Assembly (NCBI GenBank): GCA_009768925.2
Contig: VHIT02000028.1
Location: 186,001-250,000 of the forward strand
Reading direction: 5' to 3'
Length of the DNA stretch: 64,000 nucleotides
Source: Cryptosporidium bovis
Taxonomy: Eukaryota > Apicomplexa > Conoidasida > Eucoccidiorida > Cryptosporidiidae
Made by a program: the position numbers and the translations under genes
In this document: positions 1 to 64,000 of the stretch, in pieces
Position numbering within the stretch: the stretch's first letter is position 1
Layout: every line of letters begins with the position of its first letter
Notes under the pieces: generated by a model
Told to the model about the DNA's origin: nothing
Seen by the model: only the letters and a program-made list of their open reading frames with translations
The model's database searches: none

Positions 1-403
1 CTATTATTAACAATAATAGTAATAGTGCCACGGGACCACCCAATGACAAAATAAAGTTACAAAGGATTTTTGTGTATATAATCAAAAAAAAGATCGAAAT
101 TAATTTGAGTATCATCGTTAACATTTGAATATTTGGATGTCTCACTATATTTGAGAATGCAGAAACAATGTTTCTATTCCCAGGAGTCATGTATGGATGG
201 CGACAAACACTGCAAAATTTGCTTGACCACGGTCTGTTATTTATTTGAATTCTTTGCCATTTACTCAAGCATTCTAAATGTATATATTCCTGGGTTCCTT
301 TACAGTTACAAGGTGCTATAAGTGGAGATAATGTTGTATCTGAACCAAAACAGAATCTACATTCCTTAATTAATGATGCAAAACTTAATTTATCTTCTTT
401 CAT
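1..403 (-). CDS. RING-CH (RINGv/MARCH-type) membrane E3 ubiquitin ligase, 3' end outside window
   Basis: The reverse strand reads open from an ATG at 403 to the window edge (134 residues seen), with an in-frame stop upstream of the ATG. The protein begins almost directly with a C4HC3 RING-CH domain. The ligands are C15, C18, C32, C34, H42, C45, C64 and C67, with the conserved tryptophan W49 and the PCNCKG knuckle typical of MARCH and Doa10 proteins. A hydrophobic stretch starts near residue 95 and continues to the edge, so this is probably a membrane-anchored ligase acting at the ER or another endomembrane. The family transfers ubiquitin from an E2 to membrane or secretory-pathway substrates. 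Whether it is a short MARCH-like or a long Doa10-like protein cannot be told, because the C-terminus is missing. Confidence 0.85.
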   Translation of the reverse strand, partial: MKEDKLSFASLIKECRFCFGSDTTLSPLIAPCNCKGTQEYIHLECLSKWQRIQINNRPWSSKFCSVCRHPYMTPGNRNIVSAFSNIVRHPNIQMLTMILKLISIFFLIIYTKILCNFILSLGGPVALLLLLLII

Positions 404-679
404 TGAATTACCTAAAGTAATATGAGCGTTTGCTTATAATTTCAGTTACTTATTTCAACTAAAGACAAATAAAATTACTTAAAAATAATCCGAAATTCAA
501 TATTGTTATACATTATTCAGTAAACTATTTATTTCTATCTAATTTTATTTTTTTGTTTAAAGTATAAATACACTAAAAAAACATGTGGTCAAAATAGACA
601 TGCATGTAGACGAATAAATTAAAAAAGTATATATTTTTATATGAATGAATATAACTACCCATGAAAGGTATGATTTGAG

Positions 680-2137
680 TTATACGATATATTCAGGAGC
701 TGAATCATATTTTTCTAGACATAATTCATTCCAAATTGGCCAATTTGACAAAAAATCTTCTATATTAAAAGAACAAGTGTTTATTGCCCACTTTGGAAAT
801 TTATTGCATCTTAAAACCATATCTCCATCAGAATCAGAGTTTGCTGGAATAATATACATTAAAGAATGTAGGCATATTCCTAATGGTGGTTCAATGAGAT
901 ATTCAACTGAAGCAATATTTTTTTCCTGATTAAATGTCAAAACTCCTCCTCCGCCAAAACATATTTCTTTTAATGGTGATTCTTTTATTTCGGGATCAAT
1001 ATCCTCAATATCAATGTCTAACTTCGCAACATAATTTGAATTGAAATATTTAAACCCGGGGTGATCCGTCTTTTCGACATTAAGATTATGTTCATATAAA
1101 AAATCTTGATATATAGGAAAACCAATATATTGCAAATGAACTCTAATTTGATGAGTTTTCCCTGTGACAGGTTTACAGAGGATTAGTGAATGGTTGTTTG
1201 AGTCACTTTGAAGCTTTTGTTTTTTATAAATTTCTGAACCTTTATTAATGATAATAGGGTAAAAGTATGTTAAAGCTAATTTACTATCTTCATTAGTATC
1301 TATGGAAGACATCAAACTTTCCCCTTGTCTGTTTTTTAAAACTTTGATACCTATTTCACATTTGATTCTGTGGCTAAAAAGTCCATGTGACTCTTCAGGA
1401 GACAATTCTGAAATTTCGACACCATTTATAACTTTGCTTTTTAAAGTTTCAATAAATTCTGATACACTTGCTTTAATCTTTGCAATATAGTATTTGTGAG
1501 CTTGAGTTATTCTTTTCGACAATTTTTTTGTTGTTTCCGGATTTTTGCTAAGTATTACTAGTCCAGATGTAACTCTGTCAAGTCTGTTTATAGGGTGAAT
1601 GTATCTTTCATGTAATCTCACACTATCATTGTACTCTGATTTTGAGAGATACTCTGTCTGAACTATCTTTGTTAGCGAGAGTTTATTGTATCTACCTTGT
1701 GGATGACACGGGATCCCATGTGGTTTATATACTACTAAAAATCCAGGAGTATCATACAATACGGTGACTTTATCTGTGCTAACTGGAAGTTCAATAAAGA
1801 GAATTTTATGTTCTATGTGGTCACCATTACGTATTATATAATCAAGAGAATTTATTGGCATGCTATTTATAAATAACCTCCCATTATCAACTAAATCTTG
1901 ATATTCAGAAATAGGTCGCGACCTAAACTCATTTGAAAATAGATCCCTTAAAGATCTGTTTCTCCATCTCTCTTTACAGTGAGATTTACAACTAATCATA
2001 TATGGAGGAACGACAGTTACCTCTTCATCTAAATTAAAAGTATGTTCATTAACTTTAATTTTTATATTCAATGAATCCTTTCTGAAAATCTCGATATTTG
2101 TCTGAAAATTTGAAAAAAGCCGATCTAATGTTCCCAT
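680..2137 (-). CDS. RluA-family RNA pseudouridine synthase (RPUSD2/Pus9-Rib2-like)
   Basis: This 485-aa protein isomerises uridine to pseudouridine in RNA. The catalytic motif NRLDRVTSG carries the nucleophile D187. Residues about 60-118 look like an S4-type RNA-binding segment, followed by the family strand FLVVYKPHGIPCHP (residues 133-146). A later TGKTHQIRVHLQYIGFPI block is the usual C-terminal RluA signature. The large insertions fit eukaryotic cytosolic or mitochondrial enzymes of the Pus8/Pus9/Rib2/RPUSD2 group, which modify position 32 of tRNA or mRNA; which substrate applies here is inference. It is a single exon, with the ATG at 2137 as the first Met. It is divergent from the IMPACT gene over about 145 bp. 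Confidence 0.9.
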   Translation of the reverse strand: MGTLDRLFSNFQTNIEIFRKDSLNIKIKVNEHTFNLDEEVTVVPPYMISCKSHCKERWRNRSLRDLFSNEFRSRPISEYQDLVDNGRLFINSMPINSLDYIIRNGDHIEHKILFIELPVSTDKVTVLYDTPGFLVVYKPHGIPCHPQGRYNKLSLTKIVQTEYLSKSEYNDSVRLHERYIHPINRLDRVTSGLVILSKNPETTKKLSKRITQAHKYYIAKIKASVSEFIETLKSKVINGVEISELSPEESHGLFSHRIKCEIGIKVLKNRQGESLMSSIDTNEDSKLALTYFYPIIINKGSEIYKKQKLQSDSNNHSLILCKPVTGKTHQIRVHLQYIGFPIYQDFLYEHNLNVEKTDHPGFKYFNSNYVAKLDIDIEDIDPEIKESPLKEICFGGGGVLTFNQEKNIASVEYLIEPPLGICLHSLMYIIPANSDSDGDMVLRCNKFPKWAINTCSFNIEDFLSNWPIWNELCLEKYDSAPEYIV

Positions 2138-2281
2138 GTTTAATATAAAAATAATAGTATTCTCACTTTAAATGCGATTTGACAAATAATTATATCTTTT
2201 TTTCGTTTATTTATGACCAGAATTTTAATGATTTCCCACTAATGGTACCCGCTTCATGATTCACAAATTTCAAACGAAAAA

Positions 2282-3329
2282 ATGAGCTCTTCAATTTTAG
2301 AAGAAGAGATTAAAGGGTTGGAGAGTATATTTGGAATTAGTTCTGGAGCGGACTGTAATAGTACTCTTCCTTCCCCCGGTATATTGTTTGATAAGGAACA
2401 AGGAACCTTGAGATTCTACGTAAGTTAATTTTAATCAAAATTTTTACCTATCAATAGTTTACAAAATATGGGTACTTTTTATATTTTAGAGTGAATATAA
2501 GGCTGGAATCCTGGAAATTAAAATAAGCGTTCCTTTTTGCTACCCTAATGAGGAATCAGCTTATATTTTGTCCTCTTGGTACTTTGATTTTCACTATTTG
2601 ACATCACAAAATGAATCATCTCCATCAAAAAATTTGACACTAGCACCTAAGACTTTTAAAAAATTAAAAGAAGTAATTGAAAAGGGGTCAGAGAGAAAAG
2701 ATTTGATATTATTTGAGTTAGTTAAAACTTTGGAAAATTCTTTTGATGATGTTGACCTTGGTGAAAAGAATTTTCAAGAGAATGAAGTAACCGAGAATGA
2801 TCATGAAAAATCGAGAAACAATGTGAAACTAGGAGATGATTTTGATGGTGATAAAATTTTTGGAATAACTCATGGAGAGCCCATTGTTGATAGAAAAAGT
2901 GTTTTTCAGGCTCATGTATGTAAAGTATTTACTACTGAGGATGTTGAAAAAGTCATTAAATGGTTACTATCAAATACTAAGATAGCAAGAGCAACACATA
3001 ATATGTGGGCGTATAGACTATGTAAAGACAAAAAACCTTCTTCAGGGGGGTCTTTTCCAATAGGATATGATATCATTTCACTGGACCACGACTCAGATGG
3101 CGAGACTGCAGCTGGAAGTAGGCTTCAACACCTTCTCAACATAATTGATGCAAAGAATGTATTCGTTATGGTAACAAGGTGGTATGGAGGGATTCAATTA
3201 GGACCTGATAGGTTTAGACACATTAATAATGCAGCTAGACAAACTCTTGAAAAAGCAGGGTTAATTAATGACAATTCACAAAAGCCTCATGTTTTCAAAA
3301 ACAAGAAAGTCAAGGATAAGAGTAAATAA
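2282..3329 (+). CDS. IMPACT/Yih1 family protein (RWD + UPF0029), two exons
   Basis: I read this as join(2282..2419, 2490..3329), 325 aa. The first exon (ATG at 2282, MSSSILEEEIKGLESIFG) is the start of an RWD domain, as in Gcn1-binding proteins. The 70-nt intron 2420-2489 has GTAAGT and TATATTTTAG ends and keeps the frame, and the RWD continues into exon 2. Residues about 170-285 form the UPF0029/IMPACT fold, with the hallmark segments DHDSDGETAAGSRL and VTRWYGGIQLGPDRF. Family members compete with the kinase Gcn2 for Gcn1 and so restrain eIF2-alpha phosphorylation under amino-acid starvation; that role here is by homology. The tail is lysine-rich. Without the first exon the RWD would lose its start, which supports the spliced model. 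Confidence 0.88.
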
Positions 3330-3370
3330 AATTGGTACTATATTACAACGTTATACTAGATTCTTCTATT

Positions 3371-3910
3371 TTAATCCATGTTTGCCTCTCCACTATCATC
3401 ATTAAAACCAGGTTTATGAAGCATATTTGGTATTCCTTTTGATATATTGTACTCAAATTTACAAACCGGACAGGTAAGTTTCCCCTCCATTATCTGAAAC
3501 TATAAAAAATATGATTGTCCATATGCGCTATAATTCAAATTATCGTCAATTAAACATACCTTCATTAATGCATCGTGTACCGCAGTTAAAAACATATCAT
3601 CTTTCTTATCTTGTTCAGAAAAACAGATAGGCAACTCAATCCCAAAATCTGACGCAGTTCGAACAAAAACATCCCAATCTATTCTGTCTATTAAACACTG
3701 AATTTGCTCATTATTTTGTTCGGTTTCTATGTATTTTGTTGATTCCTCTAAAGTTCCATTCAAGGTTATTCTAAGTGGAAAGCCATTCTTGCATTCCGGT
3801 CTATTGCTAAAATAATAAATGGTGTATATATGTGAATGGTTAGGGTGTAGCTCTTTTATTTAACTGAATATAACTTACCACATCAAAATATTGTGGGTTA
3901 AAAGACGCAT
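3371..3910 (-). CDS. TRM112: Trm112, zinc-binding activator of RNA/eRF1 methyltransferases, three exons
   Basis: I read this as complement(join(3371..3493, 3560..3806, 3879..3910)), 133 aa. Exon 1 codes only MRLLTHNILM plus two bases. The 72-nt and 66-nt introns have GTAAGT and GTATGT donors and TTTTAG and TTTCAG acceptors. The spliced protein has the four Trm112 zinc ligands C11, C16, C101 and C104, the start MRLLTHN and the conserved GIPNML near the end. Trm112 is the obligate partner of Trm9, Trm11, Mtq2 and Bud23, so it links tRNA, rRNA and release-factor methylation. The C-terminal tail after GIPNML is about 15 residues and acidic. Unspliced, only the middle exon is visible as an open frame and the protein would not be recognised. 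Confidence 0.92.
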
Positions 3911-3960
3911 TTTTATTGATTATCTTTTCTAACGTTTTCTATTTTATCCCTCGAGTCAGT

Positions 3961-4020
3961 TTAGACCAAGGAGGCAAAATACCGCCAACAGGCGGGTACT
4001 GCTTTTTTTCGAAGCATGCA
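3961..4020. promoter_or_regulatory. Promoter segment with shared AAGGAGGCAA word and GCATGCA motif
   Basis: This lies between the divergent Trm112 gene and the secreted-protein gene at 4174. At 3961-3977 it carries TTAGACCAAGGAGGCAA, which recurs with one mismatch at 50551-50567. It is followed by an inverted GCC/GGC stretch (CCGCC...GGCGGG, about 3983-3997) and by GCATGCA at about 4014-4020, a core bound by ApiAP2 factors in Apicomplexa. Direction of action is unknown. Confidence 0.45.
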
Positions 4021-4173
4021 AAATTCTACTTTATATAGAAACGGGGATTAACTTCAGAGTAATTTTCTTATTGGATAATAAGAGCAAGATAAGAGCAGGG
4101 GTGACTTAAAGTTGAGAACCTCAGGTTTTTTATTTTATTTACACACTGCCTTTCTTGTTTATTTCTTTTTTTA

Positions 4174-4677
4174 ATGATGGGAGTACATTTGATCATGGTA
4201 ATTTTATTTATGATACTATTTCCTATTTCAAATCAATTGGAAATAGGCGTAATGAGAGAAATAAGGGGAGTTCAAAATGAATTTTTATTGAGCGAGGGAG
4301 GGATCAACAGTATCTCTAAATTCAGTGTCGTGGCGGAAGACCAATTGAAATCTTTTGGAAATCTGGATTCGGATTTTGCCCTTAAACATGTAACTGAAAT
4401 AGGAAATGAAATATCAAACCGTTTAAAAGAACTTATGGGTTTGAATCTAGAAGTGACTTCGACTAGCAACAGAGGCGCATTTGTGTTGTACGACACAAAT
4501 GACTATCCATTTGCTTGTATTTGCGATTCTCAGAAATACGCAGAGTGGAAAGAAGGTGGCTCAAATCCAAGTATTAGAGTTGAGTGTACAAATAAAATAA
4601 ACACCAGTATCTTCAACGGTGCTGATGTTGACTACTGCGATCCTACAAACATTGCTGCAGGACAAACTATGCGTTAA
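4174..4677 (+). CDS. Small secreted protein of unknown function
   Basis: This is a 167-aa protein with an N-terminal hydrophobic leader (MMGVHLIMVILFMILFPISN), probably a cleaved signal peptide, followed by a soluble region. It holds four cysteines, two of them close together in FACICD around residue 114 and two further downstream. These could form disulfides in the secretory pathway. No family is recognised and the sequence is probably restricted to Cryptosporidium. It is a single exon. The ATG is preceded by a T-rich leader, and a second Met directly follows the first, so the true start may be either. Confidence 0.7.
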   Translation: MMGVHLIMVILFMILFPISNQLEIGVMREIRGVQNEFLLSEGGINSISKFSVVAEDQLKSFGNLDSDFALKHVTEIGNEISNRLKELMGLNLEVTSTSNRGAFVLYDTNDYPFACICDSQKYAEWKEGGSNPSIRVECTNKINTSIFNGADVDYCDPTNIAAGQTMR

Positions 4678-4769
4678 TAAAAATTTATATAAACTAAATA
4701 GATAAAAATAATTAGTATATTATTTAGGTTCTTAATACTCTTTTTTTTTGAACGCATTACTACTTATAA

Positions 4770-5400
4770 TTATATAACATCCTGATCCTTTATATTATCC
4801 TCAAGTTCATCATAATCATCATCTATTCCAGGATTAATGTATTCAAAATCTATTTCAGATTCGTCATCTGCAAACAGATCAATATCGTCTTTCGTACCAT
4901 TGTTTTCGAGTAAAATGCTCTCCTCTTCATTAGTTTGCTTTTTCTGGTGCTCCGCTTTTCTAATTCCGTACGTTTTTTTAACCGAGTTTTTATTTCTTCT
5001 TCTAATTGTTATAGTGTCCAATAAAAGTTCTTTTGGAAAGAATGAGCTCAAACCATTCTTCTTTTCAAATGCGTCCAATAAGGTTGTGAAATAATCAATG
5101 AAAGATTGATGGTTCTCGGATGATTCGCTACTTATAGAATCACTCGCAAAACTATTGGATGAAACTGTGTTATTATACCTCCAAAATTGTGACATTTGCA
5201 GGCAGTCATCTACAGAAACCTTGAGAGGTGATTCACTGCTTTTCTTATTCGGGGGTTTTCTGTTTTCGGAAAAAAACGGATGTTTGGGATAAATTCCGAC
5301 CTCTAAAAGTTAATTTGTTGATGAAAACAACCGAAGAAAAAAACAACTCAAAATTCAACTTACTATCTGTCTCCTCATTCGAATTATCTTGACAAATCAT
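4770..5400 (-). CDS. Acidic-tail protein, possible RNA polymerase III subunit Rpc31 (RPC7)-like, two exons
   Basis: I read this as complement(join(4770..5302, 5364..5400)), 189 aa. A short first exon (12 codons plus one base, ATG at 5400) joins over a 61-nt intron to restore frame into VGIYPKHPFFSENRKPP. The order of parts recalls Rpc31/POLR3G: a tyrosine-proline element near the N-terminus, then a helical YWR-like element (MSQFWRYNN), a middle FPKELLLDTITIRRRNK basic stretch, and a strongly acidic C-terminus ending in DDDYDELEDNIKDQDVI. In Pol III this subunit stabilises the Rpc82/34/31 trimer used in initiation. The match is by layout and short motifs only; another nuclear acidic protein is possible. 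Confidence 0.8.
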
Positions 5401-5480
5401 CAAATGAGAAATTTTAAATCATCATATATTTTTAAAAAATTATTTTTACATCAAAAATACAAATGTTGACAAACGAACTA

Positions 5481-5486
5481 GGCGCC
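5481..5486. promoter_or_regulatory. GGCGCC (E2F/DP1-like) motif upstream of the Rpc31-like gene
   Basis: This palindromic GGCGCC lies 81 bp upstream of the ATG at 5400 in an otherwise AT-rich spacer of 139 bp. The same word recurs at many gene starts in this window (6463, 41667, 53126, 55408, 60460). E2F-like GGCGC elements are known as a major Cryptosporidium promoter motif class. Confidence 0.5.
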
Positions 5487-5539
5487 GCGCATTAAATTTA
5501 ATATAATCTAAATTTTGAAGAAAAGAAATGAGAAGTTAG

Positions 5540-6250
5540 CTATGAAAGGTTAATAATAGTTTCTACTGCAAATTTGAATCTGTTTATGCTACTTAAAAAG
5601 CTCTGCCCAATTTGTTTCAAAAGCAGCATCCTTTCGCAATTAATAATGTTTTGAAGTCTATTCTTTTCGGATGAAAAGAACTCCCTTAGATCGGGTCTCA
5701 AAGTAGTGTCGTTTAATTTGCAAAGCTCCGAATAACAAACTTTTAATGTATACTTTGAAACCCCGAGACTACACAACAGTAGTTTAGATAGCTCTTGTAT
5801 TTGTAATGTTTTGATCTCACTTTGTTTCATTACAATTATCTGTTTTAGAATTAGGGTTAAAAATTGTGGACTTACATTGGATGAATTAATTGGAAATAGT
5901 TCTGAAAACAAAATGGAAAACTTTGCACAAAATGCCTGGAACGCTTCTTCATTTTTAAACTCTTTAATCAGTGAATTCAATTCAACAAGAAATTCATTGG
6001 GTTCTTTTGTCCTTGAAACTAGATTATTTCCACAATTATTAATGTTTATCTCACTCGAATCTGATTGGAATTCCGAAAACTGTTCAAAGTTATTTTGAGA
6101 CAATTCAGTAAAGTCGTGAAATAGTGCTAAAACACCAAATAACACAACTGAAGTGGTGCAAATCCATACACTAACACTATACCATTCTATTGATGTCAAA
6201 AATGCTTTTAAATTGGTGAAATAACTCAACTTTTGTATACTTGCAAACAT
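5540..6250 (-). CDS. Single-pass membrane protein of unknown function
   Basis: This 236-aa protein has one clear transmembrane segment near the N-terminus (about residues 26-44, VSVWICTTSVVLFGVLALF). A short basic/aromatic head precedes it, and a long helical, cysteine-containing C-terminal domain follows. The head has no positive n-region typical of a signal peptide, so a signal-anchor topology is more likely. The soluble part is Leu/Ile/Ser-rich with no recognised motif. A single exon starts with the ATG at 6250. It is divergent from MetAP2 with about 490 bp between them. Confidence 0.75.
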   Translation of the reverse strand: MFASIQKLSYFTNLKAFLTSIEWYSVSVWICTTSVVLFGVLALFHDFTELSQNNFEQFSEFQSDSSEININNCGNNLVSRTKEPNEFLVELNSLIKEFKNEEAFQAFCAKFSILFSELFPINSSNVSPQFLTLILKQIIVMKQSEIKTLQIQELSKLLLCSLGVSKYTLKVCYSELCKLNDTTLRPDLREFFSSEKNRLQNIINCERMLLLKQIGQSFLSSINRFKFAVETIINLS

Positions 6251-6737
6251 TAATAAGCTTGACTAGTTATTATTTCGTTCTTTCAACCCTCTTTCTTCAC
6301 ACCTTTTGTAGTCAAATGCAAATGATTAGCTGAAAAATTAGTCCAAGGATTCTCCAGAACATGTACAAGTTAGTGGAAAACTATATTTCTGAAAACACGA
6401 AATTCATATCATTCAATTTATTGTTTGATTTTTCTATATTGTCACAAAGCATGCACCAAACAGGCGCCAGTACGTAAAGCAATACAATTTTTCATGGTAA
6501 AACACTACTATTTTACTCTATTCTAGTTTATCTACGATGATTATTTTATAATAATGAGTAAAACTAAAAGAACTACTCAAGTAATATTTCAAAGTCAAAT
6601 ATTCCTCCTTTGCTATTAAAAATCTCTTCACTTATCTTTCTTTTAATCTCCTAGTAATTTTTTAGCGCGAAACACTAACAAATAACCTCTTAACTGTCAG
6701 CCCTATTTACCAAAAATCGTTTTCCCTCTCCCTAAGA
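6251..6737. promoter_or_regulatory. Divergent intergenic region with GCATGC and GGCGCC
   Basis: This 487-bp spacer lies between a membrane-protein gene (-) and MetAP2 (+). GCATGC is at 6449-6454 and GGCGCC at 6463-6468, 8 bp apart. Both words are known classes of apicomplexan promoter element (ApiAP2 and E2F-like). No coding potential was seen; the remainder is AT-rich with T-tracts before MetAP2. Confidence 0.45.
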
Positions 6738-8102
6738 ATGGAGAATTCTGAACTAGAATCTGATATTGTCGACAATGGAGTGATTAATAAACTATCAAAT
6801 GAAGTTGATAGATTGGGTTTAAACGAAAATGTTGTGGAAAAGGTGGAGATAAAAAAAAAAAGAAAGAAGAAAAAGAAACCCGTGGCTGAAAATAAAAGTG
6901 TTGAGGAAGAATATGTTCCAGACCTCCCCATTCATTCTATTCAGCAGCAAGACAATTCTCATCTCAGGAAAGTATTCAATTGGCCTGCTGTTGATAAAAG
7001 CAAACAAACTTTTCCTCCTACGGTCCCAGTAAACAAGATATATAAGAAAAATGAGTATCCTGAAGGTGAGAAAATTGAATATACCGGCACAAATTCTTAC
7101 AGAACAAGTTCTCAGGAACTGAAAAATATTGAAGAAAATTATGTTCCCGATTACTCATCTTTAAGGAGAGCAGCGGAAGTTCATAAACAGGTCAGAAAAT
7201 ACATGCAGAGTGTAGTAAAACCAGGTATTAAGTTAATGGATCTTTGCAATACTCTTGAAGAGAAAACAAAGGAACTAGTGAGCGCTGACGGTTTAAACAG
7301 TGGATGGGGTTTTCCTACAGGCTGTTCATTAAATCATTGTGCTGCACACTATACACCAAATCCAGGTGATAACACTGTTTTAACTGAGAACGATATCTGC
7401 AAACTCGATTTTGGTGTACAAGTAAATGGAATGATTATTGATTGTGCATTTAGTATTGCTTTCAAAGATCACTTCGACCCTCTGATCCAATCAACTATAG
7501 ATGGAACAAACACTGGTTTGAAGTTAGCAGGAATAGACGCTATTTTCTCTGAAATATCGTCGGGTATTCAAGAAGTTATTGAGTCTTATGAGTTTGAATA
7601 TAAAGGTAGGACATATCCTATAAAGGCTATTAAAAATTTGAATGGTCATTCAATTCTACCTTATCAAATACATGGTGGAAAATCTCTACCAATAGTAGCA
7701 ACGACAGACAACACGAGAATGGAAGAGAACGAAGTATATGCAATAGAAACATTTGCTTCCACTGGAAGAGGATACGTTACAGAAGGGTTTGACTGCAGCC
7801 ATTATATGAAATATTATGATAATCCATTCATTAATGAATCGGGACTTAGATTAAAGTCAGCAAGGACTCTTTTGACTGGAATAAATAATCATTTCGGGAC
7901 ACTAGCGTTTTGTAGGAAGTGGCTAGAACAACTTGGATTCGAAAAGCATGCTCTTGCACTTAAATATCTTGTAGATGCGGAAATAGTTCGCCCCTATCCT
8001 CCACTTAACGACGTTGTTGGGTCTTTTACCTCACAAACAGAACATACTGTGATACTTAGACCAACATGCAAGGAAGTAGTTTCGAGAGGTTATGACTTTT
8101 GA
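6738..8102 (+). CDS. MAP2: Methionine aminopeptidase 2 (eukaryotic MetAP2)
   Basis: This 454-aa cytosolic metallopeptidase removes the initiator methionine from nascent chains. All five metal ligands are present by reading: D224 (KLDFG), D235 (IIDCAF), H304 (NGHSI), E337 (AIETFAS) and E435 (TEHTV). The substrate-site histidine is H204 (CAAHYTPN). The type-2 insertion expected between the metal-binding blocks is there. The N-terminal about 110 residues are charged and contain a run of lysines (residues 39-47, KKKRKKKKK). This matches the polybasic extension of eukaryotic MetAP2, which associates with ribosomes and eIF2. Length is close to the human enzyme (478 aa). It is the family target of fumagillin. 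It is a single exon, with the ATG at 6738 being the first in frame. Confidence 0.97.
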   Translation: MENSELESDIVDNGVINKLSNEVDRLGLNENVVEKVEIKKKRKKKKKPVAENKSVEEEYVPDLPIHSIQQQDNSHLRKVFNWPAVDKSKQTFPPTVPVNKIYKKNEYPEGEKIEYTGTNSYRTSSQELKNIEENYVPDYSSLRRAAEVHKQVRKYMQSVVKPGIKLMDLCNTLEEKTKELVSADGLNSGWGFPTGCSLNHCAAHYTPNPGDNTVLTENDICKLDFGVQVNGMIIDCAFSIAFKDHFDPLIQSTIDGTNTGLKLAGIDAIFSEISSGIQEVIESYEFEYKGRTYPIKAIKNLNGHSILPYQIHGGKSLPIVATTDNTRMEENEVYAIETFASTGRGYVTEGFDCSHYMKYYDNPFINESGLRLKSARTLLTGINNHFGTLAFCRKWLEQLGFEKHALALKYLVDAEIVRPYPPLNDVVGSFTSQTEHTVILRPTCKEVVSRGYDF

Positions 8103-8227
8103 ATTAAGTATTAACATTAGGATACGTATATTTTAGTACTGATCCAGTATTTTGTTTATTTTTTATCAATATTATCTTTTTTTCACTTGTCAGCCTGATT
8201 GTTACTGAAATATTTCCTTTGACCAGC

Positions 8228-8234
8228 TTGGCGC
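8228..8234 (+). promoter_or_regulatory. TTGGCGC promoter motif
   Basis: TTGGCGC lies 38 bp upstream of the ATG at 8272 and so marks the probable core promoter of that secreted-protein gene. It sits in a 169-bp spacer downstream of the MetAP2 stop. Confidence 0.45.
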
Positions 8235-8271
8235 TAGAGGCTGAGTAGAGGAAATGTTGCAACATTTATAA

Positions 8272-9416
8272 ATGTTTTTCGACATTTCATTCATTCTATT
8301 TTTTGTGCTTCAAAGTACGTTTTTATCTACCAGTTATGGAAATGACTCAAGTAATAGCTACAAAGCAGTAGATATTTCCCCAACTCTGAGATCAGTAAGT
8401 TTAATCTAAAATAATATACTTGACATTAAACTTTCAAAAATAAATAGGGTGCACTCTCTGATAAGACTCAAATGGAAATTCTATCAGTTTCAAGACTAGG
8501 AATTGTTCGTCTTTATAAGGAAACATCATTTATATCTGTAAGTTACTATTTGTTTATTTTTGTGAATGTTTATATTAATTTTAAGAATTCTATTTGGGAC
8601 CTGATCATTGAACTTAGAGAGAATATAAACAAGTTTAATTTAAACATAGGTTCTGATATTATTAATGTATTGGAAACACCTGAATTTAATGAATTATATG
8701 AGTCACTTCAGAGACTTCAAAATAAACTTATTCAAGAATTCGAAATTAGAATACCTTTATTGGTACCTGGAATAAATAAGTATGAATTTGACTTAAAAAC
8801 TACGGAATCATGGGTTATTTTTAATATTAATAAATTATCAATAGCTCTCAGTAAAACTGAGAGTCACAGTTCGCTCCTGCAAAAAGTAGTTATTAGTTAT
8901 AAGAAAAAAATTAAAATAAGAGAGAAAATGTCAGAGATATCTGACAGAATACAATATATTCTTGTTTGGTTCCAAGTTTATGTTGAATACAGTAATAGAG
9001 AACCAAGTCTATACTTTGTGTTAACTGAATACTTCAATAATATTGAATTACTGAGTTTAAAAGAAACAGTTGAAAGTTCAGTGTTGTTTTGCCATGATGT
9101 AAAGTTAATTTTGAAGATAAATTTCATAAAAAAGAAAATTGAAGACATAAATCCTTATATTCCAGTCAATATCTACAAATCACAACTAGAAACTAATGAT
9201 TCATTATCTATACTCGAATTACTGAAATTATTCAACAAAAGGACACAAATACTTAAATTTAAATTTGAAAACGATTTGAAAGAACACCTTAGGAATCAAG
9301 AAGTAGATCTTACAAATTTGGGGGTTTTGGAATTTATAATCAACATTTACCAAAATGTAAACAATTTGAATCAGTTACTTGAACAACTAATCAAACAATC
9401 GCCGCAGAGTGATTGA
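8272..9416 (+). CDS. Secreted helical protein of unknown function, three exons
   Basis: I read this as join(8272..8394, 8448..8537, 8586..9416). Exon 1 codes a signal peptide (MFFDISFILFFVLQSTFLS). The first intron (53 nt, GTAAGT to AATAG) restores frame into the long downstream frame. A second element at 8538-8585 is 48 nt long, begins GTAAGT and ends TTTTAAG. It is in frame and open, so it could be retained, but its translation (VSYYLFIFVNVYINFK) is T-rich noise in character. With both introns removed the product is 347 aa, mostly amphipathic helix with many Asn/Leu/Lys. No family is recognised. The stop is only 18 bp from the convergent neighbour's stop. Confidence 0.75.
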
Positions 9417-9434
9417 TTTAAAAGTTAACTCAAT

Positions 9435-10337
9435 TCAGTATGATTTCAACCATACATATATTGAATATATAGACAATATTGGAAAGAATGAAAATAAGAC
9501 CAGAACTATTAGAAATAACACCATTTTATTGTTTATATTACCATAATCTTCAAATACAAGTGGGTCGCTAGGATCAAGTTCCCAAAGTAAATCTATAATA
9601 CCAAATCCTATTTCCTGTTGATTGATTTTTGTGACCAGATTCATATATTTTATTATGGTTTCTCTGACAATTCTACCAACAAATGACAGCCTTTGTTTAC
9701 TAGAAATGTCAATGTTCTCATTAATATATTCTTCCGGTATTGAATAACTCCTTGCAATATTCACAATATTTTCAACGTATTTATCACTCGGAAATATTGG
9801 ACTTATGTTTTTTGACAATTCCCTTATATCCCTAAAGTATTTGGATTTGAGTACCTCTTCTTTGTTTAGAAGAGTTCCTATATAAATCTTATCAAGAATT
9901 AAATTATTTGTTTCAGCAATAAATGTCACTCCACTGATAATGTTGTTCACTTTGTGCCCATTTTCTGAAATAGCCAATCTTTTTTTTAATGAAGCTTCTT
10001 TAAAACTAAAATTTGTCTCTGACTCGGCCTCATCTATTTCTTTTTTTATTAGTATTTCAACACTTATTAATTGGTTATTTGCGAGGTACTTTGAGTAATC
10101 CGTAACCATCCCTAGTTCATAATTAGATATTTTAAGTACAACGCCGTATGTCAACTTATTAGGGGAATAAAATATTGTTGGTCTCTTTCTACAAACAAAC
10201 GGAATTCCTTTTACTTCCCATTCAAAGTGATAATTTTCAATAATTCCAATTCCGAAAGGACTAAAACTCACGTTTGGAAAGCAGCTTTTGAATTCATATA
10301 GATCCATCAAATGATCATAAACAAATAAAAATGTCAT
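9435..10337 (-). CDS. Gamma-glutamylcyclotransferase-like fold protein with C-terminal membrane anchor
   Basis: In this 300-aa protein residues 1-95 look like a GGCT-like domain. The opening FLFVYDHLMD replaces FxYGSN, then come an N-V-x-F-x-P-F-G-I-G segment and the strand IENYHFEWE, and the YGVVLKISNYEL block matches the WGVLYEL strand of the family. The position where active enzymes have the catalytic glutamate (YEG-like) reads DYSKY here, so glutamylcyclotransferase activity is doubtful. The remainder is charged and helical. A strong hydrophobic segment (about residues 272-296) lies just before the C-terminus with a two-residue tail, so it may be tail-anchored. Assignment is by pattern and could be wrong; the membrane anchor is seen directly. 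Confidence 0.75.
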   Translation of the reverse strand: MTFLFVYDHLMDLYEFKSCFPNVSFSPFGIGIIENYHFEWEVKGIPFVCRKRPTIFYSPNKLTYGVVLKISNYELGMVTDYSKYLANNQLISVEILIKKEIDEAESETNFSFKEASLKKRLAISENGHKVNNIISGVTFIAETNNLILDKIYIGTLLNKEEVLKSKYFRDIRELSKNISPIFPSDKYVENIVNIARSYSIPEEYINENIDISSKQRLSFVGRIVRETIIKYMNLVTKINQQEIGFGIIDLLWELDPSDPLVFEDYGNINNKMVLFLIVLVLFSFFPILSIYSIYVWLKSY

Positions 10338-10550
10338 TCTTCTTTGATTCTATGCATAAACCCACATATCTTCCCTAACATGCTTTATTGAAATGCATTA
10401 ATAGCGCCAAAGACAAACTTTCTAACCAAAAAGGAAATAACATTGGTACCGCCAATATTATAGCACAAATTTTGTGTGTAGTAAATAAAACAAGAAATAT
10501 ATATATATATATTATTAATAATTAAATATAAATAGTTTTTTAAACTGAAA

Positions 10551-12299
10551 ATGAACGATCTGTACATCCATTCAGTTTATGACTCTGATAACTGGAGTAG
10601 ATTATCTATAAATAACACACTAGGAGTAAGTTTATGTTTGCAGGTGTTTTGGAGCATTCCTTTAACAGATTATTAACGATAAACACATTATTTAAATAAC
10701 TCTTAGAATATTAAGGAGAACTCTAGAAAAAGGAATAACTCCCGAAAAACAAGTTTATTCTCCACAGCAAATAACTTTAGACAAAGTTACTTATTGAGAT
10801 ATTATATTTTAAAAAACTCACTAATTCAAAATAGCTCATTTATATTTCATAATTCGGATAATGTTGATACCAAAGAGGTCATATTGAGTAGGTCTGGAAG
10901 AATTTTAACTGATTGTTTTGAGGAAATAGATATAGATAAGTCAAAATTCTTAATTCGTTCAATTAAGTCTTTATTGGGAACAGATAAAAAAGCAACATTA
11001 TTTGGTATGTTAATTAAAAATGAAGATAACGAATTGCTTTTAGAAGACCCAACATACAAAGTGAAGCTTGAAATTAATATAAACAATACATTTTTTGGGA
11101 GAGGTATATATTGTCTAAATCACATGGTTGTTGTTAGAGGAAAAATGAACAGTTTAACTAATAGTTTTGAGGTTGAATTATTATTTCATCCGCCAACTCA
11201 AAATATTGATGAGAATCTCTCGAGGAATATTATTGATAAATCAGTCTCACTGGCTATGAATACCTTCAATATGAATGAAAAAAAATCAACTCCATTAGAA
11301 TCTAAAATTATAATACCTTTAACTCAAACAAATATGAAGTATTTTAAGCTTGAAGAAACTAGTATTTCAGAAAACTGCTCAGAAAAGATCGAGTCCTGGA
11401 TCGTTCTTTCTGATTTACTATTAACGAGTAATCAAGTAATTACTAACCTTGAGAAGGTTTTTTCAGGTTATGAACAGGCAATTTGTGGTTCTAAAACAAA
11501 ATTGGGATTTATACTGTTTGGAAATTTTATCGGTGTTGGTGATGAAAATTTCACAGAAAAAACTGATGATACAAACATTAAACTGAGCAAAAAGCTTAAT
11601 TTAATTGATAGGAAGGAGAATAATGAAACCAACAAGCTTTTTTTCGACTTTGGAAGTGAAAACAAGAATGAAAACAGCAGCTCCTTACTAACTTTTGAAA
11701 TAACACGCAAATACTTCAATGAACTTAAAGTATTACTAAACAAATTTCCTACTTTGAAAAATAATTGTATTTTTTTAATAATACCAGGCCCAAATGATAT
11801 AGGACCTGATTTACTCCCAAAAAACCCACTTATTGATTATTTTACTTCGAATATAACACAGGAATTTCCAAATAACAATATATATTTAAAATCAAGCCCA
11901 AGTAGATTGAATGATAATGGGAATAGTATTTTTTTAATGAGACACTCATTATCTGTTGAACTCAAGGAAAAAACAATATATTCATATTTTGGTGAAGATA
12001 ATATGGGTCACACAAAGTATTGGAATATGGATTCTAAAATCCTTGAACAAATAATCCCACCAACAATTCTGGGACAAAAACACGTTACCCCTACAAGTTC
12101 AAATATTATTCCCACCTTAGATGCATCTTTTTACCTATTCCCAACTCCAAATGTCATAATAATAGGAGATTCTGGTCCAAGTTATTCGGTTAAACCAATA
12201 GATAATGTGTGGATTGTGAATCCAGGTTCATTTAAAAATACGAATTCTTGGATACAATACAACGTTGTTGACAATTCAATTGATCACGTTTGGTTATGA
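10551..12299 (+). CDS. DPB2: DNA polymerase epsilon subunit B (Dpb2/POLE2), two exons
   Basis: I read this as join(10551..10625, 10707..12299), 555 aa. Exon 1 is 25 codons; the 81-nt intron (GTAAGT to CTCTTAG) joins in phase 0. Exon 2 then starts before NNFRQSYLLRYYILKN, which matches the conserved block that begins the OB-fold part of POLE2. After the OB region comes the inactive calcineurin-like phosphoesterase domain with IIPGPNDIGPDLLPKNPL. It ends with a C-terminal block containing GQKHVTPT and YLFPTPNVIIIGD. The subunit scaffolds the catalytic subunit of the leading-strand polymerase in the nucleus. Length is close to the human protein (527 aa). The last residues (DNSIDHVWL) form the usual short tail. 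Confidence 0.9.
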
Positions 12300-12343
12300 A
12301 TTTAAGTGTATAAAATATATATTTTTAACTTTGATGAATAACC

Positions 12344-12364
12344 TATATATATATATATATATAT
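12344..12364. repeat. (TA)n dinucleotide run
   Basis: A perfect TA run of about 21 bp sits in the 89-bp gap between the convergent POLE2 and GMC-oxidoreductase stops. A shorter TA run is at about 10499-10512. Likely polymorphic between isolates. Confidence 0.8.
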
Positions 12365-12388
12365 TAATTATTCTGTTTATATTATTTT

Positions 12389-14665
12389 TTATGAATAAAT
12401 TTTATTGATTTCTTGTTCTCTATTCTTTAATATTGATATTCCTGCATACCTTCCGAGACTCATAATAGTGAGCACTGGATTTATTCTTGGCAAAATTTTC
12501 AGTAGTGAGGCATCTACAACACCCAAGTTAGTTGTCCCTGATAAAATAAAAGTATCGTTTTCAACAAGTTCTCCAAGTGGAGCTGAACCGGCCCAATGCC
12601 AAATACTTGTACCAACTTTATTGGCGAGATTTAAAACTGCTTCTTTATCTGAAATATCTGGTAAAATAGGTGGGAACGTGGCAATATTTTCAAATATTAT
12701 ATTTTTGTCTCTAAAACACTCCTCTGGATTTTCGCTTTGCAAGCATTCTTCAGGGAATAAGCTATTTTTATACCCCAGTATGCTGTTATAAACGTCTTCA
12801 AGTTCATTCATAAATTCCGGAGAGAAAGGCTTATTCATAAATAAACCTTCTGTTCTTGCAGATGCCAATACCCCAATTATTCCATTTAAGACAGTTAACG
12901 GGCAAGAAGAATAACCTCCCGGTTCTGCAATCTCGTCAAATTCACCAGATCTCAGCATTTTTATGACACTCGACAGACCAGTAATAGCGTTTTCTTTGTC
13001 TTCATCGTCAGATAGGTAGTTTCCATCAAGTTCAAACTTTCCATCACCGTTTACACTCAAGCTACCTCTACTTTTAGGTTCTGATGTAAAGTAAAACACT
13101 GCAGCTGATCTTCTTAAACATTTTAGAGGATATTGTAGTATTAAACAGATAGGAAAAATACCACTAAAAGGGTACGTCTCTGCGCACGATTTAAATGTCT
13201 CAATGACAAAATCAGTAACAATGTTATTCCTAAGTTTTGGTGGAAATATGAGTCTTGTTGCATACAAAGTTCCCTCAATGGTTCTATCTCCACCCAACGA
13301 TTCAATATTAATCGTATTACAACTATATCCACAATCTCCAGATTTTGTAGAAAAGCTTGACATCAGTGGATTCACAAATGGATTAGATGAAATTTTTTCC
13401 TTAAAGAAAAAAGGAATCGCAAAAAGCATTCTGTCTACAATGTTTGTTCCCAGATTATTAACTTCAAGAATTGGCATTATATTCATATTTTGTAATGCTT
13501 GACTGGGACCAATTCCGGATTTGTAAAGTAAAATTGGAGTATGTATTGCACCCGATGATAAGATAATCATACCATTATCATTAACACATATTCTTCTTGC
13601 AAAAATATTGCTTAAAATTTCTTTTGATGCTTTAAATACAGTGTTTTGTTCAACACCATTTACAATATTACCAGTTGTAAAGTTAAAACTGGGATTCTCA
13701 TTAAAGTCAGAGTATTGATATTTTATAACATTTCTGTTTAAAACAATACATTTTGCATTTAAAGGTGAAATATTTCTTTGGTTGTTTTGTTCATTATTTA
13801 AAAATGAATTGATTCCTGCAAATTTGCTTTGTATAAATGAAAAGTTTTCATTTCTAAGTCTGCTCCCAGAGTTATTGGATGACAGATTTTCTTGAGATTC
13901 AAATTCTATTTTTGTAACATAATTATGAGTCAAGATGTCAACCGGACTTGTTTCTATCACCCTCTTTCTTTTTACGCTCTCGTAGTCGGACAACAAAATA
14001 TCAGAGGACATTCTAAAACCATGGTCAGAAACATTAAAAATGTTGTATACCCTCCAGGTCCCGTTGATCCTATTTATACTAAAATCTGAGTTAGGATTTT
14101 CGGAAGTCACAAAATTTACATCATTAAATGATTTTTCCAATGGTTCTACTATCGGGAGATTTTGGTCTCCTTTATTGCTAACTTTGTCAATTACCCAATT
14201 ATAACTTTCCTCCAAAAGAGTTTGGTTTAACTGAGCACCAGAAGAGTTTTTTAACATTTCAAAAAATTCTGGATCCTCTTCCATTATCATTCCCATATTA
14301 ATGGCTGTTCCACCACCTAACACATTACCTATGTGTGTTCTGACTCCTTGTTTTGTGACAACTAACTGGCTCACCTTTTTATCATCAACTACTCTACCCA
14401 TTCCGCTGATATTTTCTGTCAACTTTGATTCTTCAAATCTCGTCCCACCTCTTTCTACGAGTAGAACTGAATATTTTGAATCTGCCAAAGTCCTAGCTAA
14501 AGCACATCCTGCCGCTCCACCACCAACAATTATATAGTCATATGTTGATTTTATTCCTCTTTGATTTACATTCAAGTCTGGAAATGATGAAAGCACAGAT
14601 GCCGAACAAAAACCAAAAAAACTTAATAGGGGAAAAGCAATGTACATAAACAATGAAATAAACAT
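12389..14665 (-). CDS. Secreted GMC-family (glucose-methanol-choline) FAD oxidoreductase
   Basis: This 758-aa protein starts with a signal peptide (MFISLFMYIAFPLLSFFGFC). It continues with the FAD-binding Rossmann motif DYIIVGGGAAGCALA (residues 43-57) and the ribose-binding acidic ERGG (residues 71-74). The second GMC signature GGGTAINMGM is at residues 117-126. Near the C-terminus are the catalytic-site block HWAGSAPLGEL (about residue 691) and NPVLTIMSLGRYAG (about 728), giving the family's His and Asn pair. Relatives oxidise alcohols or, in plants, cleave mandelonitrile. The substrate here is unknown. It is longer than usual (about 550-600 aa) because of Asn/Ser-rich insertions. A leader implies function in the secretory route or outside the cell. 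Confidence 0.92.
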   Translation of the reverse strand: MFISLFMYIAFPLLSFFGFCSASVLSSFPDLNVNQRGIKSTYDYIIVGGGAAGCALARTLADSKYSVLLVERGGTRFEESKLTENISGMGRVVDDKKVSQLVVTKQGVRTHIGNVLGGGTAINMGMIMEEDPEFFEMLKNSSGAQLNQTLLEESYNWVIDKVSNKGDQNLPIVEPLEKSFNDVNFVTSENPNSDFSINRINGTWRVYNIFNVSDHGFRMSSDILLSDYESVKRKRVIETSPVDILTHNYVTKIEFESQENLSSNNSGSRLRNENFSFIQSKFAGINSFLNNEQNNQRNISPLNAKCIVLNRNVIKYQYSDFNENPSFNFTTGNIVNGVEQNTVFKASKEILSNIFARRICVNDNGMIILSSGAIHTPILLYKSGIGPSQALQNMNIMPILEVNNLGTNIVDRMLFAIPFFFKEKISSNPFVNPLMSSFSTKSGDCGYSCNTINIESLGGDRTIEGTLYATRLIFPPKLRNNIVTDFVIETFKSCAETYPFSGIFPICLILQYPLKCLRRSAAVFYFTSEPKSRGSLSVNGDGKFELDGNYLSDDEDKENAITGLSSVIKMLRSGEFDEIAEPGGYSSCPLTVLNGIIGVLASARTEGLFMNKPFSPEFMNELEDVYNSILGYKNSLFPEECLQSENPEECFRDKNIIFENIATFPPILPDISDKEAVLNLANKVGTSIWHWAGSAPLGELVENDTFILSGTTNLGVVDASLLKILPRINPVLTIMSLGRYAGISILKNREQEINKIYS

Positions 14666-14813
14666 CTTTAGTAAAAGAACATATATTTATTCAAATTAAA
14701 ATATTTATAACTAGAATGAGGATGGTTTACGCATTATATTAAAATGCGATTTATAGGTCAAATGTATATATTCTCAACGAAAATACGATACTTATCGACA
14801 ATATTTCGTAACA

Positions 14814-15637
14814 TTATGTTATCGAAATAAAAATAATTAGTGATATAAATAAAATTATACTTATAATAACCATTATTATTGTTTGTATTAATGACATTCT
14901 CAGAGATTTTGTATATTTTTTCATTTCTTGTGTAGATTTAGTTGTTTTTTCAATATTTTTTGGGTACGCGTTGTCTAACTCGGATAGAATCTAAAAGTAA
15001 CAGAAAAAAGGTGAATAAGGTAGCAGAAAAAAGTGTTAAATGCAAGAAAACTTACCTTTTTTTCGCTTTTCATGAGTTCGCCAAATCTTAGTGCAGATTT
15101 TTTCATCTCTTCCGCCAAGACAGCCAAATCCTCCTTTAATTCCTCATTGATCTCTTCAGTAAGTTTGACTTGATTATTAATATCGTCCATGTAATTATTG
15201 TGTGACTGTTTAGCAGCTGAGTTCTGTTCCTCATCTGAATTTCCAATTTGGCTTAATGTTAATTTGTCGTTTTCGAGAGTATTTGAGTCTACACCAAAGT
15301 CTTTATGGTCGGTCCCAACATCAACATTTTCGGATTGTTTAAGTATATTCTCTTTTGGATCATCAGATTTTGGTTCAAGAGGCAACTTTTTCTCTAATTT
15401 TAATATTAATATTTTCACACGAGAACTATATTTTTTCTCAAATGAAGGTGAGAATTTGCTATTTTCGAGTATTGTAGACAAACAATGCAGCATTTTCTTG
15501 ATTGCCACAGTACGAATAAAATCCTCATCAAATAAGTCAACTGAATTCTGATTTACAGTTCCAAATGCATATTCGTTATATTCGTTATTTTCAATGGTAT
15601 TCTCTATTTGCGATAATAAAACACCGTAATCACACAT
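14814..15637 (-). CDS. Use1-like tail-anchored SNARE, two exons
   Basis: I read this as complement(join(14814..14990, 15056..15637)), 252 aa. The 65-nt intron (GTAAGT to CTTTTAG) is in phase 0. Splicing replaces an aberrant hydrophobic end by ILSELDNAYPKNIEK, which extends the coiled coil, followed by a C-terminal membrane anchor of about 25 residues (SLIQTIIMVIISIILFISLI) and a tiny tail. The segment LTEEINEELKEDLAVLAEEM resembles the SNARE motif of Use1/p31, the ER SNARE that serves Golgi-to-ER retrograde traffic with Sec20 and Ufe1. By eye an acidic residue (KSEKKIL) stands where most Q-SNAREs have the central glutamine, as in human Use1. It could be another Qc-type SNARE, but the anchor and motif order are clear. 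Confidence 0.87.
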
Positions 15638-15987
15638 ATTTTTTGCTTTATTAAACGGATTCTATAATTTATAAGTATCACTAACTCATTAGGTAATAAA
15701 ATAAGAGATATATCAATTTAGTGGGTTGAATAGTAAATCATAAAAAAAATTACAATTTATAAACTAAAAAAGTCCTATTCTTAGCGCTTATAATTCATCT
15801 TGAGAAAAAATGTGCAAATGATTTTTAAGTCAAAAATAATCATGATTAATGGGAAGTGACATCTGTGATCTTTTATCCTTTCCATTTTATTTTAATTGGT
15901 ATCACCACACACAATATAAAAATGCTATTAATTCATATTAATTATGCGTGTGGGGAGGGTAATTTTTGATTAAACATTTTTTTAAAT
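15638..15987. promoter_or_regulatory. Divergent intergenic region with G-box GTGTGGGGAG
   Basis: This 350-bp AT-rich spacer lies between the Use1-like gene and the five-exon secreted gene. GTGTGGGGAG at 15948-15957 lies 31 bp upstream of the ATG at 15988 and recurs identically at 20487-20496 upstream of another secreted protein. No coding potential seen. Confidence 0.45.
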
Positions 15988-16989
15988 ATGAAACTTGAAA
16001 ATATTATTATTTTGATTGTTTTTTTGTCAAAAATACTACAAAATAGTTGTAATCTAAGAAAAAAAAGTGAAGAGGTAATACATAATTGAAGACTAAGTTC
16101 ACAGTTTGATTAATGACTTTTTAAACTCATTTCAAGTCTAGTAAAACTGATACTTTACTAAGACCTGTAGAATTTAATAATGTAAGTGTTTTATATACAT
16201 AAAGGTGATATTTAGGATTAAAATATAATCATTTTTTAGGTGACGTCTGCACTTCGAATATTCCCCTTTGTATATTATGGTTATGTTTCAAGATTAAGTT
16301 TAAGCAATCTAGACCCAGAATTAGTAGAGAAAAGACTGCAAGAGATATATCCATTTTTGTCAAAGAGAGAATGCGGTGATTTGTATTGTCTATGTAAGTT
16401 AAATATTTATCATGTTATTGTATATATTTTTGATAATTTTAAATAAGTTTTTTACAATCCCAAAAGTGGGTCAGAAATGACAATGACCGCCCTTTCATGT
16501 AAGTTAAAAGCAGAGTATTGCAATCATTTAATTAATTTAATGTTGGACTACAAATATAAAGGGGTGCTTTCGTTCTCTACGCTTAGTAGCAATGTGTTGC
16601 CCCTGCTGCTCCAATATTCAGAGGGCTTGTCTCAAGGAATATTCTTCGCAAAGAGGTTATCCATATTTGAAATAATAGTTTATCCAGTAGTGACTGTTGA
16701 GGAGGGGGAGGTGAGTGAAAAAAATAAAACATTACTCTTAGGGTATTTATTGTCGCATAAAAAATGATTCTAACTATCAACTCAGGTTTTTGCAAGAATA
16801 AAATCAGCAGATAGTGAAAAAGAAAACTACACTGAAGAGTTATTAATATCTCCTTGCAAAGGAGTACTGCAATACGTATGGCCAAATGTTTCTACCCCTT
16901 CTATTGCCTTTATGTTAATTTCCAGGGTTCAATGTAGCAAATTAAGAAGAGAAGCAAGTGAAGTTGCATATGACCAAATAGAAAGTTAA
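15988..16989 (+). CDS. Secreted protein of unknown function, five exons
   Basis: I read this as join(15988..16074, 16137..16181, 16240..16393, 16448..16710, 16786..16989), 250 aa. Exon 1 is a signal peptide (MKLENIIILIVFLSKILQNS). Exon 2 is a 45-nt micro-exon (SSKTDTLLRPVEFNN). Introns are 62, 58, 54 and 75 nt with GTAATA, GTAAGT, GTAAGT and GTGAGT donors. All junctions keep frame. The third acceptor is the least certain: only an acceptor ending at 16447 (TAAATAAG) gives an open join. The mature protein is mixed alpha/beta in character with eight cysteines and ends before a stop at 16987-16989. No family is recognised. Four introns is unusual for this genus. Confidence 0.72.
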
Positions 16990-17215
16990 AAATTTATTTA
17001 TTGTGTTTTCATTTTATTGTGTAAATTGTCAAATAATGCACCAACAATATAACGAGATCAAAAATCCGTTCGATTATTAGAAGCCCAGCTTATATTTTTA
17101 GATCCAGTTTGGCGGTTATTTTTTCAGCATGTTCAATAGTACGGTTTGGTTGTTAGGTAGTCGATTTAACTTCGTTTTTTTTCTTATTTTGGGAGATAAG
17201 TAATTCTATCAGAAA

Positions 17216-18364
17216 ATGAGGAACTGTAATTTATTTCTGGCAATATTTCTCATATTAGTTATTGGATTCGATGAGATTTATTCTGATGATGTTCAACAGA
17301 ATCAAGATAGAGGTATTGGAAGTGTTAAATCTCGAATAGGTAACATGTTCAAATTTAAAACACCATCTAGACCTAAATTAAAATTAAGTTTTGGTAGGGG
17401 CAGGGAAAAAAAGAAAACTGAAAACTTGGAAGAACTTTTTTCAGAGTTGGAGGAAGTTAAACAAAAAAGGCAAAAAACAAGAAATCCATTTTTGAAATTA
17501 AGGTACTACTTAGGTGAACAGAAAATAAAAAAAACTATTCGTAAAATAAAGAAATCTAAAGATGAGGAAAAGAAGTTGGAAAAGCTAGAGGAAGAACTTC
17601 CAATGGACTACTCACCACAAGCATTGCCAAAGGAAGGTTCTGTTCCACCATACTTGCCTGTTGTTCTTGAACTTCCAAAGGGACCAATAGAAGCACATGA
17701 TTATTTCGGTGAAGAAGATAAGCCGGAGGATAAAGTTTTATTGGATGAAGGACATGAACTTCAAATAACTGTAAAAGATATGGATCAGGAGGAAGAGGAG
17801 GATGGTCTTGAAACCGCTAGTGGACATGAGACCACAGAGATGTTTGGAGAGAAGAGCACTTCCAGTGAGCAAGTAGATGAAGTAGGAGTGGACGTAAGTG
17901 AATCTGAAGACGAGGCGGAAATCAGGGACGGATTAGGGGACTCTGAAAGTGAGCAACCGGAGGAAATTGATATTGTTGGAGCTGAGGGAGAGATAGGTAC
18001 TGAAGCTGGTGAGGAAGATGAAGAGGGTGCTAAAAAGCAGGACTCTAGTCCTGAGAAGGGGGTTGAGGTGAAGAAGAAGACAAAAAAACCTAAATTAGGT
18101 GGTTTATTTGGTTTTTTCAAGGCCAGGAAAGAAAGTAAAGCTACTAAATTGGCCAAATTATTGGTTCTTAGAGAAAAGTTGGAAATTGAACTTGCTGAGA
18201 CTAAGAATTCGCTTCGGAAAAGAATTCTTGCTCATAAACTAAAAAGGACAGAAAAATCTATTCAAAAGTTGACTGAGGAGGCTATCGATGAAATAGAAGG
18301 AAAAGATGACACACAAGATGATTCAGAATCAAAGAATCAAAGTGAAACAGAAATTGATCAATAA
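17216..18364 (+). CDS. Secreted highly charged (Lys/Glu-rich) protein with internal duplication
   Basis: This 382-aa protein has a signal peptide (MRNCNLFLAIFLILVIGFDE). A basic block (about residues 35-120) precedes a long acidic, Ser/Glu-rich middle (about 150-275). A second basic helical block follows (about 285-365). The two basic blocks look alike: LEELFSELEEVKQK...KTRNPFLKLR...KIKKTIRKIKK against KLLVLREKLEIELAETKN...KRILAHKLKRTEKSIQKL, pointing to an ancient duplication. Codon use is more GC-rich than the neighbours in the acidic part. No enzyme motif. It is a single exon; the ATG at 17216 is the first in frame. Possibly an exported or parasitophorous-vacuole protein, by inference only. 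Confidence 0.78.
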   Translation: MRNCNLFLAIFLILVIGFDEIYSDDVQQNQDRGIGSVKSRIGNMFKFKTPSRPKLKLSFGRGREKKKTENLEELFSELEEVKQKRQKTRNPFLKLRYYLGEQKIKKTIRKIKKSKDEEKKLEKLEEELPMDYSPQALPKEGSVPPYLPVVLELPKGPIEAHDYFGEEDKPEDKVLLDEGHELQITVKDMDQEEEEDGLETASGHETTEMFGEKSTSSEQVDEVGVDVSESEDEAEIRDGLGDSESEQPEEIDIVGAEGEIGTEAGEEDEEGAKKQDSSPEKGVEVKKKTKKPKLGGLFGFFKARKESKATKLAKLLVLREKLEIELAETKNSLRKRILAHKLKRTEKSIQKLTEEAIDEIEGKDDTQDDSESKNQSETEIDQ

Positions 18365-19375
18365 ATGAATAGCAAAAATCACGGAGTAAGTAATCTACTT
18401 ATCAGTTATATAATATTTTCGCCGGAAAAAAAAGGTATTTTTCTTGGATATTTGGGTTTCTGGTATCCATCAAAAACAGGCAGATCATCATTTATTTATT
18501 TTTAATTTGCGAGAAAAATAAGAGATAAAACAGTAATACTAATATTATTATTAAAAAAATGTCAGTATTCTTATTTAAGATCTAATTGATAATAGATGAA
18601 TGAACTTAAATATTTTTAAAAAAAATGTTTCTTTTCAGTGCCTGTATTTTTAGAATTATTCGTTTAAAGTTTTACACCATCTATAACTAAAATCTCATAG
18701 TGTAGATTATCACCTCTCAGTTTGAACCATGAGACAAGTATACAGGATTTGATTTCGACTTTCAACTAGATGACTTTGTAGTAACAATTTATTTCTTTTT
18801 GCAACTAATAGTTAGAAACAGATATAACTCACCATCATGAGTGTTAGCTTTCTAGGACAAGTGGCAATTTCTGTCAATGTCCTTATGTCAAGCTGTTGCA
18901 TGCTTATATCCTTCACCGGGGTCTACTATCTAATTAACCTAGTTTCCTAAAGAAAATATATTGGAACACAATACATAAATTAGGTCTGAGAAATCAAAAA
19001 ATACCAACATGTTAAAATTACATGAAAATAGCTATATAAAGTTCGACACTATGTAAATCTATTCCTGCAAACTTAATTACAAACGTAACAATTATTGAAT
19101 GACAAATTAATTACAAATTGAAAAAAACAGATATTATCCAGATTAAATTATAGAGAATATATATACTTAAAATCTTATATTAGTAGTTTCTAATAGAACG
19201 GACATTCATAGTTTTTTTTAGATATTTGTCACTCATATCCTGATGCTTAATAGATTCATGATACCCGTGTCACGTCTCGTCTAGCAGATATCATGCATAA
19301 GACAAACTCTATAAGAAATAAGCAATTAAAGTCAAAGTTTGGGATTAGGTTAAGTAATATATTTTTTTGTTGAAA
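18365..19375. other. 1-kb intergenic stretch containing a candidate micro-gene
   Basis: This AT-rich spacer lies downstream of the charged secreted protein and upstream of the three-exon gene at 19376. Apart from the 37-codon frame at 18837-18950, which is listed separately, only short chance frames are seen. GCATGC occurs at 18897-18902 but lies inside that frame. A GTAAGT is present just after the preceding stop at about 18385, without a convincing partner exon. Confidence 0.5.
18837..18950 (+). CDS. Candidate 37-aa single-pass membrane micropeptide (OST4-like?)
   Basis: The ATG at 18837 opens 37 codons ending in TAA. The product has one hydrophobic segment over most of its length and no charged residue, with the pattern VAISVNVLMSSCC...GVYYLIN. 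Base composition of the frame is clearly less AT-rich than the flanks, as coding DNA is here. Size and layout (37 aa, short lumenal head, VYYLIN at the end of the helix) recall OST4, the 36-37-aa subunit of oligosaccharyltransferase. That resemblance is by eye over a very short hydrophobic sequence and may be chance. It could also be an exon of a larger gene. Confidence 0.4.
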   Translation: MSVSFLGQVAISVNVLMSSCCMLISFTGVYYLINLVS

Positions 19376-19882
19376 ATGTTTAAATTTTTTAGTTGTTTAT
19401 GCTGTCAAAATGTTGACATGAATGAGGAGAGGTACGTTGCTGTGAAATATATAACTAGCCACATTCGAATAACCTTTTAAGACATGAGTCAAGACTATTG
19501 ACAAAATTTCCATCAACATATCATTTAAGAACGCTATTCGATGACTATGTAAGTTTGAATTATGTGCTTTATTTCCATTTCACTATTTAATTATCAATAA
19601 AAAAAGGCAATTTCTGATTCAGAGAACTCTGCAAACAGTGAAAATGGAAATTTGGATGAAATTGATCTGAGAGAAGACCTTGAGTGTATTATCGAAGGAA
19701 ATGAGGATTGTGAAGATGAGTTGACTGGAAGACTTACTACACATGGAAACGGATCGGTTACGGAAAGAAATGAGTCAGTGACCCATGTAGATACTGAAAG
19801 AAGTTCAATAGGAAGTTCGGGACATAACACAAACCGTTCCAGAAATTCTAGAAAGGGTAAAAGGAGGAGTCACAGAAAGTAA
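19376..19882 (+). CDS. Small Ser/charged protein with Cys-rich N-terminus, three exons
   Basis: I read this as join(19376..19431, 19482..19548, 19607..19882), 132 aa. The introns are 50 and 58 nt (GTACGT to TTTTAAG; GTAAGT to AAAAAAG), and only this combination keeps frame through all three exons. The N-terminus MFKFFSCLCCQNVDM has a tight cysteine cluster without a signal peptide, which is suggestive of S-palmitoylation and membrane association. The centre is acidic with many Ser/Glu/Asp. The C-terminus is Arg/Lys/Ser-rich (SRKGKRRSHRK). No domain is recognised. The second acceptor is purine-rich and is the weak point of the model. Confidence 0.65.
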
Positions 19883-20043
19883 TTGTATTAGATCGTGCTT
19901 TTCTTGAATATAAAACCCTTAGATTTCATGTAAACGAACGCTAGCGGGAATGGTTGTATTGACATTTTGGCGGAAAAAAAAATCCACTTTGCCACAAAAA
20001 ATAAAGTCGGTTTAATAAATAAGTGAATATTTGGATATTCAAC

Positions 20044-20349
20044 ATGAGTTTGGCAAAAGAGTTTGTCGATAACTTTATTCGTTCCGGGACAATTTGTGTC
20101 ATCTCGAAGACAACTTGTCCCTATTGTGTAAGAGTCGTAGAAGCATTAAAAAAGGCAGGGTATTCCCCGAATGTTGAACAGATTGATTTGAGAAAGGACG
20201 TCGCAGAAGTTCAGGCTTATTGTAATGATATATCTGGAACTAGGACTGTCCCAAAGGTATTTGTATTTGGTAAATTTATTGGTGGATGTGATGACACCTT
20301 AAAGAAATTAGAGGACAAATCTTTCGATAAGTTGATATCATCCTCATAA
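20044..20349 (+). CDS. GRX: Dithiol glutaredoxin
   Basis: This 101-aa thioredoxin-fold oxidoreductase uses glutathione to reduce disulfides and mixed disulfides. The active site CPYC is at residues 25-28, the cis-proline loop TVP at residues 68-70, and the glutathione-binding GGCDD at residues 80-84. Length matches classical cytosolic glutaredoxins. The ATG at 20044 gives the usual short N-terminal helix; reading further upstream needs a GTG and adds nothing of the fold. There is no leader, so it is cytosolic. TTTTGGCGG upstream (about 19964) is a likely promoter element. Confidence 0.96.
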   Translation: MSLAKEFVDNFIRSGTICVISKTTCPYCVRVVEALKKAGYSPNVEQIDLRKDVAEVQAYCNDISGTRTVPKVFVFGKFIGGCDDTLKKLEDKSFDKLISSS

Positions 20350-20705
20350 GTTACAGTTAGTTCGGTCAAGTGTCATCTGACACATTATGAAACTGATAAA
20401 TTTGCTTAAACATTTCGAGTATATTTTCCTTTTGTTTATTATGTAATATGCTGTATATTTAAATCATGCCTGTACGCGGCTACTGTGTGTGGGGAGCAGT
20501 TTTACATGTATCCTTGAAGAATCTTCCTTTTAAATGCGCTTGTTAATAGGTTTTTTTCCTTGGAATAGAGTAGACTTTGTGTTTTTGGATTTAGTCATTC
20601 ATATTCTGTGAATTTACATGGCAACCGTTTTAAGATTATAGTAGACTCGGAGTGTAAAAGAGTTTCTTTTTTTAAGAAAGCAGGAATAGAACACATTTGT
20701 TAAAG
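20350..20705. promoter_or_regulatory. Intergenic promoter region with G-box GTGTGGGGAG
   Basis: This 356-bp spacer precedes the 1869-aa secreted protein. GTGTGGGGAG is at 20487-20496, identical to the element at 15948-15957. T-rich tracts precede the gene start. No coding potential seen. Confidence 0.4.
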
Positions 20706-23700
20706 ATGAGTAATTTACATAAATTGTTTACAATAGCTCATTTAGTGGTATTCCTTTCCATTATACCGGGATGTTTGTCAACAGGGACTCATTCTCAGAC
20801 AAATTTGGGTACTTTGTCGGAAAGAATGGAAGAATATTTTGATAGTTTTAAGTCATTATCAAATAACATGGAGGTTCCGGCAAAGTTAATTAGAAACTAT
20901 GGTGCTTACTTCTTAGAAAATCAAGGATTTGACATAAATCCGTTAATTTGTGAAATAGGTGGAGTGAATATCAATGAAAAGTTCACTCAAATCTCAAAAG
21001 AATACACTTTAAATTCTTTGAAAATGATCATATCTCTGAAATTGATGGGCTCTATTAATTTAGAGTTTTTAAGCGATTTATTTCAAAGAATGAAGAGTCT
21101 CGGAAATATTAATTTAGTCTCTGATTTTTATGTGGAAATTTTGAATCAGATAGAGGTAGCAAACCTTTTGAATGATAAATATAGAACGCATAGAAGTTAT
21201 CTAAGGATAATAGAGTCCAGTTTGGATAACTCATTAACTAGTATTGGAGAGATACGTAAACATATTTCGGAGTATATTGATCAATCTAATAGTGAATTCT
21301 TTTGCAAATATTTGTATGAAGCAAAATTTTTAGCTTTGGAACAGAATTTATTGATAGTTAAGACAGTGTTATACCTATTGGATTATTCAGATCCCTCTAA
21401 ATTTGAGGATATGTTTAGGGGTAAGAGCAAGGACCTATATAATATAATTGCAAATGATAAAGAATATTTATCGTCGTATTACCTTGCTGATTTTGGTTCT
21501 GATGTAGGGGATTCTTTGCTTGAATGTATAAAAAGGTCGAATATGTTTGTGATTCCTGATTCAATTGGACCTCTGAAAGTAGAAATTTCAAAAAAATTGC
21601 CAAATGGTTCTATTTTTGGTAAATTGCTGAATGAAATGGCCAATGATGGTGATTTGGCTTTTGGGATGTGCAAAGTAAAGATTGAGAAACTGTTAAAAGA
21701 AATTGAATTAGCTAAACAACGTTTAATTTCTAACTTAGAAAAAGCCAATGTAATTGCTAAATTAGTGGAGCGTCAGTCTGACAATGGTGGTAGCAGGCGA
21801 AATAGGTATAAACTGTTAAGGGAATATAAAGTTAGTGGTTCAAACAAAGACATATTAACTTCAGGATTAAGCTCATTAATTGAGAGTGAAGAAATTGAAC
21901 ATGTTACTAGTTTCATTTCTGAGGTGCAACGCATTTCACGGGAAAATATGAACAAAATCGTGGATTTAATAAGTGGAGGTAGCCATGAACAAAGTTTAGG
22001 AGTATTCTCAGTGGACGACTTGAGATTTCCACTTTCTATTTTTAACAAACAATATAATTATATGAATAAATTAAATGAATTGGACGAAGTATTAAACAGC
22101 ATTATTCTTTTAAGTGATATGGCAATGGAGGCTGAAAATAGAGTAATTAGATTGCTAAATCTTATACCAATTTTTCATCTATTGGAGATTTCGGGACCTC
22201 AAGATCAGGAAAAAATTCTATTTCTTAAGACAAAAATTAACGAATATACAATGTTGAAACAAATTCAAGAAGAATATAAATTCGATTCAGTTTTGTATAA
22301 ATTGGATCCGGAAATTAGTGAATTTGTTTCAACACTAATTTCAAATATGGATAGTGGTTTAGAAGAATATTCGTGCAAGACTATGAAGGATTACTATAGT
22401 GGAATAACAAATTTTGAAATTAGAAATGCAATGAAAGTGATAGATAATAATATTGTCAAAGAAATTACGCATTACAACGACAGAAATTATATATTTACAG
22501 AGAACGTTGATTCACTTGGTGTAGTTTTAGGTTTGAATTTTTTGGTAGGGTTTGATTCAGTTGGACTTGGTAAATTAATTTTGAATCTTTTATCTGGTGA
22601 ATTAAATCTAAGAATATATATTGATAGTTACCTGGCTGTAAGAAAGTGCATTGAGAAAGTGGAAGATGAAAGTTCTTTAACAACTGATTCAGGTATTGGT
22701 TTAAAAAGTCTAACGGTATCATATATAAAAAGTTTAAATTATATTAGAAATGGTGCTTATCTAGAAAAAGAAGTAAACTCATTCGATCCAACATTGGATT
22801 TAAGGGAAATAAATGATGAATTTTCTATGATTAAGGAGGTTGTCGAGTATAGCTATCTAGCTAAGTTGTATCTTTCAGGTCCAGTTATTAAAGTAACTTC
22901 TGGTAAAGGAGGGAGTAACTATAAATTTACAAAGAGGGAGATAAATTTTATATATGATTCAATAATGACAACTGATAATAAACTTTTCAAAATAAAGGGG
23001 CTAACTCCACTATTGATTGAAAAGAAGAATGTGAAGGAAATGTTGCATTTCTTATTTTCAATATTCAGCTCGTACAGGGAATTGGTCTCGTCTCTAGATA
23101 AGATGATAAAGAAAAAGAGTGATGAATACAATTCGAAAGTTGAAGGTGAAGTTAGTGGATTTTATGTTTCAGAAATTATTAAGACAGCAGTTGAAGAATT
23201 GTTTATTTCTCTTAAGGAAATGCTTAATTCTGGATTTGTTGGGGATCTTGTACTAAAGGAAGTTTCAGAATGTGTTAATATTATTAACGGTCTTATAACA
23301 CCTGAATATAGTAGATTGTTTACGAAAATGTATGATTTATCGAATTCCATTAGTGAATTGATTTCAATCATAAATAATGGCGAGTCAATGCTTTCAATTG
23401 ATTTATTTATTAAAAGTGTAACGGATTTTTCAATTTTTGGTACTGATACAATCGTAGCACCAAGAGTTGATGATGGGAGGGTTTTCATTACTTCACTAAA
23501 TAGGAGCAACTATCCGGGAAGTATTATAGTAGAAAGAAGCAGAATCCGCCCCCAAGAATCAGATTCAAATTGTAGAGTCGCTTTTATCGATTTAGATGTG
23601 GAGCTGTACAAGGAAACAAATGGAGGTTACACTGAAATTCCTGTAGATAAATACAATATATTAACTGTACACTGTATTATTCAAAACTCACCAGGTAGGA

Positions 23701-26315
23701 CATTGGATGACTTTTTGAAAATTAGATCGCTAATTAAAAGTGGTGGAATATTGGAGATAGAAGGTCATGTTATTGATTTTTTAACAGAAAACGTTCATGT
23801 TACATTTTTAGCAGTTGATCACACACTAGCAAATAGCAATGTGTACATTGATGATCTTGAAATGGAGCTTAATCAATATTTTTTGCTAATTCCCGGGTTG
23901 AATATTGAATATGTGGTAAACTTGGATGTTCTTTTATTTTCATTGAAATTAAGTAACTTTTACAATTTCGAAAAAATAATAAATTACTGTTTAGATTCTT
24001 ACATGTCTTTTGAATCAATAAATTCAAGTATTTCAAGATCATTTTTGAGGAAATCAAGTTATGTTAAGTTACTCCATTCAACAAATTTATTAGGCAATGT
24101 AATTAAACTATCTTCTATTGGCAAATATTCTGGTTTTGGGGGTGAAACGCCTGTATTATTCTCCTTTAATAATGTGAATCGAGGTGAAGATCCAAATGTT
24201 GATTATTTAATAAATTTATCTCGTGGTTTGTTTCAAAAAAGTGCATTTAATTGTGTAACTGTACTTGATAATATTGCACCTCTTAAAACTCCCTCTAATC
24301 CAGTAAATGAGTATGTTTGGGTCCTAACAGAAAGAAGCCATATATCCTATATGATGCTGCTGAGAAATGCATTGATAAATGATACAATCTCTGGGAAATT
24401 AAGGAGAACTCTTTATGCTGCCTCATTGGATGTTGCTAATCAAGTACAAATAAATAACATGAATGCATTTTTCAATTCATTGATTCAAAGGGAATCTAAT
24501 ACAAACATGTTTTATGATGTGACCAAAAACAAACTAATGTTTTTGGTTGATAATAATTTTGATATTTTAAAAAGTGCAACTGAATGCATTGCCTCGCTCA
24601 AAATGTATAGCCATAAAAACTTTTTTGAAAATGTGGTTTCAAAAAAGACAGAGATATTGAACGTCCCAGTATTTCAAATAGATATGAAACAAGCAGTTGA
24701 TCAATATGTTATCGGCTCAATGCCTTTGTATTGCTCAGCAAGGAGAAATTATTATGACAACTCTATTGTACTAAGTATAAGCACGGAATTAGGAATAAAT
24801 GATATCATTTCATACAAATTGTTGCTAAGAACTCTGGACTCAAGTTTAAACTTGAGAATAAGAAATTTACCATCCCAAAATGCTTTGAGAATGATATTCA
24901 ATGTCGGTAGTGAGTTTATAATGGACATCAACAATTTGAAATATACGTATATTTTACCCATTTCTGATTCAACTGATGCTAAAAAGATTTCGGAAATCAA
25001 AGATTTGATTCGAACTTCGATGAGAGAAGTTTCATTAAATTCACTCTGTCCTTCAGTACTCGAGTTCACTCCTGAGATATCACTAAGCTCAATAGGATTG
25101 GAAATAATCACTCCAAAAGTTGACCAGAGGTTGAAAACAACACCTGATTCTGAGATATTTACTTTAAATGGGGTTTCTTACTATGTAATAAGGTACAATT
25201 CAAGCAATTTTTTGAATTCATTGGGAAAATATATGAAAGAATTATTATTAGGAAGAGCAAACATGATATTTGCAAGCGATTATACCAACCTTGAAAATGA
25301 CAGGAGGTATTTACCTCAAACTGGAAGCTCATTGTTGATTCACTTAATTAAAGGTGTACCTATTCAGTTGGTTAAGGAGGAGCATGTACTTAAAATATAT
25401 ACGGAGAAATACGAAAATCACGATTTGAGTTTAATACATGGCATAATGAAAGTATATAAAGGCTACAATGTCAGTATTGTAACAAAAGACCTTGAATACT
25501 ACTATATTTATAAACTTTGTTTTGACGAGTCAAATACAGAAAAGGAATGTATTTTTGTTAATGTATTCAGATATGTGCAATCTAATATGTTTGAAAAGTT
25601 GTCTTATTATCAAAAATCTCTGAACTTGAATCAATACTTTTCTGTCATTGCGGAAGAAAACGAAATCATCTCCGAGGAGATGATAGGATTGAACGTAATT
25701 ACTAGATTTGGTGGATCTGTATTATTTAGAGGAGAAGATAAATTGGAACTTTACTATTATTCTAATCAATATTGGGATGTTTGTGCATTCGTTAAGGAAT
25801 ATTACGAATTTTCAACGGAATTAACAATTGTTTTAATCAATGATGACCCAACTGTTGAAGATGTAGTTATTGAAAGTACTTTTGTTGAGTGCCCCACTAT
25901 TCCTATTCACAATTTACATAAAAGAGATTCTATACCACACTTTGTAAGGCTTGAAAACTTAAACAAAGATGGGCTCAACGCTTATACAGAATATGTATTT
26001 ACATTATATAAGCCCCTAAATTATCAAATATTGGCGAGTTATATTGAATTTCATCTAGCTGGACACAACGTTGCTCTTCAAATTGAGGGTTTTGATTTGT
26101 TTATTAGAAACAAGAAAATAGGTGATATACTAAACTTGTTTTCTGTTTATGTTTATAAAAACGCTCAAGGGAGTGAGAACATTACCCTTAAGGGCGTTTC
26201 TCTTACTAGTACTGAAATTCAGGGTGCAAAGGCAGTTGCAACAAAACTTAGGGAAATTTATCCAAATTCACAAATAGTGGCTGTAAATACACGTGATGAA
26301 ATGATCGAAATATGA
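20706..26315 (+). CDS. Large secreted protein of unknown function (1869 aa)
   Basis: A 5.6-kb single exon starts at the ATG at 20706, which precedes a clear signal peptide (MSNLHKLFTIAHLVVFLSII...GCLS). There is no transmembrane segment, GPI-type tail or recognised domain. The first half is largely helical. From about residue 980 there are several look-alike alpha/beta units with a helix followed by L-x-G-x-N and a short strand. Examples are NYQILASYIEFHLAGHNVAL near residue 1765, FLNSLGKYMKELLLGRANMI near 1498 and LSLIHGIMKVYKGYNVSIV near 1580. It is probably a lineage-specific exported or vacuolar protein; any function is unknown. Low-complexity sequence is absent, unlike the neighbour at 17216. 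Confidence 0.82.
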   Translation: MSNLHKLFTIAHLVVFLSIIPGCLSTGTHSQTNLGTLSERMEEYFDSFKSLSNNMEVPAKLIRNYGAYFLENQGFDINPLICEIGGVNINEKFTQISKEYTLNSLKMIISLKLMGSINLEFLSDLFQRMKSLGNINLVSDFYVEILNQIEVANLLNDKYRTHRSYLRIIESSLDNSLTSIGEIRKHISEYIDQSNSEFFCKYLYEAKFLALEQNLLIVKTVLYLLDYSDPSKFEDMFRGKSKDLYNIIANDKEYLSSYYLADFGSDVGDSLLECIKRSNMFVIPDSIGPLKVEISKKLPNGSIFGKLLNEMANDGDLAFGMCKVKIEKLLKEIELAKQRLISNLEKANVIAKLVERQSDNGGSRRNRYKLLREYKVSGSNKDILTSGLSSLIESEEIEHVTSFISEVQRISRENMNKIVDLISGGSHEQSLGVFSVDDLRFPLSIFNKQYNYMNKLNELDEVLNSIILLSDMAMEAENRVIRLLNLIPIFHLLEISGPQDQEKILFLKTKINEYTMLKQIQEEYKFDSVLYKLDPEISEFVSTLISNMDSGLEEYSCKTMKDYYSGITNFEIRNAMKVIDNNIVKEITHYNDRNYIFTENVDSLGVVLGLNFLVGFDSVGLGKLILNLLSGELNLRIYIDSYLAVRKCIEKVEDESSLTTDSGIGLKSLTVSYIKSLNYIRNGAYLEKEVNSFDPTLDLREINDEFSMIKEVVEYSYLAKLYLSGPVIKVTSGKGGSNYKFTKREINFIYDSIMTTDNKLFKIKGLTPLLIEKKNVKEMLHFLFSIFSSYRELVSSLDKMIKKKSDEYNSKVEGEVSGFYVSEIIKTAVEELFISLKEMLNSGFVGDLVLKEVSECVNIINGLITPEYSRLFTKMYDLSNSISELISIINNGESMLSIDLFIKSVTDFSIFGTDTIVAPRVDDGRVFITSLNRSNYPGSIIVERSRIRPQESDSNCRVAFIDLDVELYKETNGGYTEIPVDKYNILTVHCIIQNSPGRTLDDFLKIRSLIKSGGILEIEGHVIDFLTENVHVTFLAVDHTLANSNVYIDDLEMELNQYFLLIPGLNIEYVVNLDVLLFSLKLSNFYNFEKIINYCLDSYMSFESINSSISRSFLRKSSYVKLLHSTNLLGNVIKLSSIGKYSGFGGETPVLFSFNNVNRGEDPNVDYLINLSRGLFQKSAFNCVTVLDNIAPLKTPSNPVNEYVWVLTERSHISYMMLLRNALINDTISGKLRRTLYAASLDVANQVQINNMNAFFNSLIQRESNTNMFYDVTKNKLMFLVDNNFDILKSATECIASLKMYSHKNFFENVVSKKTEILNVPVFQIDMKQAVDQYVIGSMPLYCSARRNYYDNSIVLSISTELGINDIISYKLLLRTLDSSLNLRIRNLPSQNALRMIFNVGSEFIMDINNLKYTYILPISDSTDAKKISEIKDLIRTSMREVSLNSLCPSVLEFTPEISLSSIGLEIITPKVDQRLKTTPDSEIFTLNGVSYYVIRYNSSNFLNSLGKYMKELLLGRANMIFASDYTNLENDRRYLPQTGSSLLIHLIKGVPIQLVKEEHVLKIYTEKYENHDLSLIHGIMKVYKGYNVSIVTKDLEYYYIYKLCFDESNTEKECIFVNVFRYVQSNMFEKLSYYQKSLNLNQYFSVIAEENEIISEEMIGLNVITRFGGSVLFRGEDKLELYYYSNQYWDVCAFVKEYYEFSTELTIVLINDDPTVEDVVIESTFVECPTIPIHNLHKRDSIPHFVRLENLNKDGLNAYTEYVFTLYKPLNYQILASYIEFHLAGHNVALQIEGFDLFIRNKKIGDILNLFSVYVYKNAQGSENITLKGVSLTSTEIQGAKAVATKLREIYPNSQIVAVNTRDEMIEI

Positions 26316-28461
26316 TAACAAGTTATTGATTTATTATTTAATCTGATAATTCATATCTATTTTACATTTTCATGTTCATTTCCAATTTTTAAGTTTTTAC
26401 TCAACTTTTTTATCTTTCAGAGTCCTTTAGTTTCATTAATCCGGTCCAGTTCTTGTCTTTTAGGGTTTCAAGAGTTTTGGTTTTGGATAATTCCAGGCCA
26501 CTGGTGAACTGATTAGTTTTGGTTACGAAGGGGAAACTTGTGACACTAACAATTCATGAGAACAACCAATGTTTTTAATTGAAGAAACCGAAAGGTTATC
26601 GTAAGAGGTTTACTTGTGCTTGAAACTAGGATTTTAGTAATTTGACTCAGAATTAAAAGTGAAAACAAATATAATATGAAAAAAGAATGATACTTAAAAA
26701 CAAACATTCATTTATTTTTTCCTAAGAAAATGCTAAGTCTAATTACGCAATTTTATATTGTTTCTTTTAACTGCAAATTTAACTTAGAAAGTTATGACCC
26801 ACCAACAATTCTCCAAAAGAACAATTCCGGGCGTGTATTATATAATAAGGTTATTGCAGTTAATTCATTGAAATAATTGTAATAACAAATTTAGTTCCCA
26901 AGTCATACGAAAGAACCGGTATTACAAATCCACAATCTCCAATTAAAGATGTTTCGGTTAAAATACAATATATTCTAGTTCTAAAGATAGTGAATTGATT
27001 TCCGAGGCAGTTGGGATTACAATAGCTATATAAATCCGTATAATCTTTTCTAATTCTATCCACAAAAAGTCGATAAACCCCTTTCACTATCAAAAAAAGG
27101 CAACCAATTGCACTAGTGCATTCATAATTAGTCAAAATAATACAAACACCACTACTAGATTGCTTACTAGTGGAAAAAATACAATCCAAAAAAAAGATTT
27201 TCTGTCTTAGTAATATATTAATTTTAGTACTAACACTGTCAAAAACATCGAAAAATAATACCAATAAAAAGTTCTAATTTAGGTCCAATTTCGTAGACTG
27301 GTAATCTTAAAGACAATTTAAACGGCAAAATAAGCAAGTTTGTCGAAGAAAATTGTTTACTTCCATTTTAAGAAATAATCACAATTTTGAGTTAAAATAC
27401 AAATATAATACGTAGAAGAGTGCCAAATCCATCAATTTTTCTTGCAGTTATATATTTAATTGTGCTCCCTTAAACTAAAGATGAAATAACGGTCCAATTC
27501 AAAAATCAATGTGAAATTGTAACTTCTATGATGTTTTAATCTCATTATTTGTGATCAATGTCTTCAATTTGATATTTAAACATGATCTACGAAACGTGAC
27601 TCTAATGGTTTAAGCCTCCATCAAAAAATTAAGACGTCAGTATTCCCGTACAATATCACTAGAGATAAAGATATAAATAAGAATAATATTTTGATATATA
27701 ATGACGTGAATTCCACAAAGCAGTTGAAATATTTATAATTATTAAGATCATTGATTTACTGCAAATAATAATTTGAAAAAAGGAAAAAAATAATGAATAC
27801 TGAAAATGATAATTCAACAATAAGAATTGCTAATGTTGATGAACATGTAAATTTTCACTATTCAACATTTATACAAGATAAACCATATATTATTTTTTGC
27901 ATAAACAATTTCTTTCCCATATTAATAAAAAATCAAAATGATTAAAAAGTATTAAATAATTCCAAAAGTCAATTACCAGAAGATAACTATTGATTGTTGG
28001 AAGAAAATTGCAAACCCATATCCAATATTTACATTTCTACACATACAATATATAACTCTAAATATAACCTACCCCCTTACATTGATATTTTATATTGCGA
28101 GTTATTACCCATATGACCGTTTAAGGTTCCATCTCCATTTCTAAAAATTAAACCAAAAAATGTTTGTATTATCAACAAACATTTTCCCCCCTACAGAGAA
28201 ATAATATATTTATATGAAGCCATATAATTTTATTCCTATTGATAATTGGAAATCTTCTAATTTATAAAAGTGACCATTGAATATTATCTATTGTCACAAC
28301 AAATATATAAGGTATATGTATGTATACACATACCATTATTTTAGATTCATTAAAAATACTCAATTCATGAGAGTGAAAATGGTGTACATGTGTTAGGTTT
28401 TAAAAACCAACCATAATCATTCAACATTGTGTGTTTCTGGAATTCAACTGTCAATGGAATA
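26316..28461. other. 2.1-kb gene-poor intergenic region between convergent genes
   Basis: This is the longest spacer of the window, between the stops of two convergent genes, so it contains no required promoter. On the - strand at 26860-27264 a 134-codon frame is open but has no ATG near its start. On the + strand at 27793-27945 a 50-codon frame has an ATG (MNTENDNSTIRIANVDEH) and no homologue I recognise. Neither is convincing. No tRNA, rRNA or repeat was seen. A non-coding RNA is possible but has no sequence signature I can name. Confidence 0.5.
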
Positions 28462-30588
28462 TCACCCACAACTTTTAGTGAGAGCAGATAACCTTTTAGA
28501 TGCTTTATTAGCTTCTGTTTCTAATTCTTCTTTTCTCTTTCGAAATCTTTCTCCTTGATTAGCCCTAAATTCTGACATTTGACGTTGCCTGGCAAGTTCT
28601 TTCAACATTTCTGTTTTACAATGATTTCTATTTTCTTCTTCTTCTTTCCTACGGTCTGCCGTTTCTTTTCGCATAAACCAATCTTCATAGGTAATTTCAT
28701 ACTTTTCCTGTTCTGATAAATAACTCCTACCACGTCGTCTCGTATTGAATTTTTCCAGTATTTTCACAATATCTTCAAGTTTTACAGACCCTTTCTTAGG
28801 TTCTGGATCTGATTTTTTAACGGTTTTACCTCCCTCCGGTAGATTCACTCTGTCCATAACATTTAAACCAGATTCTTGTGTTTCACCAGCATCTGTGCAT
28901 GGATGCCACTCTCCTTTTGATTTGCGAATACTCAATCTTGAAGTGTATCTTTCCGCTTGTTTTTTGGGGCCAATTTTGCCAATACTAATAGTTACTTCTG
29001 GTAATTCTGTAGTCGGGGCACCAACCTTATCTCCTGTATGTAATATAGTTACTTGGGACAAATATTGAGGTGATATTGTTGGTTTAATAAAGAGACAGGA
29101 AACAAATTGTTTCATCGGTGTTTGTTTTCCACCTATTCTCATCTTCAGTTCAGATCTATATTTTTGTTCTTTCTTGCAATTCTTTGCCTCTTCAATAATG
29201 GGATCGTTGATGTTAACTTCAATACATGACCTGTAAAGTAATTCACCGTTTCCCAACAACTTTTTTTGTAGAGAGGCAATTCTATGTTTTATTTCAAGAA
29301 TATTAATTCTTTGAGATAATAATTCTCGCAATAACTCTAAACGCTCGATCTCAAGAGATTCAATTTTTGATTTTTGGAGTTGTAACTTAACCTTAAGATC
29401 ATCAATAACATCAATGTACTTTTTTGCCTTTTCAAGTTTATCTAATAATGATAAAAGCTCAGAATGTTTTTCCATTAATCTACTGATGTTTTTTAATTGA
29501 GAATCAAGTATATTTCTTAATCTTTCCTTTTCACGTTTGAGTTTATATTCATTTTTCATTCCTTCGTATTTATAACTAGCTGATTCAATATCCAGGGGAA
29601 TTCCTGGAACTACTCTTCTTTTAACAATAGGGAGGGAATCTGGCATCTTACTCCCAACAATTGGAGGGTTCATTTGTAGATCTGTCAAAACATCGTCCTT
29701 GTGTGTCCCTACAGGTTCTGTTCGTCGTCTAAATTGTTTGTTTTGACTTTTTAATTGCCTTAATAATCTAAGATACCTAGAGACGTAATTTGGTTTCTCA
29801 ACTTGTTCCGGATTCATTGTATCTTGAATAATATTTGAAGTGTCTTCATTTAAGGCATTTGAAGTGTCTTCATTTACGGTATTTGAAGTGTCTTCATTTA
29901 CGGTATTTGAAGTGTCTTCATTTACGGTATTTGAAGTGTCTTCATTTACGGTATTGTCTAAAGATGGCAATATTTCATATGATTCTTTCTCAATCTCTTC
30001 ATTCATTGCATCTATATCTTTTCTTAAATGATAAATGCCGATGAATATATCCATTATCTCAACTTCCTCAATGTACAAACATTTTTTTCTACTATTTGTT
30101 TCGTAATACTCATTTATGTACTCGCTTTGATCTTTATCGTCATATCTATCGTATTTTTCTCCCTCAATTCTTTCTTCAGTTCCCTCAATTCTTTCTTCCG
30201 TTCCCTCAATTCCTTCTTCCGTTCCCTCAATTTCTTTTATATCTTCCTCCTCCTTTTTATCATCTTCCTTGAGCTCTTCATAGTCCTTGGATCGGATCTT
30301 CAATTCCCCTGGAGATTTTTGTATTATTTCCTGTTCGGGCCCTTCAAGAATCCCACCTTTAGAGCTCAAATCAGAACTTACTATGAGGTCTACGGAAACA
30401 GTTGGGATGGTTTGAAGTTCGAACAATAGTTTTTGTTCCTCATATTCAGTCTTCGCACAGAAGTCAAATATACTACTGTTTAAAGTGGAATGCTTGCAAC
30501 TTAAGTTATCTGCTCCAGATACTAGCCCGAAAAAAAAGGCGAGATATGTAGCTATTTGAAATTTCACCTTTGAGGGTTTAAGACTCAT
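28462..30588 (-). CDS. Secreted coiled-coil protein with tandem peptide repeats (708 aa)
   Basis: The start is the ATG at 30588, followed by a signal peptide (SKVKFQIATYLAFFFGLVSG). The reading frame continues upstream only to a GTG. After an acidic region there are three degenerate copies of EGTEERI and then five copies of an eight-residue unit (NEDTSNTV), each coded by DNA minisatellites listed separately. The centre (about residues 330-450) is a long Lys/Glu/Leu coiled coil. A shorter folded part with several cysteines follows. The C-terminus is another highly charged helix rich in Arg/Glu. No family is recognised. The repeats probably vary in copy number between isolates. Confidence 0.8.
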   Translation of the reverse strand: MSLKPSKVKFQIATYLAFFFGLVSGADNLSCKHSTLNSSIFDFCAKTEYEEQKLLFELQTIPTVSVDLIVSSDLSSKGGILEGPEQEIIQKSPGELKIRSKDYEELKEDDKKEEEDIKEIEGTEEGIEGTEERIEGTEERIEGEKYDRYDDKDQSEYINEYYETNSRKKCLYIEEVEIMDIFIGIYHLRKDIDAMNEEIEKESYEILPSLDNTVNEDTSNTVNEDTSNTVNEDTSNTVNEDTSNALNEDTSNIIQDTMNPEQVEKPNYVSRYLRLLRQLKSQNKQFRRRTEPVGTHKDDVLTDLQMNPPIVGSKMPDSLPIVKRRVVPGIPLDIESASYKYEGMKNEYKLKREKERLRNILDSQLKNISRLMEKHSELLSLLDKLEKAKKYIDVIDDLKVKLQLQKSKIESLEIERLELLRELLSQRINILEIKHRIASLQKKLLGNGELLYRSCIEVNINDPIIEEAKNCKKEQKYRSELKMRIGGKQTPMKQFVSCLFIKPTISPQYLSQVTILHTGDKVGAPTTELPEVTISIGKIGPKKQAERYTSRLSIRKSKGEWHPCTDAGETQESGLNVMDRVNLPEGGKTVKKSDPEPKKGSVKLEDIVKILEKFNTRRRGRSYLSEQEKYEITYEDWFMRKETADRRKEEEENRNHCKTEMLKELARQRQMSEFRANQGERFRKRKEELETEANKASKRLSALTKSCG
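29833..29952 (-). repeat. 24-bp coding minisatellite, five units
   Basis: Five tandem units start at 29833, 29857, 29881, 29905 and 29929, each beginning ATTTGAAGTGTCTTCATTTA on the + strand. They code the octapeptide NEDTSNTV in the 708-aa secreted protein. The last three units are identical or nearly so and the first two differ by a few bases, so expansion looks recent. Confidence 0.93.
30160..30231 (-). repeat. 21-bp coding minisatellite, about 3.5 units
   Basis: Units begin TCCCTCAATT at 30160, 30181, 30202 and 30223 (the last partial). They code EGTEERI-type heptapeptides in the same secreted protein. The units differ at single positions. Confidence 0.88.
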
Positions 30589-31289
30589 AATTCCTCTGTA
30601 AAACACACAATTAATCCAAACGAATGCAAAACACAGAACATAATATAAATTTTTCTCTAAACGACAAATATATGAACTTCAAATATATCTGGTTCACCTT
30701 GCCGCCTGGCGTACCATTGTCATTAAAGGTATTGGTAACTTAACCCATATAAGAAAAAAAGTTCTATTAAAGAAATACTGCCGGGACATTTATTTTAATA
30801 CAATAAATTCAAAAAAAAGATGAACTGAAATGAAAAAACTGTTTTGTTTTGAGTATAAAAATGGGGTTCTGAATTCGTTTTAATAAACTAAGCGAAACAC
30901 GACATCCACTCTATTTACTTACATCAACGACAGACAAATTATTATGCAGTAAATATAAACTTATTAAACCTAAAATACATACGTACATAATATTTCGCGT
31001 TGTAAATGATGAATATTAAACATACAGAGGTGCTCTCGGTTTCAAGCTTTCATTGCAAGTTTCGTTAGCTTTGGCATCCGTCCACATTGAATTTAAAAAA
31101 TAAACCCCTATATGCTCACCGTCTTTTTTTTCCATCAATCTATAATGTTAAAACCTTTCTTAATTCAAATTTTGTATAGAAACATCATCTAGAACCTGCT
31201 GTGTTTATTCGTCTTTTTTGTAGTTCAACTACAGGAAACATACAAAGATTAGTGTCTATTAAGTTGCGGATAGAAAACTACCGGAAGAT
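30589..31289. other. Intergenic region between two tandem - strand secreted-protein genes
   Basis: This 701-bp spacer carries the promoter of the 708-aa protein gene and the 3' end of the 198-aa protein gene. A GC-rich patch (TTGCCGCCTGGCG, about 30700-30712) about 110 bp upstream of the ATG at 30588 is the only E2F-like candidate. No coding potential seen. Confidence 0.45.
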
Positions 31290-31886
31290 TTAGTTACCGT
31301 TATTATCTTCGAAATCCTTTTTGTTGAACAATATTCTATTAATAATTTGATCATCATCATGTGGAATCCACTGCTCTATTACATTTTCAAAAACTACGTA
31401 TGGAGATGAACCAGGAACATTACTTGGGTGCCTTTTTTTGATTTGTCTTCTTGGTCTAATGGGCCTTCTCTCTTCAATCGTATTTTTAATTCTTCTCAAT
31501 CTCGTTCCATTTGACAAAAGTTCCGGAACATCCAACAATTCGTGCATTGGAATCCGGGACAGATTCTTGCTCATCATTTCAAAGAATACATCAGGTGGGA
31601 CTTCAACATCGTCAAACCTCCTGCGACAAGCCTCGCAAATCACTTTGCCATAGTCTGGGTCAATAAGTAGAATCAACTCCCTTAATTCTTCCTTTGTAAA
31701 CAAACTAAGCAACGATTCTGCAATATCCTTTAATGATGGTAAAGAAAGGGTACCATTTTTTTCATTAAAACTACCATCAACAACTGTTTCATTGTTACTT
31801 GTATGTGGTTCACATTCGGAAGTTGCAGATGAGAACTCATAAACTGTAAATAAACATAACAAGAATAAATGAAGTAGTTTAGTCAT
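31290..31886 (-). CDS. Small secreted protein of unknown function (198 aa)
   Basis: The signal peptide (MTKLLHLFLLCLFTVYEFSS) is followed by a Ser/Asn stretch. A helical block comes next (LKDIAESLLSLFTKEELREL), then a CEAC pair and a basic region rich in Arg/Pro (RRPIRPRRQIKKRHP) that resembles a proprotein-processing or linker segment. The C-terminus is acidic/Asn-rich. Two Cys in CxxC spacing plus one near the N-terminus are the only cysteines. No family is recognised. It is a single exon starting with the ATG at 31886 and is divergent from the 2356-aa protein gene. Confidence 0.75.
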   Translation of the reverse strand: MTKLLHLFLLCLFTVYEFSSATSECEPHTSNNETVVDGSFNEKNGTLSLPSLKDIAESLLSLFTKEELRELILLIDPDYGKVICEACRRRFDDVEVPPDVFFEMMSKNLSRIPMHELLDVPELLSNGTRLRRIKNTIEERRPIRPRRQIKKRHPSNVPGSSPYVVFENVIEQWIPHDDDQIINRILFNKKDFEDNNGN

Positions 31887-32713
31887 TTTTCAGGCATTCG
31901 GTAATATTCTTAAATTAATTCAGTTATATATTCCGACTTTATGAAAACTAGAACTTAAAAAAAAAAATACTCGTTTTTTTATTTGGCGACAAATAACTAC
32001 CCGTTTTATCTTCAAATATATCTTTATTTAGTCATCTTGGCGGTATCGTATTAAACCTTCATATATGATATTTTTAAGAATTAAACAAACGTTTTAATAT
32101 AGTAAAAGTCAAAAGTTTTTTTTCGATTTTATTACAAAAAAGAAAAAATGCTTGATAATCAGACGCTTGAAAATCATAACAATAAGTTCTACAAAATAAT
32201 GCACCAATACCAAACAAACCGTTTAGTTTTTTTAAACGTTTTTAATCAATTCTAGCAAGTCTCCTCGACTTATTGATATAGATCCTCCAACGTAAATGTA
32301 AATAATTTCTTCTTGTTCTCAATATTTCCTTTTTTTCTCTGATTTGGTTCTTTCTTTTTTCAGATTTCGACTTTTTCGTTTTAATATGCATAATTCCCGC
32401 CCAAAGGCCGAACTGAATATAGTGTTGGCGCTAATGTATGTAAAGATCTAAAAAAAATGTAATTAAAGACGAAGGATAGAAAGGTAGTGGTTTATAGGAA
32501 TAACTAAATATAGCAGGAAAGTCAAATACTCAGTGAGGGAAAAAGAGTATTGCGTACAGGGTTTCCAGCTATCATCATTCTTATTATTTTATATATTGGT
32601 TGTTTACGAGAAGGCGAGTGTGGAACTATATACAAGTTAAAAATAAAAGGCAATATAAAGATTAATAGAATTAAATGTTATGGATGATAAAAGAATAGTA
32701 AATCTTATCAGAT
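31887..32713. promoter_or_regulatory. 827-bp divergent intergenic region of two secreted-protein genes
   Basis: TTGGCGG is at 32037-32043 and TTGGCGC at 32425-32431, each a plausible E2F-like promoter element. The first is about 150 bp upstream of the - gene (ATG 31886) and the second about 280 bp upstream of the + gene (ATG 32714). The rest is AT-rich with A/T tracts. No coding potential seen. Confidence 0.45.
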
Positions 32714-35700
32714 ATGAAAAGTAAAAGAAGGAGGTCTAGGGCAACCTCACTAATTATATTAGATTTTTACTGTGTTTTATGGTTTATTCTTAATTTAAAA
32801 ACTCATGCTGATAATTACAATCAAATATTCGGGAGAGATAGTGGTTTTAATAATATTATAAATCAGCAGAGAAATGAATTTGTATATAATTATCCAAATT
32901 TTTTAGGTAGTGGTGTAATTTTTACTCAGGGGCCAATACCAAGCCAGAGCCCGACAACTACATTAGGTAAGGAGTTGTATGAAGAACTTAATGCTATAAA
33001 ACAAGGTACAAGACGAACGATTGTGACGAGTCCTGCGATTTATCCAGGAGTTACTCCCACACAGCATCATCCTGATTTAATAGTCACGCCTGTAGTTTTT
33101 GGTGAAAAGGATACAATAGTTAAGAAGAAACACAAAAAGTCAGGTAAATCAAAGAAGAAATCAAGGGTATTATCTTCTGCATTGATTCAGAATAAGGAAT
33201 TTTTTGAGTCAGTTCCAACTCAACTAGGTAAAGCAGTTACATTAAAAGATAAGTGTCAATTTGTTCCAACCCCAATAAAGGTTCCGGAACAAATTTATTT
33301 TTGGAAGGAAATAGAATACTCTAAAATAAAAAAAAGTGATTTCAATGTAGTTCCACCACATATAAGTCATAACAACCCATTCATAAGTTCATATGAGTGT
33401 CTTTCGTTATTTGATGAATCATTTATTGCTTTTAAGAATGGTGATCTTTTAATTTCACCAGAAGTGTTTGTGGGGCAAGTTAGACAAGTGGGAATGCAAT
33501 TAAGAGACTCTCTTATAAGCACTGAGTATATTATTTCAACAGAAGATGTGTGTTTGGCAATGAGAATTATGTTATCTCTACCACATCCATATAGAAATGT
33601 AATTAATTGTAGGTCAGCAATAATAGCGGCCATTAGGGATTTATCTGAGATTGAAAACTATGAGCTATTGGTTCAAAGCGATACAGTTATGGAAAACAAG
33701 TTTAAGGACGTTAATTTCTCATGTAAGAATACTCTTAAATTTCAAAATTTCGATTCAAAAAAAAGTTCAGAAGATTTTACTTTGAAACCTAATCAGCTAT
33801 ACAAACTGTTTCAACTTGATTTGAATCCCCAGGATTCACAGTTCTATTTAAGACTTGCACTTCCCCACAGAAAGGCAGTTCTTACAGTTCAGGATAGTTA
33901 TTTTAAGTTCACGAGCAATGCATTATTGTTTGATGTAGCTGCAGCCATAATTCTATTATTGAATGAATTACACGAAATAGACCAATCTATAGAGCAGTGT
34001 ATTGAGATAGTTAAAACTTGTGTTTCTCTGCAAGATGAAAATAACGAAAAACCACTAAATCCTTCAATAGCTGAGGGAATATGCAAAGAATTGGGGATAA
34101 CATCTGTAACGAAGAGGCGAAAGGTTAAATATAATTCTCATACATTAATTCAATTGCTAAAAAGATTGGCTCGTATGAAGCCAAATATTGATAATGAGCT
34201 TATTATTACTACCTCTCTTCCGTCAGGAAAAACACTGCTTCCGACTTCTGAATATGGGTTCTCGAAAAGATCTCCAAAAGTAGAGATTTGGCCAGTTGTT
34301 GGAAAGGTATTTTCTGATGGGACCATTAATAGTCCAATGATTCCAGCCTGTACTGGTATTCCTGCCTTTGAGTTTAACAGGTTTATACTGCTAAACACCT
34401 TTATAGAGAGGTATTTGGCAATATCTGGTCTTGGAAGGATAAAATTAACTATTGAGGACATATGCTTGATGGCAAAGTACTTTATATCTCATCATAACTC
34501 AATAAAGAGGTTGCAAAAAGAATCTGGTCAAGAAAGAGCAGTTTTTCCACTGGAAGATTCAATTCCTCTAGCTATATTTACCGTTACACAGAGTTTAAAT
34601 CTCGAATTATTTACAATGGATGCTTGTAGGGAGATATACAGAGAATTTATGGAGGAAGAGGAGGCATCCTTGAAGAAGGTAATGGGATACAATTACCTTG
34701 CTAAGATTGAGAGTTACTATTCGAAGCCACCTTTCAGCTATAATTCAAATACTAAATTAAAACACTTGCCAAAGATGATGGTAAATGGTGATAAATTTGA
34801 AAATACATATACTTGGAAGGCACTTTTAAGAAATCCTACTTGTTCTGGTTTGAAGCATCACGTTTTAAATAGGATAATTATGTTTATTGCTTATGTTCTC
34901 TCTTACTGGAGGAGTAGCTATCCTTCAGAAAAAATTCCATTCAAGAGTCTTTTTGAGGTTTGCAATGGGTTTAGCAATTCATTGGAAACTTACTCATTTA
35001 AAAGTCAAGAATTTGTTATATTTACAGAAGATTGGCTTTTTGTCAAAAGAGACAAGCTACATGACAGTATACTGGAGTCTATTTGGAATAATTTTTTAAT
35101 ATATGAAAGAACTGCTTTTCCAAAAAATTCAGAGGAAACAGAGACAGACTACATTCAAAGAGTATATCATTACTCTTTAATTCCAGAACCATTATTTATA
35201 GATGACTGGACAAAAATAGAACTTCCGATTAGGATGGATATTGCTGAATTTATCAAATTGACTCCATATGTGGACAAACATATAGGCCTGCTTTCCAATA
35301 GAGATGATCTTACAATTAATCATGTGACTTTGATAAAAGCATTTTTGGAAACATTTTTCGAGGAGGTATACCAATACCCTGTTGTAATGGAAGAAAAAGA
35401 TGTGTTGCTTTTAATGGATCGCAGAGAACTCGAAAAAAAGTCGATGGATGAGTTATTTTTTGAGATACAGAGCAAACGAATAGAATGGAACTGGTTAAAA
35501 CAAGAAACAGCATCCCATGCTATATTAGAGTTATTAGAATACCTTAAAATGCTAAGGAAAATAGTTGGGGATAAATTAGATAAGAAAGAACCAACAAATA
35601 AAGATATATTTTCTACACCAAGAGCTATTTTTACCCATGGTAAATGGCTAATAAAGACTCCTCAACCTGTATTCAGGTTGGCAAATTCATCCCAAAGACG

Positions 35701-38700
35701 AGCATTACACGGTTATCCAAAATATATTTTAAACAAAGCAAGGTACATTCAAGCTTATTTTATAAAGGCCTTTGATAGGGTATTACAATTTGATTTAAAT
35801 ATTCACATAGGTGACGTTGTAATGTCTTTGACAAATAGTAGAGGAGAAGATGAGAGGTTTATAGAACTTCTCACAGAAAAGCTTTCAAATAAGAGTGGTC
35901 AAAGTTTTATTACAAAGCAAGTGATAAAGGAGATATACTCTGCTTGTATTACATTTAGTTTCTATAAATACTCATTAAAAGGGGCACTTTCTGAAGAGCA
36001 GGCGTTTGCCTCTCCGAGAGTGTTTTACAAGCCGAAATTAGGTTGGGAATTCTTTCCCCCTAATATTCCGGACTTCTCCAAACTTCTCGCCTTAAGCAAG
36101 ATATTTAGAGGAGAAGAAGAGGAAGACATCGCTGGTTATGATGGTAAAAGGTCAAAAACAAGTAGTGGAAGTAGTAGTGATTACGGAACAGAGTCAAGTG
36201 TTCAGGGGGATAGGCATAGAAATATGGAAGAATCAAGTAAAACACTGGTTGTTAATCCCTATACCTGGTCATCCCTGAAGGGATTTGTTGAAAGTAAGAA
36301 ACTTGAAATATGGCAAACAAACAGAGCGATATCAATGTGTGCATACTTTAATCACTGGCTTTCTTATAAGTTTCCAAAAAAAAATCAAAAAGATATTAAG
36401 GTATCTGCCTGTGTGAATGCAATTTATCATTTAAAAAGTATGAATGGAGGTTACAGCCACTCAGAAGTAGTCCAAGTTTTCTTTAGATATATTGGAATTT
36501 CATATTTGAAAGAGGGTGATATTAAGGAAATGTTGTCTGCTTTTAACTCATACGAAAATATAGATAAACCAAATAACATGGGAAAGAGACAGTGGTTAAT
36601 GAGTTTTTATAGGATACCACAGATAGAAGAAACAGATAAAAATTCACTTGGAAGCAACTTTGAATCTTTGAGGCTTCCAATACCACCTAAATTAGGTCAA
36701 CAGTCGAGTATATTTGAAGAAAAGCAACAAATGAAGGACATATTACAGGTTCCAGATGTATTTATTCCAAAAGATTTTGACAAGAATAACATTTCGAATC
36801 TTAAAGAATTCTTGGAGAAGTTTACATACAGATTTTTAAAAAGAATGGGAATAAATGTTGAATTGGAGCTTGAAAAGTTTAACTTCTCAATTACTGAGGT
36901 GTTGAATAAGTGTACAGGCGAAAAGAGGTTGAGTTTAATGGACTCATTTGACGAACATTTAAAGGAAATAAATAGTAATCTCTCCTCTAATATCCCAAAA
37001 AGGCTTTCAGAAGGTTTCTATAAGTTTATAACATTAAAGTTTACTGGAAATAAGGAAGAAGAATTTGGTGATATAATTAGAAGAATATCCAGCAAAAGAA
37101 TCTTAACAGATACAAGTGAACTTCCATTTGACATCCCACTTGGAATAGTTCCTGGAAAAATTGACATTACAATGCCATATAACTCCCATTCATTTGGTGA
37201 AATGAACTTTGCTAGACTTATAATAGCATATTTCAATGAACACATAATAGAACAACAAGGAATAAGAGAAAAAATAACTGGATTTGAGGGTTCAAGTGCA
37301 ACAATAGGAGTTGATTTCGTTTCAGAGTACTGTTTAGGTAAATCTTTTGATATTATTAAAAAAGGTGGGATTGATTTACAACAAGCTATAGGGCAAGCTT
37401 GTTCACATGAGTTTCCTTGGTTAACAACCAAATTGTTAAGAGTACTAACTTCAGGTGTTTTGACTTATTGCCAAATAAATTCTGAAGATTTTCCGAGAGA
37501 CCAAAGAGGGAGAGAACTGCTTAAATATGTTAGAGAAAAGCTTAACACTCCGATAGTTTCATACGACGAAGTTCTAGGTACGTGGACAATGAAGGATATA
37601 CAAACAGGATTTTATGAAAAACAGGAGATATTTGACAATGATTATTCAACTTTAGAATCAGTTGGTACGGTTGACAAAAAGAATGGTATTGTTAGTTCAA
37701 CAAGTTTCTATCACTGTAATGATCTTAATGTTTCTCAAGTAAATAGAATTTTAGCAAAAATTCAGTATTTTAGACAATGTATGTCGGAGGATCCAAATAT
37801 AGACGTTTCTGAATTGGAAAAGTTATTGGATATGAATATTTGGTGCCTTTCATTGCGTCAGGAGGTCCCAAGTATGAGAAAATCTAATTCAAATTTACTT
37901 TTTAATTATTTTGGAATAGATTCAGCAACAAGACAAACATACGAGATTTTAGAAGACTGTTTTGAAGCAGTAGAAAACAGCAACTGGATGGAAAAGAGTT
38001 CTTTAAAGACATATCAACAGAATTTACACGGCACCTACTCAAATCACAAGAAAACAATAATGAAAATAAATTCACTAATAAAGTCGGACAAGCTTTTTTG
38101 TCCAAAGATAGTACTTGAAAGTGACTTGGTTTACTTAAAAAATTCCATGTCTGAAGATGCACATAGTAGAATAAGGTTATTCTCAGGTTATTCTGAAGTA
38201 TTTTTCAGATATAAATACGGTATTATATTTGAATCAAAGCCCGTATTGATTGGACTTATTGTAGACAGATTTGATAAGATAGAAGAATCTCGGTTAAATG
38301 TTAGAATATTCAAGTCAATGGTTCCACAAGCAACAGATGAATCAATTTTATCCTTGTTTAAAAGTTTTAATCTATATGAGGCTGAAATATTGAAAGGAGG
38401 ATTTGTTGATTTAAAGAGCATTTATAACAATGAACTTTGTAATGAAGTACAAGGAGATTGGCATTTTGTTTACCCTGTTGGAGACTTACAGAGGGATGAA
38501 GAGAGTTCTGATATTATTGGGAGACACATTTTTACCGAACAGGAAGTGAATAGAATGCAAACTATGGTTGCTTTTATAAACCAATCTTTGGATGAAATAT
38601 ATAAAGATAAATCAAAGGGTACATACGTTAGATTTATAGATATAGCTTTATTATTGAGGTCAAGGGCTGATATTAGTTCATTCTCAGTGTCTCTTCACTA

Positions 38701-39784
38701 CCTATACGGTATTTTGCAGGATGATATGAGATTCTATCCATGGTTTACTGTTAATGTACTAAAAAGCATTGTGAAGCCTTTTCTTGAGTGGGAAAATCAA
38801 CAAGTTTTTGGGTTAACAAAAGAAGCAAGCACTCAGCTGTCATTTTGGGCTCCTCAAAGTAAGATTAAGCTAAAGTACATTTACTCTCCTGTTGGGGTTT
38901 TGTATGATAGTCTCCACTGGTTTTCATGGGTCAAAAAACCAGTTTATTCAGAAATAGTTAAAAGAGTAGCAGTATTAGGAGATGAAATTGTGCATCCGAT
39001 GACTTCTAAAGAAAGAATTTTGTTCGGAACAGCTACTTCAAAACACATGTACGAAATGATGACATTTTACATTCAATACTTTTTACAGGAAGTAATGAAT
39101 ATAATCATTCCATTTGACATGGAATTAATGGTTCTTGCGGTTACGAGAAAATCTCAGATTGAAGATGAAGTTATGGATTTCTTTACAAACATATGGAAGT
39201 ATTATAGAGATTCTTACTTATTTGGAGGATTTATAGTAAATGGTGCTTTTCAAAATCCTCTTGTTACAATTATTAAAAAACAAAGATTCTTCCCACCAAC
39301 AGCTCTTCCTGAATTTGAGTACTTCGATAAAACAATTTTACCAAAAAAAATGGACAAGTTTATGGCTCATTTTAATGGAAGACTTGCCGTCTCAAAGGAA
39401 GTTGTAAACAGGGTTTCGGCATTCTGTGCATTTTTAAATCTTAGTTTTGAATCATTCATTACAGAAAAAATAAACGAGAACGAAATAATTACTAAGATTG
39501 GACTTTTACCTATCTTTAATAACAATCCAAGCAAAGAATTTCATGAAATTAAAGAGGAAGTAGTAGAAATGATCAAAAGAGACTTTCCCTTCTATTTGGA
39601 TACTCCAGAGAAGAGTGCTCATCTTATAAATACTATTGACTCTTATATATCGTTTGAAAACGAAATGATTAACTTAGGTTGGAGCATTTCTAATTTATAT
39701 AAAAAACCTCTTGCTGTTCCATTATACAATGGATATCATTTAGGTTTAAATTTGAGAAAATACATTCCTAATAGGAGAACTTAA
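32714..39784 (+). CDS. Giant secreted protein with degenerate helical repeats (2356 aa)
   Basis: A 7.1-kb single exon starts at the ATG at 32714. A basic head (MKSKRRRSRATS) is followed by a hydrophobic leader (LIILDFYCVLWFILNLKT), a signal peptide or signal anchor. Residues about 30-160 are a Pro/Thr and Lys-rich linker. The rest is helical and built from look-alike modules. Examples are FILLNTFIERYLAISGLGRI (about residue 556), LNRIIMFIAYVLSYWRSSYP (about 719), NRAISMCAYFNHWLSYKFP (about 1202), EVNRMQTMVAFINQSLDEIY (about 1942) and EVVNRVSAFCAFLNLSFESF (about 2228). Several modules carry a second half with a (F)Y/F-P-W-(F/L)-T element, as at about 1571 and 2011. A Ser-rich acidic break occurs at about residues 1135-1185. 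No family is recognised. Confidence 0.82.
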   Translation: MKSKRRRSRATSLIILDFYCVLWFILNLKTHADNYNQIFGRDSGFNNIINQQRNEFVYNYPNFLGSGVIFTQGPIPSQSPTTTLGKELYEELNAIKQGTRRTIVTSPAIYPGVTPTQHHPDLIVTPVVFGEKDTIVKKKHKKSGKSKKKSRVLSSALIQNKEFFESVPTQLGKAVTLKDKCQFVPTPIKVPEQIYFWKEIEYSKIKKSDFNVVPPHISHNNPFISSYECLSLFDESFIAFKNGDLLISPEVFVGQVRQVGMQLRDSLISTEYIISTEDVCLAMRIMLSLPHPYRNVINCRSAIIAAIRDLSEIENYELLVQSDTVMENKFKDVNFSCKNTLKFQNFDSKKSSEDFTLKPNQLYKLFQLDLNPQDSQFYLRLALPHRKAVLTVQDSYFKFTSNALLFDVAAAIILLLNELHEIDQSIEQCIEIVKTCVSLQDENNEKPLNPSIAEGICKELGITSVTKRRKVKYNSHTLIQLLKRLARMKPNIDNELIITTSLPSGKTLLPTSEYGFSKRSPKVEIWPVVGKVFSDGTINSPMIPACTGIPAFEFNRFILLNTFIERYLAISGLGRIKLTIEDICLMAKYFISHHNSIKRLQKESGQERAVFPLEDSIPLAIFTVTQSLNLELFTMDACREIYREFMEEEEASLKKVMGYNYLAKIESYYSKPPFSYNSNTKLKHLPKMMVNGDKFENTYTWKALLRNPTCSGLKHHVLNRIIMFIAYVLSYWRSSYPSEKIPFKSLFEVCNGFSNSLETYSFKSQEFVIFTEDWLFVKRDKLHDSILESIWNNFLIYERTAFPKNSEETETDYIQRVYHYSLIPEPLFIDDWTKIELPIRMDIAEFIKLTPYVDKHIGLLSNRDDLTINHVTLIKAFLETFFEEVYQYPVVMEEKDVLLLMDRRELEKKSMDELFFEIQSKRIEWNWLKQETASHAILELLEYLKMLRKIVGDKLDKKEPTNKDIFSTPRAIFTHGKWLIKTPQPVFRLANSSQRRALHGYPKYILNKARYIQAYFIKAFDRVLQFDLNIHIGDVVMSLTNSRGEDERFIELLTEKLSNKSGQSFITKQVIKEIYSACITFSFYKYSLKGALSEEQAFASPRVFYKPKLGWEFFPPNIPDFSKLLALSKIFRGEEEEDIAGYDGKRSKTSSGSSSDYGTESSVQGDRHRNMEESSKTLVVNPYTWSSLKGFVESKKLEIWQTNRAISMCAYFNHWLSYKFPKKNQKDIKVSACVNAIYHLKSMNGGYSHSEVVQVFFRYIGISYLKEGDIKEMLSAFNSYENIDKPNNMGKRQWLMSFYRIPQIEETDKNSLGSNFESLRLPIPPKLGQQSSIFEEKQQMKDILQVPDVFIPKDFDKNNISNLKEFLEKFTYRFLKRMGINVELELEKFNFSITEVLNKCTGEKRLSLMDSFDEHLKEINSNLSSNIPKRLSEGFYKFITLKFTGNKEEEFGDIIRRISSKRILTDTSELPFDIPLGIVPGKIDITMPYNSHSFGEMNFARLIIAYFNEHIIEQQGIREKITGFEGSSATIGVDFVSEYCLGKSFDIIKKGGIDLQQAIGQACSHEFPWLTTKLLRVLTSGVLTYCQINSEDFPRDQRGRELLKYVREKLNTPIVSYDEVLGTWTMKDIQTGFYEKQEIFDNDYSTLESVGTVDKKNGIVSSTSFYHCNDLNVSQVNRILAKIQYFRQCMSEDPNIDVSELEKLLDMNIWCLSLRQEVPSMRKSNSNLLFNYFGIDSATRQTYEILEDCFEAVENSNWMEKSSLKTYQQNLHGTYSNHKKTIMKINSLIKSDKLFCPKIVLESDLVYLKNSMSEDAHSRIRLFSGYSEVFFRYKYGIIFESKPVLIGLIVDRFDKIEESRLNVRIFKSMVPQATDESILSLFKSFNLYEAEILKGGFVDLKSIYNNELCNEVQGDWHFVYPVGDLQRDEESSDIIGRHIFTEQEVNRMQTMVAFINQSLDEIYKDKSKGTYVRFIDIALLLRSRADISSFSVSLHYLYGILQDDMRFYPWFTVNVLKSIVKPFLEWENQQVFGLTKEASTQLSFWAPQSKIKLKYIYSPVGVLYDSLHWFSWVKKPVYSEIVKRVAVLGDEIVHPMTSKERILFGTATSKHMYEMMTFYIQYFLQEVMNIIIPFDMELMVLAVTRKSQIEDEVMDFFTNIWKYYRDSYLFGGFIVNGAFQNPLVTIIKKQRFFPPTALPEFEYFDKTILPKKMDKFMAHFNGRLAVSKEVVNRVSAFCAFLNLSFESFITEKINENEIITKIGLLPIFNNNPSKEFHEIKEEVVEMIKRDFPFYLDTPEKSAHLINTIDSYISFENEMINLGWSISNLYKKPLAVPLYNGYHLGLNLRKYIPNRRT

Positions 39785-39869
39785 AAATCTGATCTGACTT
39801 TATGATAGAAATGATGTTAAATAGTTTATTTTATATTTATACTTTTTTCACGTTATTAATTTTTTAATT

Positions 39870-41536
39870 TCATTCAGTTACTACCTTTTTCAACTCATTT
39901 ATTAACACTTTTTTCAATATATTTTCCAGCTCTGAATCGTCATCTTCATCACATTCATTACAGGTAGTCTTTTCATCCTCTTCTTTTTCGTCTTGAGCTT
40001 CCTTCATTTTCTCATTCTCACCATTCTCATCATGATTTACAGGATCTTCATGATCCTCATCGCGATCTTTATCATCTTCGTCACTGTCTAAATTTTCCAG
40101 TTCCTTTATTAAATCAAATATTTTGTTTCTATTCCTTTTTGATATTTTTTCATTCTCTAAATTACAAACAAATTCGGCTCTGTGTTGTTCATCATGTTCT
40201 AGTTGGTTGTTTTTGTATTCACTTATCTTTTCCGTTTTTTCTTCGCCACTTTTATCTTCTTTTTCTTCATATATTTGATTTGCAAACACATTAAAGCAGT
40301 CTTCATTTCCTAGGGAAGCTCTGATAACAGCCCTTATTTTTAGTTCCATATCTCTTAAACTATCATGCTTTTTAGAATTTTCCCACTTATTCCAGTCGTA
40401 ATTATATACGTAATTATTTTCAGTGGTAAAGTTTTCGTTTTTTTGAATAAAAGAATTGTTAATATAATTTACAGCCTAAAAAGTGTGTTTTAATTTAAAT
40501 TGATATTTTAAAATAACTTACTGAGGTCTGATCGCCTTTTGGATCATCTCTATTAACAGTGAGTCCTAAATATAGCTCTCTGTTTATAAAAGCATTTTTC
40601 TTTGCATCTATTTCTGGTTTCACTTCTTTTGGTATATCAATCAATTCATAATTGAAAGGTCTTTTTTCAATTGTTTTCATTCTTAAATAATTAGTCCTTC
40701 TAGAAGCTACTTCATTGTTTTTATCGTACATTCCAAGCTCCTGGGTTGGTATTAAAACGATTACAAAGTTAAGTTTAAGACTCAAGGATAATTAAAATAC
40801 TAATTTAAACAACAATACTTACCCAAAATCTGAATAATTCAGAAGTATTTCCTTGATTAGAATCAATATTTTGTGTATCATTCTTATTAAATAATAAATC
40901 CCAATCCTCTCCTGAAATATCCAGGTCATCAAACTCGCTCTCAACTTCAGTGTCATTCTTTATTCTTCCACTTTCAGTTAAATCCGAGTCAATGCAATTT
41001 GAACATACTTTTGTTCTCATTTCTCCGAATTTTAAACATTCTACATCACATTCATGTGATTTTGGGAGTTCGTATATAGCTTGTTCCACACCAAAGTTAC
41101 ATTTATTACAATCCAAAGCAGGGTATCTGTTATTATAGTTTGAATGTTCACCACCAGATAATTCCAAGTCTTCACATTCAACACAACACACATTTTTTTG
41201 GCATGAAAGTGGCAAAGAACAATCAAAGTAAATCAAAAATTTATTAGTATGGTGTGTTCCTTTACTCACACAGTTACTCTCTGAGTTGGAGCTACTATCA
41301 CAAAAACATTTGCAACAAGACACCTCCGTTAAATCCGAGTTAATGGTAAGTTTCAAAGTATTATTCAATTTTTCCTGTATCACATAATTTTTATAAGGAT
41401 TTGTATATTTCACAGAAGGTTTAACTTGATTTTCCTCAATTAATTCCTCTTTTTTTTTTCCAATCTTTCCTTGACAAACTATTAACAAAATTAGGACATC
41501 AATACAATAGAACACGAAACCTATAGGTATCTTCAT
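39870..41536 (-). CDS. Secreted Cys-rich protein with acidic C-terminus, three exons
   Basis: I read this as complement(join(39870..40475, 40522..40740, 40823..41536)), 512 aa. The introns (82 and 46 nt, both with GTAAGT donors and CAG/TAG acceptors) are in phase 0. Exon 1 has a signal peptide (MKIPIGFVFYCIDVLILLIVCQG) and about 20 cysteines in pairs (CCKCFC, CCVEC, CNKC, CSNC), suggesting several disulfides. Exon 2 is a basic domain (TNYLRMKTIEKRPFNYEL). Exon 3 ends in a very acidic Asp/Glu tract and a short amphipathic helix. No known Cys-rich fold was matched. Exons correspond roughly to domains. Confidence 0.78.
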
Positions 41537-42221
41537 CCTTTATTTGCATCATTTATTAAATATGACTCGATAAGTTTACATTAATTACCTAATTATATCT
41601 TTTTTCTTCATTTGCTTTTTACTATATATTAAATCTAATTTTCATGACCTTAAGATAAAAACAATCGGCGCCAAAAATTTGCATGACTTAAGATTAAAAG
41701 GTATCGAGTGTGATTATAATGAAAAAAACTAATAAAAAAGGACAGAAATAGAGAGAAGTAGAGTGAGAATACAAATATATGAATGTAATCAAATATTGTA
41801 CATATAAATATGGGTTTTAAAGTATGTACGAAAGAGTTGAATATACCGAGTTTATAGGAGTTTTTATATAAATCCTCGGCTGACCAAGAAGTAGCTATAC
41901 TTTAGAGAAATCATAACAAATACTTCAGAAATAAAAAATTGACTGGATGGGAATACGTGAAGATGTTTATAAAATAGATGGCTAATTCTTTGTTCCCGGA
42001 ATATGTAAGAGTAAAAATGTGATAATAAAAATGAATAATAATTAGTGAGATAATAACTACCGCTTAACTAGAACTTCTACAATTACTGCTTATTTATGTT
42101 GTTACGCAACTTTTACTGTTCATGGCACCGTTTATATTACTTTGTTAGTTCAGTGACGCTAAAAAAATTATTCTAAATGATCACAACTATTTAATTACTA
42201 ACTAACTTCAAACAAGATTAA
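41537..42221. promoter_or_regulatory. Intergenic region with GGCGCC element
   Basis: This 685-bp spacer between two - strand genes carries the promoter of the Cys-rich gene and the 3' flank of the 2628-aa gene. GGCGCC at 41667-41672 lies 131 bp upstream of the ATG at 41536, followed by TTTGCATGAC. No coding potential seen. Confidence 0.45.
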
Positions 42222-45200
42222 TTAAACCACAATCAATGTAGAATTTTGGGTGTAAGGACCCTGAATAAAACCGTCACTTATTATGTTTGAGCCATCAATT
42301 TTAATGTTTATCTCTTTGGAAGTGAGAATAATCTCACCTAAAGCTCCTTCTTGTCTCAAAGTAAGTTTAGTTACAGTATCATATTCTGTGTAATCCTCAA
42401 GTGGAATACTAAATTCTCCAAAACTAACTTCGTTTTTCTTGATAATTAGTAGTTCGTTAACTAGGATGTCAATGACTTGTTCTTTATAGTAGAATTTACC
42501 ATTAATTATTTTATATGAGATATCATTTATCACTGCCTCTTGTATCGACCCAGGATTGTGCGTTAGCACTATTTCAACCTCATTTAATGACTCTTTTTGG
42601 GCTAACTTCAATCCATATTCTCCAATTGAGTCACAACTACAGGCTATTTGCCCATTATAGATGCTTGTAGTACACCTAGTTGTATCCCATTGACTGTCAC
42701 TGCCTTCTAATTGCTTTGAGGCGCATTCATATGTAACAAATCTCTCAGATACAACTCCGGGAGTGTACTCTGGAGCAATTAAAAATTCAACATTCACATT
42801 ATTTAAATTGTAAATATTGTATTCATACCCACATCTTGAGATAAATGCTTGATACGTGCTTTTAAATTTATTTTCCAATTTGTTATTTTTCGTTGATTTC
42901 ACCAATCCAGCTAATTCATTCAAATAATTTTCAAGAGACGGCCTTATAATGGTAATGCCGTATCTTGAATCAAAGCAATTTGATAATAGATAACTACTCC
43001 ATTTAGAATCGAATATCATATTTTCATTTAAATGATAGTATATATTCTTTATCAAGTGTACTTCCGTTTTACCTTCTTGATTAAACTTTATTGGAGGAAG
43101 CTTGAATTTCGAATCCTTTAACTCAATTCCCTTACCCAATTGGATCTCAGATAGTATATATGAAGCTACATTCACCTTACTATTAATACCATTGAGGTTA
43201 ATACTGTCCCCAAACGTGTTTGACATGATCCACTGGTTTGTTGATAAAGCACCTAATAAACTTGTGGTGTCCTCTATACCAGTCTCCATTTTTCTTTCAA
43301 GTATAAAGTCAAGTATGTCAATGACAAGTTTTGGGTAGTTACTATTAAATCCACACTCAGACTTCAATAACAACTCACTTATTTGCTTCAATGTCAAGGA
43401 TGATATGTCTAATTCATCTACTGTTATTTCTTGGTTGTTTCTGATATAATCAAATACCTTCCAAACAGAATATAGATTTAAGAATAAAATTCCTCCTGAA
43501 AGCTCTCTTTTTGTATAATCACCATCCAATATAATTTTTAATATTTGCATCATTTGTGAAGTAGTTAAATATCTTATGTTAGATGTTAGTATTGATTCTA
43601 TCATAGATGTATCACTTTCGTCCACAATATTTGTTAAGGTTTTCTCGTTTTCATAGTAGTCAAAAAGTGAAGAGTATTCCCTTTGTATGTCTGATAATGA
43701 CATTGAACTGTTTTCATTTGCTCTAAAGCTTATGTTCATACATTTAGAGCTGTTTCCGGAGGCACAAAACATTTTTCTTAAATGTTCATCTATATTAGAA
43801 ATAGATGAACAATCAATACCGCATACTAAATCGTTATTTTTATTGTGTATTATTAAATGCACAAGCCAATTTTCATTACTTGTTGGTAAACGTATGTACT
43901 GGGGGAGATTAGGAGATAAATATGTCAATAATGTTGACTGTGTACTCGTACTTTGACCTGGATTTCCTGCTGTTGCCAGTAATGAATACTTCCAATCACT
44001 CATTCCAATTTTGTTAGACAACTTAAAGTTGAGCGGAATGACTTGTTTTATTCCAGGATTTATAATTGTTGAAGAACTCATTTTTATCGTACTGTAATCA
44101 TTTTCAAATGGTATATCGCTCCAAACATATGAAACATATCCTCCAGAGGATACCATATTCTGAATGTTGCTTCTTTTTACTAAGGAATTCAAGTTGCTCT
44201 CAGACAATATATTGTTTTCGTTTTCGTCATCTGTTTTTTTCAATACTACTAGTAATATTGATACTTTTTCATCTCTTGGATTTATTTCGTAATTCCTAAT
44301 ATCTATTGTTATTGAAATGTCAATATCTGTGAATTGTTCTGTTTCATCTTGACTCAATTCAAAGGTTTCTGGACTAGTAATTAAACGAATAAGTCCAGTG
44401 TTCTCAAAGTACAAAAATGAAGCAAATTTAATTTCTTGAACACTCTCCCATCCATCACTTTTTCCAACGTACTTTATCGCTGTATTTAAATAAGTTCTGC
44501 TTGTATATGGTATTGTACTCGGAACCTTTTTGGTAATAATTTGTATTGGAGACTTTTGTTCACTTAAAATAACATTGAATGTCCTGCATTGAATTGCATT
44601 GCTCTCGTGACTTCTAATTCCAATTGCAAATACTAAATAGGTTCTTGCAGTTTGAGGAACCAAGTTGAATTCTGTTAATGTTGTGTTGCCTGAAATGGTT
44701 GCATTTGATTGCTGTGTTGAACAAGCTTGGCCCCAATAAAAACCGTCTGTAGTGCAAGCATTTGAGAGTCCTTGGGAAATTGTTTCAATATCGTCTTCAT
44801 CAGAAGTAGCTGCACACAAATATCTTATTTCCTGGTTAGAGTATTGAAAATCTGCTTGATAACTTCTTAATCCCCTACATGAATTGCAGCTTATACCTGA
44901 GTTACTACTTTCCACATCACAATAACCTTTGCTTGCAACTATTTGTTCAATTGTTTTTGAATTACCTATCTCAAAAGACATTTTTGGATAGTTACCAAAA
45001 ACAATTTCAGGGTACTTTGCCATTATGTTCGGAGTTATTGTTTCGTTATGAATTATAATATTATTTAATGAACTTTGCAAAGAGCTTGAACTTGATTCAA
45101 AGATCAAATGCATCAGGGAAATTGGCTGATTAATGGCATTCTGATTTTCATTAATAACTAATTGAGCTGTTTTCTCATAATTGCATTTCATCGCTTCACT

Positions 45201-48200
45201 TTTTACGTATTCTTCTTTATTTACTGAAAGATAACAACCTCCAAAAGATTCCAGCAAACTTGGAACAAAATTGATGTTCTTTTCAATTGCAACCTTTTCT
45301 CCAAAATCAAAATATATCTTATTTGCACTACTACCCGAAAAGTATTTTTCTAAATAACTTGAACACTTCTCTGAATATTCATTTGGCACTGAAAATGGAG
45401 TATTCTTATATTTAATTGATGGAATTGGAACTTTATCCTTTGTATAGGCTCCTGGAATATTAATATATTTATTCATCAAGTGAATTCTTGAAATTTCTCC
45501 GAATTCCGAAGCTAGGCTAATATTTTCATCCCCAGAAATTATTAAATCAAATATTATAAAATCGTATAAATCTTGTACATCATTTCCCAATTCAAGCTTT
45601 GAAAGCTCCAATCTCACTTCTATATATACGGTTATTATAGATTGAGTATTGGTTTTTTTAATCATATTTTCTGGTCTCCAAATTCCGAAGTTGGTAGGCA
45701 TATTAATTGTTTGGAAGAATGTCGGTGACGCAAAATAGGTAATATTAACATTGCTTCCGAGCCTAGAGAATGTATAATCTAAATTTTGAAGCGATTTTCC
45801 AAATTCTGTACAAAACTCCAAACTATCATATGAATCTTCTGGCAACTTGCAATTAAACTCGAGTGAAAAATTCTCATCTGGAATTGTTTTTGGTAAGTTC
45901 TTTAATTGAATGGTTATTGGTAAGAAATCGTTACATGTACTTGTCATTGGTGGATTTGAGACCAATAAAAATGGCTGGAGGATGTTTGGATTTGTCTTGG
46001 AAAATAGTGGTGATAAATCTTTACTTGTGGTTGATTCAATATATGGAACAGCTTTTCCTTCCATACCATAATAAGTAATTGCATTACATTTGCAAATAAA
46101 CTCTATTGTTTGAGTTTCAAAGTTAACAACCTGTTCAGTTTTACATAAGGAAGAAGAGAATCCCAAATAATCCTTTTGCATTGCTGTACATTTAATTCCA
46201 GAATAATCAAGTTCTTCCTTATATTCGGCAAATAATGAAAACTCTACAGGATTTTTCAAATTCCAAATCTCGAATTCCAGAGTACATAACACAATTGAAC
46301 TAAAAGCCAAAGGATACTCTTCAATGTTCTCAAGTCCGTTTATTACCAAGTGATTACTCAAATAATTTCCGGTTCTAATTACAGTAACTGTATTAACATT
46401 TTTTTTGCATTGTTTATACCCTTCATTAGCTTCTCCTATATTATAGAGAAGTTTATTCATTTTATAATATACACCTCTGTGAAGAAGGATATCATCCTCG
46501 CTTATATCGGAAAATACAATAGATGGAAACTTGTTGCCACCAACATTAACTCCATTCTTCAAATCCACTTTATTGAATGTACTGCTAAAGAAGCTGTTAC
46601 CAGTTTTTTCTGTTACCAAAGAATAACTTCCACCAACTCCCTGAGTATAACTTTTTCTTGAAGCTACTCCTTGATAAATTCCCAACAAAATTTGAAGTTC
46701 ATCAGGAGTTAATACTGGAAGTGGGTTAATTGCTCCAACTATATCTGTTGTATTTAAAACAATGTTGTCTATACCATCTATCAAGAAGCATTCCACAACA
46801 GTGTAAATTCTTTCAATAGAATTAAGAGGCAGTTTTGTGTTGATATCAAGTCTCTCTCTGTAATAGTATTTATTGTATATTCTACTCATAGCTGCCAAAG
46901 TAGTTGGTTGGGCAAAGGGATAATCTTGGTTAAATGAAACTACATGAGAATCTATTGCAGTGTTATAAATAACATCAAAATATTCCTTCCAAACAACTTC
47001 ATTAGTTGTTGGGAGAGAGAAAATAGCATTGAACAAACTCATCGTATCAACATATGATAGATATGAAATAGGATTTGTCAACACTGCAATAGCATCCTCT
47101 ATTTGAGTGTCACTCAATTCTTCACTTGTTCTTACAATTGTGTAGTTACATAGATTGTATTCAAATGGATTGTTTACACCTTCTTCGAATTCAGGTAAAC
47201 ACCAATTTGCATAGGGACTTCTACTCATGTCACCTTTACATTTTACGAAACAACCTTGATCCCATTTATCTGTACTTCTTGCAAAAACGTACCACTCTGA
47301 ATGAGTAGATGGTAACCTCAAACCAAAACGATTGTGCTGACCCGCAACTACCATTTCAAATATTTGACTTTCTGGAGTAAATACTGGTGAGTCAACTGCA
47401 ATTGAGTAAAATAAGAAGGGCGTTATTGTATAATTATATTCATGAATTACATCCACTGGTGTATAAAGTGCGTCCGCTATTGTTACAGAATCCTGTATTG
47501 GTTGTATAACATCAGAATCTTTCGTAATAAATCCATTATTAACTAAAATCCATTGAACATATTCATGCATACCTTCACTTGATTCGTATATTCTCGGTGA
47601 TTCTAATCTGTATTCCTCAAACCTAACTCCTCTTAGCTTTTGATAGTTGTCTTTCTCATACTCTTCATTTAGGAAAACAAATGCTCTAACTACACAAAAT
47701 GTTGGCGAATCATAGTATTTGTAGAATAAATTTTTAGGAATAGTTATAGACGCACCGACTTTACCATCAACGTCTTTTATATCCTGAATTTTAAGACTTT
47801 CTGGATATATAGGCAAGTCTATATTATCAATTTCTGGACATATTAACCATGATTTTAGTTTCATTATTGAGTCAGAGGTCCAAATTTCACCTTCTTTTTT
47901 AGTGTCGCTTAGATCATCATTGAAGACGTCTATATAAAATGAATATGAGAATTCTCTATTCATGAATATTCCTGGCAATATTCCTCCTATGAATGGTTCA
48001 GTATAAGGATTTATTTGTGTTAATTGAATAGGCTGGAATTTATCTGTTACAATTGTGTAATAATTTTGGTAAAAGAAATATGTATTCATTGGCGAACAAC
48101 ATGTATCATTTGAAAGTGTATTGTACAGGAACATAGTGTTTGTTTTGTAACTATTTGCGGCTAGAGTAAAGTGCGTTGTATTCTTCCCTACAGGTGTCCA

Positions 48201-50108
48201 AATATTTTCTTCAGAATTTACGCAAGATTCAAAACCACTATTGTGCTGCTCATCGATAGATGAACCTAATATACCAGTGAAATATCTAAATGTAATTATA
48301 TCATAGTTCGGTATTTTTGTCCTATTCGCAGAGCAAAATTCAGTAAAGTTCATTTGGTCAATCATATCTGTTTTCCAAGGTATTAGTCTTGGATTAGAAC
48401 ATTGCCAGCAACCATTTGCCTCAGCACAATGACCAAATCTGTCCTGCATAAATTGAAAATTAAAGTTGAAAAATGGATCACCGGCTTCAAGATCTCTCCC
48501 TGAATATTGAACAAATGGAACATCTAGCCTTGGGTATGGAGAAGTTAACTGAAGTGGCGAACTTGCACCGAAAATGTGATACGAGGGATAAGAACCCATA
48601 TAATCAACATTACTGTTATATTCGAACACCTTATTTAGTCCTGAGTACTTCTCAACACCGTATTGTAATATTGAAGTTGTCATTGTCTGGTAGTTACTAA
48701 CACCATATATTACTCTTCCAAGAGGAGGAGGATAGAATGCTGTTTTGTACTGATCGGATATAGTATTAGCCTGCTCAAAGCATAAAGTATCTTTAAAGCC
48801 CTCATTTGTTACACTTGGAACAAGTGGAAATGTTCCGTTGAAATAACAACCTCCATAAAAATTTTGCGTTTCTATCCATTGGGAATTGGGAGATCCAACA
48901 GGAAAGCCACTTTCATACCATTCAGCTCCAAATGGTATTTTATTCCAGTATGATTGAGTTGAAATGGTGTTTCTATATATATTTGTGCCGGAACTCTTGT
49001 CAAGAATAGCATCTAATTTTTTTGGGTATTCTTTTACCTCACTTTCGGACTCAGCTGGTTTCTCTGTTGTTGGATAGTAAAAATCATAATTACTCGTGCA
49101 CAGTAATTCAGTCTGCGGAATTCTTGATGGTGGAATAATTCTCACAGAGGGGCTTGTCATAGCAATGTTTGTGCTTCCCCATGCAACAAAGCCTGACTCT
49201 TTACCTGGTTCTGTGTAAGTTGTACTCAATACCACATTTGCAAATTTATCATTCGGGATGAGCATAGGAAAAAATCCACCAAAACCATTTGGAGGGTTCC
49301 AAAAAGAAGAAATGGCTTCCGTTTGAGATGAATATTCATGACTCAATGTTATATTTGCAGAAAATTCAATTACCGGAATATCTGTTGCATATGAAGTAAG
49401 ACCTGGATAAATTTGTTCATAATTAACACTTATTTTGAAGGGAAAGGTAATAGTTTTAAACAAATATGATTGAATTCCAAGATTGTCAGTGTCTGTAAAT
49501 ATTTCATGATAAAATTGGTATTTTACATCTCTATCAAGTATTCTGGGAATTTTATTTTGAAGCTCATTATTTAAATCCTTAACTATGTCAACTAACTTTG
49601 AACCTTCCAACCAAATTGTAATGTTGTTTACACCATTAAAAACAGAGTATGAAATCTTGCTATCTAATATTACCTGAGCAATATCTGAACATGCTTTAAC
49701 AATGTTAACAGTGTCAGATTTGATTTTACTTGACTCACTAATACTTTTTTCTAAAGATTTTGAGTCACAAGAGATTGATTTTAATGGAGTTTTGCCGCTG
49801 TTTTCGTAGATTCCAATAAATTGCAATGTAATAGGATGCATAAATTGGCACGGACTTACGAAATTAGTTACTTGACTATCTATTGAAAGAAAATTACCTA
49901 CTGCTGGACCTGTATAAACGTCTGCCAAGTTGAATCCAATAGGATAATAATAAACTCTATTTGGTTCAGCGTTCAAATCGTACCCAGTTACGATTAAACT
50001 GAATTTCTTGTCATTCTCAACAAAAACTAAAACAAATATGATTAATATTGATAACCATCTATAGCCAAGTGATCTTTTTAAAGGCAACATTGTAGGAAGC
50101 CTTTTCAT
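42222..50108 (-). CDS. Giant secreted/extracellular protein with two GPS-like cysteine motifs (2628 aa)
   Basis: A 7.9-kb single exon runs from the ATG at 50108. The N-terminus has a basic head and hydrophobic leader (WLSILIIFVLVFVE). The ectodomain is Asn/Ser/Tyr-rich with many cysteines and N-glycosylation sequons. Two segments resemble the GPS motif of adhesion GPCRs and polycystins. One is at about residues 1299-1345 (ending FICKCNAITYYGM), the other at about 2455-2505 (SQWDTTRCTT then IACSCDSIGEYGL). Between them (about 1750-2050) strands such as NTTLTEFNLVPQTARTYLVF and WKYSLLATAGNPGQST recall REJ/PKD-type modules. There is no clear C-terminal membrane helix. Homology is inferred from short patterns; the protein could be a novel adhesin-type surface or matrix protein. 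Confidence 0.8.
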   Translation of the reverse strand: MKRLPTMLPLKRSLGYRWLSILIIFVLVFVENDKKFSLIVTGYDLNAEPNRVYYYPIGFNLADVYTGPAVGNFLSIDSQVTNFVSPCQFMHPITLQFIGIYENSGKTPLKSISCDSKSLEKSISESSKIKSDTVNIVKACSDIAQVILDSKISYSVFNGVNNITIWLEGSKLVDIVKDLNNELQNKIPRILDRDVKYQFYHEIFTDTDNLGIQSYLFKTITFPFKISVNYEQIYPGLTSYATDIPVIEFSANITLSHEYSSQTEAISSFWNPPNGFGGFFPMLIPNDKFANVVLSTTYTEPGKESGFVAWGSTNIAMTSPSVRIIPPSRIPQTELLCTSNYDFYYPTTEKPAESESEVKEYPKKLDAILDKSSGTNIYRNTISTQSYWNKIPFGAEWYESGFPVGSPNSQWIETQNFYGGCYFNGTFPLVPSVTNEGFKDTLCFEQANTISDQYKTAFYPPPLGRVIYGVSNYQTMTTSILQYGVEKYSGLNKVFEYNSNVDYMGSYPSYHIFGASSPLQLTSPYPRLDVPFVQYSGRDLEAGDPFFNFNFQFMQDRFGHCAEANGCWQCSNPRLIPWKTDMIDQMNFTEFCSANRTKIPNYDIITFRYFTGILGSSIDEQHNSGFESCVNSEENIWTPVGKNTTHFTLAANSYKTNTMFLYNTLSNDTCCSPMNTYFFYQNYYTIVTDKFQPIQLTQINPYTEPFIGGILPGIFMNREFSYSFYIDVFNDDLSDTKKEGEIWTSDSIMKLKSWLICPEIDNIDLPIYPESLKIQDIKDVDGKVGASITIPKNLFYKYYDSPTFCVVRAFVFLNEEYEKDNYQKLRGVRFEEYRLESPRIYESSEGMHEYVQWILVNNGFITKDSDVIQPIQDSVTIADALYTPVDVIHEYNYTITPFLFYSIAVDSPVFTPESQIFEMVVAGQHNRFGLRLPSTHSEWYVFARSTDKWDQGCFVKCKGDMSRSPYANWCLPEFEEGVNNPFEYNLCNYTIVRTSEELSDTQIEDAIAVLTNPISYLSYVDTMSLFNAIFSLPTTNEVVWKEYFDVIYNTAIDSHVVSFNQDYPFAQPTTLAAMSRIYNKYYYRERLDINTKLPLNSIERIYTVVECFLIDGIDNIVLNTTDIVGAINPLPVLTPDELQILLGIYQGVASRKSYTQGVGGSYSLVTEKTGNSFFSSTFNKVDLKNGVNVGGNKFPSIVFSDISEDDILLHRGVYYKMNKLLYNIGEANEGYKQCKKNVNTVTVIRTGNYLSNHLVINGLENIEEYPLAFSSIVLCTLEFEIWNLKNPVEFSLFAEYKEELDYSGIKCTAMQKDYLGFSSSLCKTEQVVNFETQTIEFICKCNAITYYGMEGKAVPYIESTTSKDLSPLFSKTNPNILQPFLLVSNPPMTSTCNDFLPITIQLKNLPKTIPDENFSLEFNCKLPEDSYDSLEFCTEFGKSLQNLDYTFSRLGSNVNITYFASPTFFQTINMPTNFGIWRPENMIKKTNTQSIITVYIEVRLELSKLELGNDVQDLYDFIIFDLIISGDENISLASEFGEISRIHLMNKYINIPGAYTKDKVPIPSIKYKNTPFSVPNEYSEKCSSYLEKYFSGSSANKIYFDFGEKVAIEKNINFVPSLLESFGGCYLSVNKEEYVKSEAMKCNYEKTAQLVINENQNAINQPISLMHLIFESSSSSLQSSLNNIIIHNETITPNIMAKYPEIVFGNYPKMSFEIGNSKTIEQIVASKGYCDVESSNSGISCNSCRGLRSYQADFQYSNQEIRYLCAATSDEDDIETISQGLSNACTTDGFYWGQACSTQQSNATISGNTTLTEFNLVPQTARTYLVFAIGIRSHESNAIQCRTFNVILSEQKSPIQIITKKVPSTIPYTSRTYLNTAIKYVGKSDGWESVQEIKFASFLYFENTGLIRLITSPETFELSQDETEQFTDIDISITIDIRNYEINPRDEKVSILLVVLKKTDDENENNILSESNLNSLVKRSNIQNMVSSGGYVSYVWSDIPFENDYSTIKMSSSTIINPGIKQVIPLNFKLSNKIGMSDWKYSLLATAGNPGQSTSTQSTLLTYLSPNLPQYIRLPTSNENWLVHLIIHNKNNDLVCGIDCSSISNIDEHLRKMFCASGNSSKCMNISFRANENSSMSLSDIQREYSSLFDYYENEKTLTNIVDESDTSMIESILTSNIRYLTTSQMMQILKIILDGDYTKRELSGGILFLNLYSVWKVFDYIRNNQEITVDELDISSLTLKQISELLLKSECGFNSNYPKLVIDILDFILERKMETGIEDTTSLLGALSTNQWIMSNTFGDSINLNGINSKVNVASYILSEIQLGKGIELKDSKFKLPPIKFNQEGKTEVHLIKNIYYHLNENMIFDSKWSSYLLSNCFDSRYGITIIRPSLENYLNELAGLVKSTKNNKLENKFKSTYQAFISRCGYEYNIYNLNNVNVEFLIAPEYTPGVVSERFVTYECASKQLEGSDSQWDTTRCTTSIYNGQIACSCDSIGEYGLKLAQKESLNEVEIVLTHNPGSIQEAVINDISYKIINGKFYYKEQVIDILVNELLIIKKNEVSFGEFSIPLEDYTEYDTVTKLTLRQEGALGEIILTSKEINIKIDGSNIISDGFIQGPYTQNSTLIVV

Positions 50109-50870
50109 TTTTATATTTGAATTTATACAAAAACAATGATATTAGTCCAACATTAAAGCTTTAGTTTATTTTTGAAATGCACCATCATATTTTATTTCTC
50201 CACACCATTACAAATTTTTTGTACTTGACGGAGATTACATTTCCCACAACTATTTAAGAGCTAGGCATATTTATGTAACAAAAAAAATTTTACTTAGTGT
50301 AATTATTCCTGATTTGGTTTAAAACTTTATCAATTCTTAAATTATAGTAATCATGAGTCAAAACATCTAATATATCCATATGCAACTTTGCATGTATAAG
50401 GTACATGTTTATTTACAATACCGGTAAATGCGGTACTATTTTACTAAGAAGTAAACCTATTTTTTTGGGAAAAAAATCAAAACTTATTTAAAATTATTTA
50501 GAAAGCAATTCTTTATTTTAGGTGAATTAGTTATTTCTTAAAATACCAAATTAGACTAAGGAGGCAAGTGCATAACGTTAAATAAATACAACATTTGGTG
50601 TTTATTTTTGCACTTATAATAAAAGTAAATTAATGAAACAGAGTTAGCATAAACAGATTCTATCCAAGTGATGAGTAAAGATCAAATATATTTTCATCTG
50701 TGCTTTCTTTATGAATATAATGTTTTGTCCTACCTTTTCCCCTTGGCGCTACATGATCGAACAATAAGACCTAAAGAGTGATCATCATAGTAGTTAATAG
50801 AGAATTTTACCATACAATATCTACAAAGTTTGATTTTATGTGAAATCCGGAAATTTTTTGTATTCTAGAA
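50109..50870. promoter_or_regulatory. 762-bp divergent intergenic region with AAGGAGGCAA word and TTGGCGC
   Basis: TTAGACTAAGGAGGCAA at 50551-50567 repeats the 3961-3977 word with one mismatch. TTGGCGC at 50743-50749 lies about 120 bp upstream of the ATG at 50871. The remainder is AT-rich. No coding potential seen. Confidence 0.45.
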
Positions 50871-53000
50871 ATGAAACACTTTTTTTTGATAAATAAGGTA
50901 CTGCCGGATACTTGTCTAGGCATTAAATTTAGCTTGAATAAGATATTTGATAAAATAAATGACGAGAATACAAAAAACAGGATTTTTAATGCTATTTATT
51001 TGTTCGCGATTGACTCTAAACATAATAATTTGGTCGAATCAGGATCAATTATAGGCGACTTTGCCAACTTGCTGGATTCAATAGTGGAAATGGAGCATTC
51101 ACTAGAAGAGTCTGTCTGTGATAATAGTAAGTTGATGGGTACCAATGCAATTTTGGATGCATTTTTCTTGCTTGAATATCCACAAAACATTGGATTAATC
51201 AATTCTCTCAAGTCAAACTTACCATATTTGACTCAAAGTAATTTTTTTGTACTAAAACAATTAATTAGTGAATTGTATACACATTCTAGAGAGAGCAGTT
51301 ATGATTTTTTAAATGAAAATAATGCTTCTGAGAATTCATTTTATGACAGCAGCAATAGTGGTTCTTTCTCCAGAATTAAGAGTAATATTAATGAAAAAGA
51401 AAATTCTATTTTGTATTTAAGCGATGATGAATTTAAGAGGATAAATGAGGCACTTGAATGCAATAAAAAAATAAGAATAGGCTTTCCAACATTTCTTGAT
51501 TTCGAGTACAATAAGGATGAGTCAGGAAGAATAAATTTTTTTTATATTGATGATAAATCATACAGTGAAATGAATTCAATATTGAAATGTGTTTATTTTT
51601 CATTGTCTTTAAGAGATGATAATCTGGAAAATTTGTCCAAATTAATAAAAAACTTCCAGAATGTCAGTAAGTGTAATCCTGTCTCTATTTTGGTACTAAG
51701 GTTAATTTTAAATAATAATTGGGACTGCATTGATTATAATTCCGGAGTATTAAAACAATTAATTAATATAGGTAGCTCTGAAGAAGTATTGACACTTCTA
51801 TTTGAGTGTTCACTTCTGATGAAGGATGAAGAGTTATATGATGTTTTTGATTTGTATTACTATTTGGGTATAAAAACAGATTTTGGGGACGTTTTGAGGT
51901 CACTTAAAAGAATAATTCAATCCAAAATTGACAAAGGGAGTTTATTTTGGCACAAACTTTCCTCTTGGATGAGCACAGATAGTAAAAATTCGAATAACAT
52001 AGAGAGATACTTGTTGAAGAAAGAGTTCTCAAGCAATCATGAAATGATAAAATCCTTTTTGGATTACTTTAAAAGTGAGATTAATTTGACTCTTAAGAAA
52101 TATAATAATTTGATAAATATCATTGAAAGTAAAAAACTTGATCAAAATTCAGCGAACAAAATATATGAATTAACCAGAAACTTAATTTATGTCACCCCAT
52201 TCACTCAAAGAGGGGTTATTTTAGATATATTAGAAATATTGTTTTCGCTTTCTGAGGAAATGGAATACAATGTTTCGATGTCGGACTTAAATGACTTGTA
52301 CATTATGAACTATATGTTTAATGACTTTTTTATGAAATACTTATACACAGAGAAACTAATGGAGGATAGAAACCTATTGTGTGGTTTTAATGATATATGC
52401 AAGAATATGTTAAATTGTTATAGCCCTTATTCGAATGTAAAAAATCTTAAAGAGAATTATCAAGAGTTGAAGAATTCAACTTTAAAAGAGACCTGGATTC
52501 GTTCTCTGATAATTCTTTTTGAAAGAAGAAGTGATTCAGCTTTTTTAGAAGATTTACTAAAGGTCTTCCGCATCATTACTGTTAAGCAACAACTTTCTCT
52601 ATGTTGGTTCATTACTACTCACAATACAAATGAAGTGGTAAACAGAATTTCAAGTTTGTGCTCTTTAAGAAGGAGAATAAGCTCTTTGCAGTGTGGAATA
52701 AATTGCATTGAAATGGAGTTGAACGCAAAACTTGAGCAAGTAACGCAGATATTAAAACTAAACATCGGCTATGAATCCGCATGTATATTGCTATTTATAC
52801 TAAGATTCACAAGAAACAACAAAGGTGAAGAGAGACTATTAAGGATTGTCGACGTAGTAAAGGGGACTAAGGAGCCCAAAGTGATCCAGCATCTAACTGA
52901 AATAATTAATAGTATCAACTTTGAATTTATAAGGAATGAATATACAGAATTAGGCAATTTGGGTTACAAAGTAAAAGAGTCGTTGTCTGGAAGGTCATAA
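50871..53000 (+). CDS. Large helical cytosolic/nuclear protein of unknown function (709 aa)
   Basis: A single exon starts at the first in-frame ATG. The protein has no leader or membrane segment. It is almost wholly alpha-helical, with Leu/Ile/Asn/Ser repeats at spacing that suggests an armadillo/HEAT-type superhelix, but no repeat could be delimited. A Ser/Asn-rich low-complexity loop lies at about residues 140-175. The C-terminal part (about 560-690) is the most hydrophobic and best ordered. No enzyme motif is seen. The stop at 53000 lies only 116 bp from the composite promoter element of the next gene, so the two transcription units are tightly packed. Confidence 0.75.
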   Translation: MKHFFLINKVLPDTCLGIKFSLNKIFDKINDENTKNRIFNAIYLFAIDSKHNNLVESGSIIGDFANLLDSIVEMEHSLEESVCDNSKLMGTNAILDAFFLLEYPQNIGLINSLKSNLPYLTQSNFFVLKQLISELYTHSRESSYDFLNENNASENSFYDSSNSGSFSRIKSNINEKENSILYLSDDEFKRINEALECNKKIRIGFPTFLDFEYNKDESGRINFFYIDDKSYSEMNSILKCVYFSLSLRDDNLENLSKLIKNFQNVSKCNPVSILVLRLILNNNWDCIDYNSGVLKQLINIGSSEEVLTLLFECSLLMKDEELYDVFDLYYYLGIKTDFGDVLRSLKRIIQSKIDKGSLFWHKLSSWMSTDSKNSNNIERYLLKKEFSSNHEMIKSFLDYFKSEINLTLKKYNNLINIIESKKLDQNSANKIYELTRNLIYVTPFTQRGVILDILEILFSLSEEMEYNVSMSDLNDLYIMNYMFNDFFMKYLYTEKLMEDRNLLCGFNDICKNMLNCYSPYSNVKNLKENYQELKNSTLKETWIRSLIILFERRSDSAFLEDLLKVFRIITVKQQLSLCWFITTHNTNEVVNRISSLCSLRRRISSLQCGINCIEMELNAKLEQVTQILKLNIGYESACILLFILRFTRNNKGEERLLRIVDVVKGTKEPKVIQHLTEIINSINFEFIRNEYTELGNLGYKVKESLSGRS

Positions 53001-53116
53001 AGTGTTTATTTGTATAAAAGAATTAAAATTGAACTCGAATACAAATTGTACATGCCCAATTTTCACATTATTACTGCTTATTAACATTGTTACTTTCTTA
53101 AAACAATATCCTTATT

Positions 53117-53131
53117 GCATGCGATGGCGCC
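53117..53131. promoter_or_regulatory. Composite GCATGC-N3-GGCGCC element, probable promoter of the polytopic protein gene
   Basis: GCATGC (53117-53122) and GGCGCC (53126-53131) are separated by three bases. The element lies 30 bp before the first plausible ATG of the downstream gene (53161). The same pair with the same 3-bp spacing is at 55399-55413. Confidence 0.5.
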
Positions 53132-53160
53132 AATGCAAATATTGCTTATTGAGAGTAGTA

Positions 53161-55137
53161 ATGCTTGGTAAAGGTGACAAAATGATAAGCAATTTATTTG
53201 GATCAAGATTTATCTTCTTTGGAGTTTTTACAGTACTATGTTCTGGGTTTCCGTTTTCCTCCTTATTTGCAATACCAGGTGTGTGCTCAAAAAGTTTTGA
53301 GGAGTTGCTAACCAAGTCAAAAGTTGACATTGGGGTGATTGTAACTCTTTCAATAATACTAATATGTTTTTACCTATTAATCAGTGGAATAAGTTTGATA
53401 AATTTGTCAGGATGTTTGCAAAGATTGGGGATGCCAAAGGATTACCCAAATGCAGTAATGCGAGCAATAATGTATTCAAAGTATAGAAATGATATCAATT
53501 CAAGTCTGAACAAAGCATATTCAAATGAGAACTGTTACTATTTTGGTGGGGATTCAGCTTACGATTTTAGGGGAGTCAGGATTAAAGGAGGTTCTAGGAA
53601 GAACATGGAAGGTATTCGCTCATCCTCGCCACTTTTGACAATAGAGGGTGAACTAAAAAAACGTTTTAAAAAGTCAATAAAATCACTAAAGGCTAGATTT
53701 ACATTGGCAATTGTGAGTATTATGGTGCTTTTTTGCCTATCATATGCATCTTTTGTTATTTTTCAAGGTTCACAAATTTTTTTTGATTTTGAGAGTTTAA
53801 AACCCGATGAATTTGGACTAAATTTTTTTAAAGGTAATCCAGAATTTAATTACTCAATATTGTTTTTACTGATCGCGACAGTTTCAATTATAGTTATAAA
53901 CTCATTCACTGAAGGAATACTGATAATTAGTATAGTGTCATGGGTAAATTTTTTTGGCTTACTTTTATTTTCATTTCTTTCTATAAGCTTAATAAACGAC
54001 GAAAGTATGAAAAAAGATGCGAGTATTAGTCGTTACTTTAATTCTGAGTCACTTTTTGATTGGGATGTTCACATTTGGGGTATATTTGGTAGTATTTTGG
54101 ATATTGGAACATTTGTAATTTCTGCACTAACATTTCACATTATTTTGCCAGGTGCATTAAAAATTCTATCAAGTAATGAAGAGATAAGGTCTTCCAAAAT
54201 TTGGACTTTAACTATAACTTTGGTTGTCTTTATATTCTTTTGCAAATCTTTGATGGTAATTGGAGTATTGCCTTTTTTCCCAATGATACCTTTTGAGTTT
54301 GATCCTAACAGTGATGGAATAAATATTACTTGGTTGATTTTAAATTCAAAAATATCAGGAAATGGTGGAAACGAAAATGTAATTTTTAGTTTGGTTAAAC
54401 ATATTTTCCTTCTTGGTAACTTTTTTACTTGGGTTCTATTTACTTCTATTGCAGTTAAATGTGTGGATAACATATCAAGGTCAATAACAAACAAACTTGA
54501 ATGCGACTTTGAAACTAACTCAGCAAAACAAAATTCAATAAGCAATAGGTACTTTTTAAGGCCAAGTAATAGACAGGTTTTTTTAAACTCAAATTTTACG
54601 GAACAAGAAATTTCATATGTTCAGCTTGATAGCTACAGCAATAGTTCTACAGGACTTTCAGCACAAAGCAACTTAATTAGAGGTTCAACATATTCTGTTT
54701 TTTCTGGAGCAAAGTTAATTGAAATAGGAAAACAAATAATAAATGTGACCATAACTGTTGGACTATTTTTTTATGTACATTACAAACTTGTACATGAGCC
54801 ACAGTTGATTCCAGTATTCAAATCCATTTGTATATCGCTTTTTGTATTTATTGTTCTTATTTTACCTTGTATGGTATTTTGGTTGGTATTCTATGCAGAT
54901 ATGATCCCTAATTCAATAAGTTTTGCTCAGAAATTGAATCTTATTTTTTTGGGAAGAATTTCAACTAGGCTTGAAAAGAACATAGAAAGAGAAGTAGAGA
55001 GATCTTCGAATTCTGAGAAATGCACTCTGTCATGCAATCCCATTACTTTTGGGTTCTTTTCTATATCACTTCCATCTATTCTCGGTTTAGTAATTTTAAT
55101 TTATGAACTTACCAAAATAGCCAACTATTTCATGTAG
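53161..55137 (+). CDS. Polytopic membrane protein of unknown function (about 658 aa)
   Basis: About ten hydrophobic segments are spread over the whole length, the first at about residues 16-38 and the last directly before the C-terminus (SLPSILGLVILIYELTKIA). A hydrophilic loop (about 80-165) contains a Gly/Ser/Arg-rich part. A second loop (about 440-510) is Ser/Asn-rich. No transporter signature is recognised. The reading frame is open back to 53002, but that stretch has no suitable ATG until 53119 and contains the composite promoter element at 53117-53131. I therefore place the start at 53161; 53182 is an alternative. Confidence 0.72.
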   Translation: MLGKGDKMISNLFGSRFIFFGVFTVLCSGFPFSSLFAIPGVCSKSFEELLTKSKVDIGVIVTLSIILICFYLLISGISLINLSGCLQRLGMPKDYPNAVMRAIMYSKYRNDINSSLNKAYSNENCYYFGGDSAYDFRGVRIKGGSRKNMEGIRSSSPLLTIEGELKKRFKKSIKSLKARFTLAIVSIMVLFCLSYASFVIFQGSQIFFDFESLKPDEFGLNFFKGNPEFNYSILFLLIATVSIIVINSFTEGILIISIVSWVNFFGLLLFSFLSISLINDESMKKDASISRYFNSESLFDWDVHIWGIFGSILDIGTFVISALTFHIILPGALKILSSNEEIRSSKIWTLTITLVVFIFFCKSLMVIGVLPFFPMIPFEFDPNSDGINITWLILNSKISGNGGNENVIFSLVKHIFLLGNFFTWVLFTSIAVKCVDNISRSITNKLECDFETNSAKQNSISNRYFLRPSNRQVFLNSNFTEQEISYVQLDSYSNSSTGLSAQSNLIRGSTYSVFSGAKLIEIGKQIINVTITVGLFFYVHYKLVHEPQLIPVFKSICISLFVFIVLILPCMVFWLVFYADMIPNSISFAQKLNLIFLGRISTRLEKNIEREVERSSNSEKCTLSCNPITFGFFSISLPSILGLVILIYELTKIANYFM

Positions 55138-55600
55138 CCTTACACGAGGTGAAACATACTTGAAAGTTATTAATGACTAATTTTTTTAATAATAGTACAT
55201 GCTATATTTTTTCCATACCTAAATTTACATTAATTTTGTGAACCAGAAATCATCTATTTTAGGCAAGAAATGTAGAATTTTGTCTTTTTTGTCCAGTATC
55301 TAATAAAAGATCCACAAAAAATGGAATAAACCTTTATGGGTTCAACAAAAGTTAATTCTTTCATGTTATCGCATTTCTTATTAGTACTTATGTACAGGGC
55401 ATGCTACGGCGCCAAGTTTATAATAAAAACTATAAATGCAATTAGCTGCACCCTGGCTCGCACATGCCCTTTTTAAATGGTATTTTTAGATTAAAATTTT
55501 TAAAGATTCATAAAATTAAGGGTAAATTCAACATAAGGAGCAGGTTTGAAAATTGTAAAAGGAGTTAAATTGATAAGGAGTGTATAAATACAAAGGCGAA
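55138..55600. promoter_or_regulatory. Intergenic region with composite GCATGC-N3-GGCGCC element
   Basis: In this 463-bp spacer GCATGC (55399-55404) and GGCGCC (55408-55413), three bases apart, lie about 190 bp upstream of the ATG at 55601. The following CCAAG and AT-rich stretch contains no coding potential. Confidence 0.45.
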
Positions 55601-56131
55601 ATGTCTGACGAAAATATTACAGAGTCCAAAAAGGTTAAGATATTAGATTCAAAGCTCGGTGTGTCAGAAGCCAATTTAGAGGAAAAAAAGGTGGATCTGC
55701 AAGAAAGAGGCTACTATAACTGGGGCGCAAGGTGTTGTTGTACTTCAAGAATGAAGTTCGAGGACGTAAATGTAGCACCGGGTGAGGAAATAGAAAATAT
55801 ACAGGAGGAAAATGAATCTGGACAGGATTTAATTGAAGATATTACAAATACTTTCACGGGATACAGAAGAGAAAGCGTTTTCAATGCAATCTCAGAATTT
55901 GAAAAAAAACTTTTAACTTTAGGTATGGCGGAAGAAGGGAGTGGTGATGAAGAGAGCGACTCGGAAAGGAGTGATTTTGATTCTGCGCTCAGAAGATGCT
56001 CAGAATTTGTTCAAAGGCCTTTGATTATAAACACTATAGGAACGAGAAGAGCCACTGCTCCTCAGGCCATGAAGAAAGAGGTCGCTGCACGTTTAGATAT
56101 ATTTGTTAACGAGGAAACCACTGAGGAATAA
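55601..56131 (+). CDS. Small acidic protein with Cys cluster, unknown function (176 aa)
   Basis: The start is the ATG at 55601 (MSDENITESKKVKILDSKLG); reading upstream needs a GTG. The protein has no leader. A cysteine triplet (GARCCCTSRMKFEDV, about residue 47) could be palmitoylated. Acidic Glu/Asp/Ser-rich stretches follow, with a Ser-Asp-Glu run (GDEESDSERSDFDSAL) that looks like casein-kinase-2 sites. A basic short block (TIGTRRATAPQAMKKEVAARLDIF) lies near the C-terminus; RRATAP and RRESVF fit a basophilic kinase site. No family is recognised. It could be a regulatory subunit or inhibitor, but this is speculation. Confidence 0.7.
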   Translation: MSDENITESKKVKILDSKLGVSEANLEEKKVDLQERGYYNWGARCCCTSRMKFEDVNVAPGEEIENIQEENESGQDLIEDITNTFTGYRRESVFNAISEFEKKLLTLGMAEEGSGDEESDSERSDFDSALRRCSEFVQRPLIINTIGTRRATAPQAMKKEVAARLDIFVNEETTEE

Positions 56132-57003
56132 TTTACTTATTCAATGTTTATATTCTTTATGACATGCTTTTAATAGAAAAATAAAGCTTAATAAGAAATA
56201 CAGCTTATTATTCTTATTAATTCATATAGTAAAGGCTGCACAAAATATCAAGATTTCAGTCCCAAAGTAGGTTAGATTATTAAAAGTCGCAATAATAACG
56301 TGGATAATATCTGTTTTGTACGCAAGAAGTTTATATATATGAACAAACTATGCAAATCGGTGCTTCTGTTTTTTTATTACATTCCTTGACTTAAAGCGTA
56401 GCATTTTCCTAGCAATTTGTTGGTTTATTCCTGTAAAACATTATTATACTCTTTCTTCTTAAACATCAGTTGGTCTGATGATTACGTTAATAGATGTGAG
56501 AGGACAAGTGATAAAAAATAAAACAGGAAAAACCACTAAAGTCAATGTAATTCTAGTAAAGCTTTGATGTTTATTGAGAGGGAAAGTGTTTAGTAGTATA
56601 TTAGTTCAGTGTATTAAGGATTCACATCTAGTGTGTGAAAAGTTATACTCAACGGAGACAAGAAACGATATAAGCAAATGACTTGGAGTTTAATCTCGTG
56701 CGTTTAATCCTCAGCTTTAAAGATGGAGTTCTATTGTTTTAATCTTGGGATGAAAAACTCAAGTTTTCGGTTAAGATTGGATAGATATTGAATGAATAAA
56801 ATAATAACAAATTCACGAGTAAGATAGTTTAAAAACAACAAATATATTTCACAAGAATTTTTTTAATGTGAAAAAATAGTATGGGTGATGCATTTTGAGC
56901 AGGCCAGAACTGAAATTATTAGGCGGCACTGGAATGTCACTTTTTTTTAGTTTTTATTTTTGAGTAAAGATAAGAATAATGAGTATGAAGGAATAGAAAA
57001 TTA
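56132..57003. other. 872-bp intergenic region
   Basis: This AT-rich spacer lies between two + strand genes. I see no coding frame of note, no GGCGCC element and no tRNA. Its 3' end should contain the promoter of the gene at 57004. The latter half has an A/T-tract before the ATG and a GGCGGC patch at about 56921. Confidence 0.4.
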
Positions 57004-58200
57004 ATGAACATCCAACTGCTGGCAACGTTGTTTGCTATATTCAATGTGCTATCGGGTATATTTTCCTCAAATTTCGCGACACCTGCAAGATTAATTCCAC
57101 TCTCATTGATAAATTTGGAGAATAAGACCACTAACAACCAATCAAAAGAACAGCCAGAGAGTAGGGATGGAAGAGATGATGGATGTAATATAGGCATTTC
57201 ATGGATATATCCACTTGTTAGTTTGGAAATAAAATATCAACGTCTGAAAATAGAGAGTGAAGTGTTCCAGTCTAGAACAGTTTATCGTAGAATAATAATG
57301 GCAAAAGGTGTGAAAGAGTCAAGAGTACATCCAAAAGATGCTCTTTATTTTAACACTACTTTTGTTTCTGGGGACAGAGTGAATTTAGGAGAAACTGTAG
57401 GAAGTGTTTATTATTCCAGAAATAAAAAAAGTGAAGACTTATATTCTTTTTGTAAAGGTATAATTGGAAATATTAAAACTTCAGGATATCACAGTTTTGA
57501 TGAGGTTTTATTTATGATTAATTGTGACTTTTCCAGCTTCAGAAATTCAGGAATTTATAGTCAGAAAGTCCTTCCGGATTTAATTGAGAGTGAAAAGAGA
57601 TTTAAAGATTTATGTTTTAGTGGAAATAGAACAAATATTTGTACTAAGAATAAGGGTAATGAATATTCTGAATTTGTGAATGAATCCGAAACCAAAAATT
57701 ATTTGGGCAAGAACGGTAATGTACAAAGTTTAGAGAAAGACCAAGTTGTAATTAGTCCCAGATCGGCTAGAAAAGATTCTGAGGTGAACAAGATACCACA
57801 GGTTTACATTGAATCAGATTCAAATGTAAGTTGTGGCAAGAACTCAAGTTTTTTACCTCAAAATAACAACTTATTGCTTTCTCCTAAAATTAGTAAAGAC
57901 AACAATCTGGGTAGTAAAATACGTATTTGCGAGGACAAGGAAGTAGAACGATCTGGAAGTAGAGGAATGCAAAGTAAATTAAAGAGTAAAGACCATAATA
58001 CGAATCTGGACCTATCAAATCCAGTTTTCACTCAAGATAACCTCAGCTCCAGGATTGAATTCCCTAAGCAAAAGAGGGAAAATAAAGGGTTACTTGATAA
58101 TTGTCCCTGGTTATTCAGGATGTACATCCCTATATTCGTGTTAGCACTAATTTTATTTGTTGCAAGAATGAAGGACTGGTTAAACATCACGAATTTTTAA
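57004..58200 (+). CDS. Type I-like membrane protein: signal peptide plus C-terminal TM (398 aa)
   Basis: The signal peptide (MNIQLLATLFAIFNVLSGIFSS) precedes an ectodomain of about 340 residues. A single transmembrane helix near the C-terminus (about 374-392, MYIPIFVLALILFVARM) is followed by a very short tail. The first part of the ectodomain (about 60-200) looks folded, with several Cys. The second part (about 205-365) is Ser/Asn/Lys-rich and disordered. No family is recognised. Orientation with a tiny cytosolic tail suggests a surface or endomembrane glycoprotein. It is a single exon starting with the ATG at 57004. Confidence 0.75.
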   Translation: MNIQLLATLFAIFNVLSGIFSSNFATPARLIPLSLINLENKTTNNQSKEQPESRDGRDDGCNIGISWIYPLVSLEIKYQRLKIESEVFQSRTVYRRIIMAKGVKESRVHPKDALYFNTTFVSGDRVNLGETVGSVYYSRNKKSEDLYSFCKGIIGNIKTSGYHSFDEVLFMINCDFSSFRNSGIYSQKVLPDLIESEKRFKDLCFSGNRTNICTKNKGNEYSEFVNESETKNYLGKNGNVQSLEKDQVVISPRSARKDSEVNKIPQVYIESDSNVSCGKNSSFLPQNNNLLLSPKISKDNNLGSKIRICEDKEVERSGSRGMQSKLKSKDHNTNLDLSNPVFTQDNLSSRIEFPKQKRENKGLLDNCPWLFRMYIPIFVLALILFVARMKDWLNITNF

Positions 58201-58724
58201 TTTAAAGTTATTTATTATGGGGGCGTGGATTATTCAGGGTGATGTAAATAAAATGTGACTGAACCGAGATCCTTTGGGAGAAGGGTCGCTCCTACTCATA
58301 ATACTGGTTTCGAGAATTCTGTTAGCGAGCAGTGTAGATGTAAAATTTCATTAGAGTTTGGTTTAATTTGATTTGCATTTAAGTTACACAAATATATCTA
58401 GGATAAATTAGGACACTTGCCGCGCTAAACCAGTGGAGGCGCATTAGTGGCGCTTGTTGCAGTTTATTGCATAGTATGTAGCTAAATAAATAATATCATT
58501 AAGTAAATATAAAATGGTAGCCGATATGATTAGGCGGATATAAATAGCAGGATATTTACCTGATTTCCTACATGCCTTAGCTGACCTGTAATAAATGTAT
58601 GAAAGAAAGTATTTGGAGGTAAGGGTGTAGACAGAAAATATTGGGATAGGAATATATATGTAGATAACTAATATATCAATTGTTTAAGTATCATCTTGTT
58701 AACACGTCTGAATTTCCTCTAATA
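58201..58724. promoter_or_regulatory. Intergenic region upstream of nucleotide-sugar transporter 1
   Basis: This 524-bp spacer includes a GC-rich cluster at about 58421-58456 (TTGCCGCGCTAAACC, GGAGGCGC, GTGGCGC), an E2F-like candidate about 270-300 bp upstream of the ATG at 58725. A G-rich GGGGGCGTGG is at about 58218. No coding potential seen. Confidence 0.4.
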
Positions 58725-60053
58725 ATGAGACAGAAAAAATGTCCCTTGAACGAAGATAGTGGACTTGAATCTCCATTAAATTCAGGGACCGGTAAACACC
58801 CAATTATTGAATGCCCTTTATTGGGAGTATCGAAAAAAAAGCTATTTTCTGTAAAGGACGATGGTATTACTACTCCCACTTTGAATTTGTTCTACGACAA
58901 TTTGGTAGTTCCATTGCGTTACATATCACTATTATTATTGGTTTTGAAGACAGTTTTTGTAGTATTGTGTACAAGATTGAGTTTTAAATTCCCAGCTAAA
59001 GACGGACTTGTTTTTATTCCGTCAGTTGCTGTTGTGATTGCTGAATTAATTAAACTTTCAGTTTCACTAATAATGATATTTATTTTAACGGCAAAGAAAA
59101 ATATTAGAGAGTTCCCAATGGCTCTTTACAAAGAATTAACGGCAGACAAAGATGGGAATTTGCTTATTCTTGTTCCTGGAGTGCTGTTCTTATTCCAAAA
59201 TAATCTTTTATATTTTTCTTTACAAAGACTTCCAGCAGCCTTGTACCAAGTATTATATCAACTTAAGATATTAGTTACAAGCTATCTTAGTGTTGTTATT
59301 CTCAAAAGAAAGCTAAGCATTACTCGTTGGTTTGCTTGTATATTGTTGGTTTTTGGTGTTGTCCTTATACCTAAGAAACCCAATTCAACACAAGGATCCA
59401 TTTCAGGAACTTATGAATTTATAGTGGGATTGGTAGCTGCAATGTTTTCATCATTCAGTTCTGGGTTGGGAGCCGTTGTTTTAGAAAAAGTAATAAAGGG
59501 TTCTGATGAGAGACTGAGAAATGGAGCTGATTTTCAAACTACAGTTTGGGGTAGGAATACTATTCTCGCATTGGTTGGTGTAACTCTTGGAACTGTCCTT
59601 GTTTATTTTACCTCAAAGGAAAGAATTGTTGAAAATGGTGTTTTTCAGGGGTTTTCGCCATTCATCCTTTTAGTTATTCTTCTCAACGCGGGTACAGGGT
59701 TTGTGGTTGTTGCAGTATTAAAGTATGCAGACGGAATTTTAAAGTGCTTTTGTAATGCTCTCTCAATAATAATTGTCACCTTAGGCTCTTGGTTGCTTAT
59801 TGGTGATACAAAAATGTCGGTACAGTTTGCAATTGCTGCAGTTATTGTCATATTTGCCGTTTTAATTTACTCACTGGACAAAGCTATTTCAATTAATTGC
59901 ATTACGGGCATAACTCAGAACCTATCTGACAAAATTTTTAACAAGAATGAATCAGAAAATGCTAACAAAATTGATCCTTATGGCAGAGCGAACAAGGATA
60001 ATCCACTTTTAGTGACTGAAGTTGAACCGTTAGTATCTAAACACAAAGTTTAA
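58725..60053 (+). CDS. Nucleotide-sugar transporter (SLC35A/UDP-sugar type), copy 1
   Basis: The 442-aa protein has about ten transmembrane segments. The family block QVLYQLKILVTSYLSVVILK is followed by a WFACILLVFGVVLIPK helix, then GLGAVVLEKVIKGSD and a KYADGILKCFCNALSIIIV block. These match the CMP-sialate/UDP-galactose/UDP-GlcNAc translocator family, which exchanges nucleotide sugar for NMP across Golgi or ER membranes. The actual substrate cannot be told. The start is the ATG at 58725; an upstream extension needs a TTG. The N-terminal about 60 residues are polar and Cys-containing. Its paralogue lies directly downstream at 60978. Confidence 0.95.
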   Translation: MRQKKCPLNEDSGLESPLNSGTGKHPIIECPLLGVSKKKLFSVKDDGITTPTLNLFYDNLVVPLRYISLLLLVLKTVFVVLCTRLSFKFPAKDGLVFIPSVAVVIAELIKLSVSLIMIFILTAKKNIREFPMALYKELTADKDGNLLILVPGVLFLFQNNLLYFSLQRLPAALYQVLYQLKILVTSYLSVVILKRKLSITRWFACILLVFGVVLIPKKPNSTQGSISGTYEFIVGLVAAMFSSFSSGLGAVVLEKVIKGSDERLRNGADFQTTVWGRNTILALVGVTLGTVLVYFTSKERIVENGVFQGFSPFILLVILLNAGTGFVVVAVLKYADGILKCFCNALSIIIVTLGSWLLIGDTKMSVQFAIAAVIVIFAVLIYSLDKAISINCITGITQNLSDKIFNKNESENANKIDPYGRANKDNPLLVTEVEPLVSKHKV

Positions 60054-60977
60054 ATTCGCAGTTTTTTTTATTCACTTCGACCAGTGATTACTCCTTGCTT
60101 TGAGTTTTTTTGATCATTTTTCAAGGTGAAACTGCACTCATTGCAGTTACATCCTTACCACTGATTTTGATATTCATTTTATTATTGTTTTCATTCCAAT
60201 TTATGTTTAATATTTTTTTCATTTTAAAAGACCAAATATAGATTAAATAGAATAAAGGAGGAAACGGCGCGTTGGTGAGTACCCTCCAAATTGGACTATG
60301 TGAATGTGTTGGATGTGAACAGTTGTCCGTTTAAACCTGTAGTTACTTTAATCTCTCTTATTTTTGTTTCACTTTTCCTCACATTTTCTTTAAATTGTCT
60401 ATTTATTCTCGTGCATATATGCAAAGTGTATCACCGCCAGAAATTAATAACACAAAATGGGCGCCACAGCAACATTTTAAACTAGTTTAAACGAACGTTT
60501 TCACTAGTATTACTAACAATAACAGCGTTTCTCTAGTAGTGGATGTTCATAATATAAAAGTGAGCTTTGGGTATATTATTGAAAGTAGTTTTTCTAGTTA
60601 TATGAAACTATTTACTTCTTTTTTCATTATTTACAAAACTTGTTCGTACCCATGCTTGTATCAATACCCATCTAAGTTATTAACGCTTCCTTCTCATAGT
60701 CTTCGTATGATTTGGAATTGTGATAAATTTTTTTTTGATAGGTTTATTTATTCGCTCTTTTTAGTCTGATTCATAGTAATATAGGTTTTAGCGCCAAATA
60801 TCGGTATTATGTGGGTGTTGAAATTATTTATCTATGAACCGACTATCTTAACAGTGCTGTTTATTTATTTATTTTACCGAGTTTATAAATAGTTTTCTTA
60901 AGTAAATAGGAGTATTGTTAGTGGATTTGAGAGAGTAGTAATGAATTTTTGACGTGAAAAGAGAGAGTGAGATTAAT
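60054..60977. promoter_or_regulatory. 924-bp spacer between the two transporter copies with several GGCGC elements
   Basis: It contains GGCGC at 60266-60270, GGCGCC at 60460-60465 and GCGCCAA at 60791-60797, three E2F-like elements. Two small open frames (60291-60485 and 60539-60769) lack an ATG start and look like chance. This spacing is much longer than usual in the window. Confidence 0.45.
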
Positions 60978-62234
60978 ATGGAAATAAGAATGAGAGAGAA
61001 TTCACATAAGGAAGATACAGGGTTGCTTGGAAATAAGGGTGAAGGAAAAATGTTGGAGATTTACTATTCAAATGAAGTGTATTACTTGGGTATATTAAGA
61101 AGGAAATATAACCTTCAGATGCGTTATTTTACGCTGTTTTTGATGGCAGTACAATGCATTTGTGTTGTATTGTGTATGAAATTAAGTGTTAGTTATCCAT
61201 CAAGTGATGGAAAACAGTACCTAACACCGGTTGCTGTTGTATTATGTGAAATGTTGAAGTTCCTGACTTGTATGTTGGTAATCTTTCGAATTTCAGGAGG
61301 AAGTTCGTTAAGGGAATATCTACGAGCCTTAAAAGGAGAATTAACATATGATTTAAAGGGAAATATGTTGGTTTGCATTCCAGGAATTCTATTTCTACTT
61401 CAAAACAATTTAACATATATAGCCCTTGAAAGACTTCCCGTTTCAGTATATCAAGTGACGGCTCAATTAAAAGTTTTAACAACAGCCATATTTAGTGTGG
61501 TGTTATTGAAGAGAGAATTAAGTAAAACAAGATGGATAGGTTGTATTATGCTTTTCATTGGAGTTTTGCTTGTACAAAAGTCATCTGATAAGAACAATGT
61601 AAATAAATTCGATTGTATCCAATTTATGATTGGCTTTATTGCTTCTGTAACCTGTTCAATTACATCAGGACTTGGATCAGTCATTATTGAAAAAGTAGTT
61701 AAAGATTCAGATAGAGAGGATTTACTGCAAGAACAAAGTATGGGTAGTGGAACAGATGACATAGAAAATAATGGTTCTATTTCAAATGAGAAGACAGTTG
61801 TATATAAATCTACAGTATGGGGAAGGAACATTATACTTTCCTTGATTGGTATTTTTGGTGGCATTCCAATTGCCTGGTTCTCATCTAAAGACAAAATAAT
61901 TAAGGATGGAATTTTTCAGGGGTTTTCTAAATTAGTTGTTTTTGTTATTTTTCTAAATGCTTTTGGGGGTTTTATAGTTATGGGAGTTTTAAAATACTCT
62001 GATTGCATTATGAAATGTTTTTTTAATGCTTTAACTATTATTCTCATAACACTTATTTCATGGATTTTTATTGGTGATAGCACACCTTCTGTTAAATTCT
62101 TTATTGCAGCTACTATTGTTATTATTTCTATTAACATTTACACTATGAATAAAATTCTTCCAGACGCAATTTATTGCAAACTCAGATCTGCTCTTGGTTT
62201 TAAGGAAAAAAACGACCAACAGCCATGTAACTAA
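60978..62234 (+). CDS. Nucleotide-sugar transporter (SLC35A/UDP-sugar type), copy 2
   Basis: This 418-aa protein is paralogous to copy 1 upstream. The QVTAQLKVLTTAIFSVVLLK block is followed by WIGCIMLFIGVLLVQK, then GLGSVIIEKVVKDSD and KYSDCIMKCFFNALTIILI, all aligned in order with copy 1. The loop after GLGSVIIEKV carries an acidic/Gly insertion (GSGTDDIENNGS) not seen in copy 1, and KYAD reads KYSD. The start is the ATG at 60978; an upstream extension needs a GTG. Same family role in the Golgi/ER; divergence suggests a different sugar. Confidence 0.95.
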   Translation: MEIRMRENSHKEDTGLLGNKGEGKMLEIYYSNEVYYLGILRRKYNLQMRYFTLFLMAVQCICVVLCMKLSVSYPSSDGKQYLTPVAVVLCEMLKFLTCMLVIFRISGGSSLREYLRALKGELTYDLKGNMLVCIPGILFLLQNNLTYIALERLPVSVYQVTAQLKVLTTAIFSVVLLKRELSKTRWIGCIMLFIGVLLVQKSSDKNNVNKFDCIQFMIGFIASVTCSITSGLGSVIIEKVVKDSDREDLLQEQSMGSGTDDIENNGSISNEKTVVYKSTVWGRNIILSLIGIFGGIPIAWFSSKDKIIKDGIFQGFSKLVVFVIFLNAFGGFIVMGVLKYSDCIMKCFFNALTIILITLISWIFIGDSTPSVKFFIAATIVIISINIYTMNKILPDAIYCKLRSALGFKEKNDQQPCN

Positions 62235-63268
62235 ATAGCAGTCTAGGCGGTGTGGACTACCGTATCTTTCTCAACAATTTTGGTATTTTTTAATAGAAGG
62301 TAATTTGGGGCATACTTTTTCTTTAGAATTATTAATCTTTATTTTAAACATAATTTAATTTGGTACTAGTAATATTCACTCGGAGTGACTTATTCGGTAA
62401 AATAGTGTTGATGTGACATTGTGTGTCTGGTCCATTATTACTTTTACATACCATTAAAAAGATGAAAATAGCGAAGGAGCATTGGGACTTGCATGCTTTT
62501 TCTCCTTTGAAAAGGGCGTAACTGATTAAATTAATTAGGCCAGTACAATCGTATTTTGGTGGTGATAATGATACTTGAAGAATACGGGTAAAAATGTAAA
62601 CGTTTATTTGTTATACACGCATTACATCTCATAGGTTCAGAAAATTGTAATGGAAAATAGTTTCAGTAATAAGTCATAAGGTAACGGGATTGCAGGCCAA
62701 ATTGCTGTTTACATATATTTTTGCATTAAAAACATCCGGTATTGCTTGTAACTAGTAGTAATTTATTCCTATACTTATATCCGATACTTTTGATTTAATT
62801 TTCATTAGTCATTTGAAACTTTAATACAATAAATAGGTGCTAATTTGTAGTTTTTTACTTTGTTATTTTGTTTTAGATGGCTTGCTGTTACATGAGTTAA
62901 GTATATGCTTCCGTGCCATTTTGCATCATGTATGAAATAAGCAGTGCATTTATCTTTATGGTGAAGGCTGATTAATGAATACGCTAGTTACATAATGAGA
63001 TTTCAGAAATAATATAAGTACTATTGCAGTAGCATATTCAGTACATGGTAAACGGAGTTTGTTGAAAGGAAATAATCATTAGTATTTTTTATGTGAAAGG
63101 AATCGGTAAATCAAGCGAGAAAGTCGAGACAATAATTCAAAACTGTAGATGTGTTAATTAACTACCTTTAAATATAAACTAATCATTGAAAAAAGGAATT
63201 TAGGATTTTTAGATGTGTTCGTGAACGCAAATTTTTATGCTAAACATATTCTATAGCAGCAAATTCGG
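62235..63268. other. 1-kb intergenic region
   Basis: This AT-rich spacer lies between the second transporter (+) and the 3' end of a - strand gene, so both neighbours end here. A GCATGC is at about 62494. I see no coding potential, no tRNA and no repeat. Confidence 0.4.
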
Positions 63269-64000
63269 TTATGAACTTGAAGTATTAATTCTTTTAATGA
63301 TGACAATGGAAAGTACATTAAGTGCAAAAAATAAAAAACACCAAAAAGTAAGTTCAACTTTCCATTCTAGAGGAAATAAATTATGCCCATATTTGCCATA
63401 AAACGGGGAGGATATGTCAAATAAATTTGTAAATCTCTTCAAAGATGTCTCGTTGTCACAGTTAATTCTAAAAATACAGCTTAAAATGCAAGGTTTTGTC
63501 CAAATAAGAAACAATACAAATAAGTTAACAGTTATATTCCAAATAACTAAATAAATATTCATTTTCATATTAATGATAGATGAGGATCTAATCCATATTG
63601 ACCAAAATTGATTTACCAATTGAAATGTGATGTAACACCAAGATGATGCTGATTCAAAGTTATCTTGTTTAACATACCAAAGATATGTCGGAATCAATAT
63701 ATTTTGTTCGTAGCTCGAACTCATTCCGTTTTTGGGTAAAACATAATTAGTAAGTCTGAATAGCATAACAATATAACCAAAAATAGAAATAATTATGGAA
63801 ATGAGAGTCGAAGTATATATTAAATGATTACCATAGTTAACGGGAATAGTATATATTTGATCGTAAAGTGGGCAGAAAAAGTGTTTCCCACAACTTGACT
63901 TTGTTTTTTTGTTAAAGCTATCATAAACATTTTCATAGCGATTTAATGGAGAATAGTGCAAGTTTTCAGAGTTGGAATAAATGTTTTTCTTATCAGATAA
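63269..64000 (-). CDS. Polytopic membrane protein, C-terminal part (possible P5-type cation ATPase)
   Basis: The frame is open from the right edge to a stop at 63269 (about 244 codons in the window), so the N-terminal part is outside. Four hydrophobic segments are seen. The layout of the last three (ITFQLVNQFWSIWIRSSSI, then LVIWNITVNLFVLFLIWTK, then WKVELTFWCFLFFALNVLSI) resembles the final membrane helices of P-type ATPases of the P5/ATP13A group. A Cys-containing juxtamembrane stretch precedes them. No catalytic motif lies within the window, so the assignment is weak; another multi-span protein is possible. The short polar tail (KRINTSSS) is the C-terminus. Confidence 0.6.
   Translation of the reverse strand, partial: LSDKKNIYSNSENLHYSPLNRYENVYDSFNKKTKSSCGKHFFCPLYDQIYTIPVNYGNHLIYTSTLISIIISIFGYIVMLFRLTNYVLPKNGMSSSYEQNILIPTYLWYVKQDNFESASSWCYITFQLVNQFWSIWIRSSSIINMKMNIYLVIWNITVNLFVLFLIWTKPCILSCIFRINCDNETSLKRFTNLFDISSPFYGKYGHNLFPLEWKVELTFWCFLFFALNVLSIVIIKRINTSSS

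Follow-up and report, generated by a model that had tools for sequence, protein, structure and literature searches.

A large Cryptosporidium protein with two GAIN-type domains that probably lack self-cleavage

A single gene in a 64,000-nucleotide stretch of the Cryptosporidium bovis genome (hereafter the window) encodes a very large protein made up of two tandem, diverged copies of one unit, each of ~1,120-1,310 amino acids. Each unit consists of an N-terminal part (hereafter N-part; in unit 1 apparently made up at least partly of beta sandwiches) followed by a GAIN domain with a GPS-like motif in its last strands. Interest in GAIN domains has centred mainly on adhesion GPCRs and polycystin-1, where they act as a self-cutting switch. 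The Cryptosporidium protein is best explained, with a probability that we put at about 0.6, as a secreted adhesion or matrix protein, rich in disulfides, whose cleavage-dead GAIN domains serve as structural or binding modules.

The gene occupies positions 42222-50108 of the minus strand as one unbroken open reading frame of 2628 amino acids without an internal stop. A search of the protein collection returned six orthologs (99-100% query cover, 54-56% identity), among them proteins of Cryptosporidium ubiquitum, C. canis, C. hominis and C. felis; those of C. hominis and C. felis (P0006 and P0007) are called “Secreted GGC family protein” in their source. The chain opens with a hydrophobic stretch (residues 1-45, 49974-50108), which has its hydropathy maximum of 1.83, the highest of the protein, at residue 13 and is probably a signal peptide, less likely a signal anchor. 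The N-part of unit 1 (residues 46-990, 47139-49973) is common to three paralogs and carries the conserved stretch GGC[YF][FY]NGT[FY]P, and a profile of the family aligns with residues 1-1400 over 1251 columns (E 1.9e-90). Beyond the second GPS-like motif lies a conserved soluble tail (residues 2506-2628, 42225-42593), in which 55 of 123 columns are invariant among seven orthologs, the window protein included. Elsewhere in the window, two very large plus-strand reading frames (32714-39784 and 20706-26315; 2356 and 1869 amino acids) and a plus-strand frame of 672 amino acids with many membrane-like stretches by eye (53119-55137) gave no Pfam match at E <= 0.001. A cysteine-rich frame of 243 amino acids with a hydrophobic start (40805-41536, minus strand) lies downstream of the double-GAIN gene on the same strand.

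Searches of the window's genome with three family proteins returned the same four genes each time: one with two units, on contig C23, and three with a single unit, on C39, C8 and C18. One paralog (L002) and a C. xiaoi protein share 97% identity, which places the window in a C. xiaoi-like species; C. bovis is closely related to C. xiaoi. Homology extends across the unit to proteins named “Secreted GGC family”, both orthologs (P0006, P0007) and relatives (P0012, P0017), and the Cryptosporidium proteins under this name or “large secreted” are orthologs and paralogs of the window protein. The Secreted GGC paralogs have one unit, whereas the window protein and its orthologs have two. Neither the source names nor the precomputed Pfam columns of these relatives mention GAIN or GPS. 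Every relative with an organism name in the protein searches is from Cryptosporidium, and none was found outside the genus within the length and word limits that apply to these searches, two of which gave an identical candidate number (5849) and returned the same 13 proteins.

The original prediction placed two GPS-like motifs near residues 1337 and 2497. Both motifs proved real and their positions approximate: CKCNAITYYG starts at residue 1339 and CSCDSIGEYG at residue 2490. Motif 1 (residues 1307-1349, 46062-46190) has A-I-T and motif 2 (residues 2462-2500, 42609-42725) has S-I-G where the canonical H-L-T sits, and both blocks follow the GPS order C..[W/F/Y]..C....C-x-C-x-x-[I/L]-x-x-[F/Y]-[G/A]. 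All seven orthologs (again counting the window protein) contain a core pattern, C-x-C-x-x-[ILVM]-x-x-[FY]-[GA]-[ILMV], exactly twice; the 16 single-unit relatives (three from the window's genome and 13 from the protein collection) each contain it once, and the window's six reading frames show no further instance. Shuffling the window protein produced the core pattern in 12 of 20000 cases and the full cysteine/aromatic anatomy in 0 of 20000, figures that serve only as a guide since the pattern was devised after inspection of the sequences. The full-anatomy pattern is present in 16/16 relatives and at site 2 in 7/7 orthologs, and at site 1 in only 2/7.

Profile matches to the GPS family (Pfam PF01825) stay below threshold. 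They were obtained in seven of the 23 full-length proteins (4/7 two-unit and 3/16 one-unit; E 0.0041 to 0.65), always at the predicted site and with a best score of 18 bits against a curated cut-off of 22.5, and fragment 2415-2525 of the window protein on its own gave E 0.021. Pfam returned no match for the full-length window protein, no GPS match for its site 1 fragment and none in a further scan of six one-unit proteins. As none of the scores exceeds the cut-off and unrelated Pfam families give matches equally weak in these scans, the weight of the GPS matches lies in their repeated position and not in their E-values. A GPS profile search of the window's genome gave no match, a weak negative as the control genomes gave none either. 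Pfam DUF5874 weakly overlaps the GPS stretch (~residues 1315-1362) in 4/16 one-unit proteins (P0011, P0014, P0015 and P0016; E 0.011-0.24), and the DUF5874 and GPS profiles may be related.

The GAIN assignment draws on structure prediction. GAIN domain 1 (residues 1000-1352, 46053-47111) lies within a model of residues 861-1400 that has the GAIN layout, with a helical subdomain A (~1000-1156) followed by a beta-sandwich subdomain B (~1161-1350), and motif 1 forms a short turn joining the last two strands. When structure matches to this model were re-aligned, the top 11 were all adhesion-GPCR extracellular regions, so that the fold predicted for GAIN 1 is well supported by the model. In Foldseek, the comparison of the GAIN 1 model with 4dlo gave low TM-scores (0.29/0.42; rmsd 10.0), and the sole other match under E 0.001 was a non-GAIN axonemal chain (4.8e-4). 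A sequence search of solved structures with the window protein found no match, and the only one obtained with the family profile, a ribosomal protein at E 0.31, was taken as chance. A viral structure library contained no match at E <= 0.001. For residues 2120-2505 (42594-43751), homology to the family GAIN provides good sequence evidence for a second GAIN domain: the family GAIN aligns with residues 2120-2510 at E 7.2e-20 and a score of 146.6, against a maximum of 29.0 in 60 column shuffles, and the GAIN 1 and GAIN 2 profiles score 70.8 against each other (shuffle maximum 29.6). Of the checks proposed at the outset, structure prediction came out in favour of GAIN for copy 1; in Pfam, GPS was recovered below threshold and REJ was not matched.

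The stretch between the two motifs, for which REJ/PKD modules had been suggested, is best read from its sequence as the N-terminal unit repeated in diverged form; the suggested modules find no Pfam support. Comparison of profiles for residues 900-1480 and 2040-2628 gave a probability of 95 (E 2.8e-8, 261 columns), and the one-unit family profile aligns with residues 1400-2628 over 400 columns (E 2.7e-19). The N-part of unit 2 (residues 1386-2066, 43911-45953) begins with a family-profile match right after GPS 1: against residues 1388-2066 the profile scored 45.0 (E 2.2e-4, probability 45) in an initial segment of 78 columns, compared with a maximum of 24.2 in 40 column shuffles and 16.6 for the reversed control. 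Of five secondary matches between the family profile and unit 2, the two weakest are not collinear with the main match and the other three are, each with a probability of ~1 or less and one of them being the 78-column match. Unit 2 is read as a whole copy because of this start match, the GAIN part and the collinear hints between them. A global profile alignment of the two N-parts gave no signal (score 2.8, where shuffles average 2.2 and reach 7.6). A profile built from unit 1 of the window protein alone scored 21.9 against the unit-2 N-part and did not exceed the maximum of 24.2 in the family-profile shuffles. Unit 2 as sole query in the genome found unit 1 of its own gene (E 0.015) and nothing more. 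Unit 2 is less conserved than unit 1, with 186/681 invariant columns in its N-part and 103/439 in residues 2067 to 2505 across the seven orthologs, against 540/945 in the N-part and 186/375 in the GAIN domain of unit 1. The cysteine counts (50-52 per two-unit protein against 24-26 per single-unit protein) are consistent with two units versus one.

If the GAIN domains close each unit, what precedes them? A weak Ig/FnIII-type beta sandwich is predicted at residues 711-857 (47538-47978), and a second, equally tentative Ig/FnIII-like sandwich at residues 861-995 (47124-47528), immediately N-terminal to GAIN 1. The model of residues 40-985 has a pLDDT of 37 and is usable in one sandwich only. Pfam REJ and PKD profiles did not match the window protein or its orthologs, and a REJ search of the window's genome found none, a weak negative given that two control genomes matched, neither over the cut-off. 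The N-parts may nonetheless be of Ig/FnIII (REJ-like) make-up. The REJ module of polycystin-1 is described, in an excerpt of its source, as four FnIII domains over ~1000 amino acids (PMC4810088), and this likeness, together with the two apparent sandwiches ahead of GAIN 1, is what favours a gamete adhesion factor, that is, a REJ-like/GAIN protein acting in fertilisation; we regard this as unlikely.

The original prediction that a GPS protein here would lack a C-terminal membrane helix holds across the family. In a plain hydropathy scan, which is not a membrane predictor, the highest 19-residue value C-terminal to the last GPS is <=1.35 in 23/23 proteins (0.98 in the window protein); no membrane-like stretch was found there in any of them, and hence no 7TM or multi-spanning region. 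From the last CxC to the C-terminus there are 138 amino acids in 7/7 two-unit proteins, and this constant tail likely marks a conserved stop. Some relatives have a weak N-terminal hydrophobic stretch (P0018, 0.27; P0014, 1.03; P0012, 1.28). Internal hydropathy exceeds 1.6 in 11/23 proteins, with peaks that recur in ortholog groups at ~271-277 and at ~1275 (just upstream of the GPS, within the aligned GAIN part), and some relatives may have an internal membrane span; at these two places the window protein reaches a maximum of 1.24. The N-terminus, sequons, cysteines and lack of any membrane span beyond the GPS together point to secretion of the window protein. A structural role in the oocyst wall, or in another extracellular wall layer, would also suit a large protein that shows nothing membrane-like beyond its last GPS and, in its two-unit forms, has 50-52 cysteines. 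However, many of the conserved cysteines appear by eye to sit at GPS or other domain positions and not in short cysteine repeats, and a wall role likewise seems doubtful.

Would such domains cleave themselves? At the H-X-S/T position all seven orthologs have A-I-T at site 1 and S-[I/L]-G at site 2, and residue -2 in the 16 relatives is Ala in 15 and Gly in one. The catalytic His is accordingly found at 0/30 sites in the 23 proteins, its place being taken by Ala (22), Ser (7) or Gly (1). The excerpted text of one source describes this His as the base of the autoproteolysis reaction, and reports that the H-X-S/T motif is absent from ten of 32 human adhesion GPCRs and that BAI2 is hardly cleaved although the motif is present (PMC13062082). 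On the strength of these human receptor cases, the missing triad counts against autoproteolysis and not against the GAIN fold. Self-cleavage of both domains is unlikely, and the autoproteolysis site first proposed is not upheld. A soluble autoproteolytic protein, in which each GAIN domain cuts itself and the halves remain associated, would agree with the Thr at +1 of site 1 in 7/7 orthologs, with Ser or Thr at +1 in 11/16 relatives and with the turn at the canonical place in the model, but the replacement of the His base at all 30 sites and the Gly at +1 of site 2 in 7/7 orthologs make it very unlikely.

Adhesion GPCRs such as BAI2/ADGRB2 (8oek), BAI3/ADGRB3 (4dlo), the latrophilins and CD97 share with the window protein the helical subdomain A and beta-sandwich B, the GPS as last strands and the cysteine and aromatic positions of the GPS, and for BAI2 and BAI3, too, efficient cleavage is not expected. 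In contrast to these receptors, the window protein has no 7TM region, no H-X-S/T and no identified HormR domain, and it carries two GAIN-type domains per chain and a lineage-specific N-part. The polycystin-1 ectodomain (REJ module and GAIN) is similarly very large and of extracellular type, and probably also similar in its sandwich domains immediately before GAIN, which in the window protein may be REJ-like. The window protein differs from it in lacking membrane spans after the GPS, a Pfam REJ/PKD match and H-X-S/T, and in the duplication of its unit.

The window's genome encodes a further protein of 697 amino acids (L020:70-2163; match at G000:C22:90483-90887), multi-spanning by eye and with TRPC3 matches at E ~0.01. 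A PKD_channel match in this protein, and N-parts that may be REJ-like, would accord with a split polycystin-1/2 system in which the window protein would be an ectodomain bound non-covalently to a separate polycystin/TRP-like channel. The channel match is, however, borderline (23.6 and 22.0 bits against a cut-off of 22.4), the weak solved-structure matches of the channel are to TRPC3 and not to polycystin, and nothing was found that connects the two genes; such a system is highly improbable. Equally improbable is a broader version, in which the four-gene secreted family, with REJ-like sandwiches and cleavage-dead GAIN domains, would be a receptor-free polycystin-1/adhesion-GPCR ectodomain that acts in trans and might, for instance, dock to the polycystin/TRP-like channel of the same genome. 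Finally, a non-GAIN identity, whether a related autoproteolytic-type fold of the ZU5/Nup98 group (described as GAIN relatives in the title of a cited reference) or a sandwich that arose by convergence and bears a CxC motif by chance, could appeal to the sub-threshold Pfam scores and to two axonemal chains among the structure matches, but has scant probability as helical subdomain A, sandwich and four-cysteine GPS order co-occur in the correct order and adhesion GPCRs make up the first 11 re-aligned entries.

Arac and colleagues are said to have made statements in 2012 on GAIN domains in ciliates and slime moulds. Among open-licence papers on Cryptosporidium or apicomplexan GAIN/GPS, no account of these proteins was found. 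A 2007 domain survey that cites the genome papers of C. parvum and C. hominis gives GPS the label “Ani”, taken here to mean animal-specific, and its available excerpts do not describe these proteins (PMC2394772). An excerpt of a 2025 paper states that the structured adhesion-GPCR ectodomain, including GAIN, appears holozoan-restricted (PMC12716839).

In the preferred reading, a secreted adhesion or matrix protein with cleavage-dead GAIN domains, the window protein would be secreted and both domains would fold yet not cut themselves. The receptor role of GAIN, a tethered agonist held beside a membrane domain, would be absent, and the domains would instead serve a large released protein as rigid, glycosylated modules locked by disulfides. 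The destination could be the surface of the parasite, the parasitophorous space or a layer of the wall, and there the N-parts would bind partners and confer an adhesion or matrix function; the three single-unit paralogs probably have related jobs. An apicomplexan family of duplicated, cleavage-dead GAIN domains with no membrane part behind them would be a natural case of the fold without cleavage or receptor, in which it probably serves as a plain extracellular building block. It would also give a first structural handle on conserved large Cryptosporidium proteins that have so far carried generic names in the sources seen.
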